Below, piece by piece: positions 1 through 64,000 of a stretch of DNA of 64,000 nt. Position 1 is the first letter of the stretch. Each line of letters opens with the position of its first letter. The notes under the pieces were generated by a model. It worked only from the letters and a program-made list of their open reading frames with translations, had not been told where the DNA came from and made no database searches. Position numbers and translations under genes: made by a program. The stretch is from Candidatus Poseidoniaceae archaeon (lineage in GTDB: Archaea; Thermoplasmatota; Poseidoniia; Poseidoniales; Poseidoniaceae). The stretch is from the NCBI GenBank assembly GCA_949372875.1, contig CASIAW010000011.1, positions 1 to 64,000 of the forward strand. The letters run 5' to 3'.

Positions 1-801
1 GCAGCTTTTTCGAGCGAAATCGGTGTTGGCGATTCTCTTGAACTCGAGGGGGTTTCGCTCAATGTCGTTGGCCTGATCTCAGGCGAGGTTTTCCAAACAA
101 ATGCGACCATTTTGATGAGCATTGACATCGCCCAGGCCATAACCGAAACCACCGGTTTCGACAAGGTGGTGATCACGATAGATTCAATTGAATTGGTTGA
201 CGATACGATGAATTTCCTGCGTTCTGAATACGGTGATGAGGTAACCGTCCAGACCGCATCGGACCAACAAGGTGACGACATCGCTCAATCAATCGATGCG
301 ATTGGTGGTAATGCAGATTTAGGCGCCATGGCTGCACTCTTTGCATCGTTGCTCGTGGTTGGTTTCATCATGGTGATTATCACCAAGGAGAGAGTAAATG
401 AAATCGGTGTTCTCAAAGCAATTGGATTGCCAAATTCGAAAATCGTCACTCAATTCTTGAGCGAATCAATTTTCATGGCGTCATTAGGATTTGTCGTTTG
501 TATTCTCATCACGTTGGTTGCCGGTCCAATGATTCAGACAATGCTCATTGAATCGGGTTCAAATGATGCATCATCTGCAGAAGAAGAATCAACTCCTCAA
601 CAGTTTCAACCTGGCCAAATTCTCAATCCCACTCCAGAGTCTTCTTCCATGGATTCAATCACCTCGTTGGAGTTTTCAGTGGATGGAGAGAGTATTCTAA
701 CGAGCTTCGGATTAACGATTTTGATTGGAGTGATTGGAGCGCTCTATCCCATATTGGGAGCGTTGAGAATGCAACCTGCGCAAGCATTGAGGTATGAATG
801 A
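1..801 (+). CDS. ABC transporter permease, MacB/LolC (FtsX-like) type, 5' truncated
   Basis: The reading frame is open from the first base, so the true start lies upstream. What remains is the end of the extracytoplasmic domain followed by three membrane helices (about nt 319-390, 466-545 and 697-765), the FtsX-domain layout of LolC/MacB permeases. The cytoplasmic motif after the first helix (ERVNEIGVLKAIG) and the C-terminal MQPAQALRYE are typical of the family. Between the last two helices sits an Asp/Glu/Ser/Pro-rich loop of about 50 residues, longer than usual. The gene overlaps the next, an ABC ATPase, by 8 nt, so the two form one exporter. The substrate cannot be read; the family moves lipoproteins, peptides or small hydrophobic molecules. 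Confidence 0.88.
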   Translation, partial: AAFSSEIGVGDSLELEGVSLNVVGLISGEVFQTNATILMSIDIAQAITETTGFDKVVITIDSIELVDDTMNFLRSEYGDEVTVQTASDQQGDDIAQSIDAIGGNADLGAMAALFASLLVVGFIMVIITKERVNEIGVLKAIGLPNSKIVTQFLSESIFMASLGFVVCILITLVAGPMIQTMLIESGSNDASSAEEESTPQQFQPGQILNPTPESSSMDSITSLEFSVDGESILTSFGLTILIGVIGALYPILGALRMQPAQALRYE

Positions 802-1690
802 GGTGAGAGAGATGAAGAATAAGGAGAAAACAGAAAAGATAACAGAAACCACTCCTGATGAAGAAGCATCCAAAGAAATGCTCCCCCTCAATCATTTGAA
901 GGAAGCTGTGGTGGCTCAGTATGGAGATGATGCTCGATTAATATTGGATTCAATTGATGAAGTTGAAGCCATCCTTCTCCGCCGAGAAGCAAGGGCGAAA
1001 GGTGAATTTGATGATGCAAAGGCCATCATCCATCTGTCGGGATTATCGAAAAAGTATGAATCAGCAGGAATGACTCCCGTTGATGCTCTGAAGGAAGTCG
1101 ATCTATCGATCGTCCAAGGTGAGATGGTTGCAGTGATTGGACCTTCTGGTTCGGGAAAATCAACACTGCTTCAGATGATGGGTGCATTGGATGTTCCAAC
1201 CAGTGGTGGTGCGAGGATTAATTTCCAAGAATTGTCCGAGATGAACACGAAGGAACTGACCCAATTTAGAAGTCAAACTGTGGGTTTCGTCTTCCAAAAA
1301 TTCAACCTCATCCCTAATTTGAGTGCACTGGAGAATGTCTCAATTGCGATGGAGTCCACGAAAATGAACCGCCAAGAAAGGAGGTCGAGAGCTGCCGAAC
1401 TTCTCAAAGAGGTTGGACTGGGCAAGCGGATGAGCCATCTCCCCGGGCAACTTTCGGGTGGTGAACAGCAGCGAGTTTCCATTGCCAGAGCATTGGCGAA
1501 TCACCCGAAGATCATCTATGCAGACGAACCTACAGGGTCGCTCGACTCAAAGACGAGTAGGACAATCATCCAACTGTTTGACACAATCCGAAGAGACTTC
1601 AACACGACCATCATTATTGTCACACACAATCATACAATTGCAAAGCATTGTGATAGAACTGTGAAAATCAAAGATGGGAGAATCAAGTAG
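794..1690 (+). CDS. ABC transporter ATP-binding protein (MacB/LolD type)
   Basis: This is the ATPase that powers the permease encoded immediately upstream (8-nt overlap). All nucleotide-binding motifs are present: Walker A GPSGSGKST at residues 116-124, Q-loop at Q168, signature LSGGEQQ at 220-226, Walker B with D244-E245, and H-loop H278. The family core is about 225 residues; this protein has an extra 75-residue charged N-terminus before the beta-strand that opens the domain. The extension could begin at a later start, but the stop/start overlap supports the ATG used here. The substrate is unknown. Confidence 0.93.
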   Translation: MNEVREMKNKEKTEKITETTPDEEASKEMLPLNHLKEAVVAQYGDDARLILDSIDEVEAILLRREARAKGEFDDAKAIIHLSGLSKKYESAGMTPVDALKEVDLSIVQGEMVAVIGPSGSGKSTLLQMMGALDVPTSGGARINFQELSEMNTKELTQFRSQTVGFVFQKFNLIPNLSALENVSIAMESTKMNRQERRSRAAELLKEVGLGKRMSHLPGQLSGGEQQRVSIARALANHPKIIYADEPTGSLDSKTSRTIIQLFDTIRRDFNTTIIIVTHNHTIAKHCDRTVKIKDGRIK

Positions 1691-1755
1691 ATTGGTGACC
1701 TCTCAATACCTTCTCCACAACCGCACCCAAAAATGGAGTCATGTCAGTTATGGTT

Positions 1756-2259
1756 TCAAACCAACTCATTTTTGTGTAAATTAACACGCTTGCCCATCCC
1801 ATCCCTTACTCTCGTCAGGATTCCTTGTGATTCTAATTTCGACAACGATCGGCTAATTTTTGAGTTCGTCATGCTAGATTCCTTTACGATGTTCGATTGC
1901 CAGCATTGACCATCATGTTGGAGTAGAAATTCAATGATGAACTGTTCTGTTGAATTGTATTTTGCAAGGTTTGGATTGAAATCGGCATCTGTTTGTGATG
2001 GCTCCGAGTTTGATAAGAATGAGATTTCCTGCTTTTTCGTTGATTTTGTCTTCGATGCGTTTACACCCGCTATGAATCCCACAAAGATGAGAATTGATGA
2101 ATAAACAATCAATTGGAATATACTTTTCAAGGACGTATCTGTGCTGATCGCAAAGTAAACTGCTCGCCCTGTGAGGAGCATCACAATTAACATCGAAAGC
2201 ACGAAAACTGACTGCGAGGACGTTTTGTCAGCTCTCGATTGTGGGTAATCCATTACCAT
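1756..2259 (-). CDS. Membrane-anchored winged-helix transcriptional regulator
   Basis: A 167-residue protein with two predicted membrane helices (about 17-37 and 46-66), a hydrophilic linker, and a C-terminal winged helix-turn-helix of MarR/IclR-like pattern (about 103-165), including NSKISRSLSKLESQGI followed by a wing with basic residues. This helix-helix-wHTH plan is common in euryarchaea and suggests a regulator that senses something at the membrane. I use the ATG at 2257-2259. An upstream in-frame ATG at 2413-2415 would add 52 residues, but these run through the GC-rich palindromic intergenic DNA and look non-coding. The target genes are unknown; the divergent small gene at 2471 is a candidate. 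Confidence 0.72.
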   Translation of the reverse strand: MVMDYPQSRADKTSSQSVFVLSMLIVMLLTGRAVYFAISTDTSLKSIFQLIVYSSILIFVGFIAGVNASKTKSTKKQEISFLSNSEPSQTDADFNPNLAKYNSTEQFIIEFLLQHDGQCWQSNIVKESSMTNSKISRSLSKLESQGILTRVRDGMGKRVNLHKNELV

Positions 2260-2328
2260 GTTGTTTCCTCCGAATCCTGATACTAAAGAAACTTGGTGTG
2301 CGATGTTTGTATATTCGCAAACCGCCGT

Positions 2329-2349
2329 ATACATGGGGGCCCCATGTAT
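2329..2349. promoter_or_regulatory. 21-nt palindrome in the divergent intergenic region (candidate operator)
   Basis: Ten-base arms ATACATGGGG and CCCCATGTAT are perfectly complementary around a single central G. The symmetry extends two further pairs outward beyond one mismatch. It lies between a membrane wHTH regulator on the minus strand (start 2259) and a small membrane protein on the plus strand (start 2471). The size suits a dimeric-regulator binding site; autoregulation is inference. Confidence 0.45.
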
Positions 2350-2381
2350 GCGCCCGTGAATACAACGGTACCCTTTCAAAC

Positions 2382-2403
2382 GGGGGCATTCGGAAGGGCC
2401 CCC
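2382..2403. repeat. GC-rich inverted repeat
   Basis: GGGGGC at 2382-2387 is complementary to GCCCCC at 2398-2403 with a 10-nt loop, about 30 nt from the larger palindrome at 2329-2349 in the same divergent intergenic region. It could be part of the same control region or a weak hairpin. Confidence 0.35.
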
Positions 2404-2470
2404 TCTCGAAATCATTGAACGGTTTTAGTAGGTGAGTTACATTTAGATACAGGAGTATTGGTTTCGCAGC

Positions 2471-2665
2471 ATGGATGATGAGGCACCTTCTCCAGAGGGA
2501 ACCTTATTCACTCGTCTTGCGAATTTTGGTTATTCACTCGTCAGCCCTTTTCTTTACCCTCTTGTGATTGGTACTGCCATCCTCTTCATCCTGTTCAAAG
2601 TTTTTAGCTCCGACAGTTCATTTGGAGCGGCGGAATTGATTGGGCTTATGGGGGGAGAGGTATGA
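2471..2665 (+). CDS. Small single-helix membrane protein, unknown
   Basis: A 64-residue ORF with an acidic N-terminus (MDDEAPSPEG) and one or two hydrophobic stretches (about residues 20-45). No family is recognised. It stands alone on the plus strand facing a divergent membrane wHTH regulator across a palindrome. Its short length makes it uncertain, but the ATG, the acidic-then-hydrophobic composition and the position in an otherwise empty interval favour a real gene. Confidence 0.45.
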   Translation: MDDEAPSPEGTLFTRLANFGYSLVSPFLYPLVIGTAILFILFKVFSSDSSFGAAELIGLMGGEV

Positions 2666-2837
2666 AAAAACACACATCCTGTTTGAACCATCAACTCATC
2701 AATTCAGATCTGTTACAAGAGGTCACCCATTACCCATGCACCTCTGGAAATAGGTTGTAAGGGCCCGCAGTGATTGAGCCAAAATACGACTGGGCGTTCA
2801 GTGAACTCTATTCCCCGCTACTCTTGTAGAGGTTTGA

Positions 2838-3098
2838 CTACAAGTCGGCGCCACAGTTCATACAGTGTTTGCCTTGTGAAGGCGTCAAATCACTGCACAT
2901 ACTGCAGGTGATGTAGGCGTGAAGTTCGAGGACGGCTTTCTGCTTGATCATCACCCATGCGACCCAGGCGTAGGCTATTGTCAGCAGTACGAACAGGCCA
3001 ACGACGGCACCAGTTCCTAGAGAGAGGAACTGAGCACTTAGAGCAAAGGAGAAGAAAACGCCGGCAGTAAATGCATAGACGGGCCATTCCAAGCGCAT
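2838..3098 (-). CDS. Small membrane protein with C-terminal zinc ribbon
   Basis: Two hydrophobic helices in the first 55 residues are followed by a C-terminal zinc-ribbon signature: CSMC, then GKHCMNCGADL, two CxxC knuckles about 15 residues apart. Such ribbons cap many archaeal membrane proteins, and the partner or function cannot be inferred. I use the ATG at 3096-3098 (86 residues). A TTG 39 nt upstream would also be in frame. No operon partner lies close by. Confidence 0.62.
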   Translation of the reverse strand: MRLEWPVYAFTAGVFFSFALSAQFLSLGTGAVVGLFVLLTIAYAWVAWVMIKQKAVLELHAYITCSMCSDLTPSQGKHCMNCGADL

Positions 3099-3419
3099 GA
3101 TGGGCGCTTTGACTGCATGTATTTGATTTGTATTCAAGAAATATGTGTCGAAGCTTGTTCATATTGAGCAAAATGTTGTGTTTCAAATGTCTTTCACACT
3201 TGAAGAGAACAACAAATTGTCTAACGTTCAGGCAATTGCCAATTCGCCAATTCGATTTGAGCGGCCCCAAGGATTGTAATTAAACTGATTACTTCGGCAT
3301 AGGAGGCTATTGTGTGAATGTTCATGAGGCTACTATTTACACCAAGAGTTTGGTATTTCATCTAGATAAACGAGGTAGGTTTTCCAATTCAATAGGCATT
3401 CATTTGGATAGATTTCGGT
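3099..3419. other. Intergenic interval without a recognisable gene
   Basis: About 320 bases between a zinc-ribbon membrane protein and the 3' end of a lipoprotein gene, both on the minus strand. I see no convincing ORF or RNA gene. A short tandem pattern of CAATTGCCAATTCGCCAATTCG type occurs near 3230-3255. The promoter of the downstream minus-strand gene should lie here, but no clear TATA element stands out. Confidence 0.4.
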
Positions 3420-4007
3420 TCAGGAGCCATTCATGAGGTTTGTATAACCAGATTCATGAGTTGTTGCGTTAAACCACATACTCATGCCCTCAACACTATC
3501 CCACAACCCTACTCTTGCCGAAAGAATAGTATTGTTTTCTATCAATAAAATATGAGGGATTGAAGCAATAGACAAATTTTCCGATAATGGTGGTGCATGT
3601 AGAAATGGTCGATCGAGCGAACGGTTTAATTCTCCCTCCATCAGGTTATGCCAGTTCGTCATATTCGAACTTTCATTACTTTCATGCTTATTCATAACCA
3701 GCAAATGATTCGGCATTATCGCTTCATCAAGCGCTCCAATAGTCGGTTTACAATGGATACACCAAGATGCTGAAAAGTAAGCAACCCAACGCCCACTCCC
3801 ATTTGCTGAAGATTCATTCCAATGGGTTCCGTTTTGGTCAATATAGTCAAAATTTGGTAACGTGCACCCAATCTGCCATTCAGGCATATTGCCTTCAGAA
3901 CAAAATTCAATTTCTGTTTCTACGGTTTCAACTTCTGAACGAATACAACCAGAGAGGCTTCCTAAAGTAAACAAGAGAACGAGTATGAATGAAATTATTT
4001 TACTCAC
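3420..4007 (-). CDS. Thioredoxin-fold (TlpA-like) lipoprotein
   Basis: The 195-residue product begins with a signal peptide and lipobox LSGC (acylated Cys at 21), so it is probably anchored outside the membrane. A thioredoxin/TlpA-type domain follows: strand VAYFSASWC, redox motif CIHC at 83-86 followed by KP, and a later SIPHILLI strand where the cis-Pro of the fold is expected. It probably reduces or isomerises disulfides in exported proteins; the neighbouring secretome is large. The start used is GTG at 4005-4007, which gives a complete signal peptide and follows an AGGTG-like stretch. Several NxS/T sites suggest N-glycosylation. Confidence 0.8.
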   Translation of the reverse strand: MSKIISFILVLLFTLGSLSGCIRSEVETVETEIEFCSEGNMPEWQIGCTLPNFDYIDQNGTHWNESSANGSGRWVAYFSASWCIHCKPTIGALDEAIMPNHLLVMNKHESNESSNMTNWHNLMEGELNRSLDRPFLHAPPLSENLSIASIPHILLIENNTILSARVGLWDSVEGMSMWFNATTHESGYTNLMNGS

Positions 4008-4103
4008 TAAAACACCTTTCTGTAAACAATCTCATATGACTTCGCCGTATCAACCTATTGCATACAACGGCTTTTTTCTATTGAAATGCACTTAAAGAGA
4101 GTA

Positions 4104-4871
4104 TTAAATTCTGCTTCGTAACAAAACGAGAGCCAACAAGAGCATGTTGACTCCAAGAATTAATTCGGGAAGGTCGTCAAGATTTTGGGTTATTGCAAGT
4201 GCGAAGATGAGTAACGATTGCATTCCAAACCCAAGAGATGAGGAAACGGTTAATTCAAAAGTTAAATTTTTCGAGCCTTTACCAGCTAAACCAGAAATGA
4301 TTCGGTCTTGCCAACTAAAAAAGAGGAGATATACAGTGTGTAGAAGGTTGACATTCTTTTGCTTCTCCCAAGGATGGGCGACTGGCTGAACGCGTTCATC
4401 AACCCTGCTCGTTGAATCGCCCGAACCTAACATTCTCAAGAGCACAGAATAGTGATTGAACAAGGAATATTGGAATAAAGTGGCTAAAATCATAATTCCA
4501 GTGAACCAAAAATCCCACTCAAAGAGCTCTCCAAACGCCCACATGACAGCGATTAACCCAATTGTATCAGCAACAGTATCCCAATACCTTCCAACGTGCG
4601 AAGGCCTTTCACGGATACGGGCCAACTCCCCGTCAACTGCATCAATTACTCCTTTCACGATAAGCAAGAAACACGCAACAACAGTTCGTTCTTCTAAGAT
4701 TAGCCATGCACAGAATATTGTGAGGAGTAGATGCAAGTTTGTCACCTGCATCACAGATACGGGAGTTTCTTTGAGCCTACGGGCCATAATTCGAGCAAAA
4801 GGCCTCCCCCATTCTGACAAATCAATGACGTTTCGGTCTCCGTATTTTTTTATTGTCACCGATACGCCCAT
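4104..4871 (-). CDS. CDP-alcohol phosphatidyltransferase family protein
   Basis: An integral membrane enzyme that transfers a phospho-head group from a CDP-activated lipid to an alcohol, as in archaeal phospholipid headgroup synthesis. The diagnostic motif is complete: D77, D80-G81, A84-R85, G94, D98 and D102, with the spacing D-x2-DG-x2-AR-x8-G-x3-D-x3-D. Hydrophobic helices lie on both sides; 255 residues is a little longer than the minimal family. The particular acceptor (inositol phosphate, glycerol, serine) cannot be told from the motif. It stands alone, divergent from the dimethylargininase-like gene. Confidence 0.85.
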   Translation of the reverse strand: MGVSVTIKKYGDRNVIDLSEWGRPFARIMARRLKETPVSVMQVTNLHLLLTIFCAWLILEERTVVACFLLIVKGVIDAVDGELARIRERPSHVGRYWDTVADTIGLIAVMWAFGELFEWDFWFTGIMILATLFQYSLFNHYSVLLRMLGSGDSTSRVDERVQPVAHPWEKQKNVNLLHTVYLLFFSWQDRIISGLAGKGSKNLTFELTVSSSLGFGMQSLLIFALAITQNLDDLPELILGVNMLLLALVLLRSRI

Positions 4872-5005
4872 CCGGCCCTAATGCCTCTCCTTGATAGTGT
4901 TGAGTATGAAAGAACTGTATATGCCACTCCTTCCTTTCCATTCAACGGAAACCGGCTTCCAAAAAAAGGCGAAGCGTTAAGGGGGGTTGGGAATCCGGTT
5001 TAATC

Positions 5006-5815
5006 ATGGCAACGGTACGCCTTGGGCAGAAAAACCGTGCCCTCACCCGCGCAGTTCCCGATTCTTTTGATCGTGCTCTCGCTAAATTTTTTGGCTCAGG
5101 ACCAACAGATATTCCGCTTGCAAAAGCACAACATACAGCTTATTGCCAAGCATTGGTTGATGCAGGTATAGAAGTTACAATTCTTCCAAAAGACAACGAT
5201 CATCCCGATTGTATTTTCGTGGAAGACCAAGCAGTTGTCATTGATGGACATGTGCTTTTACCAGTCCCTGGACACCCTTCTCGAGTGAATGAGCAACCCC
5301 CAATTTCAGAATTTATCAATCGCCAACTTTCCGGCACCAAAATTTGTTCTATGAACGGCGGGGCTCGTATGGATGGCGGAGATATACTTCGATTGGGTGA
5401 TCTCTTTTTCGTCGGGCGCTCTTCAAGAACAAACGATGCGGGTATTGAAGAATTACAAGATCTTCTAACCCATTTGGGTCATGAACTGCGCATCATTGAA
5501 ATTCCAGACCAAGCACTTCATCTGACAAGTATTAGTTCAACACCTACAGATAAAGTAATCCTAGCACCTGAAGGATTCATTTCCAAAGATGCCTTTGGTG
5601 AACTCCCAGATGGCTGTGAAGTCAAGTGGATGCCAGCGGAAGAAGTCTACGGCTGCAATACAATCGGCCTCCCTAACGGGCAAGTATTGGTTGCTGAAGG
5701 GTACCCTACTGTCTTGAAGACCCTTCAAGCGATGGGGCTTGATACAGTTCTTCTGGACATGAGTCAAATCAGGGAAGCTGATGGCTCACTCACCTGTTGT
5801 TCATTGTTTTTCTAA
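5006..5815 (+). CDS. Dimethylargininase-like hydrolase (DDAH / amidinotransferase superfamily)
   Basis: The 269-residue length and motifs fit the pentein-fold N-omega-dimethylarginine dimethylaminohydrolases, which convert methylated arginines to citrulline plus an amine. Visible signatures are FVEDQAVV (about 71-78), DGGDIL (123-128), the catalytic-His region LHLTS (H172) and the C-terminal DGSLTCC with the nucleophilic Cys at 264 or 265. Arginine deiminase and N-succinylarginine dihydrolase share the fold but are usually much longer. It is monocistronic; the stop directly abuts the end of the convergent gene. The true substrate in an archaeon is inference. Confidence 0.8.
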   Translation: MATVRLGQKNRALTRAVPDSFDRALAKFFGSGPTDIPLAKAQHTAYCQALVDAGIEVTILPKDNDHPDCIFVEDQAVVIDGHVLLPVPGHPSRVNEQPPISEFINRQLSGTKICSMNGGARMDGGDILRLGDLFFVGRSSRTNDAGIEELQDLLTHLGHELRIIEIPDQALHLTSISSTPTDKVILAPEGFISKDAFGELPDGCEVKWMPAEEVYGCNTIGLPNGQVLVAEGYPTVLKTLQAMGLDTVLLDMSQIREADGSLTCCSLFF

Positions 5816-6256
5816 TCACTCAAAGCGTGATTCAGGAGAATGGACCAATGAATACCATTTCATGATTTGGATTGAAGTGTCTTGTTGGTCAATGCACCGA
5901 TGAATATTTTCAGCAAAAGCACCGGTCGATGCATTGTCTGCAAACAAAATTTCATTTTTTGATGGAATAAGGTTGAGAGTTTTTGTATGATCGACATACA
6001 ATCCAATTTCAAATTCAAGCCATGCATCACCTTGTTGAGTTAATTCAATGAATATCGAAGAAAACAGGAAACTCGCTAAATCGTCAGCGCTGTAAAACGA
6101 ACAAAGCATCGACAATGTCTCAAGTAAACCACGTGATTTATCAGAAAGTGAGTCGGGAGTGTCTCCCAGAGTTTGTGACTTCACCATCGTGAACAGTGGC
6201 GTCTCGTCCTCCATGTTAACTGGAGGGGGGGGAGTGGCAATAATTCTAACCGTCAT
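5816..6256 (-). CDS. Conserved-looking hypothetical protein
   Basis: A 146-residue soluble protein starting MTVRIIATPPPP, with no recognised motif. It begins 4 nt after the stop of the SDR gene, so the two are probably co-transcribed. An in-frame start 39 nt upstream would overlap the SDR gene and is less likely. The central part alternates hydrophobic and charged residues as in a small alpha/beta domain. No signal peptide or membrane segment is seen, and no function can be proposed. Confidence 0.6.
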   Translation of the reverse strand: MTVRIIATPPPPVNMEDETPLFTMVKSQTLGDTPDSLSDKSRGLLETLSMLCSFYSADDLASFLFSSIFIELTQQGDAWLEFEIGLYVDHTKTLNLIPSKNEILFADNASTGAFAENIHRCIDQQDTSIQIMKWYSLVHSPESRFE

Positions 6257-6260
6257 GAAC

Positions 6261-6938
6261 TTACCAAGGCAGAAGTTCCCCATCAAATTGTACAAACTGG
6301 CCCGTATTTTCCAAAGTTCGAGTTTCGATGACCTTCCTCATCCCAGCGATGCTCTCAGGAATTTCTACAGGCGCTTTATCACCGCCCATGTCTGTTTTCA
6401 CCCATCCTGGGTGAAGAATAACAAATGAAATGTTATCTTCAATCGCTTCTTTCTTCATAGCGACTGTAAACATGTTGAGAGCGGTTTTACTCGCTCTGTA
6501 AGCATACGAACGCCCCATATAACAGTCATCGATAGAAGCCATAAGACTGCTCACCATTGCGATGTTTGTAAGTGAGTCATGACTCATTTTTCCATACAGA
6601 GCTTTGACGACCCGCACCGGCCCTAAGGCATTAATGTCAATGACTTCGAGCGCCCACGCATCATCGATTTCAGTTAAATTTCTCCACCGCCCATCGGCGA
6701 CGCCGGCATTATTGACAAGGAGGTCGATTCGCTCTGGTGCCTGACTTGCAAATGCTGCAACGGAATCATTTGATTGTACATCGAGTTGGTGAATCGTCAG
6801 CTTTGGACTATCAAAAGTAGCTAATCGACCGGGGTCAGTTCGATAACCAGCGTATACTTCCCATCCATTTTCGAGTAATTGGTGAACCCATTCTGCTCCT
6901 AATCCTCTGTTTGCTCCTGTAATGACTGCTATGCCCAT
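6261..6938 (-). CDS. Short-chain dehydrogenase/reductase (SDR)
   Basis: A classical SDR of 225 residues. The cofactor motif TGANRGLG is at 7-14, NNAG at 76-79, serine(s) at 130-131, and the catalytic YRASK (Y147, K151) is intact. The family performs NAD(P)-dependent oxidoreduction of small alcohols or ketones; the substrate is not readable. The N-terminal glycine pattern with R11 favours NADP(H), by analogy only. First gene of a two-gene unit with the hypothetical protein ending at 5816. Confidence 0.9.
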   Translation of the reverse strand: MGIAVITGANRGLGAEWVHQLLENGWEVYAGYRTDPGRLATFDSPKLTIHQLDVQSNDSVAAFASQAPERIDLLVNNAGVADGRWRNLTEIDDAWALEVIDINALGPVRVVKALYGKMSHDSLTNIAMVSSLMASIDDCYMGRSYAYRASKTALNMFTVAMKKEAIEDNISFVILHPGWVKTDMGGDKAPVEIPESIAGMRKVIETRTLENTGQFVQFDGELLPW

Positions 6939-7037
6939 GGAGTGTCCATCATTCGTTGGTAGAAGAAGAATTGCATTCTAACGACCCAATCCGAGGGTGG
7001 GCTTCTTGAGGGGTCAGCCCGTGGAACTCCCGTTACC

Positions 7038-7637
7038 ATGTCTGAATCAGTAGAGAAGACCTCGTTTTTCCGAAAGTGGGCTATGCGCCAGTATTGGCGT
7101 ATGCAACAATCTCAAGCAGTGGTTGGCCTATTGCTCTGGGGAACCACAATCACACTCCTTGTGTGGCCCTATATTTCATGGAGGTTCACCTCCAGTTGCG
7201 ATTCAGGATTGTGCTTTTCAGACAGTATCATCGGTATTCCGAGTACCTACATCGGTTTGGCACTCATTTTCTTTTCAGTTATGTTTGCTGTATTGACCAT
7301 CGGATTCCTTTATGATCAAGTCTTTTCGCTGTGGACGGAATGGAGAAGTGTTGACATGGAGCGTAATCCGTATGTTACGTATGCTCTTTCCCCGAACTGG
7401 GTGATGATGATTGCTTTGCAAGCAGAAACTCTGAAGAGAACTAGTCCAGATGATGAAGCCCTTGTCAAGCAAGCAGATTGGTATCTCAAATGGTGTGAAC
7501 AATACACGGAGGGTGAAATGTTCGCTCGGGCCGTTCAGCGCTGGGATTCCGATATGGGAGAGACGCCAACATTCTGGTTTACGAGTGATGATTCAATGCA
7601 AAGAGCACGTGAAACTTCCTTTGAAGACGAAGCTTGA
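7038..7637 (+). CDS. Membrane protein with two helices, unknown
   Basis: A 199-residue product with a basic N-terminus, one hydrophobic helix at about 28-48, a short Cys-containing loop (CDSGLC), a second helix at about 69-92, and a soluble C-terminal half rich in Trp and acidic residues. No family is recognised. It is monocistronic and convergent with the TPM-domain gene region; its stop lies 7 nt from the stop of the frameshifted Gly/Ser/Arg tail at 7645. Confidence 0.65.
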   Translation: MSESVEKTSFFRKWAMRQYWRMQQSQAVVGLLLWGTTITLLVWPYISWRFTSSCDSGLCFSDSIIGIPSTYIGLALIFFSVMFAVLTIGFLYDQVFSLWTEWRSVDMERNPYVTYALSPNWVMMIALQAETLKRTSPDDEALVKQADWYLKWCEQYTEGEMFARAVQRWDSDMGETPTFWFTSDDSMQRARETSFEDEA

Positions 7638-7644
7638 GATTTCC

Positions 7645-7879
7645 TCAACGGCCTCTACGGCCGCCACCGCGCCGACCGCCGCCACCACCGCTTCTTCTTG
7701 AACTGCCACCGCTACTACGGCCTGAACTACCACCGCGACTGCTGCGACTCGAGCCACCACTGCTTCGGCCCGAACTACCGCCGCGACTCGAGCCACCACT
7801 GCTGCGACTTGACCCACTGCGCTTGGTGCTGCTGCCGCGTCGTGAGCCACCGCTAGCTTTTCGTGAACGCTTGTTACCC
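7645..7879 (-). pseudogene. Out-of-frame Gly/Ser/Arg-rich tail, probable 3' end of the TPM gene
   Basis: A different minus-strand frame from the TPM gene continues through this stretch, encoding repeated GGSSGRSSGGSSR-type sequence and ending RRGGGRRGR before TGA at 7645-7647. TPM/YgcG proteins commonly finish in just such Gly/Ser-rich tails. The change of frame would occur inside a (CAA)5 run near 7902-7918, where skipping one base (+1) joins the two frames. The tail ends 7 nt from the convergent gene, the usual spacing here. It may be a real frameshift mutation, a slippage-controlled tail, or a sequencing indel. Confidence 0.5.
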
Positions 7880-8785
7880 CTACTCACTTGCGGTTGTTGC
7901 GTGTTGTTGTTGTTGTTGCGCTGGGGTGTCGTTAAAGCCGCCACCGTAGTAGTTATTTTGTTGATATCCAACATCTTGTGGATGGTGCCCATAATGGTTA
8001 TTGCCGCCATAGTATCTGCCGTTGCTTCTACCGCCGCCACCGCCGGAACCCCCTCGGAGAAGCAGGACTCCTACAAGGCCTAAAACCACTAAAACGCCGA
8101 AGCATCCGACAATGAATAATATCGACCCACCTGCGGAAACATCGTCATCTGCTTGCCCATTGAGCATGGGGCCCGTGGACCAATCTTGCTGTTGCTGTTG
8201 CTCTTCCCCAGGAGGTTCGACCCACTCATCGTTTTCATACCAGAAATCATCTATGCTCCAAGATAAATCTTCAACCAGGGGGTACAGGGCATTCGCCCAG
8301 TCTCCAGCAGCCATGTCCTCATCTACTGAGTCGGGAATTCTGTCATACCACTCGTCGAAGATATACCGATATTCTTCCTGCCAAAAGAGTCCATATTCGT
8401 AACTCCATTCCCAGGAACCAGTTTGGTTTATCGCAAGCACAATTAGCACCCCGTCTTTCCATTCTTGATTACCAACGCCCCACGCATCAAACAATTGAAT
8501 AGTGTATTGTGTAAGCGACATATTCGTGTCGTTTTCGGTCGTATAGTTATCCGTTGACTCAATGAGCACGACAACAATATCAGTCCCCCATTCATCAGAC
8601 AAATCGATTGAAAGTTGTTCCAATTCCTGAGATTCTGTCAAATTGAGAACACCGACATCGTCTATAACAAATGAGTTATCATCGACCGGATATGTTATTT
8701 CAGCGGCTATCGTTGAGGAAAAAAGAAACAAACTAGCAACAAGGGCAGTCATGAAAAGTCGGAGAGTATTTCGCTTGTAGAACAT
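7880..8785 (-). CDS. TPM-domain (YgcG/Psb32-like) secreted membrane protein
   Basis: An N-terminal signal peptide is followed by a TPM domain (about residues 30-160), with the typical opening DDVGVLNLTESQELEQLS, a GTDIVVVLIES strand, and the later WGVGNQEWKDGVLIVLAI motif. A linker ending in a Gln run and a single membrane helix (about 225-250) lead to a Gly-rich tail. TPM proteins act outside the membrane in assembly or repair of membrane complexes; some are phosphatases. The frame closes soon after a CAA-encoded Gln run, while another frame carries a long Gly/Ser/Arg tail, so the annotated C-terminus may be artificial. Confidence 0.8.
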   Translation of the reverse strand: MFYKRNTLRLFMTALVASLFLFSSTIAAEITYPVDDNSFVIDDVGVLNLTESQELEQLSIDLSDEWGTDIVVVLIESTDNYTTENDTNMSLTQYTIQLFDAWGVGNQEWKDGVLIVLAINQTGSWEWSYEYGLFWQEEYRYIFDEWYDRIPDSVDEDMAAGDWANALYPLVEDLSWSIDDFWYENDEWVEPPGEEQQQQQDWSTGPMLNGQADDDVSAGGSILFIVGCFGVLVVLGLVGVLLLRGGSGGGGGRSNGRYYGGNNHYGHHPQDVGYQQNNYYGGGFNDTPAQQQQQHATTASE

Positions 8786-8817
8786 AGGTGCACCGAATAT
8801 CCCTATCTCAAAGTGCG

Positions 8818-8825
8818 TTTAAAAT
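8818..8825 (-). promoter_or_regulatory. TATA-like element upstream of the TPM gene
   Basis: On the minus strand the sequence TTTTAAAC lies about 33-40 nt before the ATG of the TPM gene. That is where an archaeal box A would sit for a transcript with a very short leader. Weak evidence: composition and position only. Confidence 0.3.
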
Positions 8826-8867
8826 TGAGTGGGAAAAACGTCACTTTTGGTGCATTTTGTATCCCTT

Positions 8868-9722
8868 TTACAGTGAGGCGTGAAAAGCTTCAACCTCGAC
8901 GAGGACGTCTGCTTCATGCGCATATTGGTTCGAAGGAACCTCAATCATCACAGCCCCCGGGATTCGTGCTGCGATACTTTTAGCCGCATCCATAGCGTGT
9001 AGTTTGTCCGATTGAGCCGCTAAGATGCCACAGGGCACAGTGATGTTGGAGAGATCTTTAGGCAGAGCGTAAGCAATCAAGCTGCGAGCAGATGCGCGCC
9101 AACGAACGAGTTCTTGTTCCACGAGAGCCCGCCTGTAACGAATGCGCTGCCCTTCCTCCTTGACCTTCTTTTCAATTGCACGTAGGGTGATGCTTCTCAT
9201 CATCTTCAGTGCAAGAATGGGCAATGGTAATTTGATAACAATTCGAGCCCAAAGCGGGAGTTTGAAATGTTCATTTGGGGCTACAAAGAGCGAACTCTTT
9301 GCATGAATCTCTCGCCTTTGTAAAGAATCGATGAGTAAGGTTGAGCCGAGTGAAGAAGAAAAGAGGTGAAAATCGTTTTTGAGCTGATAGTGAGAGAGCA
9401 CTACAGCAATGTCTTTTGAGAATCTTTCAATTGAGAAATCTTTTGCCGACATTCTCTTTTGTTCAATGCGAGCGCTTGTTTTTTCTCGCGTTTCGATATA
9501 CAAAACACGCCGACGAGTTACCCATTCGGCAACTAAAGGCTTCCACCCTTCGAACAGTGAGCCCCAACCAGGGATCATAACGACGGGGTCGAGTTGATGA
9601 AGGGCCTCATCGGTGGGCTTCCACGAAAGCACTCGGAGGGAAACAGTATCAGACACACGAACCCATTCTTCCGAACATTCCGAGTGCGGAAATTCTTGAG
9701 GCCCGACCCAATAGTTACTCAT
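8868..9722 (-). CDS. Alpha/beta hydrolase
   Basis: A 284-residue protein with the alpha/beta-hydrolase order: an oxyanion-loop motif MIPGWGS (about 49-55), the nucleophile elbow FSSSLGS with S124 as likely nucleophile (a variant of GxSxG in which the first Gly is Ser), and a C-terminal NQYAHEAD supplying the histidine. A lid-like insertion rich in basic residues covers about 140-215. No signal peptide. The substrate is unknown. It lies upstream of a TPM-domain gene with a separate promoter-like gap. Confidence 0.78.
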   Translation of the reverse strand: MSNYWVGPQEFPHSECSEEWVRVSDTVSLRVLSWKPTDEALHQLDPVVMIPGWGSLFEGWKPLVAEWVTRRRVLYIETREKTSARIEQKRMSAKDFSIERFSKDIAVVLSHYQLKNDFHLFSSSLGSTLLIDSLQRREIHAKSSLFVAPNEHFKLPLWARIVIKLPLPILALKMMRSITLRAIEKKVKEEGQRIRYRRALVEQELVRWRASARSLIAYALPKDLSNITVPCGILAAQSDKLHAMDAAKSIAARIPGAVMIEVPSNQYAHEADVLVEVEAFHASL

Positions 9723-9807
9723 CTATAACGAAAGTAGGCTAGAGGAGCGATAAGGGTTTAGCCGGCTCTTGACTAAAACGAGATTTTTCATTGGTTTGTA
9801 GATGAGA

Positions 9808-9891
9808 TGCAGAGGGCAGGATTCGAACCTGCGAACTCATAGAGACTGGGACCTCATCCCAGCGCCGTTGACCAAGCTTGGCAACCCCTGC
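9808..9891 (-). tRNA. tRNA-Leu (GAG)
   Basis: The minus strand folds as a class II tRNA. The acceptor GCAGGGG pairs with CCTCTGC (one G-T), the anticodon stem CTGGG/CCCAG encloses loop ATGAGGT with anticodon GAG, there is a long variable arm, and the T-arm GCAGG-TTCGAAT-CCTGC is perfect. The discriminator is A and CCA is not encoded. No intron is seen. Confidence 0.93.
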
Positions 9892-9964
9892 TTCAACCGA
9901 CCGTTAGAACGCGCGTATATCAACACCGCGACCGAAGAGATAGGGGTGCGATGTCCGGTGAGAA

Positions 9965-12415
9965 TTATGCTGGCATTCTTCCACGAAGGCGCAGCCACGT
10001 TTCACTTCCAAACATGAGAGCATACAGCGAAGCCAACCACAACGTTGGGCGACTCCATTCTTCTAGAATGCCTGTTGAAGCACTTGAATTTTCACTTCCA
10101 AGTACTAAAAGAACGCATAGCCAAGCCATTGTTATGCCGTGAAGTGACCAGCGTAGCCCCGACATAATATCGGTAGAATTCGAACGCATTTCAGTCACCT
10201 CAACATCCGTTAAAACGGCTGAAACACCAACCAACTTATCCAAGGCCGATCCACCGTTCCAACGAATCCTCCCGAGTCTGAACCGATTGAGGACTTCAAT
10301 GCCCGTGAAGAGCGTAATCCACACGACGACAACCTCGAGTAACGGCTCTGCACCAAGTAAGTCCAGAGAACCCCATGTCGCCCATACTAAAAGACCCCAC
10401 AACCATCCAACAAGAATGAGTTGGAAGGCCCGAGCAAATCGAGTTAACCGCTGCAATAATACAGCATCATGGGCAAGTAAATGTTCCAGGGTAATGACCA
10501 GCCCAGTAACCCCAGAAAGTCCAACCGAGACCAAAAGCCACCACCAATCTAAATCCCCGTCGCGCCAAGCAAACATGAGTGCTACGAGCGTCCAAGCCAG
10601 AGTCACAACAGATGCTACGTTTACAGTCGCCTGCATTGTGTAGAGTGGGTCACGGCCGTCTTTCAAAACTGCTAAGCCACCCATTAATCGAATTTCGAAT
10701 GCAGAATCATCCACAATACCGTGCGCAGCTGCAGTCATCCCACCTACGGCTTTCATTCTCGCAGCACCGACAATACTTTCAGCGTCTCCAATCGCCCATT
10801 CTTCATCGATGCCTTTTGTATTCCAAGACGAACCTCGGCTCGCTGCATGTGCGGCGCCAGTACCTCGGTTTTTGGTATTTCCAGCAGATCGAGTTTTTGC
10901 CCATGCTCGAATTTCGTCTGACATTATCTCCTCAACCTGGTCTTCGTTGAGGGGAGCGCCGTGATCAGTATACAACCATCGACACTGAATTGGAACCGGC
11001 GCAGGGTCTACGTCGGGCGCCACCATTTGGAATTGACCAGGGCCCAGCGTTGGTAGTTGAGCAACGAGGTCTTGATCACCACCACTTTCCTTTAGCAGAT
11101 GGCGAACTTTTTCGACATCTTGGGGTTGAGTGAATCTTCCAATAAAGGTCGTATTTGCTTGAGCGAGAATTTTGTAATCAACATCGCTCACGTTTTGCGT
11201 GGCAAGAACACATGCTACCCCATATTTCCTGGCTTGTTTGAAGATAAGTTTGATGAGGTCTTTTGCTGGAGGGTTTCGAGGATGCGGTGGAAGATATGGA
11301 GCGACCTCATCCATAAAGAAGAGAAGTTTGATTTCTCCATCTGCGGGTTGCTGAGTCAACATCCAATCATACAATTCACGGGACAATTCTTGGACAAAAT
11401 ATTGCTTTTGAGCTTCATCCTGAATCGTGTTGAGATAAACAATGTTCAGAGGTATTTTCCCCGGCATTGCAGGTTCTACAAATGCATCAATATCGATGGG
11501 GACTCCATTTGAGAAAAGTAGTTGGTTGACGCCCGAGGAATAGGCTGAGAGCCTCCTCGCCAGATCGTTACGTGTTGTTTTTGGCAAACGCTCTTCGAAA
11601 TCTGTCAGCCGATGTTCTACCATTACCTCTTCCCACGGGGGCACATCAGGCTTTTCTTCTCCCTCTTCCACTTCGTGGAAACATTCAGGATACAACTGTC
11701 GAGTGAACTCTTGATTTGGTTCTCGAACCACACGGGCCAAGGCTTGGAAATCTCCAACATTCAACCCATGCTTCGTCCCCTCGACAAGGATTTCATAGAG
11801 GAATGGTTTGACAACTTTACCTTGCGCTTTTTCAACATCATATCCTGCAAGGCTGGTAAATCCTGCCGCCACCATATCCCACGCAGTTATTGCTTCTTCA
11901 GCATCGAGGTCTGCTGGAGGAGCGCGGAATGGGTCGATGCAAAGCGGCAATCCTTTGCTTCGTAACGGCGTCCATATTCGCACTTCACACATGTCCAGCA
12001 ACTTCTTTGCTCGAGAAACATCTCCATCTTGCTCTTCAAGATCTACTGGGTCTATTCCGAGTGCGAGGCGTGCAAGATCGCCTTGAGGGTCGATAATTAG
12101 CGAGGGAATTTTTGCTAAAGCAGCCTCTTCAATGAGTGCCTTGGCCATGACTGTTTTTCCTGAACCTGTCGAACCGAGCATGGCAGCGTGACGTGCCAAT
12201 ACCATAGGTTGGATATCGATAGGCTCCCCAGTATCTCTTCTTGTTCCGAGAAACAACCCCTTTGGCTTGAATTTCTTCTTTTTGGGTTTGACAGATTCAA
12301 TTGGTTGCTCTACAACCGGGGAGTCTGGAGAAAGAATATCGCCGACTAAATCCGCTAGACTACGTTCCTCGGCGTCCACAATGTCGTCATCCAAACCCTC
12401 GTTTTCGGACACCAT
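9965..12415 (-). CDS. HerA/FtsK-like ATPase fused to a C-terminal membrane domain
   Basis: Residues about 50-490 form a DUF87/HerA-type hexameric ATPase. Walker A GSTGSGKT is at 81-88, Walker B FFMDE at 366-370, and LATQN at 404-408 is the sensor-like motif; DPQGDL follows the first strand as in HerA/VirB4 relatives. A hydrophilic Arg/Gly-rich linker (about 505-560) leads to about 220 residues with roughly six hydrophobic helices (from about 597). Soluble HerA partners NurA in DNA end resection; a membrane-fused version suggests a DNA or protein pump at the membrane instead. No nurA neighbour is present. The gene is divergent from an aminotransferase. Confidence 0.82.
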   Translation of the reverse strand: MVSENEGLDDDIVDAEERSLADLVGDILSPDSPVVEQPIESVKPKKKKFKPKGLFLGTRRDTGEPIDIQPMVLARHAAMLGSTGSGKTVMAKALIEEAALAKIPSLIIDPQGDLARLALGIDPVDLEEQDGDVSRAKKLLDMCEVRIWTPLRSKGLPLCIDPFRAPPADLDAEEAITAWDMVAAGFTSLAGYDVEKAQGKVVKPFLYEILVEGTKHGLNVGDFQALARVVREPNQEFTRQLYPECFHEVEEGEEKPDVPPWEEVMVEHRLTDFEERLPKTTRNDLARRLSAYSSGVNQLLFSNGVPIDIDAFVEPAMPGKIPLNIVYLNTIQDEAQKQYFVQELSRELYDWMLTQQPADGEIKLLFFMDEVAPYLPPHPRNPPAKDLIKLIFKQARKYGVACVLATQNVSDVDYKILAQANTTFIGRFTQPQDVEKVRHLLKESGGDQDLVAQLPTLGPGQFQMVAPDVDPAPVPIQCRWLYTDHGAPLNEDQVEEIMSDEIRAWAKTRSAGNTKNRGTGAAHAASRGSSWNTKGIDEEWAIGDAESIVGAARMKAVGGMTAAAHGIVDDSAFEIRLMGGLAVLKDGRDPLYTMQATVNVASVVTLAWTLVALMFAWRDGDLDWWWLLVSVGLSGVTGLVITLEHLLAHDAVLLQRLTRFARAFQLILVGWLWGLLVWATWGSLDLLGAEPLLEVVVVWITLFTGIEVLNRFRLGRIRWNGGSALDKLVGVSAVLTDVEVTEMRSNSTDIMSGLRWSLHGITMAWLCVLLVLGSENSSASTGILEEWSRPTLWLASLYALMFGSETWLRLRGRMPA

Positions 12416-12506
12416 GTGCGGGGCAAAGCCGTTGCAGGTCTTGAAGGGCGCGCTGGCCAGAGTGGTAAAGAAGCAGACTCAAGGAGGTCGGCGTTTTCGC
12501 CGAAGC

Positions 12507-13607
12507 ATGGAGCGTATTCCGATGGCCCGACCATCTTGGGATGAAGAAATGCGTGCAGCAGCCATCGCTACACTGGACTCGGGACAATGGGTCAAAGGCG
12601 CACGAGGGGCAGCCTTTGGCTTGGCGTTTGCAAACCATTGCGGAGCACTGGGGGCGGCGCCTTGTCAGAATGGGTCATCTGCACTATGGGCGGCCCTCCG
12701 AATCGCAGAAATAGGGCCGGGAGACGAAGTGATTGTACCGTCTTTCACCTTTATTTCCTCGACAACATGCGTACTCTTGGTTGGTGCAAAACCTGTTTTT
12801 GTCGATATCGAGCCTGAGTACTATTGCTTAGATATTGAACAGGTTCGACAAGCGATTACACCACGCACAAAGGCGGTAATAGGCGTTCATCTGTTCGGCC
12901 AAGTTTACGATTCAGAACTTGTAGAATTATGTCAAAAAGAAAACATTGTGTTGATCGAGGATGCAGCACAAGCCCATGGTGCAACGCAAGAATTCCAAGA
13001 CGGGAGTATTCGAACTGCTGGTGCTATGGGCGACATTGGCTGTTTCTCTTTTTTCCCTTCAAAAAACATGGCGGTTGGAGGTGAAGGAGGCATGCTTACG
13101 ACTATACAACCACGTTTTCAAGACCGTATTGTTGGAATTACAAACCATGGGCGAAGCCCCGATCTCGAGGCTATCCAACTAGGAAGCAACCTTCGCATGT
13201 CGGAAGTTTCTGCCGCAATCGGCCTTTCACAACTCTCTCATCTTGATGACTGGGTAGCCCTGCGTAGACAAAACGCAGAGCAGTATACGAACGCTCTTAC
13301 AAATCACCCCTCACTCAACGCCCCAAAGGTTCGCCCTGGTTCGCAGCATGCATGGCATCAGTACTGTATTCAAACTTCAGAGCCAGATAAGTTCGTCACA
13401 TTCCTCGATGAACGAGACATCGACGCACGCCGCTATTACACAGTGCCGTGCCACAGACAACATGTCTACAGTAAGCATCCACAATTCACGACAACATTAG
13501 CGGAAACAGAAAAAGCGTCTTCATCCTTGGTCGCCATTCCTGTGATGCACGGCCTCACTTTTTCCGAGCGCCAACGCATCGTCGAAGCACTCATTGAATA
13601 CGACTGA
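12507..13607 (+). CDS. DegT/DnrJ/EryC1/StrS-family aminotransferase
   Basis: A PLP-dependent sugar aminotransferase (about 366 residues, normal for the family) that converts keto-sugar nucleotides to amino sugars. Signatures: the IPMARPSWDEEM opening, NGSSALWAAL, the EDAAQAHGA motif with the PLP-binding Asp, and FSFFPSKNM with the Schiff-base Lys at K186, then GEGGML. I start at the ATG of MERIPMARP (12507). The frame is open farther back, but the earlier ATG at 12414 overlaps the divergent HerA start and adds a basic, unlike-family N-terminus. Probably serves surface-glycan synthesis; other glycan genes lie at 17593-20438. Confidence 0.9.
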   Translation: MERIPMARPSWDEEMRAAAIATLDSGQWVKGARGAAFGLAFANHCGALGAAPCQNGSSALWAALRIAEIGPGDEVIVPSFTFISSTTCVLLVGAKPVFVDIEPEYYCLDIEQVRQAITPRTKAVIGVHLFGQVYDSELVELCQKENIVLIEDAAQAHGATQEFQDGSIRTAGAMGDIGCFSFFPSKNMAVGGEGGMLTTIQPRFQDRIVGITNHGRSPDLEAIQLGSNLRMSEVSAAIGLSQLSHLDDWVALRRQNAEQYTNALTNHPSLNAPKVRPGSQHAWHQYCIQTSEPDKFVTFLDERDIDARRYYTVPCHRQHVYSKHPQFTTTLAETEKASSSLVAIPVMHGLTFSERQRIVEALIEYD

Positions 13608-13608
13608 T

Positions 13609-14175
13609 TTACGGCCAACCGTTGCGGGCAAGGCTTGAGTTTGACCATTGATGTAAACCGGTAATCTCCTCACCAATCCATTCTGGAAGCGATACGGGGA
13701 ATTCTTCGTTCGGAAGTTCAACTTCAGCTAATATTAGACCTGTTAAAGGCCCCTCAAATTCATCGACCTCCCACACCATTCCATCGTTTCCTCTCCAATG
13801 GTATCGCGTTTTAGAAATCGAAGGGTGCGATTTCGACCCACTGATATTCTCACCCAATTCCCGGTCAATTTCCCATTCCAATTCTAGGGCAGCGGAATGG
13901 GTTCGTTTTCCTTTCAAAGTCAAGTGTACAGAATCTTGAGTGAACCGAATCCGAGTAGTCCAATCATCAGTTTTTTCAAAGAGTGATTTTTCCTCACCAT
14001 TCATTTCGATGAGCATCAAATTGCCCGCATAAATAAGTTGATTTTCATGATTGGTGAAGAGAGCAGAATCGAGATATTGCTGAGTGATATTTGACTGATA
14101 TTCACAATCCCTCCACGGCCTTACCCTTTTCTTTGAGATGATAAACCGGCGTTCAATTTCCATATATTCGCTCAT
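13609..14175 (-). CDS. CYTH-domain protein (class IV cyclase / triphosphatase fold)
   Basis: It begins MSEYMEIERRF, a form of the ExExK/R signature that opens the CYTH triphosphate tunnel, and its 188 residues fit a single domain. Later alternating charged strands (TRIRFTQD, HLTLKGKRTH, ELEWEIDREL, VWEVDEFEG) match the eight-stranded barrel with inward-facing Arg/Lys/Glu. CYTH proteins hydrolyse inorganic tri- or polyphosphate or thiamine triphosphate, or make cAMP; archaeal ones are usually called triphosphatases, but the substrate is not shown by sequence. A start at the ATG four codons later (14163) is equally possible. Stop-to-stop with the aminotransferase. Confidence 0.8.
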   Translation of the reverse strand: MSEYMEIERRFIISKKRVRPWRDCEYQSNITQQYLDSALFTNHENQLIYAGNLMLIEMNGEEKSLFEKTDDWTTRIRFTQDSVHLTLKGKRTHSAALELEWEIDRELGENISGSKSHPSISKTRYHWRGNDGMVWEVDEFEGPLTGLILAEVELPNEEFPVSLPEWIGEEITGLHQWSNSSLARNGWP

Positions 14176-14322
14176 GTATCATCGCCCCCATCCAAACATG
14201 TTGATTCTTGCCAGTTGGTGGGGAAGTATTAGTTTCACCCAAGTTTCCTCAGGACATCCCAGAAATAGGTTTGTCAAATCATCGAACCAAGTTCTTGAAA
14301 ACCCCCGCCTCGATGTCATCGT

Positions 14323-15126
14323 ATGAACGGGAGTTGGACCATCCGATTTCTTGTCATACTTTCTCTTAGTTCGATGGTTATTGGTTTCGCTTTTTATGAA
14401 CAAAACCCATCTGAACCATTCGTCGGGCCAGCAGAAACCATTCCAGAAGGCGACCTGGCAGCGGAGGAAGAATCAGAGAATATGCCAGCACCTGCTCAAA
14501 CCCAATCAGCACCAGACGACCAAAACCCCCCACCGCCTTCTGAAGGATTGATTGGCGCTGGAGCCGGAATACTCACTCTTCTGTTTGTGAGCTCAACCCT
14601 CTTTGAAGTCATTAAGATCGCTGTATTGATGGCCTTCATTACGCCATTAGTTGCTAACAAATCAAACCGAGATGAATTGAATCGCGGTAGGATTCTTGGG
14701 TTCATAGAAGGGAATGCAGGGGTCCATTTTTCAGCATTAAGAGACGCTCTCCATCTCGCTAACGGCGTTACTGCTCACCATTTGCAAATGCTGGAAACCC
14801 AAGAACAAATCATTTCATGGAGGGATGGCAAGTTGAGAAGGTACGCTGCCTCACATGTTCTTCCAGCAGATATTGAAAAAATTGCTCATCCACTTATCGG
14901 AACGCGTCTTGCTATACTTGAGACGCTTTCAGATGCTGGAGATTTAGGGTTGTCGAACACTGAAATCAGAAGGAAGTTAGAACTGTCTCGGCAATTGCTC
15001 GCCCATCATATGAAGCAATTACAATACAATAATTTTGTTGAAAAGGCTCAGCCAAAGAGCCGTGCACCTTGGCGCCTAACTTCGCAAGGACTTGAAACAT
15101 TAAGCAACAGCACAGGTATAATTTAA
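14323..15126 (+). CDS. Membrane-anchored regulator with two winged helices
   Basis: The N-terminus has a signal-anchor helix (about 8-25), an acidic Pro/Glu/Gln-rich external loop, a second membrane helix near 85-115, and then two tandem winged-helix domains (about 120-185 and 190-260). The first contains LRDALHLANGVTAHHLQMLE and the second IRRKLELSRQLLAHHMKQLQ, both typical ArsR/MarR-like recognition helices of euryarchaeal regulators. It probably senses an envelope signal and binds DNA at the membrane. It lies just upstream of, and in the same direction as, the beta-propeller lipoprotein gene, an obvious candidate target or partner. Confidence 0.77.
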   Translation: MNGSWTIRFLVILSLSSMVIGFAFYEQNPSEPFVGPAETIPEGDLAAEEESENMPAPAQTQSAPDDQNPPPPSEGLIGAGAGILTLLFVSSTLFEVIKIAVLMAFITPLVANKSNRDELNRGRILGFIEGNAGVHFSALRDALHLANGVTAHHLQMLETQEQIISWRDGKLRRYAASHVLPADIEKIAHPLIGTRLAILETLSDAGDLGLSNTEIRRKLELSRQLLAHHMKQLQYNNFVEKAQPKSRAPWRLTSQGLETLSNSTGII

Positions 15127-15179
15127 TGTAAAATCAACATACCAATCCTTTCATATCCTCTTGTTCCATCGTCGTTTTT

Positions 15180-17516
15180 ATGAAAGAACACAAAACCCTC
15201 GCTGTTTTTCTCGTTTCCTTGTTTCTTGCATCGGGGTGCCTCGGCATGGTCGATTCAGAGTTGGAAATACCTGATGTCGAACTTCCCGACGATTGGTCGA
15301 CGGTCATTCAACGGAGTTCAGCAAGCCCGCATCTGTCTCAATTTGCTGATTGTGAAGAGTTAGAAGTCGCATTGAAATCTTCGATTGCAGAAGAATACAG
15401 AATTCAATTATTACAGGCTGTTGAAGAAGAGTATTTCTTCGGTGGCGGCATATGGGCAGAAGAGGATATGGCCATTGCAGAAGGAGCTGAAACAACCTCA
15501 AGCGGAAACTCAGCCCCAAAAACCCAGAGGCAAGAAGGTACAGACTTTTCTGGAACGAACAACCAAGAACAAGGGGTTGACGAAGCGGATTTTGTCAAAA
15601 CCGATGGATATTTCATTTACTTTTTGAACGGTAAAGTTCTCGAAATATTCGGTGTGCCGGAGTTCGGCGAACTCACCCACCTCTCTTCAACTCACATTGA
15701 AGGCACACCTCAAGCGATGATGCTTGATGGTGACCGCTTAGTTGTCATCTCAACTGTTTCTTCATGGAATATCCCCCGAACCGATGCACTTTCATCAGAA
15801 TTGGGGTGGGATGGCGGCTACGGCTCTTGGAGGACATCCAGCCTCACGAAATTTACAGTGATGGACATTACAAACCGTTCTTTACCAGATGCGGGCAAGG
15901 AATTGTATCTTGAAGGATATTACATGACTGCCCGTGAAGTTAATGCAACGGTTCGAACCGTGACCCATGCATGGCTGGACATACCTGGAGTTCAGAGTTG
16001 GTTGGAGTTGCCTAATGGGTATTGGAACTTGGATTACGATGACCCGGTTCGTCGTGAAGTCCGTTCTAAAATCGCTTATCAGACGATGTTGGATAATCGA
16101 ATCGCTCTTGATGCATTAGCGCTTGAAGATATTCTTCCAAAGGTGTATGAGCGTACAAACGGCCAAATTACAATCCATACGATGAACGATGGAGACTGTG
16201 CAGATTTCATCGCCCCAGAAGACGGTTTTAATCGAGGTTTTAACAGCATCTTCACGTTTGATTTAACGTCCGATGCCTTCGAATTTCAGGCCGACCACAT
16301 CGTTGGAAACTACCCCCTCGTCTATGCATCTCAAGATGTCCTTATCCTCACAGAAAGTGCGTGGGATTGGTGGTGGTTCTGGGGCAATGACAACATGGAT
16401 GAAGCAACCAATATCCACTCTTTTGATATTTCGAGTCCTGGCGACACAGTCTACACCGGCTCAGGACGAGTGAATGGAACAATCCTCAATCAGTTTTCCA
16501 TTTCCGAGCATGAAGGAATTGTTCGCCTTGCAGTTACCTCTGGCCAATGGGCCCGTTGGTGGATGGATAATCCCGAGCCTATGAGCTCGAGCGTCGTCAC
16601 CTTTAGTCGTACAATTTCTGGACAAATCGCCTCAGATGACAGCCTCGTCGAAATAGGCCGTGTGGACAACATTGCCCCTGGCGAGCGAATCTGGAGTGCT
16701 CGCTTTGATGGTGATCGCTGCTATCTGGTTACCTTTGAGCAAATCGATCCGCTCTGGGTCATTGACATGTCGAATGCCTCATCCCCTACAATTCTTGGTG
16801 AACTTGAAGTCCCAGGTGTTTCAACATACATCCATCCGCTTTCCCGCAACCATCTGTTGACTATTGGAATGGGCCCAGCAAATGAAGATGGAACAGGACT
16901 CGACTGGTCGAGTACTCGTCTTTCGTTGTTTAACATTACAGACCCATCAACCCCTACAGCAGACGACCACCTTTTCCTCACGCCGGTAACAGATCCTCGC
17001 GATAACGCATGGGTCTGGTCGTATTCCGAAGCTTCGTATGAACACAAAGCGTTCCAATACTGGGCTCCCAAGAGTTTGCTTGCAATCCCACTTTCAACGT
17101 ATCGATATCAGAGCTGGACGGATTCGAACGGAGGCTATCATTGGAATTATCAATACATCTCAAAACTAATTCTCGTGAATGTATCCGAAGAGACTGGGAA
17201 CTTATCGATCCATGGCACCGTTGACCATTCTGACCTGTATGATCGAGGTGAAAACCAAAATTACTGGAATGAGTACAATATCCGTCGTTCTATTTTCATG
17301 GGTGATTATGTCTACGCTATCTCTTCGGCAGGAGTGACTGCAACGAACCTCGCATCAATGAATCAAAGTGCAAGCGTTGAACTGGATTATGCTAGCCCCT
17401 ACAGCACGTACTACTATGATGGTGCAGTTGAGGACACTCAAAGCACTGAGACATCTTCAGATGATGGTGAGCCAAGCAGCAGTGAGGGTTCAGGTTCTGC
17501 CCCAGCCCGGGATTAA
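15180..17516 (+). CDS. Secreted beta-propeller lipoprotein (PF09826-like)
   Basis: A lipoprotein signal ends at LASGC (Cys about 20). The motif QGVDEADFVKTDGYFIYFLNGK (about 130-150) is diagnostic of the archaeal/bacterial beta-propeller family PF09826. The rest of the 778 residues is a series of Trp- and Asp-rich blades (for example LVVISTV, DRCYLVTFEQIDPLWVIDMS, PTILGELEVPGVSTYIHPL). A short Ser/Glu-rich tail ends the protein. It is anchored outside the cell, and family members have no established activity. The start ATG follows a 53-nt gap after the upstream membrane wHTH gene. Confidence 0.85.
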   Translation: MKEHKTLAVFLVSLFLASGCLGMVDSELEIPDVELPDDWSTVIQRSSASPHLSQFADCEELEVALKSSIAEEYRIQLLQAVEEEYFFGGGIWAEEDMAIAEGAETTSSGNSAPKTQRQEGTDFSGTNNQEQGVDEADFVKTDGYFIYFLNGKVLEIFGVPEFGELTHLSSTHIEGTPQAMMLDGDRLVVISTVSSWNIPRTDALSSELGWDGGYGSWRTSSLTKFTVMDITNRSLPDAGKELYLEGYYMTAREVNATVRTVTHAWLDIPGVQSWLELPNGYWNLDYDDPVRREVRSKIAYQTMLDNRIALDALALEDILPKVYERTNGQITIHTMNDGDCADFIAPEDGFNRGFNSIFTFDLTSDAFEFQADHIVGNYPLVYASQDVLILTESAWDWWWFWGNDNMDEATNIHSFDISSPGDTVYTGSGRVNGTILNQFSISEHEGIVRLAVTSGQWARWWMDNPEPMSSSVVTFSRTISGQIASDDSLVEIGRVDNIAPGERIWSARFDGDRCYLVTFEQIDPLWVIDMSNASSPTILGELEVPGVSTYIHPLSRNHLLTIGMGPANEDGTGLDWSSTRLSLFNITDPSTPTADDHLFLTPVTDPRDNAWVWSYSEASYEHKAFQYWAPKSLLAIPLSTYRYQSWTDSNGGYHWNYQYISKLILVNVSEETGNLSIHGTVDHSDLYDRGENQNYWNEYNIRRSIFMGDYVYAISSAGVTATNLASMNQSASVELDYASPYSTYYYDGAVEDTQSTETSSDDGEPSSSEGSGSAPARD

Positions 17517-17592
17517 TATCCCTTCATCAACAGCCCAGCCTGATAGGCGAGATTGTCGGTTGATTCATCATCAAGAACGAGGTGGAAGAGCC

Positions 17593-18519
17593 ATGGGCGG
17601 ACTTCTACCAGGTGGGACTCAGTCCTGGCACCGTCTAGATGATTCAAGGTCTGACCACTACAGTCAATTACAACTCAAACGATGTCTTCACGACCGTAAT
17701 CCTTTACTTTCTCAGATGGAAGATAAGTACGCAGCTCGGGCAATCGTAGAATCGAAGCAGGCATGCAAACTACCCAAGTTGCTTCATTGGTCGACTTCAG
17801 TATCTGATATCCCTTGGAATGACTTACCTGATCAGTGCGTGATTAAGACCAACCATTGGTCGGGCGATGTCCTGTTTATCATGGACAATGGAGCGATTCC
17901 TCTCAAGGAAGTCAATCGCTCTTTTCGGCTCTTTACGGGGGGAGACAACCGATACAAGGTGATACGCAGCGGACGTGATCAAAACGGTAAGTTCTGGCCA
18001 AAATGGCGTATTGAACGTGCTCTTCGCTGGTGCTTGGGCCAAGACTTCCCAACTCAACTTGAATGGGGCGCAGCAACCATCGAGCCACGGGGCGTGATGA
18101 TTGAGGAACTACTCATTGACGACGGCCGATTACCAGATGATTGGAAAGTCCATGTTTTTCATGGAAAGGCAGGATTTATCCAACATGATATTGGGAGAAT
18201 GACAACTCACGCCCAGTCGATTTACACCATAGCAGGCAAAAAAATAACACAGTCTAATCCTCGATGGAGTGAACAAGGAACGCCTGATGAAATCATCTCT
18301 CTTTTAGGAGAAGAGGGGCTCAATTCGTTAATTCAGGCAGCTGAAAAGTTGGCGGAAGACATCGATTATACTCGCGTTGACTTGTTCCGGGTCGACAATG
18401 AATGGGTCTTTGGAGAGTTTACCAATTATCATAATTCTTGCCATCCACAATCGGAGGAATGGGAAGCGCTTGGTGGAGAGTTGTGGCTCGCTAATACAGA
18501 TACGGAGGGAGTACAATGA
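17593..18519 (+). CDS. TupA-like ATP-grasp protein
   Basis: A 308-residue protein resembling the TupA-like ATP-grasp family: LPDQCVIKTNHWSGDVLFI matches the ATP-binding strand-loop, and later EWGAATIEPRGVMIEELL and DYTRVDLFRVDNEWVFGEFT supply the acidic metal-binding strands. TupA-type enzymes ligate amino-acid or sugar-acid units in cell-wall and capsule polymers (teichuronopeptide). I use the ATG at 17593, after the lipoprotein stop at 17516, although the frame is open farther upstream. The stop overlaps the start of the glycosyltransferase (ATGA), so the two act together, presumably in glycan modification. Confidence 0.75.
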   Translation: MGGLLPGGTQSWHRLDDSRSDHYSQLQLKRCLHDRNPLLSQMEDKYAARAIVESKQACKLPKLLHWSTSVSDIPWNDLPDQCVIKTNHWSGDVLFIMDNGAIPLKEVNRSFRLFTGGDNRYKVIRSGRDQNGKFWPKWRIERALRWCLGQDFPTQLEWGAATIEPRGVMIEELLIDDGRLPDDWKVHVFHGKAGFIQHDIGRMTTHAQSIYTIAGKKITQSNPRWSEQGTPDEIISLLGEEGLNSLIQAAEKLAEDIDYTRVDLFRVDNEWVFGEFTNYHNSCHPQSEEWEALGGELWLANTDTEGVQ

Positions 18520-19451
18520 AAACAGCGATCCTCCTTCTCGGCTTCAATCGCGTTGACTACTTTCAACAAACATTGAACGCCCTTGAAGCGAACAAAGCTG
18601 CACATGAATGCGACCTCCATGTGTACTTGGACGGTGGAGAAAAGGCAAGGCAATCGGAACTGGTTATGTTGGTTGAAGCATCTTCTTTTGAAGATCCAAC
18701 CTTTGTTTTACGTGATGAGAACTGGGGCATTGGCCGTCACCTAATCGATGCCCGAAGAACGCTTTTCGATGACCTTTCATACGAGCGGATTATTCTCCTT
18801 GAGGACGATATGTTGCTCGCTCCAAGTTACATTCAAACGGTTGTCGACCTTTCAGATTGGTCTCAGCAATTTTGCGATGTAGGCACGGTTATGGCATACA
18901 ACATCAATCATGATTCAGCAGAACTTCAAGCGAATCAAATGTCTCATATCGTCGCAACAAATCGTCATTTTTGGGGTTATGTTATGACGCGAGAGGTTTG
19001 GGACATCATTAAGCATATCATCTATGACTTTGAAGCGAAGTATCTGTCGAAAAACACGTACAGAGACCGTTCACATTTCCGAATTCGCTGGATGTTTATG
19101 CGTTCAATCATGTCGAGAAAACGCAACCAGCGCTCGGGCAAGAGACTTATTCCAAATGAGTGCCTAACTCCACCCTTTCCAAGAATCCCACGAAAGTCGC
19201 CAACCAGCCAAGACGCCATTACTGCACTTGCTCTCTGGCATCATGGATTTGGCCGAATAACCACTCGAGTATCTCGTGCCGAATATATCGGCGTTGAAGG
19301 GTTTTCTTTTTCGCCACAATTGTATGCTGATTTCGGCTTTGAAGATCAAAATACACAGGACCTTTCTTCGTTTACAGAAGCGGTTGGGAACTACCAATTT
19401 GCAGCACAAGATGAACAAGGCAACACTATCAAGCCCCGACCGTACGAATGA
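18516..19451 (+). CDS. GT-A fold glycosyltransferase
   Basis: The 311-residue protein opens with a nucleotide-sugar-binding strand (AILLLGFNRVDYFQQTLNAL) and has LHVYLDGG followed by the metal-binding ILLEDDML (DD at 97-98), the DxD-type motif of GT-A enzymes; the pattern recalls family 2 or family 13 transferases. Later WGYVMTREVWD fits the acceptor part. No membrane helix, so it acts at the cytoplasmic face. Translationally coupled to the TupA-like gene (ATGA overlap) and 9 nt before a Gfo/Idh/MocA gene. Donor and acceptor are unknown. Confidence 0.75.
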   Translation: MKTAILLLGFNRVDYFQQTLNALEANKAAHECDLHVYLDGGEKARQSELVMLVEASSFEDPTFVLRDENWGIGRHLIDARRTLFDDLSYERIILLEDDMLLAPSYIQTVVDLSDWSQQFCDVGTVMAYNINHDSAELQANQMSHIVATNRHFWGYVMTREVWDIIKHIIYDFEAKYLSKNTYRDRSHFRIRWMFMRSIMSRKRNQRSGKRLIPNECLTPPFPRIPRKSPTSQDAITALALWHHGFGRITTRVSRAEYIGVEGFSFSPQLYADFGFEDQNTQDLSSFTEAVGNYQFAAQDEQGNTIKPRPYE

Positions 19452-19460
19452 GTCATTACT

Positions 19461-20438
19461 ATGGCATTCAATGTGGGCGTCATAGGCTGCGGTCGCTGGG
19501 GTGCACGGCACATTACAACACTCTTCGAATTGAAAAAACAAGGCATTGTCAATAAAATATATGCCTGCGATATCAACCCTTCGCGTCTCGAAAATCTCGC
19601 CGATGCTTTGGATGGTGTTTTCTCTGATTGGTCCGAAATGACCCACTCAACAGAACTGGATTTAGTTTCAGTTGTTACCCCAAATGCAACTCATGCACAA
19701 ATCGGAATTGCACTGTTAGAGCGAGGATTTCATGTTCTTGTGGAGAAGCCGCTGGGGCGCTCTTTGAATGAAGTAGAACAGCTTTGCGAAGCAGCACAAA
19801 AACACCCAGGCAATCTTTCTTCAGGCTATCTCTTACGCCATCACCCAGGAATTCTCTCCGCTAAAAAAATCATTCAAAGCCAGGGCATTGGTCGTGTGAA
19901 ATCCATCCGTTATACCAAATATACATCGCGTAAAAAACCATCAAATGCGAACGTCATTGAAAATCTTGCATCTCACGCCTTCTCCACCATTCCGCTCTTA
20001 CTCGATACCAGCGACACCCCACTCATCACTGTTGCAACTACGCTTGAAAACAACAAACCTGCGCACTTGGATACGGCAGATGTCGCCAAATTTCACATGA
20101 CTTATCCCGGCCATGGAGCACTCCAAACTCTCGATGTCGCGATACACGTAGGGTGGAATCATGAAGATTGCAGTCAACTCACTATTGAAGGGACGAGAGA
20201 AAACCTCCGTATTGATTTTGCAACACATGACTCAATCGAACAAGGTCACATCCATTCTGGTTATAGGCGGATTGCGACTGAAAATCAAACCCCTCCACTT
20301 GAGCAACAATACCTTCAGATTCTATCGAATGTATCCTCTTCGCAAGCCCCCATATCCTTCCATCGTCAAACTGCTACTCTACTTGCTAAAGCCACATTGC
20401 TGGCCAAACAATGGAGCGAAGAGAACAGAGTGAACTGA
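19461..20438 (+). CDS. Gfo/Idh/MocA-family oxidoreductase
   Basis: An N-terminal Rossmann fold has GVIGCGRWGARH (about 5-16), then VVTPNATHAQIGIALLERGFHVLVEKPLG with the conserved EKP lysine. The C-terminal half is the usual alpha/beta domain of about 200 residues; total 325 is typical. The family oxidises or reduces sugar and sugar-nucleotide hydroxyls with NAD(P). Its place right after the ATP-grasp and glycosyltransferase genes suggests precursor-sugar synthesis for a surface glycan. The specific substrate is not determinable. Confidence 0.88.
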   Translation: MAFNVGVIGCGRWGARHITTLFELKKQGIVNKIYACDINPSRLENLADALDGVFSDWSEMTHSTELDLVSVVTPNATHAQIGIALLERGFHVLVEKPLGRSLNEVEQLCEAAQKHPGNLSSGYLLRHHPGILSAKKIIQSQGIGRVKSIRYTKYTSRKKPSNANVIENLASHAFSTIPLLLDTSDTPLITVATTLENNKPAHLDTADVAKFHMTYPGHGALQTLDVAIHVGWNHEDCSQLTIEGTRENLRIDFATHDSIEQGHIHSGYRRIATENQTPPLEQQYLQILSNVSSSQAPISFHRQTATLLAKATLLAKQWSEENRVN

Positions 20439-20486
20439 ACACCTCTCTTGCGAGTCTTCAAGAATCAAAGGCGCTTCGCTGTTAAC

Positions 20487-20840
20487 ATGGGCCTTTCTTT
20501 CGCCGCAGTACAACGCCTGTTTTTGGGCAGTTTTCTTGCCGCTGTTTTGACATGGTTTCTCCAAGACAGTTTCATGGACGCTACATGGACGTTCCTCGGA
20601 CTTTCAGCCTTGACGGGAATCGTTTGGGGCTTGTCTGAGAAAGACATTGCTTTTGATGCACTCGGTCTTAATTCACAAGGCATTTTGGTTGCGTTTAGTT
20701 TCCTCGTATCTATTGCTATCTTCGCAGAAATCTGCATTGGAGTCTTTTCTTGGCCAACCACCGGCTCATACGTAACATCCCTCTTCTTTGTCGGCTCTTT
20801 CTGGTGGACCGGCGCCCTTATCCAACCAAAGAACAACTAA
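20487..20840 (+). CDS. Small membrane protein with about four helices, unknown
   Basis: A 117-residue, very hydrophobic protein with about four helices (residues about 5-22, 28-45, 62-85, 95-112) and a short KNN end. No family recognised. It follows the Gfo/Idh/MocA gene by 48 nt in the same direction and may belong to the glycan unit. I use the ATG at 20487; an in-frame TTG at 20448 would add 13 basic residues. Confidence 0.6.
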   Translation: MGLSFAAVQRLFLGSFLAAVLTWFLQDSFMDATWTFLGLSALTGIVWGLSEKDIAFDALGLNSQGILVAFSFLVSIAIFAEICIGVFSWPTTGSYVTSLFFVGSFWWTGALIQPKNN

Positions 20841-20857
20841 TGTTGGCCCCGTAGTTA

Positions 20858-22255
20858 ATGCGAAGGGTGAAATGCTCGTGTTGTCGACCATGTCCGATTG
20901 CAATGGCAAAGTTCGGCGACCACCCCACCCTCCCTCAACCAATTGAGGACTTGTTAATGGAACAAGTTCATACCGTTTTTCTCAAGGCAGATTGCCCACC
21001 TCGAATCAAGCAGGGTTCAATCGGAGAACTTAGGTTAATCGAAGTTGAGTCTGAGCAAAATTGGGACACGCTTCGCATGGAGGCATTACAAGAAGAACTG
21101 GTTGAATTGATCGAAGAAAATCGTCACCGCAGTGATTGCTTTCTTGAAATTGATAGAAAAGGATGTCAAGTTCTTCAATTAGGTGACCTTCGAATTTCTT
21201 GTGCCTGGCCACCTTTTGCTGATGCACGAGAAATTACGATTGTTCGGCCAGTGGCGAAACTCTCATTGGATGATTATGAATTGGATGAGCGACTTATTGC
21301 CCGGTTGGCTGACCATCATCGTGGTGTCTTTATCTGCGGTAGACCGGGATCTGGGAAAACGACACTGGCTCAAGCAATTGCAGAATATCTGGACACGGAT
21401 ATCGGGGCTATGGTCAAAACAATGGAAGCTCCACGTGACCTGCAGTTAGCAGACAGAATTACACAATATGCTCCTCTTGAAGGCGACCTTGAAAAAACAG
21501 CAGAAATTATTTTTCTGGTTCGCCCCGATTTCGTTATCTTTGACGAAGTACGACGAGCCCGTGATTTCGAAATATTTGCAGACGTTCGTCTTGCCGGCGT
21601 TGGCCTTCTGGGGGTTACTCACGCCAATTCCGCTCTTGAAGCCATTCAACGCTTAATTGGTAAGGTCGAATTAGGGCTTGTTAGCCAAGTACTCGACACC
21701 ATCATTCACGTTGAAGCGGGACAGATACAACAGGTACTCGAATTACGAATGACGGTTAAACCTCCAACCGGGATGCAGGAAGAACTCGCCCGGCCCGTTA
21801 TCGAAGTTGTCGAATTTCCAAGTGGAAAGATCACTCATGAAATGTTTGCCTTTGGTTCTGAAATAGCAGTTGTGCCGGTTGAAGGGCGAGCCACTACGGG
21901 GGTTTCCCCTCTCAAGGCTCTCGCCCGTGACCAGTTGGTTCACATGATTCAACAATGGGTCGGCGTTCAGTGCCAAGTGCAATTCAAGGGAGAAACGAGC
22001 GCTACAATCTACGCTCCGCAAAACATGATTCCAACGCTGATTGGCAAAGGTGGAGAAAATGTCCGCCAACTCCAAGACGAACTTGGCGGTATGCACCTTA
22101 ACATCGAATCTTTTGAAGACATGCCTGAAGGTCTTGCTGCACCAAAAAGAGGCCATTGGCAAGACGAATCTGACCGAAGAAGCAAAGACAGCAGGTCATG
22201 GGAGCGGCAAAATCGCGGTTCCAATTCCCGCAAGGGTAAGAAAAACCGGAGATAA
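20858..22255 (+). CDS. PINA-like ATPase with KH domain, lacking the PIN domain
   Basis: This matches the archaeal PilT/PINA family after the PIN nuclease domain. The N-terminal strand region (GSIGELRLIEV, FLEIDRKGCQVLQLG, WPPFADAREITIVRPV) is present; a P-loop GRPGSGKT lies at 161-168, Walker B VIFDE at 226-230 and GVTHAN at 252-257. A KH-type RNA/DNA-binding domain has the GKGG loop at 396-399, and the C-terminus is basic and Ser/Arg-rich. Known PINA proteins carry an N-terminal PIN domain and act as helicases or in Holliday-junction processing. Here only about 45 residues precede the ATPase part. Start may be the ATG at 20903. Confidence 0.82.
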   Translation: MRRVKCSCCRPCPIAMAKFGDHPTLPQPIEDLLMEQVHTVFLKADCPPRIKQGSIGELRLIEVESEQNWDTLRMEALQEELVELIEENRHRSDCFLEIDRKGCQVLQLGDLRISCAWPPFADAREITIVRPVAKLSLDDYELDERLIARLADHHRGVFICGRPGSGKTTLAQAIAEYLDTDIGAMVKTMEAPRDLQLADRITQYAPLEGDLEKTAEIIFLVRPDFVIFDEVRRARDFEIFADVRLAGVGLLGVTHANSALEAIQRLIGKVELGLVSQVLDTIIHVEAGQIQQVLELRMTVKPPTGMQEELARPVIEVVEFPSGKITHEMFAFGSEIAVVPVEGRATTGVSPLKALARDQLVHMIQQWVGVQCQVQFKGETSATIYAPQNMIPTLIGKGGENVRQLQDELGGMHLNIESFEDMPEGLAAPKRGHWQDESDRRSKDSRSWERQNRGSNSRKGKKNRR

Positions 22256-22547
22256 CGCAATTGAAAACAAGAAAGGGAACAACACCCCCCTTTTATGATT
22301 GGTCGCTCATATAGACATGATGAACGAAAACCACGACCTTGTCCGGCAACACTCCTGCGAATGGAATATTATCACGCCTTCAATCCTTGAGCGTCGGGAT
22401 ATTGGCGATTATAGGTGGTGTAACCATCCTTTCCTTTGTCATGTCTTACTTGACGCTGTAAACATTCCGAGGATTTGGTTTTGGAATTTGTAAATCAGAC
22501 AGAACCAAAGAAAGGGTTCATCTATGCGCTTCACGGCCGGATAAACG
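22256..22547. other. Intergenic interval upstream of the thermosome-like gene
   Basis: About 290 bases between the PINA-like ATPase and the chaperonin gene. It starts with a CCCCCCTTTTAT stretch (near 22286-22297) that could end the upstream transcript. A 64-codon ORF at 22299-22493 has an atypical protein composition and no supporting signal. The chaperonin promoter should be here, but I cannot point to a clear box A. Confidence 0.4.
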
Positions 22548-24146
22548 ATGGCTCAACGTAATGACGGCTCAGGGCGCGCACCTGTTGCGATTGTCCGTCC
22601 AACCACTTCAGTCACAAGCGGGCCTGCCGTGACTCAAAAACTGGTCAACGCTTCTGTTGCCTTTGGCAATCTACTCAAGGGCACATTCGGCCCAAACGGG
22701 CTTGACAAAATGATGTACAAGACCAGTGGAGAGACCGCAGTTACCAACGATGGAGCAAAAATAGTTGCGGAGCTCTTGGTAAAACATCCTGCAGCCAAAG
22801 CCTTTGTCCAGTTAGCAGAATCCCAAGAAAATGCATGCGGTGATGGCGTCACAGGCTGCCTTATTATAGCCAGTGAATTGATGCGTGAGGCCGGTCGTCT
22901 TTTAGAAAAAGGTCTTCACCCATTGCTCGTGGTTCAAGGATATCAAGCAGCACTCGAAACCACACTCAACACCCTTGACCAACGCGTGGTTAAAATCTCA
23001 CCAACGGATATCGAGCGCCTTATTCTGGTTGCCAAAACCGCAATGACGGGGACTTCTGCAGAATCAGGGAGCGAACATCTCGCTCGTTGTATTGTTGAGG
23101 CTGCACAAACGGTTGCAGGGGAAAGTAACGGCGTTCTCCACGTTCGAACTGAAGATGTGCGAATGACAAAGCGAGGTGTAGGGACGCTCTCCGACACATC
23201 TCTCCTCCGCGGTCTTGTTCTTGAGCGTCGATTTGACCTCGATCGGATGCCTCGGCACCTTCCAAGCGGCAAAATCGCAGTTCTTTCCTGCCCGATAGCG
23301 CTTGAACAAAGCAGTCGTGATTCAGAAATTGAAATCTCATCACCTGATGATTGGGTCGCATTTATGGATGCGGAAGAGGCACTTCTCGAGAAGAAGGCCC
23401 TTCAAGTTCTTCAGAGTGGCGCGTCCATTGTCATCTCTGCAGAAGAGATTGACTCCCGTATTCTCCACCGCTTTGTTGATGCAGGTCTCTTTGCACTTGG
23501 AGGTCTTGAACGCTCAGGTGCGGAGGATGTAGCCAAGGCATCAGGCGCTCAGATGCTCGACCATCTTGATGATCTCACACCTTCTTCATTGGGCAGTTTT
23601 GATTCCATGAGCGTTGAAGTGTTTGAGGGTGATGATGCTCGTCGTGAACGACTTCACCTCGATATCGGGGCAAGTGCAGGCCTAGCAACAGTTGACGTTG
23701 GTGGCGGCGATGGTGTTGCCACTGAAGAAATCATACGAGGACTCTATGACGCTTTGTGCTCTGTTACAAGCGCTATGGAAACGGGTGAAGTTCTGCTTGG
23801 TGGAGGAAGTTTACACATGGCAGCCAGCCTTGCTGTCAAAGATGCTGCAGAGCAACATGGAGGGCGTGAACGCCTTGCTATGGAGGCATTTTCTCGTGCA
23901 CTTGAGAACATTCCATCGACCTTAGTTTCGAATTCTGGTAATGACCAATTGGACTGCCTTCTCGAACTTCGTTCACAACACCGCCAAGGCAATGACAGTT
24001 ACGGCGTGTCTCAAACAGGCTCCTGTGAATCAATCGACCAAGCCTGGGCCAGTGCAGAAACGCTTGCACACGCCTTTGAGGCAGCATGCGATACTGCCTG
24101 CGGACTCTTACGCGTCGACCAAGTTATCTCGGCACGCGGCGATTGA
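22548..24146 (+). CDS. Divergent group II chaperonin (thermosome-like) subunit
   Basis: The length (532) and domain order match thermosome subunits that assemble into ATP-driven protein-folding rings: FGPNGLDKMM (47-56), TNDGA (66-70), HPAAKAFVQLAESQ, GDG at 98-100, LYDALC with the catalytic Asp near 401, and GGG near 418. Several near-invariant residues differ: NDGAT is NDGAK, GDGTT is GDGVTG, and GGGA-x-E is GGGSLHM. The Gly/Met-rich C-terminal tail is missing. The hydrolysis aspartates are kept but phosphate-contacting threonines are not, so ATP turnover may be altered. It is probably a specialised paralogue; a canonical copy would be expected elsewhere. Confidence 0.85.
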   Translation: MAQRNDGSGRAPVAIVRPTTSVTSGPAVTQKLVNASVAFGNLLKGTFGPNGLDKMMYKTSGETAVTNDGAKIVAELLVKHPAAKAFVQLAESQENACGDGVTGCLIIASELMREAGRLLEKGLHPLLVVQGYQAALETTLNTLDQRVVKISPTDIERLILVAKTAMTGTSAESGSEHLARCIVEAAQTVAGESNGVLHVRTEDVRMTKRGVGTLSDTSLLRGLVLERRFDLDRMPRHLPSGKIAVLSCPIALEQSSRDSEIEISSPDDWVAFMDAEEALLEKKALQVLQSGASIVISAEEIDSRILHRFVDAGLFALGGLERSGAEDVAKASGAQMLDHLDDLTPSSLGSFDSMSVEVFEGDDARRERLHLDIGASAGLATVDVGGGDGVATEEIIRGLYDALCSVTSAMETGEVLLGGGSLHMAASLAVKDAAEQHGGRERLAMEAFSRALENIPSTLVSNSGNDQLDCLLELRSQHRQGNDSYGVSQTGSCESIDQAWASAETLAHAFEAACDTACGLLRVDQVISARGD

Positions 24147-24223
24147 CTGACTTTGTTCTCCAACATTCACAGTCAATATGTTCAATATCATCGGACCAAT
24201 GCATTCGATAACGGGAATCTCCG

Positions 24224-25867
24224 ATGAGCGCAACCTCACATCCTCAACCCCGTGCCTTGCTCAGCGTTTACGATAAAACAGGAATCGTAGAATTCGCAAC
24301 TTCTTTGTCACAACATGGATTTGAAATCGTCTCCACAGGAGGCACAGCGCGTACCCTTCGAGCGGCTGGATTGAATGTCATTGGCGTCTCCGATGTAACT
24401 GGCCACCCCGAGATATTCGACGGTCGTGTCAAATCTCTTCATCCGGCTATCCACGGACCACTACTCGCCCGCCTTGAATCTGAAGAGGACCAGCAAGGGC
24501 TTGCAGAACTTGGATACCCTCCTATCCAGGTTGTTGCGTGTAACCTCTATCCATTTTCAGCTGCAGCAGCCCAACAACCTCCTTTGGAAGATTCGGCATT
24601 GCTCGAAATGATTGATATCGGCGGTCCAACAATGGTTCGTGCATCTGCAAAAAACCACCGCAACGTCATTATTGCCTGCAATCCGTCTCGTTATGATGAA
24701 ATTATTGCAGCACTCCAAGCCGCACATGATGCACAATCGGTCGGAATGGATTTACGGCGCAGCCTTGCACTTGATGCTTATGAACACACGGCTGCTTACG
24801 ACTCCGCAATTGCAGATGAACTCCATGCCCGTTGGATTGGTCGGCCAGAATGGAGTGATGATACCGCTGAGCAAACCACCCGCCTCCCCGAAACACTCCT
24901 CGCTTCAGCAGTCAAAACACACGCTCTCCGCTATGGAGAGAACAGTCATCAAGCCGCTGCATTGTACACCGACCCGCGTGAGTTTGGTAATCACTCTACG
25001 CTCGTCACCGCACACGTTGAAGGGGGCAAAGACATGTCGTACAACAATTATTCAGATGCTGACGCAACGCTCCGCCTTTGTCGAGCACTGTCCACAGATG
25101 AATGGCCTAATTCACCCCATGCATGCGTCATTGTAAAGCATAACAATCCATGTGGAGCGGCTCTCGGAGCAACGCAGAAAGAAGCCTATGAGGCAGCATT
25201 AGCAAGCGATCCAGAATCTGCTTTTGGTTCCATTATTTGTTTTAACGAACCCCTCCAGGCCGAAACCGCCAAAGCGATGGAATCACTTTTCATTGAAGTT
25301 TTGATGGCTCCTGCATACAGTAAAGAAGCCAAAGATATCGTGATGCTGAAGAAGAACCGACGTATTCTCACTATCCAATCTCCAAACAATCGTCTTGCTT
25401 CACTTGAACGAATACTGGTGCGTAAACCAATCGAGGGGGGATGGCTTGTTCAAACAGAAGAAGCACCAGTTATTGATTGGGATAAAGCAAAGGTCGTTAC
25501 CAAAAAATCACCAAGCGAAGAAGAAATTGCAAGTATGAAATTCGCAGTTCGAATTTGTGAACAAGTCAAATCAAATGCTATTGTTATGGTCCAAGGGACG
25601 GCTACAGTCGGTATCGGTCCCGGCCAAACCAGTCGAGTGGAGGCAGTTCGCATCGCTGCTCGTAGGGCCGGAGAGCGAGCCAAGGGATGTGTCCTTGCCT
25701 CAGATGCCTTTTTCCCGTTCAAGGATGGTCTTGAACAAGCTGCAGAATCGGGCGCTTCCTCAATTGTTCAACCCGGCGGTTCGATACGCGACCAAGAAGT
25801 GATTGACGCTGCCGATGAACTTGGAGTTTCGATGTTGTTCACGGGTCATCGATTATTCCGCCATTGA
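24224..25867 (+). CDS. purH: Bifunctional AICAR formyltransferase / IMP cyclohydrolase
   Basis: Catalyses the last two steps of IMP synthesis. The N-terminal IMP cyclohydrolase (MGS-like) part shows SVYDKTGIVEFA, STGGTARTLRAAG and FDGRVKSLHP; the formyltransferase part shows LRYGENSHQAAALY and the catalytic VKHNNPCGAALG, and ends TGHRLFRH. Its 547 residues are close to the bacterial form. Full-length purH is patchy in archaea, many of which use PurP/PurO, so this gene reflects a bacterial-type formyl-THF route, consistent with purN nearby. Confidence 0.95.
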   Translation: MSATSHPQPRALLSVYDKTGIVEFATSLSQHGFEIVSTGGTARTLRAAGLNVIGVSDVTGHPEIFDGRVKSLHPAIHGPLLARLESEEDQQGLAELGYPPIQVVACNLYPFSAAAAQQPPLEDSALLEMIDIGGPTMVRASAKNHRNVIIACNPSRYDEIIAALQAAHDAQSVGMDLRRSLALDAYEHTAAYDSAIADELHARWIGRPEWSDDTAEQTTRLPETLLASAVKTHALRYGENSHQAAALYTDPREFGNHSTLVTAHVEGGKDMSYNNYSDADATLRLCRALSTDEWPNSPHACVIVKHNNPCGAALGATQKEAYEAALASDPESAFGSIICFNEPLQAETAKAMESLFIEVLMAPAYSKEAKDIVMLKKNRRILTIQSPNNRLASLERILVRKPIEGGWLVQTEEAPVIDWDKAKVVTKKSPSEEEIASMKFAVRICEQVKSNAIVMVQGTATVGIGPGQTSRVEAVRIAARRAGERAKGCVLASDAFFPFKDGLEQAAESGASSIVQPGGSIRDQEVIDAADELGVSMLFTGHRLFRH

Positions 25868-25880
25868 TGAGAAATAAGGC

Positions 25881-25887
25881 ATATAAA
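25881..25887 (+). promoter_or_regulatory. Archaeal TATA box (box A)
   Basis: ATATAAA lies about 39-45 nt before the ATG of the small gene at 25926, directly after the purH stop. This distance would start transcription near 25910 with a short leader. A purine-rich stretch (GAAATAAGGC) precedes it where the BRE sits. Confidence 0.45.
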
Positions 25888-25925
25888 TCACTATTGTTTA
25901 AGCCGAGAAGCGTGCGGCTTCAATC

Positions 25926-26108
25926 ATGGGCCACCTTCAAGACCTCAATATGACCTATTTCCAACATCTTATTCAGGCCTGGAAAATGGCTTTTTGGTTC
26001 GGCCTAGGTAGTATTCGATTGATTATACACGGATTTCTACCAAATGTCGATGTCCAAGCCGGCCATTCAACCGTTCAGAAATACAACGGTACGCCAACCG
26101 AAGATTAA
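25926..26108 (+). CDS. Small DUF6356-like membrane-associated protein
   Basis: A 60-residue protein, MTYFQHLIQAWKMAFWFG then LGSIRLIIHGFLPNV, which resembles the small DUF6356 family, with its HL...W...F pattern followed by a hydrophobic IHGxxP segment. No function is known for the family. It has its own TATA-like element and its stop overlaps the convergent DUF454 gene by 4 nt. The family assignment rests on the motif only. Confidence 0.6.
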   Translation: MGHLQDLNMTYFQHLIQAWKMAFWFGLGSIRLIIHGFLPNVDVQAGHSTVQKYNGTPTED

Positions 26109-26608
26109 GCGGACGTTGGAACTTTCCAGCCAACCCACCAGACGCCGATTATCGCGATAACGGCGATTAGCACCTGTCCAAAGCCCGGGTCTCCGGCTTT
26201 GGTAACAGCCCAAATCGAGGCGATTGAAGCAATACAAATGATTCCAGTAATGACGATTTTTGAGTGAAAAGGTAACGATTTTCCAGTTCGGTAGTATTCG
26301 AGTAATGCTGACCCAAATATTCGATTCGTGAGCAACCAGTTGAACATTTTACGACTTGAGCGTGCGTAACAATATGCAGAAAGGACAAGCCAAGAAGTTG
26401 TTGGCCAGCCCGGCAAGAAGACTCCTATGACGGCAAAAGCCACACCCAAACTCCCGATGACAATCCATATTCCTCTGACAAAGGGATTTCGAGAAGGCTT
26501 GTGCTCACTGAGGACATGTTCAATGATTTCTTCTTCACTTAGGGTGAGGAAAGGAGAGGAAACCTCGCCGGTTTTTTCTTCATTGAGTGGAGATTTTGGT
26601 GCATCCAT
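26105..26608 (-). CDS. DUF454 / YbaN-family membrane protein
   Basis: The core GSLGVAFAVIGVFLPGWPTTSWLVL, AYCYARSSRKMFNWLL and GSALLEYY is diagnostic of the YbaN/DUF454 family of small inner-membrane proteins; three to four helices are present. Family function is unknown. The frame is open to an ATG at 26701, but that would leave only 5 nt to the divergent purN start. I therefore use the ATG at 26608 (167 residues), which still precedes the conserved domain by about 45 residues; the ATG at 26638 is an alternative. Confidence 0.82.
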   Translation of the reverse strand: MDAPKSPLNEEKTGEVSSPFLTLSEEEIIEHVLSEHKPSRNPFVRGIWIVIGSLGVAFAVIGVFLPGWPTTSWLVLSAYCYARSSRKMFNWLLTNRIFGSALLEYYRTGKSLPFHSKIVITGIICIASIASIWAVTKAGDPGFGQVLIAVIAIIGVWWVGWKVPTSA

Positions 26609-26706
26609 CTCGCTCTTGCTCCTAATCCTTCGCATTCGATGGCGCTCAAAAAAGGATGGGCGCGAATTTCCGAAGAACTCAAGTTGTTCATTCAGTAGCA
26701 TACATC

Positions 26707-27330
26707 ATGACCAGTGTTTCAGGTCCGCTTCGAAAGGGGTCGTCGTCAGACCCAATTCGCTGTGCAATTCTCATTTCAGGGTCTGGCTCGGGGATGAAGG
26801 CGATGATTCATCATCAGCAGTCAAATTTGGATTGTGGGCACGAAACCGTCGTTGTAATCAGTGATAAGGAAAGCGCATTAGGGCTTCAGAAAGCTGAATT
26901 ACTCGGCATTCAATCGCATTGTATACCTTTGCCTCATCAAGAAGACCCCGTTTTACGCAGGCATCAGCATGAACTTCTTCTTCAACAACTCCTGGGAGAA
27001 TACAATGTTGAATTGATTGTTTTAAGCGGATATATGCGCTTAGTTTCGGCTCAGTTTGTAGAACAATGGGCTCCCCGGATAATCAACATCCACCCGTCAC
27101 TTTTACCGGCATTCCCTGGCGCACACGCCCATCGAGACGTTTTGTTATCAGGTGTTAAAGTATCAGGATGCACAGTACATTTGGTCGATGCTGGAATGGA
27201 TTCGGGGCAGATTCTAGGGCAGCGTCGCGTCCCCGTATTCCCGAATGATGACGAGCCATCATTATCCGCCCGAGTTCGGATTGAGGAACATACCCTCTAT
27301 CCAGAAATAGTAGACAAACTCGTAAAGTAA
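26707..27330 (+). CDS. purN: Phosphoribosylglycinamide formyltransferase
   Basis: A formyl-THF-dependent GAR transformylase of the purine pathway, 207 residues as usual. Signatures: CAILISGSGSGMKAM at the N-terminus (substrate-phosphate loop), VLSGYMRLVS, the catalytic NIHPSLLPAFPG (Asn, His) and VHLVDAGMDSGQIL with the catalytic Asp. It lies near purH, consistent with a folate-based purine route. The ATG at 26707 is chosen; an open frame extends upstream into the divergent DUF454 gene. Confidence 0.93.
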   Translation: MTSVSGPLRKGSSSDPIRCAILISGSGSGMKAMIHHQQSNLDCGHETVVVISDKESALGLQKAELLGIQSHCIPLPHQEDPVLRRHQHELLLQQLLGEYNVELIVLSGYMRLVSAQFVEQWAPRIINIHPSLLPAFPGAHAHRDVLLSGVKVSGCTVHLVDAGMDSGQILGQRRVPVFPNDDEPSLSARVRIEEHTLYPEIVDKLVK

Positions 27331-27331
27331 T

Positions 27332-27826
27332 TTACAAATCAACCATTGAGTTAAAGTTCTTCATTTGTTGAGCGAACGAGCCCATTTCAAGGTCTTGCAG
27401 GCTTGAAAACATTGAGCGAACCTCCCCTCGGGTAATTTCGAATTTCCAATCTTTCGGGCAATGAGCCAAGAGAGGTTGCCGGCGACCTTGATCGTCCAAT
27501 GGTACACCACCTCCACTTGCCAGCAAGAATTCCAAACCATCTTGCTTTAGATTAAAAGAATCACATGAAATCAGTTGAATGCTATCGTTAATCTCACTAA
27601 ATGCCCACTGGAGAACTTCACTTAGCGATGTACACATTTTTGGGTCTGGCCAAACCTCACCTTCAAACAACGATTCTCGTCCGATAGCCCCGCATAAGGT
27701 CACTATGCGGTCTACTCCTGCTTTAATTGCAATAGAATGAAGGTACTCAACGCCTTTCTCCATCAACGCTTTATCTTGCCCCATACGCAAACTTTTACCG
27801 CCTGCGAGAAGTAAAACAGTCACCAT
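27332..27826 (-). CDS. Short MobA-like nucleotidyltransferase
   Basis: The N-terminal LLLAGGKSLRMGQDKAL is the GTP/CTP-binding signature of MobA/MocA-type nucleotidyltransferases, and VPLDDQGRRQPLLAHC is the matching substrate-binding segment. At 164 residues it is shorter than typical MobA (about 190-200), and the expected metal-binding DxP around mid-protein reads ISCDSFNLK. MobA makes the guanine-dinucleotide form of molybdopterin; the specificity here is not proven. Last gene of a minus-strand run starting at 29194; stop-to-stop with purN. Confidence 0.77.
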   Translation of the reverse strand: MVTVLLLAGGKSLRMGQDKALMEKGVEYLHSIAIKAGVDRIVTLCGAIGRESLFEGEVWPDPKMCTSLSEVLQWAFSEINDSIQLISCDSFNLKQDGLEFLLASGGGVPLDDQGRRQPLLAHCPKDWKFEITRGEVRSMFSSLQDLEMGSFAQQMKNFNSMVDL

Positions 27827-27835
27827 AAATAAGCC

Positions 27836-28045
27836 TCAAGTGAGCGTTTCAAGGCCATCAAGTGCCGATTCGAGTTCAGCTAAGAGTCCACGAACGCGGT
27901 CAAGAAGAGCTTTCCGCTCCCGACTTGAACGGGCTTCAGGTAACCATTCTAACAATCGTCGAACATCCTGAGCATCTCGTGCAACAGTCCATTGAAGAAC
28001 CGACTCAAGCACTGGGTCATCAGTCGGTAAGAAACGTTCACTCAT
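27836..28045 (-). CDS. Small helical protein, unknown
   Basis: About 69 residues, largely alpha-helical by composition (RRLLEWLPEARSSRERKALL then LLAELESALDGLE), possibly a short coiled coil. No family. I use the ATG at 28045; a TTG at 28075 overlaps the stop of the preceding gene (TTGA). It sits between a gene of unknown function and the MobA-like gene, and is probably co-transcribed with both. Confidence 0.55.
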   Translation of the reverse strand: MSERFLPTDDPVLESVLQWTVARDAQDVRRLLEWLPEARSSRERKALLDRVRGLLAELESALDGLETLT

Positions 28046-28071
28046 ACCCACACGGTATCCGAGCAAGGGCT

Positions 28072-28710
28072 TCAATTCTCCTGTGAAAGAACACGGTTTC
28101 GAATCCTTTCAAACAGTTCTCCACCACCGGGAGCAGTTGCTACGAGGACCCGAATATCCCCCAAACCGCCCCTTCTTAGAGAGAGAAATAAAACCGCCAC
28201 CTGATGCCAAAGTTGACTTTGACTGGCCATGGCAATCAACCACTCATCGTCAGGAACTTCATGACCCCCTCGAATCAATTCTTCTCCAATTTCAAGCAGA
28301 GCCCCGAGCGGTTCTTGTTCTTCAAAGAGGTGGATAAAAGCCATCCATGGAGATTCACCCAACGTTTCTTCAGACATATTTGCCAGTAAAAGTCCAGCGA
28401 GCACGAGATCTTCTTGCCCGTGTCGTTTCCAAAGCGCAGGAATCAATTTTGCAATCCTTCTCGATTTATCTTGCCCGCTGGTAAGTATCCATGAAGCAAT
28501 ATCCCGCATTTCGGGGTTAGGGCAACCATAATGAAAAGAATAACCGCCCGAATTTGCTAATAAATCAGTTGAGGGTTTAGCCATCATGCCGGGGACTCCG
28601 GCTGCATAGGCTCCTTTGAGAAATTTCAACATCTTTCGAGTGGAGCGAAGTAATTTTGGTTGAGGCTCGCCAAGATACTGAGCCACTTTTTCATTCACTG
28701 CGGCCACCAT
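28072..28710 (-). CDS. Hypothetical helical-repeat-like protein
   Basis: About 212 residues from the ATG at 28710, all-helical in appearance, with phrases such as RDIASWILTSGQDKSRRIAK and EDLVLAGLLLANM that recall HEAT/DNA-alkylation-repair-type helical repeats, but not clearly enough to assign. No signal or membrane helix. The start overlaps the end of the TerB-like gene by 20 nt; a TTG at 28752 would overlap more. Translational coupling with its neighbour suggests a shared role. Confidence 0.58.
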   Translation of the reverse strand: MVAAVNEKVAQYLGEPQPKLLRSTRKMLKFLKGAYAAGVPGMMAKPSTDLLANSGGYSFHYGCPNPEMRDIASWILTSGQDKSRRIAKLIPALWKRHGQEDLVLAGLLLANMSEETLGESPWMAFIHLFEEQEPLGALLEIGEELIRGGHEVPDDEWLIAMASQSQLWHQVAVLFLSLRRGGLGDIRVLVATAPGGGELFERIRNRVLSQEN

Positions 28711-29194
28711 CGGTCGCTTTCTTTCGTACCGTTTCAAAAATATCGCCGACAAGACCTACCGAATCACGAAGGGTGTGAAGCATTTTATCGACGACTCCAG
28801 GATCTTCGAACTTTTCCTTAACGATTTCGCGCAATTGAGTTTCAATCGCTTCATGTTCATCGTCATCAATTTCAAAAAGAGAGCGGAGGTGGGCAAGCAC
28901 TCTGAATTCATCTCTTGAAAGAGAGGCATTTACAATCGCCACTTCGAAGACTTTGGTGTAAATTTCACGAGCCTCCTCCATAGTCACAAGTTCTCCAGAC
29001 TCAGAATCTTCACCATTTTGAATATCCATGTAGATTTGCCCTGGCTGTTCTTCAGTTAATCCGAGGGCACTTGCCAATTTAATGGTCAGGCGTTTTTCCT
29101 CTCGGGTGAGCCTACCGTCTGCAAGCATGACCTCTACGGTACTACGAAAAACGTCGAGTTTCCGTGAGTTCGAGGTCGTCACGAGTATATGCAC
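28691..29194 (-). CDS. TerB-like domain protein
   Basis: The segment VEVMLADGRLTREEKRLTIKLASALGL (about 21-47) matches the start of TerB-like helical domains, with the acidic DG pattern, and a second similar half follows (VNASLSRDEFRVLAHLRSLF). TerB-like domains occur in stress and envelope proteins and bind metal in some cases. No membrane segment. It opens the four-gene minus-strand unit ending with the MobA-like gene. Start is GTG at 29192-29194; an ATG at 29128 would remove the first 22 residues. Confidence 0.6.
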   Translation of the reverse strand: MHILVTTSNSRKLDVFRSTVEVMLADGRLTREEKRLTIKLASALGLTEEQPGQIYMDIQNGEDSESGELVTMEEAREIYTKVFEVAIVNASLSRDEFRVLAHLRSLFEIDDDEHEAIETQLREIVKEKFEDPGVVDKMLHTLRDSVGLVGDIFETVRKKATDGGRSE

Positions 29195-29386
29195 AGTGTT
29201 CCTGTTCTTGAAACTCTTGTATAGGAAACAAAGAAATTATTCCGTAAAATCGTAAGAGGATTCAAAAGGAGTCGGCTTGTCCGGTAAACATCCACCTCCC
29301 TTTCACGCAGTGTGAATCCGTTCACTCTTGCAGCAATTGAGCGATGGGCTTAGGCTCATCATCCTTGCAATGGGATGTCGATAGAA

Positions 29387-29390
29387 GGAG
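29387..29390 (+). promoter_or_regulatory. Ribosome binding site of dnaG
   Basis: GGAG separated by 8 nt (AAATTAAA) from the ATG at 29399. It supports the shorter start over the in-frame ATG at 29375. Few genes in this window show so clear an SD. Confidence 0.6.
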
Positions 29391-29398
29391 AAATTAAA

Positions 29399-30643
29399 AT
29401 GGCTCGAAAACACAACTCAGGAGGCCGCTCAGGCGGTCCAAAGCAAGGCAAGGCAATGAAATATCAAATCCGTGCCGATATTAAAGTAAATGGAACCGTT
29501 CAACGAAAGGACATCATTGGCGCAATTATGGGCCAAACAGAAGGTCTTCTTGGCGACGAACTCGAACTACGTAAACTGCAACGTACAGCCCGTATCGGCC
29601 ACGTTGATGTGGAAATTGAATCCAAAGGCGGCAAAGTCCACGGACTCATCTTGATTCCAAGTAGCCTCGACAATGTCGAAACTGCAATCATTGCATCATC
29701 GCTTGAAACAATTGACCGAATCGGTCCATGTAGTGCAAAAATTACTGTCGTAGAAATACAAGATATTCGTGCAACAAAGCGAACAGCTGTTGTTGACCGA
29801 GCAAAGGAACTCCTGCTCAACCTTGTTAATTCAGGCGAAGCAGCATCCAAGACAATTATTGAAGAAGTCCGCTCGGTCATGACGACCGGAACAGCGACGA
29901 ACTATCACGGCCTTACATGCGGACCGAATGTTGAAACCTCATCTTCGCTGATTATCGTCGAAGGTCGCAACGATGTTCGAAATCTTTTGAACTGCGGCGT
30001 TAAGAACGCTATCAGTGCAGACGGTGCAGGCAACATAAAACAAGAACTCATCGACCTAGCGAACGGCAAAGAAACCGTTGTTCTCGCTATTGATGGAGAT
30101 CGTGGTGGCGAGATGTTGTTCAGTCAATTGATGGAGACAATGAAAGTTGATTTCGTCGCGCAAGCTCCTGTCGGTCAAGAGTGGGAATTACTTCCACAAA
30201 AGACAGTCACAAAATGCCTCTCAATGAAAGTCGAAGCAAAGAAGTTTGCACACGCACTTGGAAAGAAGCAAGCCGAAGATGATGAAAAGGCAGGCGTTCC
30301 AGATAAGAACTGGGCTGAAGATATGGAAGAAGTATTCGAAACCGCTGAAGCACCAGCAGAAGTCCAAGAAATGTTCGATCATCTTGACAACCTCGACAAG
30401 AACAAAGCAGTTCTCGTGATGGTTGATGGAACAGTATCAGAACCAGTTGGACCGTCTACACTTTCGAAGGTTGCAGGAAGCGCTGATGGCGCAGTTGCTA
30501 TTGTCTTTAATGGCCCAGTTAGCGAGCGAACACTCGAAATCGCTTCTGAATCAGCTATTGAGACTGTTATCGGCACAAAAGCCGGCAAAGGTTACGCTCA
30601 ACGTGAAGGCGTCAAGTCCTGGTTAGCTGAAACTCACCGCTGA
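29399..30643 (+). CDS. dnaG: Archaeal DnaG-like protein (TOPRIM)
   Basis: Archaeal DnaG, a TOPRIM protein associated with the exosome and reported to have primase activity. It has the archaeal N-terminal domain (MKYQIRADIKVNGTVQRKDIIGAI, GQTEGLLGDELELRKLQ) and the TOPRIM acidic motifs EGRND near residue 187 and DGDRGGE near 232. A Glu/Lys-rich linker and a C-terminal domain complete 414 residues. The start is decided by GGAG at 29387-29390, 8 nt before the ATG at 29399; an ATG 24 nt earlier overlaps this site. Confidence 0.93.
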   Translation: MARKHNSGGRSGGPKQGKAMKYQIRADIKVNGTVQRKDIIGAIMGQTEGLLGDELELRKLQRTARIGHVDVEIESKGGKVHGLILIPSSLDNVETAIIASSLETIDRIGPCSAKITVVEIQDIRATKRTAVVDRAKELLLNLVNSGEAASKTIIEEVRSVMTTGTATNYHGLTCGPNVETSSSLIIVEGRNDVRNLLNCGVKNAISADGAGNIKQELIDLANGKETVVLAIDGDRGGEMLFSQLMETMKVDFVAQAPVGQEWELLPQKTVTKCLSMKVEAKKFAHALGKKQAEDDEKAGVPDKNWAEDMEEVFETAEAPAEVQEMFDHLDNLDKNKAVLVMVDGTVSEPVGPSTLSKVAGSADGAVAIVFNGPVSERTLEIASESAIETVIGTKAGKGYAQREGVKSWLAETHR

Positions 30644-30684
30644 AGACGACTACCTTCATCTATTGCCTCAACTCTCGTCCATGT

Positions 30685-31911
30685 ATGGGCGAAGGTGAAA
30701 CAACCGAGTGGCCAGATGATGATGCAGACCCCTTTGCCGATGCAGAGTCCGACCCAAAGTCCTCTGCAGTAGAGGAGGAAATGCCATCCGAACCCCCTCA
30801 AGCAGAGGAGAATGAAGAGGTTCTAGCCGATGAGGGCCCAGCAATCATTGGCTCAGAGTTGGCACCTTTTGCCTCTGACTATGATGAGTGGAAACTCCCT
30901 ATTCGAGCTGCCCCATTGCTTCATCAATTCCATAATGAGGTCGTAACAGAATATCCACTTTTACAAACGATGGACGGGCGTCAAGCAACATCGCTGGTTG
31001 TCGATGAAGACTTACTCCGGATAATTGAGTCAAGGCTTGATGACGATGGTCAACGCCGGTTGAAAGTGTCCCTTTCAATGAAGCGAGAAATTACTGGATT
31101 TAAGCATCAGCACAATGAATTAATGCACAATCACCAGTTTCTTTGGCTTGGATCCGCAGTCCTTGGAATTTTGTTTTTACTCTCGTCTCTTCCCGTGTTT
31201 AATTTTCTCGGCGTACTCTTAGTTGCAGCAGGAGTATGGAACTGGACATCAATGCACCTCGAATCCCACCACCTCGAATTCACGAATTCAGGGGGGACGC
31301 TATCGCATACATTGCGAGGGTACGGTACAAACCGTCCCTTTTTTCGTGCAAGTATGGCTTTACTCGGATCTGAAATGGCAGGTCTGTTGAGAAACGGAAC
31401 GCTGGAAACAGAGGCCCTTGACAAACTGCACAAGGTTCTTGCAACGCCTCCTGTGAAACCCACGCCACCGCCTGTGGCGTTACCAATGCCGGTTCAACCA
31501 GTTCCTATTGAGCAAACTCCGGCCATTCCAGTGCCTCAGCAAATACCTGCGCCTCCGCAGGCAGTTCCACAGGAAAAAGTCTCGATGCCTGGCCCTCCAA
31601 CCGCGGCGCCTCCGCCGAGCACCGCACCACCTCCACCAACTCCTCTTACTGCACCACCTCCACCAACTCCTCTTGCTGCACCACTTCCACCACCGTTAGC
31701 AGTTCCCCAAACACCTCTTCCCCCTCCACAGCCTCTTCCTCCACTGAACGGGCCTGGTGGAATGCCTCTACCGCCACTCGGGTTGCCAGTAGACCCGCTG
31801 CCACTTGATGCTCCTCTCCCGAATGCTCCGGAAATAGCAGTCAAAGCATCTCCAGTTGAAGATACGCTCAGCGAAAAAGAGCAGAGTGATTTACTCAGTG
31901 AGTTGTCTTGA
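30685..31911 (+). CDS. Membrane protein with acidic N-terminus and proline-rich C-terminus
   Basis: The 408-residue product has an acidic first 60 residues, a soluble segment, two adjacent membrane helices (about 152-170 and 172-188) forming a hairpin, a short domain, then about 130 residues dominated by Pro with repeated PPPSTAPPPPTPL-like units (about 250-390). Both ends are probably cytoplasmic. No family. Its stop directly abuts the stop of the convergent 915-residue coiled-coil gene. Proline-rich tails often bind partner domains, but none is evident. Confidence 0.7.
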   Translation: MGEGETTEWPDDDADPFADAESDPKSSAVEEEMPSEPPQAEENEEVLADEGPAIIGSELAPFASDYDEWKLPIRAAPLLHQFHNEVVTEYPLLQTMDGRQATSLVVDEDLLRIIESRLDDDGQRRLKVSLSMKREITGFKHQHNELMHNHQFLWLGSAVLGILFLLSSLPVFNFLGVLLVAAGVWNWTSMHLESHHLEFTNSGGTLSHTLRGYGTNRPFFRASMALLGSEMAGLLRNGTLETEALDKLHKVLATPPVKPTPPPVALPMPVQPVPIEQTPAIPVPQQIPAPPQAVPQEKVSMPGPPTAAPPPSTAPPPPTPLTAPPPPTPLAAPLPPPLAVPQTPLPPPQPLPPLNGPGGMPLPPLGLPVDPLPLDAPLPNAPEIAVKASPVEDTLSEKEQSDLLSELS

Positions 31912-34659
31912 TTATGCAATGATTCCTCCCGCAGAGGGGAGGTTCATGAGCGCAATGAGTTGTTTAACTTCATATTGGAGTTGCCCGGTATCGTCTGAGT
32001 CTGGCAATTCATATTCATCGATTCCTAGTGGCAGTGGGTGCCCTGGCCCGGGAATCCTTTGCAGCGCTCTTCCAAGCGCAAGAGCGTCTTCCAAGAAGAC
32101 ATCAGATGAGCCTGAATGACGGTTCTCTAACCGTGCACGCATCCATCGTTTCATGGCCTTGGTATTTCCGCCGATACTCGCCAACAATTCAGACTTCAAC
32201 ACATCAGATTCCTTGTTTTGAGGTAACAATCGGAGCGCGATTCGAAGCATACGATCGACACGTGTATCTCGGGGGGAAACACCGACATGTTTCGCTAACT
32301 GTCGTCGAATATTCGGCAATGAGTCAGCGCCATTCATCGATACATCGTCTGCCAAAATATCGAGATTGATTGCTTCAAGAAATTGTATGATATTTGAGTA
32401 AACAATTCGGTCTGAAGACAGAGCCTCTTTTTCTTCTTCGATCACTTCTTGCTTGAAGGATTGCTTGTGCGTCTCCGTTTTCTTCAGCGGTTCAAGAACA
32501 ACGGGGACCTCTTCAATTTGTTCAATGATGGAATCGGGTTCTTCCTCCACATTAAGCACCTCCTCTTCAGCAGGTTCCTCCTCTTCGACGATTTCAGATG
32601 TCAAAACTTCAGGTTCCATTGCTTCAAGCATCGCTTCATGAGCATCCCCTAGTGCGTCTTTTGGAACCATTGTATGCCGTTCAAATGTTTCAGGCACAGG
32701 TATGAGTGTTTGTCGGACTGGCGCAGGCTTCCAAGCCTCAAAGACAAAAGAGTCATCATCACTTTTTTGTGAAGCAAGGTGTTGAGCGAGCATAGGTATT
32801 TTTTCGGAAAGAGAGCCTAGTTGTGTTGGATCTTTCAACTGCTCTTGAACTTCGAGAGCTAATTCTACATCTCTGTGCCACGGCAGGGGTACTAGCCTGC
32901 GAATGAGTTGGGCATACGATGCTACATGCGGGCGAAAGGCATTGATTTTTTGAGCAGTTGTAATAACATCCATTTCAACTTCTCTTAGCAAGTGTTGAAC
33001 GCTCCACCCCATCGACTCCATTGATGCGAGTTCTTGTCGAGTTCTCGTTTGCAGACGGTGATGAATGTCTCCCGCAACAATTGATGCTCCACCAGTTGAC
33101 GTTGAGAGGGAGGCACCAAATCTTCGTAAAAGTCCGATTTCGTCTTCGAATTCACGTAGAGTAAAACTTGCAGTAGGAACCGAATCTTCCGCTTTCCCTT
33201 GAGCGATGAGTTCTCGCCAGTCTTGGTTTAACATAACGCGATGTCTCGCCCCCCGCTTGGATACGGTATCAATTAATTCACGCGTGTTTTCTAAGATTTC
33301 TGAATCCACATCAATCTCCTTCAAGACCTCTATTCGAGTCTGAATTTCATCTTCTCCTTCGAATGAAGTATCGAGATTTAATAAATCGTCAATACAACCA
33401 AGCCGTGCCTCGAAGCTGTGTTCTCTAAGTTTTAATTGCTTGAGGGCGCTTCGTGGATCTCTGAGGATTTCATCACTCCAATCACTCATCACAATTCCTC
33501 TGCTTTCATATCGTTCGACAAACTTCATGGATTCTAATTCGAGTTGCTTCCATTGTTGGTCCAGATGATCAACATGGTCGATAAACTGTTCAGTGTGTTC
33601 TAGAACTCCAGCATATCGAGCACCTGAATCGATATCATCCACCCAGAGCGAAGTAATCTGGTTCCAACGCTCAAGGGCATTCATATGAATCTGAATTGAA
33701 GCCTCTATTTCAGGCAAGTTTGTTTCCCATTCCAAGAGTTCAATTGGTCGAATACTGTCGGCATGGGGGAAATGAATCCCCTTTTCCCTCCAGCGATTGA
33801 GTAAATCATTGAGGTTTGCCAAACGCTGGTGTAGGTTATCTGCAATGGCGTCCATTTGTAGCCTAAAGTTTCTCAATTCAGCATGTGATTCATGAATTAA
33901 CTCCATCCTTCTTTCTTCATGGTGGCTGGCTAATTCAGGGTCAAACACTGCTATTTGCTCTACAATAAGAAGGCGCAACTCTTCGTGCAAGTCATGTAAA
34001 TCATGCAGTTGAGCGATCCAATCCAGAGCCTCCATGATTGGCATTCGCTCAAAATCTCCAACGTCAAACCCCGCTTCAGCAAGCATAGCGCCAGCATTCG
34101 AGATAGCAGCCCTCTGTCTTCGCTCGTCTTCTTCAAGCGTGCTTAGTGCTCGGTCGATTTCATCAACATCTGACGGGTTTGAAAGAAGCGGGGAGATGAT
34201 TAGTGTCGAGGGTAATGATGAAACATCAAGCGCATCAAATCGGGCGATAAATGAGGCATAGGCTTCTTCTTCACCTGAATCCTGCCAATCTCCTTGAGCA
34301 GCGTGAAGAATTAATTCCCACGGCCGCCAATCTTTCGCCCACGTCTTGTATTCTGCAAGAATTCTTTCGGCATTCATCGGGTCTCGTAATTCATCTTCCC
34401 ATCGTTCACTTTGATTTAACGCTCTTTGATCTGCTGCATCTCCGAGATACCCCGTTCTTTCCAACAATTCTTGGGCTAATTCTACTGCGAAATCGACGTA
34501 GACCATTCGTTCACTTGACAAATCCTCATCATCAGCAAGAAAATCTTCGAGTGAAACGATAATCCATCCTTCGTGTTCTAGGTCTAACAAGCGTTCATGG
34601 TACCAGGGGCGAATTGAATCGTCTTTGACATCATCCATCCTTCGACCCCAAACGCTCAT
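31912..34659 (-). CDS. Large coiled-coil protein, unknown
   Basis: A 915-residue, acidic, almost wholly helical protein without membrane segments or signal. Long runs of heptad-like Leu/Ile with Glu/Arg (about 100-580), including ELRNFRLQMDAIADNLHQRL-type helices, suggest an extended coiled coil. An acidic Glu/Val/Pro-rich linker (about 680-740) precedes a small C-terminal globular region containing PNIRRQLAKHVGVSPRDTR. No ATPase motifs, so not an SMC/Rad50. A structural or scaffold role is guesswork. Confidence 0.72.
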   Translation of the reverse strand: MSVWGRRMDDVKDDSIRPWYHERLLDLEHEGWIIVSLEDFLADDEDLSSERMVYVDFAVELAQELLERTGYLGDAADQRALNQSERWEDELRDPMNAERILAEYKTWAKDWRPWELILHAAQGDWQDSGEEEAYASFIARFDALDVSSLPSTLIISPLLSNPSDVDEIDRALSTLEEDERRQRAAISNAGAMLAEAGFDVGDFERMPIMEALDWIAQLHDLHDLHEELRLLIVEQIAVFDPELASHHEERRMELIHESHAELRNFRLQMDAIADNLHQRLANLNDLLNRWREKGIHFPHADSIRPIELLEWETNLPEIEASIQIHMNALERWNQITSLWVDDIDSGARYAGVLEHTEQFIDHVDHLDQQWKQLELESMKFVERYESRGIVMSDWSDEILRDPRSALKQLKLREHSFEARLGCIDDLLNLDTSFEGEDEIQTRIEVLKEIDVDSEILENTRELIDTVSKRGARHRVMLNQDWRELIAQGKAEDSVPTASFTLREFEDEIGLLRRFGASLSTSTGGASIVAGDIHHRLQTRTRQELASMESMGWSVQHLLREVEMDVITTAQKINAFRPHVASYAQLIRRLVPLPWHRDVELALEVQEQLKDPTQLGSLSEKIPMLAQHLASQKSDDDSFVFEAWKPAPVRQTLIPVPETFERHTMVPKDALGDAHEAMLEAMEPEVLTSEIVEEEEPAEEEVLNVEEEPDSIIEQIEEVPVVLEPLKKTETHKQSFKQEVIEEEKEALSSDRIVYSNIIQFLEAINLDILADDVSMNGADSLPNIRRQLAKHVGVSPRDTRVDRMLRIALRLLPQNKESDVLKSELLASIGGNTKAMKRWMRARLENRHSGSSDVFLEDALALGRALQRIPGPGHPLPLGIDEYELPDSDDTGQLQYEVKQLIALMNLPSAGGIIA

Positions 34660-34843
34660 GAACTCCGAGAGCCTTTCAATGTGAGCGAAGAAACGGACTC
34701 TTTAGCCTGTTTTTTAACAATTGAATCGACTCGCCGTTGCTAAAATTACCCGCTCTCGGAAAAAAGAGTAAGGTGTGAAAAACCCCCCCGAAGTACTCAA
34801 TTCCTCCGCAGACCATAAAGGGGCAAAGTTCGGGTGAGCCTCA

Positions 34844-37135
34844 ATGGACCCTCTAACTGCTGTATTTGGCCTCGCTTGTATTGGTGCTGGAGGAGGGGCT
34901 GGATTTTGGCTCAAAAAAGCCGACTCTCGCCTTCAACGTCTTTCCGAAACGGCGGTGGTTTTACAAGAAGGACAAGCCGCTCATTTCTCCCATCTTAACA
35001 CAGAAGTAAGCAACCTTCAACAACGCCTTTCGAACATGACTGGGATGGTTGAAGCACTTCGAGCAACACACCCTGAAATCGATGGTGCTCTTCTCGTTCA
35101 TTCCGTCATTGTTCAATATGAAACAGCATCACTTGTTGAACAGAATACGCCTCATACAGAAGCATTAGAGGCATTGGAGGCACTCATTTCACCGATTTCA
35201 ACAGAATCGGAAGTAGGAAAGGAGTCACTGCTCTCGTCCGCTATTGAAAGTTTACTTTCTCGGCTTTTGGAAGTCTTTCAAGCACGCCAAATCACTGCCG
35301 AATCATTAGGTTTGAACCCTGTAGCAGCACATCGCCTCGGTCATGCCTGCTTACACCTTCGCCGGTTCGACTGGGCGGAATCATGCTTTGGTATCGCCTA
35401 CCGTTCCTCTCCAGGAAATCAAAATATTCTCGAAGCATTGGAACATATCGCGGTGCTACGCGGTGATGAAGAACTTCGACGTCACTGGCTTGAGGCTCGC
35501 ATGACGTTGGCTCCGGACCAACCGGAATTACTTCGCGCTCACGCCCACTTACTCGCCAAACTCGGTGACGCTGAAGCAGAAAGAGACGTCCGACGTCTTG
35601 AAGCTCTGGGCGTCGATACTGCAGCAGACAGATCTCTCCTTTCTGGCCTCAGGGCTCGGGCAGGGTCTCGTTCAGAAGCACTTGAAGCGATTGAAAACGC
35701 TTTGGCTGACGACCCTGAACGCTCGGAGGATTGGTATAGTTATGCACAACTCTTGTATGACGATGGAGAGCAAGGAAAATCACAACAAGCCGTCGAACGT
35801 TGTCTTGACATCGACCGTCAAAACGGGGAGGCATGGGGCCTTCTCGCTAAACTACTTGCGCCGATGGCCAACCGTCTTGATGAGGCACTCAAAGCAGCAA
35901 TACACGCTGTCGCACTCGAAGCCGGGGGGACAGAATTGGTCTTTTTGAAATCCGACTTGTTGCTTGCGAGTGGCAAACTCACTGAATCCCAAGAAGCGCT
36001 CGATAGGGCATTGCTGGAAAGCCCAGATAATGCTGAATTACGTGCTCGAATGGCGAGCCGTAAATTACTGAATGGTTTCATTTCTGAGGCACAGTTACTT
36101 CTCGATGAAACGCCACTCGGTATAGATCATGCACTCCTGCACGTAATCGAGGGCCGACTTCACCTTGCACGCGCAGATCGTGCGCGTGATGGAACAGGAG
36201 AGACCGATTCTGCACTCTTAGCTGAAGCAGTTACAGCGTTCAATGATGGTTTGCGCCTTGACCGTGAATGCGGTGTTGCTTGGCTTGGTCTTGCCCGAAC
36301 TAAACGCCTACTCGGAGATTTACAAGGTGCACAGGAAGACATTGCTCGAGCACTTCGCTTACTTCCAGACGAAGATACCTCATCAGCATCTGAAGCAGCT
36401 TTACTCGCGCTTGATATGAATGACATTTCCGCTGCTACAAAATACATCGAAGCAGCAGCAATCCATGGCGATTCCGCTACAATCAGTTATGTCCGTGGCA
36501 ACATCGCCGCACGCAACGGTATACTCGATAGAGCGTTAATGCAGTTTGATGAAGCACTTTCAATAGACCCTGCGCACATACGCGCTCGACTGAATCGATG
36601 CAGTATTTTGATGGCTATGGGAGAGGGAAGGAAAGTCCTCGACGATGCAGAAATATTACTCGACCTCGCCCCATCTCTCATACTCGCCCGTCTTCGGCGC
36701 GCAGAAGGATTCATGCTTTTGACAGAATGGGATAACGCAAGAGATGACTTGAAGATGGTGCTGGAGGCAGCCCCTCACCACTATCATGCTCTCACTCAAC
36801 TGGGCTCCTGTTACCTTTCACTCCAAAGGCCAGAACGTGCAGAAGGCCCATTGAACGAAGCCATTCGACTCAACCAGAACCACGCACCAGCGTGGCATCA
36901 AAGAGGTCTACTCTATTTGGAAATGAAAGAACTCGATGCGGCCTTTGATGACTTCCAAGCAGCGATCCGATGCGATGGCAACCATTTGGATTCCCGACTT
37001 CATATTGCAGCAACGCTCCACCAGCAAGAACTTCACGAAGAAGCAGCTGCTGCATGGCGCGCCGTTCTCGCGATTGATCCGGACCACACCATTGCCCGCA
37101 CCCGTCTTGGGGACTGTGAACTTGTTTTGATGTGA
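34844..37135 (+). CDS. TPR-repeat protein with N-terminal membrane helix
   Basis: A 763-residue protein with a Gly-rich N-terminal helix (about 4-24) that anchors it, a helical region, and then at least ten tetratricopeptide-like units from about residue 160 to the end (for example ALMQFDEALSIDPAHIRARLNRC, ARDDLKMVLEAAPHHYHALTQLGSCYLSL, AFDDFQAAIRCDGNHLDSRL). TPR arrays scaffold protein complexes; the client is unknown. A single gene, divergent from the coiled-coil gene across about 185 nt. Confidence 0.85.
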   Translation: MDPLTAVFGLACIGAGGGAGFWLKKADSRLQRLSETAVVLQEGQAAHFSHLNTEVSNLQQRLSNMTGMVEALRATHPEIDGALLVHSVIVQYETASLVEQNTPHTEALEALEALISPISTESEVGKESLLSSAIESLLSRLLEVFQARQITAESLGLNPVAAHRLGHACLHLRRFDWAESCFGIAYRSSPGNQNILEALEHIAVLRGDEELRRHWLEARMTLAPDQPELLRAHAHLLAKLGDAEAERDVRRLEALGVDTAADRSLLSGLRARAGSRSEALEAIENALADDPERSEDWYSYAQLLYDDGEQGKSQQAVERCLDIDRQNGEAWGLLAKLLAPMANRLDEALKAAIHAVALEAGGTELVFLKSDLLLASGKLTESQEALDRALLESPDNAELRARMASRKLLNGFISEAQLLLDETPLGIDHALLHVIEGRLHLARADRARDGTGETDSALLAEAVTAFNDGLRLDRECGVAWLGLARTKRLLGDLQGAQEDIARALRLLPDEDTSSASEAALLALDMNDISAATKYIEAAAIHGDSATISYVRGNIAARNGILDRALMQFDEALSIDPAHIRARLNRCSILMAMGEGRKVLDDAEILLDLAPSLILARLRRAEGFMLLTEWDNARDDLKMVLEAAPHHYHALTQLGSCYLSLQRPERAEGPLNEAIRLNQNHAPAWHQRGLLYLEMKELDAAFDDFQAAIRCDGNHLDSRLHIAATLHQQELHEEAAAAWRAVLAIDPDHTIARTRLGDCELVLM

Positions 37136-37174
37136 AGTAGTTAGATTAATACTTTAGCAGGTTGAGGGCAATTT

Positions 37175-37576
37175 ATGCAAGGCTCACCCCCGCCCCGCAC
37201 ATCAGAACCCCCCCAACCACAAGTAATCCAAGGGGGCGTTTGGGATGCTCAAGTGCCACAAAACCTCTCTCTTCCTGTTTCAGGCACGATGATGGGATAT
37301 TACCCCGCAACGAGCGCTTCAACAGCACTTGCACTCTCAATCATAGGTTTGGCATCAGGAGTCATGTGTTTTCCACTGTGTGGGTTGCTGGCGGTACCAG
37401 GACTCATCATGGGCCATACTGCAGTAGGCGTTACCAAATCTACGCCTGGACATCCTGATACGAGTGCGGCAAAAGCCGCACAAGTGATTGGGTTGATTAC
37501 TGTTGGATTGCTCCTTCTTTTCTTCTTGGTTATTTCAGCCGTGATTGCTTTAGAGGTTTCAAGTGGCACTTTTTGA
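37175..37576 (+). CDS. DUF4190-like small membrane protein (tandem copy 1)
   Basis: The 133-residue product has a Pro/Gln-rich N-terminus (MQGSPPPRTSEPPQPQ...), then two helix pairs with the DUF4190 pattern: ALALSIIGLASGVMCFPLCGLLAVPGLIMG, a PGHPDTSAAKAAQVIG linker, and a final membrane helix. The family function is unknown. It is followed 35 nt later by a paralogue with a nearly identical first 25 codons. Confidence 0.75.
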   Translation: MQGSPPPRTSEPPQPQVIQGGVWDAQVPQNLSLPVSGTMMGYYPATSASTALALSIIGLASGVMCFPLCGLLAVPGLIMGHTAVGVTKSTPGHPDTSAAKAAQVIGLITVGLLLLFFLVISAVIALEVSSGTF

Positions 37577-37610
37577 AATCTTTAAATGGTATTTTATTTC
37601 ACGGTGAATT

Positions 37611-37997
37611 ATGCAAGGCTCACCCCCGCGCCGCACATCAGAACAACCCCAACCCCAAGTAATCCAAGGTGGCGTTTGGGATTCTCCCGGCCACCCCGCG
37701 AATCAAATCCCTCTTCAGCAAGGCATGGGGATGGGGTATTTTGCGCCTACACAAGCAATGGTGGCTCTCGTTCTCGCAATCCTCGGTGTTGTTGGCTGCT
37801 CACTTTGTACTGCCATTCCTGGCGTAATTCTTGCAAATAGTGCGCTGAATATTACAAATACTCAGCCCGGCCATCCCGACGCAGGAATTGCAAAGGCTGC
37901 ACAAATCGTGTCCTGGATTTCCATTGGATTGGCTGTTCTAGGACTCCTGTTTTACGCTTCTTTGTTCGTGTTTGCTCTTTCCGCCGGAGAAATTTGA
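37611..37997 (+). CDS. DUF4190-like small membrane protein (tandem copy 2)
   Basis: The 128-residue paralogue of the preceding gene: the same Pro/Gln-rich start (MQGSPPRRTSEQPQPQ...), GVWD motif, LVLAILGVVGCSLCTAIPGVILAN helix pair, PGHPDAGIAKAAQIV linker and final helix. Identity is high in the first 25 codons and much lower in the membrane part. The pair probably arose by tandem duplication. It ends 2 nt from the convergent gene at 38000. Confidence 0.75.
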   Translation: MQGSPPRRTSEQPQPQVIQGGVWDSPGHPANQIPLQQGMGMGYFAPTQAMVALVLAILGVVGCSLCTAIPGVILANSALNITNTQPGHPDAGIAKAAQIVSWISIGLAVLGLLFYASLFVFALSAGEI

Positions 37998-37999
37998 TT

Positions 38000-38917
38000 T
38001 TAATCCCCATACACGAGATTCCTGTCACCTGAAATTGGTTGCTGTAGATACAACGCTCGGATTTCGAGCGAACAACTCCCTGAACAGATACTGATGTTGT
38101 TTTCTTGAAGTGTAATCGTTTCAGACAACCCCCAAACACCGTCACCATCCTCAACAATGGAACACGGCGTAGTTCTGACCATTGATTCATCTACGAGCGC
38201 GGGTATCGATGCCTCTTCAAGAGGGGCAGCGAGTAATGTTACATGTCTTGATTCATCGTTTGAATTATAATAGCTCAAGAATTGTATTTTGAAATAAAGA
38301 CCCTTCTCTTTCACGATATAGACTTCGGTATTTGGTATGATCTGATGTATGGCAAAATCATACTCATACCACTCAAGACGCTTTTCTGACGATTCATCGA
38401 AAACGAGGGACTCGGAATATACGACATCGTTGAAATTCCCCTGAACAGCAACACCTGTTGTGTTCTGGCCGAGGAAAATGTCTGTTCGCTTGAACGATAT
38501 ACTCGCTGCTGCTGCTTCTGAGGCCCCCATAGTGAAGAGATCAAAATCGTGGGTATCTTCACTTGTTGAGTCGATATTTATGGTAAAAGTTCGACCGTCA
38601 GCATTGAGTTTTGATTGAATGGTTCCGTTTGATTGTTCTCTTGAACTTACACCTCCAACCATGCATGGATACTCTTCACCATCTGAAATTAAACTTAGTT
38701 GCACCGAATCGAGAGAAAGGTTTTCTTCGCCCTCTACAAAAGAGACGTTCGCTAAAGCATCTTGAGAACTCTCAGTTGATTGCCCTTTTTCAAGCAGCAG
38801 AATATTCTTGGTTCCGAGGCCTTGTTCAATCGAGATAATGTTCTGATAGAACCCCATAGAGAGCACGAAGATAACAAACAGAGAGAGCAACTTGAGTCGT
38901 ACATCTCCACCGGCCAT
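38000..38917 (-). CDS. Secreted or anchored protein, unknown
   Basis: A 305-residue protein with one N-terminal hydrophobic helix (about 7-27) that acts as signal or anchor, then an extracellular beta-rich domain with several NxS/T sites (ENLSL, EQSNGTIQS, GQNTTGV) and two Cys pairs near the C-terminus (TPCSI, CSGSCS). No family recognised. I use the ATG at 38917; the frame is open 32 codons farther but that part overlaps the divergent gene's upstream region. Confidence 0.62.
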   Translation of the reverse strand: MAGGDVRLKLLSLFVIFVLSMGFYQNIISIEQGLGTKNILLLEKGQSTESSQDALANVSFVEGEENLSLDSVQLSLISDGEEYPCMVGGVSSREQSNGTIQSKLNADGRTFTINIDSTSEDTHDFDLFTMGASEAAAASISFKRTDIFLGQNTTGVAVQGNFNDVVYSESLVFDESSEKRLEWYEYDFAIHQIIPNTEVYIVKEKGLYFKIQFLSYYNSNDESRHVTLLAAPLEEASIPALVDESMVRTTPCSIVEDGDGVWGLSETITLQENNISICSGSCSLEIRALYLQQPISGDRNLVYGD

Positions 38918-39011
38918 GAACGCCGATGGAGCAGCACTACTTGAAGGCAAAGTGCTCCACTGGTTCTTATTCCGACCAAGACTTCTTTTGCATCGGCCAT
39001 ATGTCTGTGCC

Positions 39012-40085
39012 ATGGGTGTCGGAAAACACGTGTTGCCGATGACTTTATTCCTGTTCTTTCTTCTCGTAGCGCGAGAGATTTATCCTTACGTGGAACCTTT
39101 GAACAGCGAAGTTGCTGAAGGGTATACCCTTGAGAAAATAGCGACTGGGTTTGGTGGTCCTACTTGTCTTGAGTGGGCGGACGAAACCCATTTATTGATG
39201 TGCGATCGTGATGGTGGGCGGCTTCTATCGCTCAATTCGTCTGATGACTTTTCCAAAACAACGCTCGTCTCAGGCCTTTCTCACCCACACGGCGTTCATT
39301 TTACCCAGCATCATATTTTCATTTCCGAAGAAAGTAAACTCACCCGTTACAATCATTCGAATTTCGTCTTGAGTTCACCAACAGTCCTTGTTGAAGGCAT
39401 ACCGAGTGGTAACCACCAAACCAACGCCATTAACGCTTTTCCGAATGGTACGTTGATTTGGCACAGTGGTTCAACATGCAATGTTTGTGTAGAAGCCGAC
39501 GACCGTAATGCTGCTTTGCTTTGGGTTAATCCAGATACCGGGGAACATGGTGTTTTGGCCTCAGGAGTAAGGAACTCCTTTGACGGGGTTTGGGTTCCTG
39601 GGATGGGGTATTTGTTCTCCGACAATGGGCGAGATTGGGATGGTGACCATCCGGATGAAGAAATCAACCTCTTAGTTACAGGTGAAGCTTATGGCTGGCC
39701 AGACGATGACCCCGACCATCCTATTCCAGATGGTACACTCGGCCCAGTCGCTCGTTGGACCCCCCACACTTCGATGAATGGCATGGACGTCCGTCCAAAC
39801 CACTCTTCACTCCCTGGACTTAACGGCAGTGAGGGTTTCACGGTGTATGCTACTGTCTACGGCTCTTGGAATACTCTCTTGCCGCAAGGTCATGAAATTG
39901 TCCGAATAGACTTCACTCCTGCCGATACCAATAGCACGATCCCATCAGAACAATGGGACAGTGAAGTTACTCGATTTGGAACTGATTTAGGAACGCCACT
40001 CCCCCTTCGATTTGGCCCAGACGGGAATTTGTATTATGCTACATTTGGCGGTGGCGGGTCACTCTATCGAATCACAACGAGTTAA
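39012..40085 (+). CDS. Sugar dehydrogenase-like beta-propeller, membrane-anchored
   Basis: A 357-residue protein with an N-terminal signal-anchor helix and a six-bladed propeller of the PQQ-dependent glucose/sorbosone dehydrogenase type: FGGPTCLEWADE, LSHPHGVHF, then YLFSDNGRDWDGDHPDEEIN, the conserved calcium/PQQ-region motif, and LRFGPDGNLYYATFGGGGSLYRI at the end. The family oxidises sugars outside the cell, though many homologues have no proven activity. The C-terminus overlaps the convergent aminotransferase gene by 14 nt. Confidence 0.8.
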   Translation: MGVGKHVLPMTLFLFFLLVAREIYPYVEPLNSEVAEGYTLEKIATGFGGPTCLEWADETHLLMCDRDGGRLLSLNSSDDFSKTTLVSGLSHPHGVHFTQHHIFISEESKLTRYNHSNFVLSSPTVLVEGIPSGNHQTNAINAFPNGTLIWHSGSTCNVCVEADDRNAALLWVNPDTGEHGVLASGVRNSFDGVWVPGMGYLFSDNGRDWDGDHPDEEINLLVTGEAYGWPDDDPDHPIPDGTLGPVARWTPHTSMNGMDVRPNHSSLPGLNGSEGFTVYATVYGSWNTLLPQGHEIVRIDFTPADTNSTIPSEQWDSEVTRFGTDLGTPLPLRFGPDGNLYYATFGGGGSLYRITTS

Positions 40086-41208
40086 GCCACACGCTCAATC
40101 TTTGAACGCCTTCACGGATATTTTCAGGAGATGTCGCGTATGAGATTCGAACAAAACCCTCTCCACCTTCCATGAGTGATCCAGGAATTAACTGAACTTT
40201 TGCTTCTTCAAGAGCGCGATTTGCAAATTCAATATCCGTCATTCCGGTTCCAGTGATGTCGCAAAATGCATAGAAAGCCCCTTCAGGTTCGGGGACGACA
40301 AGACCTGGAAGTTCTTTCAGAAGACCATGAATGATGCCTCTACGTTCTTTGAAGGAGGCAGCCATAATTTCAGTTTCTTCATGTAGGGTTAAGGCAACTG
40401 CCGCTGCAGGCATGATGAATGTTGCAACATGCGTTGCAGCGCTCACGTTGATTTTCTTTACACCATCCATAACTCGCTTTGGGCCAGTGATCCAACCCAT
40501 TCTCCAACCTGTCATGGCCCACCCTTTGGACCATCCGCCAATTGTGATGGTTCGCTCTTCCCCACCCGGTAGAGAACTTGGTGAAGTGTAAGGGTAATCA
40601 GTCCATGCGAGCGTTGCATAAATCATATCGTCAAGAATCCACAAGTCATGCTTTTTTGCAAATTCAAGAAGTTGTTCAATTTCTTCAGGTGTGTAGACAG
40701 CCCCAGTAGGGTTATTTGGAGAATTAAGCATTATTGCTTTGGTTTTGCCCGTCACAGCAGATTCCAGAGCACTGAAGTCGGGGTGGTAATTATCTCTTCG
40801 AACCTGAACATGCACGGGGACATAATTGAGGAGTTTGAGCATCCCGTCGTATGAAGGCCATGCTGGAGACAGTACCAGTACTTCATCGCCGGCATCGAGT
40901 GTCGCCATCATTGCATACAGAATCGCTTGTTTACACCCAGGTGTGATGACAACATCTTGTGGGTCTGCAGTGATATTGTGGTTGGCCAGGTGCGTGGCTA
41001 CGGCTTGGCATAATTCAACAGACCCTTGAGTTCGAGTATAGGTCGTTTCACCGCGGTCCAGGGCCGCTTTTACTTCATCGACAATCGGTTGCGGAGTATC
41101 AAAATCCGGCTGCCCTACAGAGAATCGGATGACCTCTGGGCTCGGTGGAGAGAGGAATGCTGCGAATCCAGTACCGACGTTATCCAAAGAACGGTTGATT
41201 TCAGGCAC
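40072..41208 (-). CDS. Class I/II aminotransferase (aspartate aminotransferase-like)
   Basis: A PLP enzyme transferring amino groups between amino and keto acids. Conserved elements: FSVGQPDFDTP, the YTRTQG loop, LNSPNNPTGAVY, LDDMIYATL with the PLP Asp/Tyr, and GGWSKGWAMTGWRMGW containing the Schiff-base Lys (K228 in this numbering) and family Arg. The GTG start at 41206-41208 is supported by GGAGG 8 nt upstream; the frame extends 25 codons farther without support. tRNA-Cys lies about 100 nt upstream on the same strand. The exact substrate is not determinable. Confidence 0.9.
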   Translation of the reverse strand: MPEINRSLDNVGTGFAAFLSPPSPEVIRFSVGQPDFDTPQPIVDEVKAALDRGETTYTRTQGSVELCQAVATHLANHNITADPQDVVITPGCKQAILYAMMATLDAGDEVLVLSPAWPSYDGMLKLLNYVPVHVQVRRDNYHPDFSALESAVTGKTKAIMLNSPNNPTGAVYTPEEIEQLLEFAKKHDLWILDDMIYATLAWTDYPYTSPSSLPGGEERTITIGGWSKGWAMTGWRMGWITGPKRVMDGVKKINVSAATHVATFIMPAAAVALTLHEETEIMAASFKERRGIIHGLLKELPGLVVPEPEGAFYAFCDITGTGMTDIEFANRALEEAKVQLIPGSLMEGGEGFVRISYATSPENIREGVQRLSVWLNSL

Positions 41209-41216
41209 GACTATTA

Positions 41217-41221
41217 CCTCC
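41217..41221 (-). promoter_or_regulatory. Ribosome binding site deciding the aminotransferase start
   Basis: Minus-strand GGAGG, 8 nt before GTG at 41206-41208. It favours this start over the ATG at 41283, which would leave less than 35 nt to tRNA-Cys. Confidence 0.6.
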
Positions 41222-41313
41222 AATGAGAACTTCTTTGGATAAAGTAAACCAATCTGTTCTTTGATATCAAGACTGCGCGTCAAACAAAGGTGTCATGCCT
41301 ATTTATTGAAAAG

Positions 41314-41384
41314 AGCACAGGCTGGGATTTGAACCCAGGTAAGAGGATTTGCAATCCCCGACGTAGCCGCTCCGACACCCGTGC
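41314..41384 (-). tRNA. tRNA-Cys (GCA)
   Basis: The acceptor GCACGGG pairs with CCTGTGC (one G-T), the anticodon stem GGGGA/TCCTC encloses loop TTGCAAA with anticodon GCA, and the T-arm CTGGG-TTCAAAT-CCCAG is perfect. The discriminator is U, as expected for Cys. No CCA is encoded and no intron is seen. Confidence 0.93.
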
Positions 41385-41525
41385 AGTATTCCATCGGAAT
41401 AGCCGGTTCTATTTCAACGCGACCGACCCAGAAAGCACAACTACCGAAACTCATTCAGCCGCAATCCGATTGAATCATCTAAAGTCCGGCAAACCCATTA
41501 AACGGTAAGACAAGAAGAACCCCCT

Positions 41526-43544
41526 ATGGACTCGGAGTCGCCACCTTCTGCGGATGAGAATGGCGCGACGCCTCAACGCCCCGCTTCAATCCTTCTCAGT
41601 GACTCAGTAGAGCCAACAGGTATGCTTGAAGGAACTCCCCTACTGGCTTCACATCACCCTTTTGACCCAGTAACTGTGAAGGAAAAAGACACTGCTTCGA
41701 AATCTTTTTTCATGTTCACACTTGGATTCTTCGTTCCGTTTTTGGTTTTGATATCAGTCCTCTCTATTGGCGGTGCTCTTGATCAAGTTCAGAGGGAGGG
41801 AGGTCAAGATCAGGACCGATATGCATTCGCCAACCCTGACCCAAATGAGCTAACTTTTTTTTCAAACGAAACCGGTGGATATGCCGTTACACTTGATTTG
41901 CCCGAAACGCACGAAGTATCACAATGTTCACTCGATATAAATGGAGAACCGAACAATAGATACGACCTCTCGAACGAATGGATAATGTGCAGTACTTCGA
42001 ACCCTAGTTTTCCAGACATAGCCGGCGATGAAATGCTGATATGGCAACTTGTACCCTTTTCTCAATCCGGCACACCAGCCGCAGCTAGCAAGACAACAAA
42101 TCTTGTGTATGCCGAATACAGTTTTCAAACGAAAGAACTCTCAGTCTCATTTGATAATAATTTCTCAGAAAACCCCATGCTTGATGCCTTCATCCTAAAC
42201 GAACAAAACCAGTTTACCAAGACATCGACTCAAGGAGATACTGTCGATGGTCAAAACTATACCTTTCAAATTCAAACCAATTCAACCGACGAATTCTACA
42301 TGGAGATGAACCTACTCGAGTCCAGCTATCATTTCTCGGCCGAAGCCTGTGATTCATGTTCCGACGAGCAATTCCAATACCTCGACAACGTACAATTCTA
42401 CAGAATTACGGAATGGGTTGAAATCGGGCATTATGATTCTGAACTTAACAGTCTCTCTTTTGTTCCGTTATCGGTATTTGACGGCTCGGAATTTCCATCA
42501 CAATTAGAATTTGACTTCAGTATCGATTGGGCCCCGGTTTCAATAACTGAGGAAACCATCTGGAGTCCAAGGTCTCAGTCATACGGGTATGAAAATTCAA
42601 TTATCGAAATGAATACATCGGACAATGGTACATACGAATTCGAACTTCTCATCACGGATGAAGTAAATTGGCAACCCCGGTTAGATTGCCTTGTAGATTC
42701 TTCTTCATGGCCAGAGTATTATGATTCTTTACAACGATATCCAATCTATTGCGTGGATACTGAAGTTACCGGGGGGTATGATTCACGAATCTATCAAGAT
42801 TCCACATTTGAAATCGATGAATATGTGTCCATCCTGAACCAATCTTGGGATCCAGAGAATCGTGAGTTTTTTGTAGAATTCAACCGAACTTTGAGAGTTC
42901 AAGAGAACGATTTCTCAGGTACTGCATTCAATTCGTATCCCTTCCGAGAGCGTCCAGATAGCGTTGGTGAAAGAAAGAATTTCACTGTAACCTTTGAAGA
43001 GTCAGACGGCGAACGAGACTGGGTTAGTTTTGAAATGAATTTTCAAATAATCGATAATACGAGCGTCCGTAGCGGCGGCCATGATTTTACTTGGTTCGTG
43101 TGTGAGGGCTGTGAGCACAATCTTAGTGAGCCAACGTATAGAGGCGTTCTCACTCAAACTGATCTCATAGGGGGCTTTAACTCATCGAATGAGACTCTTT
43201 GGTTTCAGCCTGTAGGCCCCACTCCTTCAACGGTTGAAATGTCGATTGTACTCGTTCCCAATGACGCTCTGCCAAGAAGTAGCTATTTCGATTACGGTCA
43301 ATACCTCTACGGGGAAGATTATCTTTGGACGGATTCAGAAAGTTATGACTATTCGAACCCTTCAGACGATTTTTACTTCTATTCTTTCGCCGTGTCCCCA
43401 TTCGTTTACATTGGGGCAATCATCTACTCATTCGTGAAAGGCAACAAAGCCTTCGGAAAAGGGTTGATTGCTTCGAGCGTCGCTTCGCTCGTCTTATTTG
43501 GCGGAATCATGCTTTTGTTCGTACTCTTCCTGTTTGGGTTATGA
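41526..43544 (+). CDS. Large membrane-anchored extracellular protein, unknown (tandem paralogue A)
   Basis: A 672-residue protein: short cytoplasmic Pro/Ser-rich N-terminus, membrane helix at about 57-80, an extracellular beta-rich region of about 540 residues with many NxS/T sites and Cys pairs (CDSC, CEGC), then two membrane helices at the C-terminus (SPFVYIGAIIYSFV and the Leu/Phe-rich last 25 residues). The same plan, much shortened, recurs in the next gene. No known family. It could be a surface receptor or assembly factor; function unknown. Confidence 0.72.
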   Translation: MDSESPPSADENGATPQRPASILLSDSVEPTGMLEGTPLLASHHPFDPVTVKEKDTASKSFFMFTLGFFVPFLVLISVLSIGGALDQVQREGGQDQDRYAFANPDPNELTFFSNETGGYAVTLDLPETHEVSQCSLDINGEPNNRYDLSNEWIMCSTSNPSFPDIAGDEMLIWQLVPFSQSGTPAAASKTTNLVYAEYSFQTKELSVSFDNNFSENPMLDAFILNEQNQFTKTSTQGDTVDGQNYTFQIQTNSTDEFYMEMNLLESSYHFSAEACDSCSDEQFQYLDNVQFYRITEWVEIGHYDSELNSLSFVPLSVFDGSEFPSQLEFDFSIDWAPVSITEETIWSPRSQSYGYENSIIEMNTSDNGTYEFELLITDEVNWQPRLDCLVDSSSWPEYYDSLQRYPIYCVDTEVTGGYDSRIYQDSTFEIDEYVSILNQSWDPENREFFVEFNRTLRVQENDFSGTAFNSYPFRERPDSVGERKNFTVTFEESDGERDWVSFEMNFQIIDNTSVRSGGHDFTWFVCEGCEHNLSEPTYRGVLTQTDLIGGFNSSNETLWFQPVGPTPSTVEMSIVLVPNDALPRSSYFDYGQYLYGEDYLWTDSESYDYSNPSDDFYFYSFAVSPFVYIGAIIYSFVKGNKAFGKGLIASSVASLVLFGGIMLLFVLFLFGL

Positions 43545-43582
43545 GCGCGTGATTTTATTTCACCCGATGTACACCGCTACCT

Positions 43583-44341
43583 ATGCAAGAGGAAGATGGC
43601 ATGGCGGGAACACAGCCAGAAAACCCCTCAATCGCTCCTCCGCCAGCGACCATAACTCTCTCGGGTACAGTAAGTGAATTTGTATCGCCCGGTTATGATT
43701 CTGCAGCAGTACCTCAGAAAGGAAAAATGCAGTGGAAGCAATTCTTCTTGGGTCTCTTTCTCCCTTATGCCGTTGGCCTTTTCGTGATTTTACTTTTCTT
43801 TTTTGCCGAAGAAGCCTTCGACCCTTATGCCTTTGAAGAAAGAGTGATTGAGGTGAACGAAGATGGCTATTTTGTTCAACAATTCCAAGTTTCAAGTACG
43901 ATGAATCTTGACTACTGTTACAATAATGGCCCGTATTCTTCGAACTTCTCTCTTTCCTGTGCATATGATAATTATGAGGACTACGAAAACTCATGGATAG
44001 TTCGAGAGTATGTCTTCAACCAAAGCACCGGCGAAAATTCTTGGGCGGATATAGGGGCTTACTCTGCTTCGAACTCAACGATTTGGTTCAAACTCACCAA
44101 CTCCTCGATCGAGGAAGTGCACATTGCTCTTGAATTTCATGACCCCGCTGTAGACGACCATTTCTTCATTAATGCCTTGGAAACCTCAGTTTGTTTTCTC
44201 CCATTCATTTACATTGGTGCAGTCATCTTCGCATTTATGAAACAAAAGAAATCTCTTGGAATCGGCCTTCTCTCGGCCCTCGGCGTTTATCTGGCACTTC
44301 TCGGGGCGCTGCTTGTTTTCCTTATTTTCGCCTGGATGTGA
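43583..44341 (+). CDS. Membrane-anchored extracellular protein, unknown (tandem paralogue B)
   Basis: A 252-residue relative of the preceding protein: cytoplasmic Pro-rich start, WKQFFLGLFLPYAVGLFVILLFF helix, an extracellular domain of about 110 residues with a Cys pair and NxS/T sites, then LPFIYIGAVIFAFMKQKKSLGIGLL and a last hydrophobic helix, aligned with the C-terminus of paralogue A. It starts 38 nt after that gene. The start could also be the ATG six codons later. Confidence 0.72.
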   Translation: MQEEDGMAGTQPENPSIAPPPATITLSGTVSEFVSPGYDSAAVPQKGKMQWKQFFLGLFLPYAVGLFVILLFFFAEEAFDPYAFEERVIEVNEDGYFVQQFQVSSTMNLDYCYNNGPYSSNFSLSCAYDNYEDYENSWIVREYVFNQSTGENSWADIGAYSASNSTIWFKLTNSSIEEVHIALEFHDPAVDDHFFINALETSVCFLPFIYIGAVIFAFMKQKKSLGIGLLSALGVYLALLGALLVFLIFAWM

Positions 44342-44874
44342 ATATTTTGATACCCCAATGGCACATTTCCAAGCCCCCTGCACCCCCTTCATTGCTGTAT
44401 TATGATTGCAGATACGCGGTTTTACGTGAACCTATAGGGTTTCCAAGAGGTGCAGAAATTCTCGAAGATGATGAAGAAGCTATACACGCGTGGGTTGAAC
44501 ATGAAAACGAAGTTGTCGCGGTAGGGAGAGCGCATCTTATCGATGCGAACAGTGATGGTTCCGCCGCCGATCATGCAGGGCCTGATGCGACCAAATGCCC
44601 CGGCTTTGGCCCATTGACTGAATCTTCAAACAGGCCGGCAATTCAAATCCGCCAAATGGGCACCCGCCTTAATGCTCGCCGCCAAGGACATGCTGCAACT
44701 GTCCTCAAGGCACTTGAAGAGGCTTCAAAAGAGCATTTTGAGGCTAAAATCGGCCTTTTACAGGCAAGAGAAATTGCAATTCCGTTCTACCAATCTCAAG
44801 GATGGATACTTGTTGACAAGCCGTACTCTATCCAAGGAATCGGCCCCCATCGTTCAATGATGAAGCAATTATAA
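44338..44874 (+). CDS. GNAT-family acetyltransferase (ElaA-like)
   Basis: The protein opens with an ElaA-like phrase (YYDCRYAVLREPIGFPRGAEI, EDDEEAIHAWVEHENEVVAVGRAHL), followed by IQIRQMGTRLNARRQGHAATVLKALEE, the acetyl-CoA-binding motif A in which R/Q-x-x-G-x-A/G is recognisable. It ends with QSQGWILVDKPY. The substrate is unknown. The start is uncertain: GTG at 44338 overlaps the previous stop (ATGTGA); TTG at 44347 or 44392 are alternatives. Confidence 0.77.
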   Translation: MNILIPQWHISKPPAPPSLLYYDCRYAVLREPIGFPRGAEILEDDEEAIHAWVEHENEVVAVGRAHLIDANSDGSAADHAGPDATKCPGFGPLTESSNRPAIQIRQMGTRLNARRQGHAATVLKALEEASKEHFEAKIGLLQAREIAIPFYQSQGWILVDKPYSIQGIGPHRSMMKQL

Positions 44875-44882
44875 TGAAATTT

Positions 44883-44992
44883 TGAACATGAATTGTTCAT
44901 ATACGGTTGGAATTTCACATATTCAAGAAAATATGAACCACGGGAGCATTCGCTCCAAAATAAAAAAAAGAATGCTGCGGCGGTTTCCCGCC
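44883..44992. repeat. Cluster of four short hairpins in an intergenic region
   Basis: Four perfect inverted repeats follow one another: TGAACA/TGTTCA (44883-44899), CATATT/AATATG (44918-44935), GGAGC-ATTC-GCTCC (44943-44956, followed by an A-rich run, so terminator-like for the minus strand), and GGCGG-TTTC-CCGCC (44979-44992, followed by AATATTTTT, terminator-like for the plus strand). They lie between the GNAT gene and the orphan gene at 45041. Probably transcription punctuation plus possible operator sites. Confidence 0.5.
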
Positions 44993-45040
44993 AATATTTT
45001 TGAAAAAGTGCGGAAATCACGCAAATATTGAGGAGATACA

Positions 45041-45775
45041 ATGAAATTAAAGCAAATCAACAAGAAAGAACCTTATTATGCAACTGGGGACAACCAAATT
45101 GTAATGCCACCTGAGCAGACCTTGCAAAAGGCACGAAATGAAAAATACTTGAAAGCACTCCAAACCCTTGCAGAAAGGGACCCTGAAGGATTTTCAAATG
45201 TTGCTCCGGAACTCATCAAAAGAAGCGTATGGAATTGGAGGGGCGCAGACCCTTTCTTCGCAGAAAGGCTCTCGAATTGGATTGATACGGCACATAAATG
45301 GAGCGATTTCAAGGAAATACTTCCCAAAGAGGCGCATTTACCACGTAGAAAGTCTGTTGAAGCACTCTCTTACGATAATTTGCCAAAACAGTATAGTGGC
45401 TTTTTGGAACATTTATCACAAAGGTTCGAAGGAGACTATACGAGATGGGATGCTTCTAAACGAGATCAATTCACCATACTTGGCATGCTTGCCCTTGAGG
45501 GGAAAGAGGGCGTTCGGCAGGGCCGACTGATTCACCATCTTGGCCTTGACAGCATTGGGAGTGTTGGTTTACCAGGTTCAAATGCGATCCGTGCAGCAAA
45601 AATAGCTCTTAGTCGTTCAGCAAAACCTCTCCAACTCTGGGCTCCAGCCTCCGGAAATGGGAGTGAACGCCTGCATGCTTTTGATGATTCCAATCTCGCA
45701 GATATCGTCGCACGATTTGTTTTGAATCAACAAGCGGCAATTCTGCTCCCGCCTGTCTACACGCTTGAAGGCTAA
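45041..45775 (+). CDS. Orphan hypothetical protein
   Basis: A 244-residue soluble, moderately basic protein with no recognised family. It opens MKLKQINKKEPYYATGDNQI and has Trp-containing helices (RRSVWNWRGADPFF is close to the reading) and a helical C-terminal half. GGAG 5 nt before the ATG supports translation. No membrane segment or signal. It follows the hairpin cluster and is separated by about 350 nt of structured DNA from the GQ-rich protein gene. Confidence 0.6.
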   Translation: MKLKQINKKEPYYATGDNQIVMPPEQTLQKARNEKYLKALQTLAERDPEGFSNVAPELIKRSVWNWRGADPFFAERLSNWIDTAHKWSDFKEILPKEAHLPRRKSVEALSYDNLPKQYSGFLEHLSQRFEGDYTRWDASKRDQFTILGMLALEGKEGVRQGRLIHHLGLDSIGSVGLPGSNAIRAAKIALSRSAKPLQLWAPASGNGSERLHAFDDSNLADIVARFVLNQQAAILLPPVYTLEG

Positions 45776-46126
45776 ATGATACACTGCATCGCGCTCTTCA
45801 TATAGGGTCGGTTAGTTCCAGTGTGTAGAGGGAACGTTGGGTTCCCTAGAATTAACCCGTGAAATACGATGCATTTGGAGGCACAATACAAGGTACAAAA
45901 CAAGAGACAAGAAAGCAAGACTGCGTTCCAGTTTATGCTTACCGCAACAGAAGATGTTGTTGGTATAAAGTCCCTTGTTAACTCCTTGAAAACAACACGC
46001 ATACAGTGCGTAGCATCGTTTGAATCCCAAAACATCTCTCCCATCATGTGGGCTGGGTGTTTGGAAAGAGAGAACAGCGGGTTCTCTATGTAATAACAAC
46101 TAAAAAAATATAGGAAGTGAAAAAAC
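45776..46126. other. Intergenic region with two similar hairpins
   Basis: About 350 bases without a convincing gene. Near each end is a perfect 7-bp hairpin with a 5-nt loop: AGGGAAC-GTTGG-GTTCCCT (45829-45847) and AGAGAAC-AGCGG-GTTCTCT (46069-46087). The stems differ by one pair that changes G-C to A-T on both sides. A 74-codon ORF (45869-46093) lies between but shows no family or start signal and ends inside the second hairpin. The promoter and leader of the GQ-rich gene must be here; AAAAAAATATAGG (46102-46114) is TATA-like but too close to the ATG for box A. Confidence 0.45.
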
Positions 46127-47857
46127 ATGAATAAGAAAATAATGAGCGTGCTAATTGCAATGTTCCTTGCTCTCTCTGCAGTTTCTGCAGTGAGCGGTGA
46201 CGGATCTGACCCACTCGACCCATCTGATGGTGGCGCCGATTGGGACGGTGACGGTCTCACCAACTCCGAGGAACAGAACCAAGGCACTAATATGAACAAT
46301 GCAGACAGCGATGGCGACGGTCTCCCAGATGGCTGGGAAGTCTCGAACGGCCTTAACCCAACTAATGGTGGCGACGGTAATGCAGACCCTGACGGCGATG
46401 GTTTAACCAACGCCCAAGAGTATGCAGCGGGTACAAACCCGAACAACTCCGACACCGACGGCGACGGTAAGGCTGACAACGTTGACTCGTTCCCGAACGA
46501 TCCGAACGATGGTGAATATTCCGACTCCGACGGTGACGGTATCCCTGATGCTTACGACCCTGACTTTACCGAGTCAGGCGCAGGCGCAGGCGATGGTGGC
46601 ACTGAAGGCGGTGGCGAATCTGATGCCGGAGCTCAAAACCCACAACCAGGTCAAGGACAAGGTCAAGGACAAGGTCAAGGACAAGGTCAAGGACAAGGTC
46701 AAGGACAAGGTCAAGGACAAGGTCAAGGACAGGGTCAAGGACAAGGTCAAGGACAAGGTCAAGGACAAGGTCAAGGACAAGGTCAAGGACAGGGTCAAGG
46801 ACAAGGTCAAGGACAAGGTCAAGGACAAGGTCAAGGACAGGGTCAAGGACAAGGTCAAGGACAAGGTCAAGGACAAGGTCAGGGACAACAAGGTCAGCAG
46901 GGACAACAAGGTCAACAAGGCCAGCAAGGTCAACAAGGCCAGCAAGGTCAACAAGGCCAGCAAGGTCAACAAGGCCAGCAAGGTCAACAAGGCCAGCAAG
47001 GTCAACAAGGTCAGCAAGGTCAACAAGGTGAACAGCAAGACAATGGACAAGGTCAGCAACAACAAGGTGGCGAACAAGGTGGTCAACAAGGCCAGCAAGA
47101 AGGTCAAAACCAAAACGGCGAAAACCAAAACGGTCAGAGCCAGCAACAACAAGGTCAAACCCAAAACGGTCAACAAGGCCAACAGGGTCAACAGACCGAC
47201 CAACAACAACAACAGCAAACCGACAACCAGGGTCCTGCCGACAACGACGGTGACGGAATTCCAGACAACATTGATAATGACAACGACAACGATGGTATCC
47301 CCAACGATGTCGATGACAATCCAAACGACCACGACAACGACGGAATTGACGATGCTCTTGACAGTGATGATGACGGCGATGGAATCGACGACTCTGAGGA
47401 AACTCAAGACGGCGATCCAAACACCAACATCTACGACCACGACAACGACGGAATCACAGATTCCGTTGACCTCGACATCGACAACGACGGAATTGACAAC
47501 TACAATGATTGGGAAGATTCGAATGGTAATGGTATAATGGATGCTGGTGAAGACCGCAGCCGTGACCACGACAACGATGGCTCTGATGATGGAGTAGATA
47601 CTGATGACGACAACGACGATATTCTCGACGTTGACGAAGTTGGTGGAATCTCTGGAAACTACCGCTACGACCACGACAATGATGGAATTTGGGACCTTTC
47701 CGACACAGATGACGACAATGACGGCCTTGCCGACTGGTTCGAAGTCAATGACGGCAACCCAATGACCGGTCAATTTGATCACGACAACGATGGTCTCGAT
47801 GACAACGAAGATGACGACGACGATGACGACGGCATTCTCGATGAACTCGAAGCTTGA
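46127..47857 (+). CDS. Secreted calcium-binding protein with (GQ)n/(GQQ)n linker
   Basis: The 576-residue protein has a signal peptide (about 1-24). Residues about 35-150 carry thrombospondin-3/EF-hand-like repeats (SDGDGLPDGWE, DPDGDGLTNAQE, DTDGDGKADNVD). About 175-300 is a pure Gly-Gln stretch (39 GQ, then 16 GQQ), followed by a Gln/Asn-rich part. The last 200 residues are Asp-rich DHDNDG and DDDNDG repeats typical of calcium-loaded rods. There is no C-terminal anchor or sorting helix, so it is probably released or held through Ca2+. The next gene carries the same DHDNDG repeats, which suggests the two proteins work together at the surface. Confidence 0.88.
   Translation: MNKKIMSVLIAMFLALSAVSAVSGDGSDPLDPSDGGADWDGDGLTNSEEQNQGTNMNNADSDGDGLPDGWEVSNGLNPTNGGDGNADPDGDGLTNAQEYAAGTNPNNSDTDGDGKADNVDSFPNDPNDGEYSDSDGDGIPDAYDPDFTESGAGAGDGGTEGGGESDAGAQNPQPGQGQGQGQGQGQGQGQGQGQGQGQGQGQGQGQGQGQGQGQGQGQGQGQGQGQGQGQGQGQGQGQGQGQGQGQGQGQGQGQQGQQGQQGQQGQQGQQGQQGQQGQQGQQGQQGQQGQQGQQGQQGQQGEQQDNGQGQQQQGGEQGGQQGQQEGQNQNGENQNGQSQQQQGQTQNGQQGQQGQQTDQQQQQQTDNQGPADNDGDGIPDNIDNDNDNDGIPNDVDDNPNDHDNDGIDDALDSDDDGDGIDDSEETQDGDPNTNIYDHDNDGITDSVDLDIDNDGIDNYNDWEDSNGNGIMDAGEDRSRDHDNDGSDDGVDTDDDNDDILDVDEVGGISGNYRYDHDNDGIWDLSDTDDDNDGLADWFEVNDGNPMTGQFDHDNDGLDDNEDDDDDDDGILDELEA
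46649..46882 (+). repeat. In-frame 12-nt minisatellite, (GQ)39
   Basis: The unit GGTCAAGGACAA is repeated about 19.5 times and encodes 39 Gly-Gln pairs. A CAG-for-CAA variant marks higher-order blocks: the variant recurs at 46730, 46790 and 46838, that is 60 and 48 nt apart, and 46681-46740 is identical to 46741-46800. The array has therefore expanded recently in blocks of four or five units. Confidence 0.95.
46883..47026 (+). repeat. In-frame array encoding (GQQ)16
   Basis: Directly follows the (GQ)n array. The 9-nt unit Gly-Gln-Gln is repeated 16 times, mostly as an 18-nt doublet of GGTCAACAA and GGCCAGCAA. It keeps the reading frame and extends the disordered linker of the calcium-binding protein. 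Confidence 0.93.
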
Positions 47858-47888
47858 ACGAAGTGACAAATCTATCGTTAGATAATCA

Positions 47889-47944
47889 CCGGTGCTGAGG
47901 CACCGGGGCGCCGGATTTCTAGGGGGTTCGCCCCCTAGAAATCC
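47889..47944 (+). terminator. Tandem perfect hairpins followed by a T-rich tract
   Basis: Thirty nt after the stop of the GQ-rich gene comes a 7-bp hairpin CCGGTGC-TGAG-GCACCGG (47889-47906). Then comes a perfect 14-bp hairpin: arms GGATTTCTAGGGGG and CCCCCTAGAAATCC around a TTCG loop (47913-47944). The sequence continues CTCTTTTCTTTTTTT. The layout is like a strong intrinsic terminator or an RNA-stabilising element. Confidence 0.75.
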
Positions 47945-48027
47945 CTCTTTTCTTTTTTTAAAATCAATCATTCATTGGTGAAACTTTTACCAAATTAGGC
48001 TTTCATTCGCAGATGATACGCAACGCC

Positions 48028-48042
48028 TTCTGTGATACAGAA
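48028..48042. promoter_or_regulatory. 15-nt palindrome upstream of the giant surface-protein gene
   Basis: TTCTGT and ACAGAA are perfectly complementary around GAT, about 70 nt before the ATG of the 2716-residue protein. Candidate operator or leader hairpin; nothing shows which. Confidence 0.35.
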
Positions 48043-48108
48043 ACACGCAACCGCGCCATGGCCTTCAAATAGGGAATGTCGGTGGAAAGTTGATTCCGAG
48101 GTGCCAAC

Positions 48109-51100
48109 ATGCTCTCAAAAACACAATTAGAAAACATAAGCCAACGCCAGAAGCTCACAATGTCATTGACAATCGTCGTCTTGATGTTGACCAGCACAAT
48201 GCTTGCCATTGTTCAAGACGTGAGTTCAGAAGAAACGATGCCTAGTGTCGTATTCAGAGAAGGGGAAAGAATTACACAAACTTCTGCCCAGTCTACTGAA
48301 CAAGGCGGTCAAGGTTCATGGATAGGCAGTCAAGATGCTTGGCAGCTTGAAGACCACCCCGTTCTTTCAGACATCATGTGGACCGACCCCGGTGTCGCTT
48401 CAGGAATCATCGCCGACCGTGCTGCGATTGAAGCAATCATGCCTTATTTCTCAACGCTCCTTGAGGAGTCAAATAAAGACGATCACGACAACGATGGAGT
48501 CAGTGACCTTTACGACTTAGACGATGATAACGACGGAATTTACGACCTTCTTGAGCGATTCGACGGCTGTTATGGAACCGATCCGTTTGATCATGACAAC
48601 GACGGTATCTTGGATGCCGTAGATTGGGACGACGACAATGACGGAATTCTTGAAGGCCCAATTGATGTTCCAGCACTTGAAGCACTCGGACTTGATCCGC
48701 TCAATGTGAGTACTGACCGACGACTCGACCCATCAATTATCCACCCTTGGACAGGTCAAGCAGTCGGGGCATTCTACCTCGCAGATCAAAACCCAATGGA
48801 CCACGACAACGACGGGGTTACTGATGAAGATTCAGATGGCTCAGGTCCTGGAAGTTATGATGAAGACGACGATAACGATGCACGAATCGATCAATTCAAG
48901 TGGCCTTGTGATCTAGATAGCGACGGAATCCAAGACTACTTCGATACTGATGACGACGGCGACGGGGTTGTAGATATTGAGGACATTCATCCATATGATG
49001 CAACTCAAACAACATCCATGTCCGCTTCGAGCAACCTTTACGATACCGCCGTTTCATGGGATTTCAACTCATACCGAGAATATTCTGGTGGCGTCAATTT
49101 CCTCAATGAAGAACTCAACAGAGTAAACGCCCCTGGAAACACATCCAGTGGCTGGATTGGAAACCCGAATGCAATGGGGCCAAACGGAGTTGCCTCCTTC
49201 ACAACCATTGTTGATGGGGATTTGGACGGAGACCTCATTCCGAACTTCCTTGACCCAGATAACGACAATGACGGCACCCCGGACAGCGCAGATACTGATG
49301 ATGACAACGATGGAATCCTCGACATGGTCGACCCGGATGATGACAATGATGGTATTCCGGATGTTTGTATGAACCTCGACATGAACGCCGACAACAAAGG
49401 CGATTATGACAACACAATTCTCAACGGCGTGGCTTTGAGCCTCGATGCCTCTTCTCTTGCAGGTGGGCAGAACTATGTTGCTGCAAATGGCGTTCAAACC
49501 TCCGCAATCAATGGCATGGGTATGACCGTCGACATCACTGTTGATAGTAACGGCGAGATACTCACGGCAACTTTGGTATCAGGTGGCTATGGCTACTCAG
49601 TTGGCGACGATGTCGCAATCCTTGGTGGTAACTCTGGCGGTGCGATTATTGTTTCAAGCGTCAGTACAGTCAACTTCCAAATCCCTGGCGGGGATGGCGA
49701 TAACGACGGCACCCTCGATTGTGAAATGGATTATGACCAAGACCTTGACGACGATAGATTAAGGCCATTTGACCAGAACTACAACGCAGTTTACGATTGG
49801 CTCGACCCTGACATGGGTGGCACGCCAACTCCGGACAACCTTGGTGACATCTCTGTGAGCGGTGACGCAAATAACTTTGAATACGATTCCGACGATGACC
49901 AAATTTCGAACGAAAACGACTCATTCCCTCTCGACAAGGCATCCGATGTTGCCTCTTGGAATTGCCCAACACTCGCGAATCCAAACCCAGTAAATCCAGA
50001 CTCTCGATGTAACACTCGCCGAGCATCTTATTCTCAATTCAACGATTGGGATGGCGATGGAATCAACAACTGGATTGACGTTGATGACGACAATGACGGA
50101 ATCATTGATGCACTCGATATTGACTGGGATTGCGATTTTGATAACGACGGTGACCTCCACGCTATCAATGGTGCACTTTACAGAGACGACGGCCCAAACT
50201 CGGTAGACTCCGATATTGATGGCGACGGTCTTGAAAATGACATTGATTGGGACGACGATAACGATGGAATTTCCGACTATTACGATCCAGACGACGGAAA
50301 TTGCGGCGTTGTAGATTTTGATGCGAATGATAACTTTGCCTCGCCATACTACCCTGTAGCAGATGGCGGCAACCTCGACGGAACCCAAGACAGTACGCCA
50401 TACTCCGACAACTCTACAGACCATTGGAACCTCGTTTTCTGGCACAATCCGTTTTCCGATGTTGTACTTGATTACAACGGATACGACGCAACCACAACAC
50501 CAGTAACGCCGGGAACAGTCCCAGAATTTTACTGGTTCATGTTTGCTCGCTGGTCCCCTTACAACGGCGGTAACGATTGGGATATCGATGCGGATGGCGA
50601 TTCGCTCACCAATGGATTAGACATCGATCAAGACGCTGATGGGATGCCCGATTGGTGGGATCAAGACGAAGGTAACGACGGCGTTCTCGACATTAACGAT
50701 CTCAAAATGGGAGGCTCGTTCAACCTTACCACATGTGGCTGGACTGCTGGAAACATTGCAAGCGGCTACGTATGTGGTTACAGCTATGCGCTTGCTTATC
50801 ACATGCCATTGAACGGTGTTAACGCCCAATTTGGCTCACCCTATTCGACTCGCCCGGACGCTTATATTGACCAAGGCCCTACGACTGGTGGACCTTCAGG
50901 AAACTGGAGTTGCAATCCAGGAGCTCAAGGTGGATGTTGGCACTATGACTTCGGCGGTGACGGTTCGGTAGAATCTGGCATTACCTTCACACAAATGCAG
51001 AACAATCGCGACGCCTTCGTTACTTGGTTTGGCCTTTCAACTGGAATTTGGCAGTGGACTTCTGACAATGGGCCCGTCGCTGACTTCCCTGACGAACTCG

Positions 51101-54100
51101 GCGCTGACCTCATCAAGAACCACCTTGATGGCGACGTTGATGGAGATTTTACGAACATGACGGTTGATCTTGACAATGATTACGATTCAGTTTACGATTG
51201 GTATGATGTCGATGACGACAACAACGGTGTTTGGGACTACTTCGAAATTGATACTGATGATGACCTTGACAACGATGCGAATCAAGAAAACGCGAACTTC
51301 TTCAGCGGCCTAAATTGTGCTGATAATGACGACGATGGAAACGATGCAGACGTAGATGAAGACGGTTTCTTCCAAGCAGTTTGGGACCGTGGGATTTTGT
51401 CTCAAGGTTTGATACAACCAACGCTTTACGACGTTGACAATGATAACGATGCAGTTCCTGACGCAGAAGACCCTGATGATGATAATAACGGAATCCCTGA
51501 TTCGGTTCAAGAAACGTTACCAAATTGTTTCTGGGGCGAAGAGCAACATCCATTTGACCACGATAACGACGGAATAGTTGACTGGGCAGACGATGACTGG
51601 GACGCTGACGGATTGTCGAACTCAGTCGAATTAGCAATTAGCCTCACAGCAGCCTTCGACCACGATAATGACGGAGAACGCGACGATATCGATACAGATG
51701 ATGACGAGGATGGTATGCTTGATGATGATGAAGTCATTCTCTGGCCTACCCGCTTCAACCGTAACTCAACAAATCCTTGGGACCACGATGACTTCGGAGA
51801 TGGAGAAGGGCTTGCAAACCCACTCGAGCCAGGAACAGGGCCTGATGCAATCGACAACGATGATGATAACGACACATTTGTTGATGCTGATTATGATCAC
51901 CTAGAAGAAGGCGAAACCGGATTTGCCTGCTATGCCGGTGCAGAATCTAGCGACTGGGATCACGACAACGACTGCGTACTTGATGAAGATGACAAGGCAC
52001 CGACCTTTATCACGCTCAATTTGCCAGATACACTTTGGCTCGATGCTCAATCTCCCTCCATATTCAGCGGCCACGTTGATTGGGTTAACCCCGTTTCAGG
52101 ACAATTTGAGCCTGCAGTCGGACTCCCAGTTCAAGTTCATATCGAATGGGCAGATAATGGAACACTAGCATTGGAAACAATCAACGTATTGACCTCTGCA
52201 GTTGGTAATTTCACTGTTGGACAATTCCTTTACCCTGAAGATTTGACCGTTGGGGACAATACAACGTACAGGGTCTATGCAATCGTTACCGAAATGTTCG
52301 CTTTCAACGGCAATGAATCTCAATCGTATTACTTGGGCGCTGAAGCAAACCTCACCGCTGACATATACCTTGATAGCTACTTCCGAAGCGATGAACAACC
52401 GTTCTGGGTTGACATGTGGTCATATTATACCGCTGATTTGCAACGTGGTATCTTTGACAACCTTGTCCCAAACGTTCCATTCACTTTCTCCGTTCGCGGA
52501 GGAATCTTTGGAAACTATACTGAACCAACGAATTTCACCGGCCTTGGTGGAAACGGCTACCGGTCTGGAAGCAATGGTTTGGTTTCAGTAACCTTCGTAC
52601 AAGACATTGGCATCAATGGGTTGTGGAAGCAAATTCAATGGAACTCAACTCGAGATAATGGAGTTGGACAAATTCCAGGCGGATACGAAGAAGTTGCTTG
52701 GGATCCTCAAGACAAAGAACTCAAGCCACTGCTTGATGGACAGGGTGCAATAATTTCCTATGATTATACGAATACAAGCCTTCCAGCGGGTGATTATGAG
52801 GTAACGGCAGTAGCCCAGCCTGATTTGGCATCAGAGTGGCCATTCCCATACCTCCACGGCGATAGTACTGAACCTCAAGCAATTCGTGTCATGCACCGAA
52901 TGAACATTGAAGCTCAAATGATTGTTGAAGGAACAAATCCAGTGTATTGGTATAACTCTTCGATTAACAATGGCGATGGAACCTTTGGAAACTGGGCAAC
53001 AATTTACCATTCTGAAGCATTGGATGGAGCAAGTTTGAATTTCGCAGACATATCCAAATCCAAACCATATCCAATGAACTGGGACGGCAACCCTGCCACC
53101 CTCCTTGGTGAAGAGGCTCAATTACGCAACTTCATTTCGACCAATGCCACTCACTGGTTCATCACTTTGGTGAACGGTGGAGACAGCAATCTGCCGCCTT
53201 GTGGTGCAGTTGATTCGACAGACCCCGACAGTTTGGTTCGATGTGAAATCGTACCGGAGATGAACACTGGCGACACCCTCTACGTTACTGGTTCAGTTAC
53301 GAACCGAACCAATGTTCCTTGGGACGCAGACCCAATTGCTCTTCAAGTGGACATTGATGGTAACGGACAATTCCTCGGACAACAAGAAACAGCATACACA
53401 CAGCGACCTACCAAGGCTTGCCCAACCTGTGCTGCTGAGTTTGAATACAACTGGTCTTGGTATAGCCAATACGGTTCTGGAACCTATGGTATGCGTGTTG
53501 ACTTTACCAATTCAGCATACTACTTCACTGGTAACAGTTCGACGCTTGCTGCAACGGGTGCTTACATCAACGTTACCGTGGTGGGGACAACAGACTTCCA
53601 AACGACCTCCGTGCCTCGCCTATATCGTAACACGAGCACGACCATTCAAGCAAAGTTAGTTGACAACTCCTTACAACCGGTTCGTAATGTGCCGGTGAAT
53701 TATACGTGGTCAGCAGACGGCCGTACTGGTGTCAATTACACAGACGATAACGGATTCTTCGAGATACCATTTAATATCTCAGCTGCAGATTCATTGGGCG
53801 ACTTTAGTCTCCAATTCGAGTTTGCCGGAACGTCTTTACTCAAAGGCAATACAATGGTTCAGCAAGTTTGGGTTGTATCACGAACGTACCTCTCTGTAGT
53901 TTCTACTGATCCAAACCTCCGTCAGTCAGGTGATTTATGGGATTTCACAGCTCAAGTTACTGACGATAATACAACCTCTGTGCGAGATAGTGGAGGCGCT
54001 GCATTAGATGGTGCTGAAGCACCGAATGGTGGACTTGTTGATGTTATTTTCGAGGGTGTTGATTTCAACGGCGTGACACATCGCCAAATCGTAGCAACAG

Positions 54101-56259
54101 TCCGGCCATCTGCAGGCACAATTACACTGCCAGATGTTCAAGCAGACAAAGCCCACATGTGCTATTACGATGGTAACGGTGACGGAATTGCTGACCGAGA
54201 TATCAATCAAGACGGCATTCTTGACCGTTTGGAAACCAGTGGTATGTTCAATGGCGGAGCAGGATGTCTCAAAGCCGATATCGCCCCATTGAATGCTACA
54301 GCCCTCAAAGACGATCCAGAATCTTTCTTACCAGATGGATTTGGACCGGTCAATGTTATTCTCCGATTTGAGGAAACATTGCCAAATGAAGGCTGTGCAG
54401 AACTCGACCCAGTCGCTCTTGGAATCCAAGGGGCATGGGACTCTTGTCTCGGCGTTCCTGGAAACGATCACTTTAGATTGAAGATGACAAATAATGCAAA
54501 CGGGTTCTCTTTCATTGGACGAACTGCTTTGACCGTTGATGACCAAATCGTCTACACGAGCGAAGTAAGCCCAATAACCGGTGAAGTCATTCCTAAACCA
54601 ATGATTGTCACTGGACAGTTACAAGATGAATTAGGCACCAACTTGACCAACAGAAAGATACGTGTCAATTATGAGATGGTGAACAGCCAATCTAGCCCTA
54701 CATCTTGTAATTCTGGATTAACTGACCTTGATGGATATTTCTCTATCCAATGTCCTCTATCAGATGTTTCTGCTGGAAAAGCAAAGGTAACAGTTACCTA
54801 CTCTTCTTATGATAACAACGATGCATATCGATACCAGAACGACACTTATGAAACAGAATTTGACGTCTTCTCTAATTCAACATTAGCTTTGAACGAAGTC
54901 GGACCATTCAAGTCCAGTGTCGAGACATGGACAGCACCAAACACTACTGAATACCCGGTGCTTTACCTGAAGGAATCATTCCACGTTGATGCTAAACTGA
55001 TGCAATCCAACGGCCAATATGTCGGTGGAAAGTGTTTGAACATCTATCTGGACCCAGAACAAAACATTCGACCAATTTCAACAATTCGTACGAGTGAAAT
55101 TGACGGAACCGTTGAATGGTTTAGTGGCGATCCAAGTCAAAACCCAACACTCCGTGGCGTAGAAACTACTGGTGGAAAACTGGAAGGATTCCGCACACTG
55201 CGGGTTGCCTTTGAACCGGATTTGAATGTCCCAGGCGGCTGTGATAAAGATTCGTCCAACGTCTTGAATGGATCTTATGTTGACCAACTTGTCCTCGTTC
55301 GTTCACGAATTGATTTGCAAGTGAAGCAAACATGGAGTCACACCGGAGATAATGGATTGGATAATGAAGACCCAGTCATCGGTTCAATAGCCCTTCTTCG
55401 AGATCGTCTTGATCTTGCAGTTGAAAACGAAGAAGTCTGGTTTGTCCGCCAATATTGGTCTGATGAACTCAGTGAATGGGTCGTTGAAGGAACCAACAAG
55501 TCCCGGACCAACGAGCAAGGAATTGCAGACTTCGAGTGGCCGTTTGCAGGTCAAACCTGCGACGGAGTCGCTTGTACGGGCCAATGGCGAATTATTGCTT
55601 ATTACCCAGGTTCAACCTACTTTGAAGAATCACTCGACAATGTAACACACGAAGTCATATGGATGAAAGCAACTACAATCAGCGCTGATGCAGGATTCTT
55701 TACTCCTGCCAAGACGATGGCTTTCGTACTTGTTGCGATGGCGTTATTGATTGCTGGAGCAATTTACTATCAACGAGCACAAGCCCGTCGACAAGTGCAA
55801 GCTCTCAAGGGTATCTTGACTGATGCAATGATGCAACTTGAAGCCAGTAACGAATATATTGCAGCGATTTTCGATTGTTACAAGAATCTGGTCAAGCACT
55901 TCAAGCGATACGGCTTCATGAAGAAGGTCTACGAAACCACTCGTGAATTCGAGGCGGCTGTTCGTACTGCTTTCAACATGGTTCCTTCTGACCAACTTGA
56001 TGCATTCCTCTCCGTCTTTGAAGAAGCACGTTATTCGGATCACAACATCGATGCAAGCCATCGAGACCGAGCGTTGCAAACACTCGATGTTATCGTTCGA
56101 TCCCTCACCGTCGCTCTTGGCGAAGGGGGCATGGTTGAGCGCAAAGAACTGGTCAACCTGTATGACAAGCAAACGAAGGCCGGTGAATTCGTTGCAGCAG
56201 ATGGTTCTGTCCGTCAAGCTGGAATCGTCGAAGGCGAAGGCACAGATTTCAAGATTTGA
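48109..56259 (+). CDS. Giant calcium-binding surface protein with DUF4129-like cytoplasmic tail
   Basis: A 2716-residue protein with an N-terminal signal helix (about 18-38). Residues about 125-1300 contain dozens of Asp-rich repeats (DHDNDGV, DDDNDGI, DIDGDG) that bind Ca2+ in TSP3-like rods, interrupted by Trp/Gly-rich modules. Around 450-520 lies a SGGYGYSVGDDV-type beta repeat found in adhesins. About 1300-2520 are Ig-like and carboxypeptidase-regulatory-like beta domains (PVRNVPVNYTW, DDNGFFEIPFNI). A membrane helix at about 2538-2560 is followed by a helical tail of about 155 residues with FEEARYSDHNIDASHRDRAL, strongly like DUF4129. It probably forms a long stalk reporting or anchoring to the cytoplasm. 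Confidence 0.87.
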   Translation: MLSKTQLENISQRQKLTMSLTIVVLMLTSTMLAIVQDVSSEETMPSVVFREGERITQTSAQSTEQGGQGSWIGSQDAWQLEDHPVLSDIMWTDPGVASGIIADRAAIEAIMPYFSTLLEESNKDDHDNDGVSDLYDLDDDNDGIYDLLERFDGCYGTDPFDHDNDGILDAVDWDDDNDGILEGPIDVPALEALGLDPLNVSTDRRLDPSIIHPWTGQAVGAFYLADQNPMDHDNDGVTDEDSDGSGPGSYDEDDDNDARIDQFKWPCDLDSDGIQDYFDTDDDGDGVVDIEDIHPYDATQTTSMSASSNLYDTAVSWDFNSYREYSGGVNFLNEELNRVNAPGNTSSGWIGNPNAMGPNGVASFTTIVDGDLDGDLIPNFLDPDNDNDGTPDSADTDDDNDGILDMVDPDDDNDGIPDVCMNLDMNADNKGDYDNTILNGVALSLDASSLAGGQNYVAANGVQTSAINGMGMTVDITVDSNGEILTATLVSGGYGYSVGDDVAILGGNSGGAIIVSSVSTVNFQIPGGDGDNDGTLDCEMDYDQDLDDDRLRPFDQNYNAVYDWLDPDMGGTPTPDNLGDISVSGDANNFEYDSDDDQISNENDSFPLDKASDVASWNCPTLANPNPVNPDSRCNTRRASYSQFNDWDGDGINNWIDVDDDNDGIIDALDIDWDCDFDNDGDLHAINGALYRDDGPNSVDSDIDGDGLENDIDWDDDNDGISDYYDPDDGNCGVVDFDANDNFASPYYPVADGGNLDGTQDSTPYSDNSTDHWNLVFWHNPFSDVVLDYNGYDATTTPVTPGTVPEFYWFMFARWSPYNGGNDWDIDADGDSLTNGLDIDQDADGMPDWWDQDEGNDGVLDINDLKMGGSFNLTTCGWTAGNIASGYVCGYSYALAYHMPLNGVNAQFGSPYSTRPDAYIDQGPTTGGPSGNWSCNPGAQGGCWHYDFGGDGSVESGITFTQMQNNRDAFVTWFGLSTGIWQWTSDNGPVADFPDELGADLIKNHLDGDVDGDFTNMTVDLDNDYDSVYDWYDVDDDNNGVWDYFEIDTDDDLDNDANQENANFFSGLNCADNDDDGNDADVDEDGFFQAVWDRGILSQGLIQPTLYDVDNDNDAVPDAEDPDDDNNGIPDSVQETLPNCFWGEEQHPFDHDNDGIVDWADDDWDADGLSNSVELAISLTAAFDHDNDGERDDIDTDDDEDGMLDDDEVILWPTRFNRNSTNPWDHDDFGDGEGLANPLEPGTGPDAIDNDDDNDTFVDADYDHLEEGETGFACYAGAESSDWDHDNDCVLDEDDKAPTFITLNLPDTLWLDAQSPSIFSGHVDWVNPVSGQFEPAVGLPVQVHIEWADNGTLALETINVLTSAVGNFTVGQFLYPEDLTVGDNTTYRVYAIVTEMFAFNGNESQSYYLGAEANLTADIYLDSYFRSDEQPFWVDMWSYYTADLQRGIFDNLVPNVPFTFSVRGGIFGNYTEPTNFTGLGGNGYRSGSNGLVSVTFVQDIGINGLWKQIQWNSTRDNGVGQIPGGYEEVAWDPQDKELKPLLDGQGAIISYDYTNTSLPAGDYEVTAVAQPDLASEWPFPYLHGDSTEPQAIRVMHRMNIEAQMIVEGTNPVYWYNSSINNGDGTFGNWATIYHSEALDGASLNFADISKSKPYPMNWDGNPATLLGEEAQLRNFISTNATHWFITLVNGGDSNLPPCGAVDSTDPDSLVRCEIVPEMNTGDTLYVTGSVTNRTNVPWDADPIALQVDIDGNGQFLGQQETAYTQRPTKACPTCAAEFEYNWSWYSQYGSGTYGMRVDFTNSAYYFTGNSSTLAATGAYINVTVVGTTDFQTTSVPRLYRNTSTTIQAKLVDNSLQPVRNVPVNYTWSADGRTGVNYTDDNGFFEIPFNISAADSLGDFSLQFEFAGTSLLKGNTMVQQVWVVSRTYLSVVSTDPNLRQSGDLWDFTAQVTDDNTTSVRDSGGAALDGAEAPNGGLVDVIFEGVDFNGVTHRQIVATVRPSAGTITLPDVQADKAHMCYYDGNGDGIADRDINQDGILDRLETSGMFNGGAGCLKADIAPLNATALKDDPESFLPDGFGPVNVILRFEETLPNEGCAELDPVALGIQGAWDSCLGVPGNDHFRLKMTNNANGFSFIGRTALTVDDQIVYTSEVSPITGEVIPKPMIVTGQLQDELGTNLTNRKIRVNYEMVNSQSSPTSCNSGLTDLDGYFSIQCPLSDVSAGKAKVTVTYSSYDNNDAYRYQNDTYETEFDVFSNSTLALNEVGPFKSSVETWTAPNTTEYPVLYLKESFHVDAKLMQSNGQYVGGKCLNIYLDPEQNIRPISTIRTSEIDGTVEWFSGDPSQNPTLRGVETTGGKLEGFRTLRVAFEPDLNVPGGCDKDSSNVLNGSYVDQLVLVRSRIDLQVKQTWSHTGDNGLDNEDPVIGSIALLRDRLDLAVENEEVWFVRQYWSDELSEWVVEGTNKSRTNEQGIADFEWPFAGQTCDGVACTGQWRIIAYYPGSTYFEESLDNVTHEVIWMKATTISADAGFFTPAKTMAFVLVAMALLIAGAIYYQRAQARRQVQALKGILTDAMMQLEASNEYIAAIFDCYKNLVKHFKRYGFMKKVYETTREFEAAVRTAFNMVPSDQLDAFLSVFEEARYSDHNIDASHRDRALQTLDVIVRSLTVALGEGGMVERKELVNLYDKQTKAGEFVAADGSVRQAGIVEGEGTDFKI

Positions 56260-56320
56260 AATCGAGAATCAACCCTGATTCTCCTTAACCTTCAAGGGGC
56301 CGGTGTGCTGTGGCTTGTCC

Positions 56321-56764
56321 ATGGAAGACTGGAAGCAACTCATCGACCAAGCAATGCAGACCGAAACAAACGACACGATTGCAGCACACGCAACCTATGG
56401 AAAAGCAGTGCGTGCAGCCCTTGCACAATCGCAAATGCTGTTGGGTGATCTTGAAGCCGCTCAAATTATCGAATCCATTTATGGTGCTCTCGTGGCCTAT
56501 TCTCAGCAAATCATGCTCCGCATGAAGGCCGAAGACCCAGAAATTGGTGGCGTGGACCATGCGTTCCGTGCAGGACAGGCTTACGGCGTTTCATGCGTAC
56601 TCAACCATCTTATCGATCAACTGACTGATGTTGCAGGAATTACTGCACTCGGGGCTTTGGACGATTTCTCAGATACGCTCCATGAAGAAATAATCATTCA
56701 AGGTCGCGCTGCAGGACTCACCGTGGAATTGCTCGATGCGAAGGGCGAGATTCTCTACGAGTGA
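56321..56764 (+). CDS. Hypothetical helical protein downstream of the giant gene
   Basis: About 147 residues from the ATG at 56321, all-helical (MEDWKQLIDQAMQTETNDTI, then ALAQSQMLLGDLEAAQIIES, ending LLDAKGEILYE). No family, membrane segment or signal. A GTG 18 nt upstream is also in frame. It lies 61 nt after the giant gene in the same direction; it could be the cytoplasmic partner of the DUF4129-like tail or an independent gene. Confidence 0.62.
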   Translation: MEDWKQLIDQAMQTETNDTIAAHATYGKAVRAALAQSQMLLGDLEAAQIIESIYGALVAYSQQIMLRMKAEDPEIGGVDHAFRAGQAYGVSCVLNHLIDQLTDVAGITALGALDDFSDTLHEEIIIQGRAAGLTVELLDAKGEILYE

Positions 56765-56915
56765 CCTTTTCACTTCTGTTTTTGGCGCATGCATCGCCGA
56801 CCCACCAATTCGCGGGTTTCGGTGCACTGCGACGCGAATGACACAGCACCCGCGTCGGTGCATTGATAATGGGATGGCCGGTCGGCGAATTGCTTCAAAG
56901 CATCGAGGGAGTCAA

Positions 56916-57281
56916 ATGAGCAATCCTACACGTAAGACAAACGCACGATTGGTTGATGTTATCAGCCAATTAAAAGCCCAGTCTCGCGACACCGGAGCCG
57001 CTGTTTGGCGAGATGTGGCCATGCGCCTCTCTAAGAGTCGCAAAAATTGGGCGCAGCCGAACTTGAGCCGTGTGAGCCGCTATGCCCCCGAGGGTTCAAC
57101 GATTCTCGTACCAGGCAAGTTGCTCGGTTCAGGTGAATTGTCTGCCAACCACACCATCGCCGCCTACAGTGTTAGCAACGGTGCACGTGAGAAGATAGAA
57201 GCCGCTGGTGGTCGAGTTATGACCTATAGCGAGCTGATGAACGAAAACCCATCTGGAACGGGGGTTGTTATCCTTGGATGA
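56916..57281 (+). CDS. rpl18e: 50S ribosomal protein L18e
   Basis: An archaeal/eukaryotic large-subunit protein, 121 residues from the ATG at 56916: MSNPTRKTNARLVDVISQL, WRDVAMRLSKSRKNWAQPNL, then ILVPGKLLGSGELS and VSNGAREKIEAAGG are conserved. The frame is open upstream, but only this start gives the family N-terminus. First gene of the conserved L18e-L13-S9-RpoN order, overlapping rpl13 by 8 nt. Confidence 0.95.
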   Translation: MSNPTRKTNARLVDVISQLKAQSRDTGAAVWRDVAMRLSKSRKNWAQPNLSRVSRYAPEGSTILVPGKLLGSGELSANHTIAAYSVSNGAREKIEAAGGRVMTYSELMNENPSGTGVVILG

Positions 57282-57759
57282 AACAACCTATGTTTTTGAC
57301 GCTGAAGGTCTTATCCTTGGCCGTCTCGCATCCGCTTCAGCAGATATTCTGTTGAAAGCAGCCCGTGAACACCGTGATGACAAGGTTATCATTGTCAATG
57401 CTGAAAAGGCAATTGTCACTGGTCGACCACGATCTGTCCTCAATAATTATCATGCAAAGTATGAGTTGAACCACGCCCGTAAGGGTCCGTTTTTCCCTCG
57501 TATGCCTGACATGATTCTCAAGCGAGCAGTTCGTGGAATGCTACCTTACCAAAAGAAAAGCAGCGGTCGACGAGCACTACGCAATCTGCGTGTTGAAATC
57601 GGCTGTCCCGCTCACTTGTCTGGAGATCTACCAGAAGGTCACGAGAATGGTGATGACTCGAAGTTCCGCAAGGCACTTCCTGAGCGCTTCATCACTCTTG
57701 GTGATATCAGCGCCGACCTCGGCGCACCATCCCACCGTTGGACCGGAGGTGAGCAATGA
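57274..57759 (+). CDS. rpl13: 50S ribosomal protein L13
   Basis: A universal large-subunit protein, 161 residues: YVFDAEGLILGRLAS, VIIVNAEKAIVTGRP, HARKGPFFPRMPDMILKRAVRGMLP. The N-terminus contains no ATG in frame; TTG at 57274 (or 57265) must start it. TTG at 57274 overlaps the rpl18e stop and gives the expected length. The stop overlaps rps9 as ATGA. Confidence 0.93.
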   Translation: MDETTYVFDAEGLILGRLASASADILLKAAREHRDDKVIIVNAEKAIVTGRPRSVLNNYHAKYELNHARKGPFFPRMPDMILKRAVRGMLPYQKKSSGRRALRNLRVEIGCPAHLSGDLPEGHENGDDSKFRKALPERFITLGDISADLGAPSHRWTGGEQ

Positions 57760-58193
57760 TGGCTCGTAAAAAGCAAAAATCTGTAGAATCATCGGGTAAG
57801 AGAAAGACTGCAGTTGCTCGAGCTTCACTCAAAGCCGGAAAAGGCCGAGTTCGTGTTAACAGTGCACCTATTGAAATCCTACAACCATCCCTTGCTCGCC
57901 GCAAGTCGATGGAACCACTCATTATTGCTGATGCAATGAACCGATTGAGCAAAGTCGACATCAACATCACCACTCTTGGTGGTGGAATTATGGGTCAAAC
58001 TGATGCAATCAGAACTGCCATTGCACGTGGGCTTGTCCACTACAACGGCGGTGCAGAAGGCATTGATGAAGAACTCCGAGACGAATACCTTCGCTTCGAC
58101 CGTAGCCTTTTGGTTAACGATCCACGACGCAAGGAAGCAAAGCACCAACTTGGACGCGGTGCTCGTCGCAAGAAGCAAAAGTCCTACCGATGA
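57756..58193 (+). CDS. rps9: 30S ribosomal protein S9
   Basis: A 145-residue S9 with SGKRKTAVARASLKAGKGRVRVN, DINITTLGGGIMGQTDAIRTAIARGLV, and the C-terminal GARRKKQKSYR that reaches the P-site tRNA. The ATGATG gives two adjacent starts; the first overlaps the rpl13 stop. The next gene is rpoN, the order usual in archaea. Confidence 0.96.
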   Translation: MMARKKQKSVESSGKRKTAVARASLKAGKGRVRVNSAPIEILQPSLARRKSMEPLIIADAMNRLSKVDINITTLGGGIMGQTDAIRTAIARGLVHYNGGAEGIDEELRDEYLRFDRSLLVNDPRRKEAKHQLGRGARRKKQKSYR

Positions 58194-58202
58194 GGTGAGA
58201 AT

Positions 58203-58406
58203 ATGATTATACCAATACGATGTTTTAGTTGCGGGGCTGTGATTGCTCACAAGTGGGAAGAATTCGAACAATTGAAAGCCGCTGGCGTTGAAGTTGCTGA
58301 TGCACTCGACCAAATCGGCTTGATGCGATACTGTTGCCGCCGTATGTATGTGGGTCACATTGACCTCATCTACGAAACTGCGCCTTTCAGCACATCAATT
58401 CAATGA
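58203..58406 (+). CDS. rpoN: DNA-directed RNA polymerase subunit N (Rpb10 homologue)
   Basis: A 67-residue zinc protein of archaeal RNA polymerase. It starts MIIPIRCFSCG and has the full zinc motif C7-x2-C10 and C44-C45 in MRYCCRRMYVGH, as in Rpb10. Co-transcribed after rps9. Confidence 0.95.
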   Translation: MIIPIRCFSCGAVIAHKWEEFEQLKAAGVEVADALDQIGLMRYCCRRMYVGHIDLIYETAPFSTSIQ

Positions 58407-58417
58407 GATACCAACCT

Positions 58418-58495
58418 GGGCCCGTGGGTTAGCTTGGCCTATACTTGGCGGCTGGGGGCCGTCAGACCCCAGTTCAAATCTGGGCGGGCCCACCA
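58418..58495 (+). tRNA. tRNA-Pro (GGG), CCA encoded
   Basis: The acceptor GGGCCCG pairs perfectly with CGGGCCC. The anticodon stem GGCGG/CCGTC has one G-T pair and encloses loop CTGGGGG with anticodon GGG; the T-arm is CCCAG-TTCAAAT-CTGGG. Discriminator A58492 is followed directly by CCA (58493-58495), unlike the two other tRNA genes here. It follows rpoN by 11 nt. Confidence 0.93.
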
Positions 58496-58583
58496 ATACC
58501 ATTTCTGATTCAGTGTCCGAGAAACTGCTTTTTGATAGACGGGTAACCTTTGGTTTGATATGGGGCTTTGAAAAGTAGGCACC

Positions 58584-61500
58584 ATGCGAACTACTCGGGC
58601 CCTGTTTTTGGTGACTCTTCTTCTGCTAACTCCGCTTTCCCTTATGGCTGCACCAGCCATGGCTGCTGACACATCTGTTAATGCAGATACAACATGGTCT
58701 GGCGACGTCGTGCTTACCGGTAATGTCACAGTAATGAATGGCTCAACACTCACTCTCTCTCCCGGAACGACCGTCGATGGAGGCGATGGGTATTGGATTC
58801 GCGTCGACGGAACACTCGATGCATCGAATGCGTATTTTTTCTCTTCCCAAGTGCCTCTAACCAGTGGATCTCATGGAGCTGGTCTTTGGACCGGAATTCA
58901 TGTTGCGAACAAAGGGCATGCTGTTCTCAATGATGTCACTATTGAAAATGCCAAAACAGCACTCAAGGTAGAAGGGCAACTCTCGGCATTTAAGATAACG
59001 ATCAAAGATTCGTATATCGGTATCAATGTCATGGGTTCAGCGGATATCAGCACACTTACAGCCGAACATATCGATTATGAAGTAATACGAAACTCCGGCC
59101 ATCTCAATCTATCCTCAGGATCTTTCACCGATGTCGCTGGAGGGATTTGGTCAACCGGAACAAGTATTGTTGATACAGTCACAATTTCTCAGGCAGGAAC
59201 AGGCCTCCGTTCAACAAGCGGGACCCTTTCAGCAGTTGGCATTGGTTTCATTGACACAACCGTTGCTATTGCCAGTCAACGAGGTGCATCGACAACTGTT
59301 CAAAGTAGTACTGCAGACAATGTGGCTTTGTTTATTGATGCAGCAGATAGTGATGATTTATCCGTCTCTTCAGCCGCAGTTTCAGGGCATCGTCTCTTGC
59401 TTGCTAATGGTGCTACAGATTTCACAATAGAAGATATTGCCTTTGAAGGGCATCTTTCTGATTCACTTGCAGTGGTTGACCAAAGATGCGTAGGCACGTG
59501 CACCTGGAATGACCTCGACATCTCAAATACGAGCAATGGAATTGTTCTCTCAGGGCAAGGCAATCACTCCTTTTCCAGTTTGAACCTTTCAGTGACTGAC
59601 CGTGGAATCGAAGGGACAGGTGCTGGACACCTGCATCTGAATCACGTCAACGTTACCGCTGGAACCACAGGTATCGAAATGCGAGACCCAAGCAGTACCT
59701 TTGATCATGTATCCGTCGTAATGACATCTGTAACGCCGACAGCTCTTGACATCCTCGACGGCATACACCATTGGTCGTCAGTTTCTGCTTCAAAATCGTA
59801 TTCTGCTACCGATGTGGATTCAATTGGTTTGACTGCTTGGTATGCTAGTATTGAATCAACCACATTGACATTGCTTCATTTCGGTAACGGAATAGTGGCC
59901 GATCATGCTACACTTTCTGGTAATTCATATTCTGTCCAAGACGGGAAAGGAGCGGGCATTGATTTACAACACAGTTCCTTGACTGTTGACTCACTTTCCA
60001 CTCGTGCCTATCCCGAGGGTGTCTCTCTTACCAAAACCTCTCAACTCCACGTCTCTGATTGGACTGCTGCTACACACACGACTCCACTCTCTATCAGCAC
60101 GCAATCGACCGCAACAATTCGAAATTTCCAACCCCAAAACACCCAACCTTCCTCTTCGGACGCCTTAGGTGATGGAACGCTCATCTACGGTGGTTCGACA
60201 ACTGCAAACATTGCAGTCTCCTCCGCATCTTACCTTGAAGAAACACCCGTCACATTCACTGATTTGGCAGGAAATCCAGTAGAAGCATCTATTTCTGTTC
60301 ACGGCTTTTCTTTACAGAGTGACGCGAACGGAGGTGCTAGCCTCCCTCTTTTGAGCAGTGGCTCCTCAGTCGATGTAACTCTTGCTGGCGCTGGAGTACG
60401 CGTTGTTCTTTACGGCGCCCAAATTGGACAATCAGTCCAAGTTCCAGTGATTCCTCAAGGCGACTGGACCATCTCGACGGGACAATTTGTATTCCTTGGT
60501 CCACGGCCGGATGGCTCACCCCATTCAATGACTGGCGACCTCACCCTGTCTACAGGTAGTGGCTTGGAATTATCAGAAACATCACTTGTTCTTCCTGCAG
60601 GAGGGACAGTTGATGTTCAAGGTTCAGGAGAACTTACTGGCAGCGCCTCTTCACTCATCTCGGACAGCGTGTCAATGGGTATTGATTCCGTATTAACACA
60701 ATCAGATGGCGGCCAAGGGCTCACAATTGATGCGAACCTTACTTGGGTTTGCCAATCGACTCGTAGCGTCACGAATGTGGATATTCTCGGTTCTCTTCTT
60801 CTTCAACCTGGATGCTCCGTCGAGATGCTTGAAGGTGGTGTCGAAGGTTCAGTTACGGCTCTTACCAGTGCAGAATTAACCATTCTTTCTTCTCTCCAAC
60901 TGGCCGTCCTCGACAAAGGTGAACCCGTTCAAGGCGCCCTCATTTCTATTGATGGATCTGTTACGACAACCGACCTTAACGGCGAGGTTTCTACCACTGC
61001 CACAGCACGTTATGTGAACGATAATTCTCAAACCGTTGGAGGTATCAAGAACATCAATCTTCAAATCGGTTCGTTCATGGATTTCGTAACATGGGATTCT
61101 TCTACTTCCTTTGAATACACGTTCATGGCTTCAACAATCTCTCCAGGTTCTCTTTCAAGTTGGCTTGTTTTGGAGGCCCAATGGAGTCCGTATTTCCTTG
61201 ACGGAGATTTATCTGTAGAAGCCCTTGGTACACTCACGATTGATGACGGCGTCTCACTCCGTATCTCTGAAGGAGGTAAAATCAGCGTCGATGGCAGAAT
61301 CGATATTGGCGCAGCAACACTCTCCTCGACAGGCCTTGGTGCACGGTGGGGCGGTTTTGTGATGGGTGCTACGAGTTCGACCATTGATTTGTCACAGACA
61401 ACAATTGTCGAAGCTTCACCGGCATTGAACATCGAAAGTGAAGGCACCTTCGTGGGGGATGGAGTCACGATGGCTCGTTCATCCGGAGCAGATCCTTTGA

Positions 61501-63269
61501 TACTCATCAGTTCGAACAGTAATGCAAATATTACGTTGAAAAATTCACAGATGTATGATGCAGGGAACGGTTGTATCAAGGCATTCCCTTCTTCCAGCCA
61601 ATTGACATTATCGAGTGTTACGCTCAAGTCATGTAATGGAATTGGAGTATGGGCGCGTCAAATTAATCTTGATTTCGACACGATTACTCTTGCCGATAAT
61701 GTCTCGACAGGGTTTGATTTTACTGCTGTTACCGGTTCAATCACCAATATCGATGCGACAATGTTCAATGGCGATGGAACTGTATTGGCACTGGATTCAA
61801 TCGATGATGGATTCACAGTATCTCATCTGAACGGTAGTGTTGGCTTGGTGGCCGGTATTACCGGAGTGAACAGCCGAAATATTCAGATGAGCCACATTCA
61901 ACTTACGGGTTCGCCAGGTCTTGATTTCGACAATTCAGCAGGTTTACTTCACGATGTCATCTTGAACGGCCCTGGTTCTGGCACTGCGTTCATCAACCAT
62001 CATGGTCGAACATCAGATTCTTTGGTCGTTGAAGACCTCGTCGCCTTCTCTTATTCAGTGGGTGTGGATTTACATTCAGATGAAAACGACGGCACTCTCG
62101 CCCCGTTCATTCTTCGAAATCCCGATATTATCGCCTCAACTGTGCTTTCATCTGAAAATTATCCCGCTCGACTTGAAGGTGGAGTGACCTATGGGGGGAT
62201 TTCTGCATCGGGTGATATCACAATTGATCTTATCGATACGACCAATGAGAACCCATCGATGTATGATGGTGCTGAGTTGCGAACTTGGGCGACCTTTACG
62301 CTGAATGCAAAATTGAATGGAGTCTTGACAAATGTTGACTTTTCAATAGATACTTTGGGACTGGAACCAGCCTTTACAGCCTCTGTTTCTGGGATCTCAC
62401 CTTTGATCGAGGTCCCACTTTCCTATACAGGAAACGGTACCAGCTCCCAACTCTCTTCGATTTCAATTCAAACCCAAGCAACAGGCTTACCCGATGTAAT
62501 GGAATGGTGGAATGACTCTTCCCTCAGACTCATCGAAATCACATTGGTTGCAAACAACCCACCAACTGTCGAGATTACAAAGCCGTATTCTGGGGAACGC
62601 GTTATGGAGTCTGTCCATCTTTTGGCAGCAGCGGATTATTCTGATGATTTGGATGCGGTTGCGGATTTAACTTTAGTTTGGATTATTACTGATTCTTCCG
62701 GTGTTGAAGTTATGCGTGGGCCAAATGAGCCCCAATACAACATCACTGATTTACAATATGGATTGTATGTCCTTGAGTTACGAGTGACCGACACACTCGG
62801 TGCAACTTCAAGTTCTGCCGTTGATTTCGAAGTTACTGAACTTGATAGTGATGAAGATTGGACCAACACATGCACCTTCACAATAGGCACAGGCGTTTGG
62901 TTCGATGGGACTAATGGGTATCCTTGTGGCCCAGATAGCGAAGACACGGATGATGATAACGACGGCCACCCCGATTCCAGGGATGCGTGGCCAGTTGATC
63001 CATGCGCTTGGCAAGATACAGACGATGATGGCTTACCAAACACGGTTGTTTGTCCAGAAGGCAAGACCACGTATTTGACAGCAGATCAAGATGATGACGG
63101 AAACGGAGTGCTTGATATCTTGGAAGGCGATTCATCTTCTGAAAGTGGTGATTTTTCAACTGGAACTCTTTTACTCATTGTCTTGATAGTTGCCGCAGTC
63201 GCCTTGTTCATGACAAGGATGAACCGCGGTGGTGGCGAAATCGGCTCAATTGATGAGCGGCACCTTTGA
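58584..63269 (+). CDS. Giant secreted beta-helix-like protein with PKD-like and calcium-binding end
   Basis: A 1561-residue protein with a signal peptide ending near APAMA (about 28). Up to about residue 1300 it is Ser/Thr/Gly-rich with repeated short beta-strands (GTLDASNA, VSGHRLLL, NISSA-type turns) as in right-handed parallel beta-helices (PbH1) and polysaccharide-degrading or adhesion proteins. A PKD/Ig-like domain begins near NNPPTVEITKPYSGE (about 1320-1420), then a Cys-containing Asp-rich calcium segment (DTDDDNDGHPDSRD, DPCAWQDTDDDGLP), and one membrane helix near 1525-1550 with a short basic tail. Likely a surface adhesin or binding protein. Confidence 0.83.
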   Translation: MRTTRALFLVTLLLLTPLSLMAAPAMAADTSVNADTTWSGDVVLTGNVTVMNGSTLTLSPGTTVDGGDGYWIRVDGTLDASNAYFFSSQVPLTSGSHGAGLWTGIHVANKGHAVLNDVTIENAKTALKVEGQLSAFKITIKDSYIGINVMGSADISTLTAEHIDYEVIRNSGHLNLSSGSFTDVAGGIWSTGTSIVDTVTISQAGTGLRSTSGTLSAVGIGFIDTTVAIASQRGASTTVQSSTADNVALFIDAADSDDLSVSSAAVSGHRLLLANGATDFTIEDIAFEGHLSDSLAVVDQRCVGTCTWNDLDISNTSNGIVLSGQGNHSFSSLNLSVTDRGIEGTGAGHLHLNHVNVTAGTTGIEMRDPSSTFDHVSVVMTSVTPTALDILDGIHHWSSVSASKSYSATDVDSIGLTAWYASIESTTLTLLHFGNGIVADHATLSGNSYSVQDGKGAGIDLQHSSLTVDSLSTRAYPEGVSLTKTSQLHVSDWTAATHTTPLSISTQSTATIRNFQPQNTQPSSSDALGDGTLIYGGSTTANIAVSSASYLEETPVTFTDLAGNPVEASISVHGFSLQSDANGGASLPLLSSGSSVDVTLAGAGVRVVLYGAQIGQSVQVPVIPQGDWTISTGQFVFLGPRPDGSPHSMTGDLTLSTGSGLELSETSLVLPAGGTVDVQGSGELTGSASSLISDSVSMGIDSVLTQSDGGQGLTIDANLTWVCQSTRSVTNVDILGSLLLQPGCSVEMLEGGVEGSVTALTSAELTILSSLQLAVLDKGEPVQGALISIDGSVTTTDLNGEVSTTATARYVNDNSQTVGGIKNINLQIGSFMDFVTWDSSTSFEYTFMASTISPGSLSSWLVLEAQWSPYFLDGDLSVEALGTLTIDDGVSLRISEGGKISVDGRIDIGAATLSSTGLGARWGGFVMGATSSTIDLSQTTIVEASPALNIESEGTFVGDGVTMARSSGADPLILISSNSNANITLKNSQMYDAGNGCIKAFPSSSQLTLSSVTLKSCNGIGVWARQINLDFDTITLADNVSTGFDFTAVTGSITNIDATMFNGDGTVLALDSIDDGFTVSHLNGSVGLVAGITGVNSRNIQMSHIQLTGSPGLDFDNSAGLLHDVILNGPGSGTAFINHHGRTSDSLVVEDLVAFSYSVGVDLHSDENDGTLAPFILRNPDIIASTVLSSENYPARLEGGVTYGGISASGDITIDLIDTTNENPSMYDGAELRTWATFTLNAKLNGVLTNVDFSIDTLGLEPAFTASVSGISPLIEVPLSYTGNGTSSQLSSISIQTQATGLPDVMEWWNDSSLRLIEITLVANNPPTVEITKPYSGERVMESVHLLAAADYSDDLDAVADLTLVWIITDSSGVEVMRGPNEPQYNITDLQYGLYVLELRVTDTLGATSSSAVDFEVTELDSDEDWTNTCTFTIGTGVWFDGTNGYPCGPDSEDTDDDNDGHPDSRDAWPVDPCAWQDTDDDGLPNTVVCPEGKTTYLTADQDDDGNGVLDILEGDSSSESGDFSTGTLLLIVLIVAAVALFMTRMNRGGGEIGSIDERHL

Positions 63270-63278
63270 GGCACTACT

Positions 63279-63851
63279 ATGGCTGAACCATTGCTTTTAT
63301 CTGCAAACACTGTTGCTGCTTCAGCAGTTTTTGTTTTGGGTCTTATCGTAGCATGGGATGCATATTGGCTCACCCGGCAGAGGACAGATATTCCTGAATT
63401 AGGAGAGTTGACAAACGGGGGCTTTGCTTGGAAGAGCGAAGGTCCACAAGAGGTCATCCGGCAGTGGGGCAACCTTGCCTCTATGGCTGCAATGATTGCT
63501 CTTCCATGGGCGCTTATTGGTGCATCCAATACCAGTTATTGGTATGCTGTTGTTTGGGATATTTTCTTATCGCTCCACATTATTTCACTTCTTGTTCCTA
63601 AGCGGTATGCAATTACTCGCACACATTTGTTTGCGGATGGCCAGCGTTACGATTGGAATCGATTACGCCTTGCTCGACGCCAACCAGGTCGTCGAATTAT
63701 GTTGCTGCGTAAAGGCTGGGGTATCTTTGGTCCATTGCCAGTAGGCGGGGGTCAAAATGATCTTTCAACCGCCCGTACACGAATCACCCTCATACTTGAT
63801 TCGGAGAACAATGGCTCGGGCAAAACAGTGAAACAATCCGAAGAAGAATAG
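63279..63851 (+). CDS. Membrane protein with C-terminal PH-like region, unknown
   Basis: A 190-residue protein with helices at about 8-28, 68-85 and 88-108, then a basic segment ITRTHLFADGQRYDWNRLRLAR resembling the strand pattern of small bacterial PH/DUF5673-like domains in membrane proteins. No family assigned with confidence. It starts 9 nt after the giant beta-helix gene and is likely co-transcribed with it. Confidence 0.62.
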   Translation: MAEPLLLSANTVAASAVFVLGLIVAWDAYWLTRQRTDIPELGELTNGGFAWKSEGPQEVIRQWGNLASMAAMIALPWALIGASNTSYWYAVVWDIFLSLHIISLLVPKRYAITRTHLFADGQRYDWNRLRLARRQPGRRIMLLRKGWGIFGPLPVGGGQNDLSTARTRITLILDSENNGSGKTVKQSEEE

Positions 63852-63887
63852 CGTTATTCTCAATAAGTGTCTCGTTTAGCGGACATT

Positions 63888-64000
63888 ATGGAATGGACCC
63901 GAAGCGGTGAAGATTTGTTTGTACGTATTGATTCAAATGAGGAAATACACTCGACCTTGCAAGCTCTCGCCGATGAAGTAGGATTCAATGCAGCAGCCAT
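63888..64000 (+). CDS. PPC/DUF296-domain protein, 3' truncated
   Basis: Only 37 codons are inside the window: MEWTRSGEDLFVRIDSNEEIHSTL then ALADEVGFNAAA. This matches the opening of PCC (DUF296) domains, usually about 140 residues, DNA-binding-associated proteins common in archaea: an R-G-D-x-x-V-R-hydrophobic strand, then an E-x-I helix and a small-residue turn. The end lies outside the window. Family assignment rests on this motif alone. Confidence 0.6.
   Translation, partial: MEWTRSGEDLFVRIDSNEEIHSTLQALADEVGFNAAA

Follow-up and report, generated by a model that had tools for sequence, protein, structure and literature searches.

What might an archaeon move, and across or along which membrane, with a HerA-like ATPase whose polypeptide continues into six membrane helices? 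This question is raised by a gene lying in bases 1-64000 of contig C11 (the window hereafter, that is the whole stretch of 64,000 nucleotides that was analysed) of a Poseidoniaceae genome of 2.16 Mb in 13 contigs, with a completeness of 94.9%. Near-identical loci occur in records of Poseidoniales and Poseidoniaceae (marine group II), and marine group II are the most abundant Euryarchaeota of the surface ocean.

A single gene with four parts

The open reading frame comprises 816 codons, starts with ATG and is free of internal stops, a length that would remain open by chance with a probability of about 4e-14 given the frequency of stop triplets in the window. The same fusion is encoded in a single frame by 115 of the 137 matching ORFs at the loci of relatives (88 of them distinct), and the records that contain these fused relatives are numerous and independent, comprising both metagenomes and single cells. 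An artefact, in which two genes would have been wrongly joined by assembly or annotation, found no support even though the genome assembly comprises 13 contigs, and is refuted by so many independent single-frame relatives that we grant it practically no credence. The same relatives rule out a frameshift, which the first-pass annotation had considered as a way of assigning the C-terminal helices to a distinct gene, and they provide the fused architecture in other genomes for which it had suggested a search.

Four parts can be distinguished along the protein, namely a variable tail (residues 1-53), the ATPase, a linker and the membrane domain (residues 571-816; Table 1). In four pairwise comparisons, non-synonymous differences were lower than synonymous ones in all four parts, with pN/pS ratios, rough since these pairs are close to saturation at synonymous sites, of 0.02-0.07 in the ATPase (the most conserved part), 0.06-0.24 in the membrane domain (ranking second or close to it) and 0.24-0.47 in the tail (the least conserved). 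Promoters and terminators, sought with bacterial consensus sequences, were not above chance.

Table 1. Position of the fused gene, its parts, its neighbours and the carboxypeptidase genes of related loci (window coordinates unless a locus is named).
Feature	Position	Strand	Basis
Whole gene, HerA-like ATPase and six-helix membrane domain	9965..12415	-	816-aa ORF; same fusion in relatives
ATPase domain, residues 54-490	10946..12256	-	Pfam DUF87 and HerA_C above cut-off; phmmer to solved HerA-like ATPases
Walker A GSTGSGKT, residues 81-88	12152..12175	-	47-row alignment
Walker B LLFFMDE, residues 364-370	11306..11326	-	Conservation; alignment with solved HerA-like Walker B
RKYG, conserved Arg motif, residues 396-399	11219..11230	-	Conservation; alignment with 8wiv, 8xau
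Ala/Gly-rich linker, residues 491-570	10706..10945	-	Composition of 481-580; low pLDDT
Membrane helix 1, residues 590-618	10562..10648	-	AF2 domain model; hydropathy
Membrane helix 2, residues 624-646	10478..10546	-	AF2 domain model; hydropathy
Membrane helix 3, residues 651-681	10373..10465	-	AF2 domain model; hydropathy
Membrane helix 4, residues 690-716	10268..10348	-	AF2 domain model; hydropathy
Helix 5, cytosolic approach and membrane helix, residues 737-775	10091..10207	-	AF2 domain model; hydropathy
Membrane helix 6, residues 790-810	9986..10048	-	AF2 model; below hydropathy threshold
DegT/DnrJ aminotransferase, divergent neighbour	12507..13607	+	Pfam E 7e-102; adjoins in most Poseidoniaceae loci
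CYTH-domain protein, neighbour on same strand	13609..14175	-	Pfam 26.6 bits vs cut-off 23.2; position conserved
M14 zinc carboxypeptidase	L129:4164-5504		
M14 zinc carboxypeptidase	L192:5796-7136		
M14 zinc carboxypeptidase	L132:2426-3778		
M14 zinc carboxypeptidase	L143:1519-2778		

The ATPase and its relatives

The ATPase motifs, initially read as intact, are all present, and their key residues do not vary among the 47 rows of the alignment: G81-K87 is invariant and T88 nearly so, and K87, D369, E370 and R396 are likewise invariant. The RKYG motif aligns with GRKYG of 8wiv and 8xau, and its arginine presumably acts as an arginine finger. A HerA-like ATPase is well supported, as Pfam DUF87 (E 2.6e-11) and HerA_C (27 bits against a cut-off of 22, with the best stretch at residues 60-120) are matched above cut-off and solved HerA-like chains are matched by phmmer, best across residues 308-468 (E 2.5e-12). 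TrwB_AAD_bind (PF10412) also passes its cut-off (32.9 bits against 20.5), its best stretch being limited to the Walker A region (residues 70-114). The PADLOC HerA and mad8 models and the PHROG terminase large subunit (E 9e-16) match the ATPase as well, and several of the matching HerA profiles come from defence sets; the matches are confined to nucleic-acid or T4SS pumping families. The full-length AlphaFold2 model (pLDDT 52) was too poor in its ATPase part for use.

The name HerA proper, on the other hand, could not be retained. The P-loop occurs at residue 81, behind a poorly conserved and disordered tail, whereas it is found near residue 143-156, behind about 140-155 residues, in solved HerA-like chains, which match the P-loop region at 143-168 and 156-203, and 11 Thermoplasmatota comparators present about 90 or more extra residues ahead of it. 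The region of about 100 residues that precedes the P-loop in HerA, which we take to be the HAS barrel, is absent here. The NCBIfam equivalogs of HerA remained far below their cut-offs (NF040819, 31 bits against 970; NF040937, 30.8 bits against 800), and every NCBIfam equivalog cut-off was missed by a wide margin. The lack of a NurA partner, asserted from the window alone, extends to its whole genome (94.9% complete), where neither a NurA match (PF09376) nor a further DUF87 gene (E <= 0.01), and hence no separate herA-nurA pair, was detected. Because the region before the P-loop is missing and all HerA equivalog cut-offs failed, the fused protein, although predicted to pump like HerA and FtsK, is not HerA in the HerA-NurA sense.

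Comparison with characterized systems specifies these relationships. With HerA of the HerA-NurA system the protein shares a RecA-like pumping core bearing Walker A, Walker B and RKYG, which aligns over residues 308-468, but it lacks both the N-terminal region and the NurA partner and has a C-terminal membrane domain. Similarly, YjgR and the HerA_C family (DUF853) resemble it in the HerA_C match and in their early P-loop, residues 18-70 of 11kk corresponding to residues 66-118 here, whereas the match is restricted to the surroundings of the P-loop and the HerA_C profile has no membrane domain; in the membrane-free relative L121, residues 297-664 match positions 10-359 of that profile. FtsK/SpoIIIE belongs to the same superfamily and follows the same plan of a motor with membrane helices, but FtsK has four membrane helices at its N-terminus whereas the six found here are all C-terminal, and the FtsK_SpoIIIE profile stayed below cut-off (18.8 bits against 24). 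The T4SS models VirB4 (TIGR00929, 29 bits against 643) and TraD (TIGR03743, 21.1 bits against 366) and the CedB equivalog (NF041017, 25.7 bits against 700) were not reached either. In DNA import by Sulfolobales, a HerA/VirB4-like ATPase, CedB, works with a separate membrane protein of six or seven helices, CedA (PMC9905601). By analogy, this pair would be the nearest two-part counterpart of the fused protein, with two separate proteins there and a single chain here. The superfamily is a known one, whereas the fused architecture and the membrane domain match no model searched.

The linker and the membrane domain

Residues 481-580 contain 17 Ala, 13 Gly and 6 Arg, and the linker, formerly described as Arg/Gly-rich, is instead rich in Ala and Gly; pLDDT is low across residues 440-593 of the full-length model. 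For the C-terminal part, hydropathy and an AlphaFold2 model restricted to this domain agree with the six-helix membrane domain of about 220 residues recognized at first reading: the model presents six long helices with a mean pLDDT of 70.9 (block means mostly 70-92, lower at some ends) and a pTM of 0.67. Among 77 sequences, the outer loops are short and nearly devoid of Lys and Arg (means of 0.05, 0.43 and 0.81 per loop), against 3.0-7.6 of these residues on the cytosolic sides, and because these loop charges follow the positive-inside pattern, the predicted topology is N-in/C-in, with a cytosolic ATPase. The motif GGLxVLKDGxDPL is conserved just before helix 1.

A comparison of this domain with known channels, proposed as a check, named none. 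With a 12-row profile, no Pfam or NCBIfam family of any weight was recovered and no PDB chain scored better than E 0.3, and Foldseek searches with the model gave best E values of 0.51 (PDB) and 0.32 (viral models), none reaching 0.001. The top VIA-align score (Z 8.5) corresponds to a soluble helical metalloprotein, in a score range common for helical bundles, and XPR1 was aligned at Z 6.0 (197 aligned, rmsd 4.7). A known channel fold was therefore discarded as an assignment, since no Foldseek match reached 0.001 and the VIA-align scores were at helical-bundle level. The fold searches go no further than common helical packing and indicate neither kinship nor a new fold. Among the PDB matches CedA was not named either, a result that speaks neither for nor against a relationship with it.

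Distribution, neighbourhood and origin of the fusion

With fragments and standalone domains counted, the protein is matched in 126 of the 145 genomes of the window's own family (Poseidoniaceae), whereas most genomes of the sister family show neither the ATPase nor the membrane part. The membrane domain was detected in 145 of the 318 genomes of the order Poseidoniales and, in a search across the phylum, in 68 of 389 genomes, all belonging to families f1 and f2 of this order. Two records deserve caution: the sister-family genome G550 (L194), whose fused gene hardly differs from the one in genus g6, is probably misbinned, as is probably L083 (CALDQY010000057.1), a record titled Rhodobiaceae bacterium that carries the archaeal gene.

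The gene is embedded in a neighbourhood of DegT, CYTH and beta-propeller genes that is kept in most of the loci examined, DegT being missing in some genera, and this conservation bears out the chromosomal, non-mobile context assumed at the outset. Searches with the whole protein yielded 70 pattern matches and no relative in viral contigs, no match in a phage collection, and in plasmids 23 weak ATPase matches with less than 60% identity, none with 80% coverage; a viral, plasmid or phage origin was rejected on this basis. The CYTH protein was also considered as a co-inherited partner, an idea dropped because its profile was too insensitive, matching only 12 of 46 genomes and missing cases that tblastn had found. 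A TPM-domain protein with a Gly-/Gln-rich tail (7880-8785) is the second gene downstream of the ATPase and lies directly downstream of it in some relatives.

In the ATPase tree, all membrane-fused forms group in one clade (support 85/87). Their closest relatives without a membrane domain, L119-L121, belong to other Thermoplasmatota families, with a C-terminus formed by an unnamed region or zinc ribbons. The simplest account of these sequences would be a single fusion event no later than the base of Poseidoniales, in a weakly rooted tree: the root is a midpoint, and 10 of the 11 membrane-free comparators were dropped as the P-loop pattern missed them, leaving L209 as the sole distant outgroup. 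L119:5271-7412 and L120:2251-4329 share a similar-looking C-terminal region without Pfam match.

Membrane domains without an ATPase

The membrane domain also occurs by itself in two lineages. Four genomes of genus g20, which belongs to the sister family, encode it alone in open frames of 257-263 codons. Genus g5, a member of the window's own family, has in L132 (G014) a complete standalone gene of 364 aa, the only one shown to be complete in this genus, as those of G022 and G030 end at a contig edge and that of G004 is partial. The two groups nest at different places among the fused forms, and a single clade for all standalones was rejected in a test that left out G550 (p-AU 0.0003, to be read with caution given long branches). 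Selection on the standalone genes is purifying, with omega values of 0.03-0.04 in g5 and 0.27-0.37 in g20. None of the eight genomes with a standalone gene (about 80-85% complete) contains DUF87 at the Pfam cut-off, which 5 of 5 genomes with a fused gene pass, and no ATPase was seen at the ancestral beta-propeller neighbourhood of g5 and of G050. An M14 zinc carboxypeptidase gene adjoins the standalone gene in g20 as well as in g5, and in g9 such a gene lies some 3.2 kb away from the fused gene, a shared neighbour which hints that the ATPase half may have been lost in place in the standalone lineages.

Since the domain stands alone in two lineages, under purifying selection and in genomes devoid of DUF87 above cut-off, it must, on these comparative grounds, have a role of its own, more than that of a tether. 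The membrane-tethered motor proposed by the first-pass annotation thus holds as regards a motor-type ATPase fused to the membrane, but not as regards a mere tether.

A fused paralog and its operon

Diverged and rarer fused paralogs are present in three genomes (G091, G241, and G097). In G091 (L135), the paralog overlaps by 4 bp a gene of 185 aa, which itself overlaps by 4 bp a gene of 1198 aa encoding a helicase-nuclease with UvrD and PDDEXK_1 domains, and a weak GIY-YIG protein is encoded upstream. Through this overlap one branch of the fused proteins would be tied to DNA; known from one paralog in one genome, the predicted operon is the sole positional tie to DNA and bears on the paralog rather than on the window gene. 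A conflict or defence island could be represented by the operon (L135:1127-11048). The genes directly upstream of the paralog in G241 and G097 (L117:2394-3125 and L134:2807-4264) encode homologous proteins (31.6% over 95 residues, E 8e-11) without Pfam match.

Possible function

The reading that we favour, with a probability of about 0.45, is that of a membrane-held, ring-forming DNA translocase of the FtsK/HerA superfamily whose membrane domain would dock or channel the substrate, both the substrate and the pore being putative. The ATPase would form a hexameric ring as its relatives in the superfamily do, so that six cytosolic motors may be ringed beneath some 36 membrane helices. Hydrolysis of ATP would thread the substrate, most likely double-stranded DNA, through this ring at the membrane, where the membrane domain may dock, gate or channel it in addition to anchoring the motor. 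FtsK works in this manner, with its membrane domain at the N-terminus instead. Such a motor is favoured by the matches of the ATPase, confined to pumping families for nucleic acids or T4SS, by the invariant motifs, the low pN/pS of the ATPase, the positive-inside helices and the single fused clade, and by the operon of the G091 paralog. Counting against it, the membrane domain persists in eight genomes without DUF87 above cut-off, suggesting that the motor is dispensable for the function of the domain there, most of the sister family lacks both parts, and the CYTH and DegT neighbours are uninformative on DNA.

It is possible, if doubtful, that the membrane domain itself does the work, as a channel, transporter or receptor, and that the ATPase serves as a switch or assembly platform which gathers six copies of it and gates them by ATP, by analogy with HerA rings and their Sir2, DUF4297 or NurA-like effectors. 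The standalone genes of g5 and g20, their two separate places in the tree, their purifying selection and the lack of DUF87 above cut-off in all eight genomes argue in this direction, as do the HerA profiles drawn from defence sets; yet the ATPase is the better conserved half in 4 of 4 pairs, almost the whole family has the gene, in conserved synteny, unlike a patchy defence module, and no fold match names a channel. A motor for protein or peptide secretion, of the kind represented by VirB4/VirD4 and further T4SS ATPases, appears unlikely. In its favour, TrwB_AAD_bind passes its cut-off, albeit with the best stretch confined to the Walker A region, and VirB4 and CedB give weak matches far under theirs. 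Against it, the VirB4 and TraD equivalog or subfamily cut-offs are missed by more than 300 bits, and the neighbourhoods examined contain no secretion partner, their synteny consisting of DegT, CYTH, and beta-propeller genes. A bolder and quite improbable version of the DNA translocase would make the protein a one-chain machine for DNA import or export, uniting motor and channel for the first time in the superfamily, with the channel half kept as a standalone pore where the motor is lost.

In the literature covered, outside of which most subscription papers lie, no HerA-like ATPase with C-terminal membrane helices was described. Should the DNA translocase prove right, abundant ocean archaea would keep a core membrane-bound DNA motor outside any family model, its membrane domain being known from no other group, which would bear on the movement of DNA across or along the membrane in uncultured marine archaea. 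Its two defined parts, naturally separable in two lineages, form a testable pair.

Other features of the window

Elsewhere in the window, a 12-bp repeat recurs about 20 times in an ORF of 576 aa (46127-47857), together with further 18-bp repeats (46648-47028), and two very long ORFs are found on the plus strand, at 48109-56259 (2716 aa) and 58584-63269 (1561 aa).

Follow-up and report, generated by a model that had tools for sequence, protein, structure and literature searches.

A giant DUF4129-tailed stalk protein of Poseidoniales as a candidate surface component of a MoxR-DUF58-DUF4350 module

Results

Gene and domain layout of stalk B

The window (the whole 64,000-nucleotide stretch of DNA analysed) comes from a member of the order Poseidoniales (Marine Group II), which is among the ocean's most abundant archaeal groups, and includes a giant membrane-anchored stalk gene that we refer to as stalk B. 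Its ORF starts with ATG and occupies exactly 48109-56259 (+), and translation yields the same 2716-residue protein as had been given in an earlier note on this DNA. Hydropathy analysis identified two hydrophobic stretches in all, residues 15-40, which may be a signal peptide or an N-terminal anchor, and residues 2529-2557, the one membrane helix that had been placed ahead of the tail. The features are as follows.

48109-56259, + strand: stalk B, giant membrane-anchored stalk gene, 2716 aa (ORF and translation)
48151-48228, + strand: N-terminal hydrophobic segment, residues 15-40 (hydropathy)
48472-52008, + strand: Asp-rich TSP3-like region, residues 122-1300 (motif and conservation analysis)
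52009-55683, + strand: Ig/macroglobulin-like beta-sandwich array, residues 1301-2525 (weak Pfam matches, AF2 and Foldseek)
55693-55779, + strand: single transmembrane helix, residues 2529-2557 (hydropathy; AF2)
55876-56085, + strand: DUF4129 (PF13559), predicted cytoplasmic, residues 2590-2659 (profile matches)
56176-56256, + strand: C-terminal motif KAG.F...G....AG......F, residues 2690-2716 (alignments of stalk B and paralog tails)

The tail of ~160 residues that follows the helix, described earlier as DUF4129-like and in which we recovered the string quoted for it, FEEARYSDHNIDASHRDRAL, matches PF13559 at residues 2590-2659 with 32.2 bits when the full protein is searched (E 1.2e-7), 38.1 bits when the tail is searched by itself (E 1.7e-9) and 39.5 bits in a genome-wide scan, all three above the curated gathering cut-off of 24.8 bits, so that the HMM check proposed in the earlier note bears out the assignment. 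Alignment of 17 tails from both families revealed 49 invariant positions out of 190, with identities of 44-95% among stalk B sequences, and the C-terminal KAG.F motif occurs in stalk B but is absent from the tail of its paralog, stalk A (described below). In AF2 models, the transmembrane helix forms one long helix that continues unbroken into the cytoplasmic tail, whose model is only moderate (pLDDT 65, pTM 0.47). Foldseek comparison of the tail model with the PDB gave nothing significant (generic four-helix bundles only, best E 0.06), no significant PDB relatives emerged from sequence searches, and profile searches of the tail found no known signalling domain.

Ectodomain of stalk B

The Asp-rich repeats reported earlier are readily seen: residues 122-1300 contain 21.7% Asp, carry a net charge of -266 and hold 29 of the 31 D.[DN].DG motifs of stalk B. 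Alignment of 21 full-length stalk B sequences, drawn from two families, shows 22 invariant Cys in the ectodomain (14 in the Asp-rich region and 8 in the beta-sandwich region, residues 1301-2525) and a further one, Cys2590, in the tail. As judged from the alignment, the Asp-rich pattern is not a product of chance, since it aligns across the two families together with its 14 invariant Cys, and the even number of invariant Cys suggests disulfides in the ectodomain. By motif, the region appears to be like thrombospondin type 3 (TSP3) and would bind calcium, a prediction based on motif resemblance because the Pfam profile TSP3_bac (PF18884) gives no match on stalk B, despite the 31 D.[DN].DG motifs; the same profile does score on the gene upstream of stalk B and on several outgroup stalks. 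Matches to BamM fell on the Asp-rich stretch, far under the BamM cut-off, and were dismissed as composition or repeat similarity.

The domains previously termed Ig-like do stand as beta-sandwiches, but are better named Ig/macroglobulin-type: the region shows weak Pfam matches to Big_1, MG2 and MG4, and Foldseek searches with an AF2 model of residues 2032-2716 (mean pLDDT 60) led to domains of alpha-2-macroglobulin and complement C3/C5. No fn3 match was found in stalk B by Pfam profile search.

Stalk B and its gene neighbourhood in Poseidoniales

DUF4129 is present in all 146 Poseidoniales genomes sampled, and in genomes at least 90% complete (n = 33) it occurs in exactly two copies in 29 and in one copy in 4. 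The two copies correspond to stalk B (~2,600-2,740 aa) and stalk A (~2,970-3,010 aa). We collected 20 full-length orthologs of stalk B from two families (2569-2735 aa); MAGs are fragmentary, and several break within or close to the stalk B gene. The combination of which the earlier note knew no description is not a one-off, but is order-wide in Poseidoniales and has counterparts across Thermoplasmatota that lack a transglutaminase (TG) and are poor in TSP3. Stalk B adjoins rpl18e-rpl13-rps9 in 18 of the 20 orthologous loci, and no match to these genes was found within the stretch examined in L080 and L082.

Directly upstream of stalk B in the window, 46127-47857 (+) encodes a 576-aa protein, likely secreted, whose repeats match TSP3_bac (44.6 bits) and which also contains a very long low-complexity stretch of Gln-Gly; a match to it lies beside the stalk in L072-L079 and L082. 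The repeat probably disrupts assembly, as several MAG contigs stop within this gene or close by. Between stalk B and rpl18e, 56303-56764 (+) encodes a 153-aa protein without a Pfam match, with 77-97% identity in L072-L079; in L081 it is encoded on the other strand from the genes around it. The ribosomal protein genes are closely followed downstream by 58584-63269 (+), which encodes a second large surface-type protein of 1561 aa with a beta-helix match (28.9 bits), PKD-like matches and a C-terminal hydrophobic segment.

The transglutaminase is absent from stalk B and altered in its relatives

The earlier note had seen no transglutaminase in stalk B, and we found none in it or in its 20 full-length orthologs: Pfam profile search gave no Transglut_core match in stalk B, a purpose-built TG profile gave zero matches at E<=10 against the 21 stalk B sequences, and TgpA_N (PF11992) is likewise missing from stalk B, which has only two hydrophobic segments. 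A hidden TG in stalk B was rejected on the Transglut_core and TG-profile results. Neither outcome that the earlier note had named as refuting its reading, a missing DUF4129 match or a catalytic triad in the ectodomain, was obtained. The only protein of this genome that combines DUF4129 with Transglut_core is the paralog encoded on contig C3.

C3, L003:6280-15306: stalk A, 3008 aa, with a DUF4129 tail and a transglutaminase fold

The Transglut_core match of stalk A scores 54.9 bits, and the C-terminal halves of stalk A and stalk B are homologous (hhalign E 1.8e-36). Like stalk B, stalk A has a TSP3-like N-terminal region, an Ig array, one C-terminal transmembrane helix and a DUF4129 tail; unlike stalk B, it has a transglutaminase fold, with Cys kept and His lost, and lacks the C-terminal KAG motif. 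All 21 Poseidoniales stalk A sequences retain the active-site Cys, none has His at the catalytic His position (H-x-W-x-E-V), and the residue at the Asp position varies between D, E, N and Q, a pattern pointing to a transglutaminase that is probably catalytically dead. A second Cys just past the Asp position is invariant in the same 21 sequences and could pair with the old nucleophile. The seven TG stalks analysed from elsewhere in Thermoplasmatota all keep the His, with Cys replaced by Ser in five (L213, L214, L215, L216 and L246) and both residues present in two (L206 and L220). Loss of catalytic residues from the TG therefore seems to have happened on more than one occasion, since stalk A lost His and five outgroup stalks have Ser in place of Cys.

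MoxR, DUF58 and DUF4350 genes in Poseidoniales

The MoxR and DUF58 genes for which the earlier note had suggested a search elsewhere in the genome are found on contigs C4 and C5, unlinked from the stalk. The C4 set is a DUF4350-MoxR-DUF58-TM309 operon (L222), scoring 35.7 bits for DUF4350, 216 for AAA_3 and 52.3 for DUF58. The C5 set consists of DUF4350, DUF58 and a TM protein (L223; 29.7 bits for DUF4350, below its cut-off of 30.4, and 69.7 for DUF58), with a lone MoxR gene (L224) ~130 kb away. No signalling domain was found in the partner genes scanned. The same two sets were present in six other Poseidoniales genomes examined in detail, and DUF58 genes number exactly two in 34 of 34 Poseidoniales genomes of the phylum sample; a separate check of 16 genomes gave two DUF58 genes in 14, one in one (83% complete) and four in one, with two strong MoxR matches in 13. 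DUF58 of these sets is presumably vWA-like, and the genome would with DUF4350 and MoxR hold the gene content of the predicted arCOG01314 complex discussed below, with stalk B standing outside any operon with a MoxR set.

Stalks and MoxR modules form operons in other Thermoplasmatota

Operon linkage of the surface gene was seen for relatives of the stalk elsewhere in Thermoplasmatota. Outside Poseidoniales, the gene that comes next after a DUF4129-tailed stalk is DUF4350, in the same orientation and mostly across a short gap or with an overlap, and the tie to MoxR and DUF58 that the earlier note drew from TgpA-type proteins takes the form of direct gene adjacency in these relatives. With loci picked by tail match rather than at random, and locus counts that are not independent, the order stalk-DUF4350-MoxR-DUF58-TM protein was found in 10 of 12 TG-less loci, stalk-DUF4350-DUF58 with MoxR absent in 5 of 8 TG-bearing loci, and the full set in all six loci of a sister family in the class, the remaining outgroup loci having no such neighbour within the stretch examined. 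DUF4129 and DUF58 co-occur in 76 of 145 Thermoplasmatota genomes; of the others, 17 have DUF58 only and 51 neither, and a single one has DUF4129 without DUF58, by a sub-cutoff match (Fisher p 4e-23, uncorrected for shared ancestry). Stalk ectodomains across the phylum vary from 1,000 to 3,000 residues, some of them containing TG or TSP3 and others not. The simplest relative has no ectodomain: its DUF4129 is part of a small 4-TM protein encoded one gene from MoxR-DUF58. Homology between the cytoplasmic end of DUF4350 and DUF4129 was considered and ruled out (hhalign E 0.056, probability 1%).

In quick tree searches with SH-aLRT as the only support measure, stalk B tails group with TG-less, MoxR-linked outgroup tails (SH-aLRT 84), apart from stalk A. 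The DUF58 tree weakly agrees with a pairing of stalk B and the C4 set (SH-aLRT 80-85), the MoxR and DUF4350 trees do not resolve it, and the deep branches in these trees of partner genes are short and have weak support. The C4 set, with MoxR inside, has the gene content of the TG-less stalk operon, and the C5 set, with MoxR absent, that of the TG stalk operon. Because gene content, the DUF58 tree and the tail tree point the same way, we weakly assign stalk B to the C4 rather than the C5 set. The ancestors of stalk B would have been TG-less DUF4129 stalks encoded in one operon with MoxR. An origin of stalk B as a recent copy of stalk A minus the TG is disfavoured by the tail tree, with moderate support.

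Discussion

To our knowledge, MoxR-DUF58 modules are widespread and their targets mostly unknown. On balance, we somewhat favour the view that stalk B belongs to a MoxR-DUF58-DUF4350 module as its surface stalk, the module being a machine that would assemble, export or remodel the stalk by way of its tail. Outside the cell, the long ectodomain would stand out as a scaffold of the envelope or as an adhesin, with calcium and disulfides probably making it stiff. The DUF4129 tail, as the sole part of the stalk on the MoxR side of the membrane, would be the cytoplasmic handle or contact point for the MoxR AAA+ ATPase and the vWA-like DUF58, which together with membrane-anchored DUF4350 would carry out the assembly, export or remodelling. 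In Poseidoniales, the stalk gene would have moved away to rpl18e-rpl13-rps9 while the DUF4350-MoxR-DUF58 operon stayed elsewhere. We infer contact between tail and machinery, ATP-driven action, calcium binding and surface function from sequence, and the coupling of stalk and MoxR may have been lost in Poseidoniales because their stalk lies outside the MoxR operon. Stalk B thus looks like the outer arm of a chaperone-linked cell-surface machine, kept order-wide in two versions.

A machine of this type has been predicted before. Operons of DUF4350 (arCOG01314), MoxR and vWA proteins with Ig-like surface proteins were proposed to encode a complex for secretion or for remodelling of the membrane (Makarova, Galperin and Koonin 2015, PMC5898192), and MoxR ATPases with vWA-type partners act as assembly chaperones in the cases studied (PMC7159879, PMC8430577). 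The loci of stalk relatives resemble the arCOG01314 complex in that a single operon unites DUF4350, MoxR and a vWA partner with surface proteins of the Ig-like or S-layer-like kind (PMC5898192); nonetheless, the main text of that work mentions neither DUF58 nor transglutaminase, DUF4129 was not found there, and Thermoplasmata are marked as lacking arCOG01314. Stalk B further differs from the surface component of that complex in being a DUF4129-tailed giant that is unlinked from the operon in Poseidoniales.

TgpA-type proteins typically end in DUF4129 and are located near MoxR-DUF58. Like stalk B, TgpA of Pseudomonas aeruginosa is a membrane protein with a large extracytoplasmic region, but it has six transmembrane helices and an active Cys-His-Asp transglutaminase (PMC3507681), whereas stalk B has one C-terminal transmembrane helix, no TG and a TSP3/Ig ectodomain of ~2,500 residues. 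The bifidobacterial PFNA cluster brings together a large fibronectin-domain surface protein, MoxR, DUF58 and a transglutaminase (PMC8430577, PMC12067865). It differs in that FN3 and transglutaminase reside on different proteins, a Ser/Thr kinase also belongs to the cluster and a DUF4129-tailed TSP3 stalk is not described, and its order pkb2-fn3-aaa-duf58-tgm is not matched by stalk B, which has no fn3 and stands apart from MoxR and DUF58.

In terms of genomic context, assembly or remodelling is at least as good a fit as the calcium or contact signalling suggested in the earlier note. That the stalk is a receptor or mechanosensor, sensing calcium, contact or tension and signalling inward through the tail, possibly by gating MoxR-DUF58, would accord with its single-pass topology, long ectodomain and strongly conserved cytoplasmic tail, with the unbroken run of the transmembrane helix into the tail in AF2 models and with the sensory role proposed for the PFNA cluster (PMC8430577); we nevertheless consider it unlikely, given a tail and scanned partner genes devoid of known signalling domains and a gene context no different from that expected for assembly. 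Still less probable, in our estimate, is an ordinary TSP3/Ig adhesion protein with a leftover tail, its MoxR link lost when the gene moved: the position beside ribosomal protein genes rather than MoxR in 18 of 20 Poseidoniales loci and the interpretation of Poseidoniales thrombospondin genes as adhesion genes (PMC6461757) speak for it, but the 49 invariant columns of a highly conserved tail and the retention of both MoxR-DUF58-DUF4350 sets across Poseidoniales speak against it. A cryptic transglutaminase or other enzyme in the stalk B ectodomain, which the TG fold in sister lineages and the paralog and the activity of TgpA, a relative of the TG-bearing stalks (PMC3507681), might bring to mind, is most improbable in view of the empty Transglut_core and TG-profile searches and of a paralog that itself lacks the catalytic His.

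Returning to stalk B as part of a MoxR module, the stalk offers a concrete, testable candidate client for the MoxR machine, and the proposal would find a place for two very large proteins kept by Poseidoniales. The same tail domain occurs in one phylum under very different ectodomains, with TG, without TG or with a TG apparently dead, and since the tail domain is constant while ectodomain and TG vary, the conserved core would seem to lie in the DUF4129 tail and MoxR set rather than in the enzyme. A bolder scheme, which we put forward as speculation with slim odds of being right, envisages two parallel MoxR-DUF58-DUF4350 machines in Poseidoniales, each serving one giant stalk through its DUF4129 tail; with the ancestral TG missing in one stalk and disabled in the second, ATP-driven control of a calcium-stiffened fibre would have replaced enzymatic cross-linking and allowed surface attachment to be controlled from the inside out. 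Such a pairing of one stalk with one MoxR set yields clear predictions.

The component families and the type of operon were already known and predicted before. What we did not find in the open-licence literature, where earlier description elsewhere is possible, are giant TG-less stalks that end in a DUF4129 tail, the order-wide stalk pair of Poseidoniales, the His loss in stalk A and the link of giant stalks to MoxR sets in Thermoplasmatota. In that literature, DUF4129 was not found in any archaeal paper, no experimentally established archaeal function was found for DUF4129, DUF58 or DUF4350, nothing joined Poseidoniales with MoxR, and Poseidoniales appeared with transglutaminase only in connection with ice-binding proteins.

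A membrane-type protein without a Pfam match follows DUF58 in both sets of this genome (L222:7010-7936 and L223:5459-6670), and a TM-type protein occupies the place after DUF58 in most outgroup operons as well.
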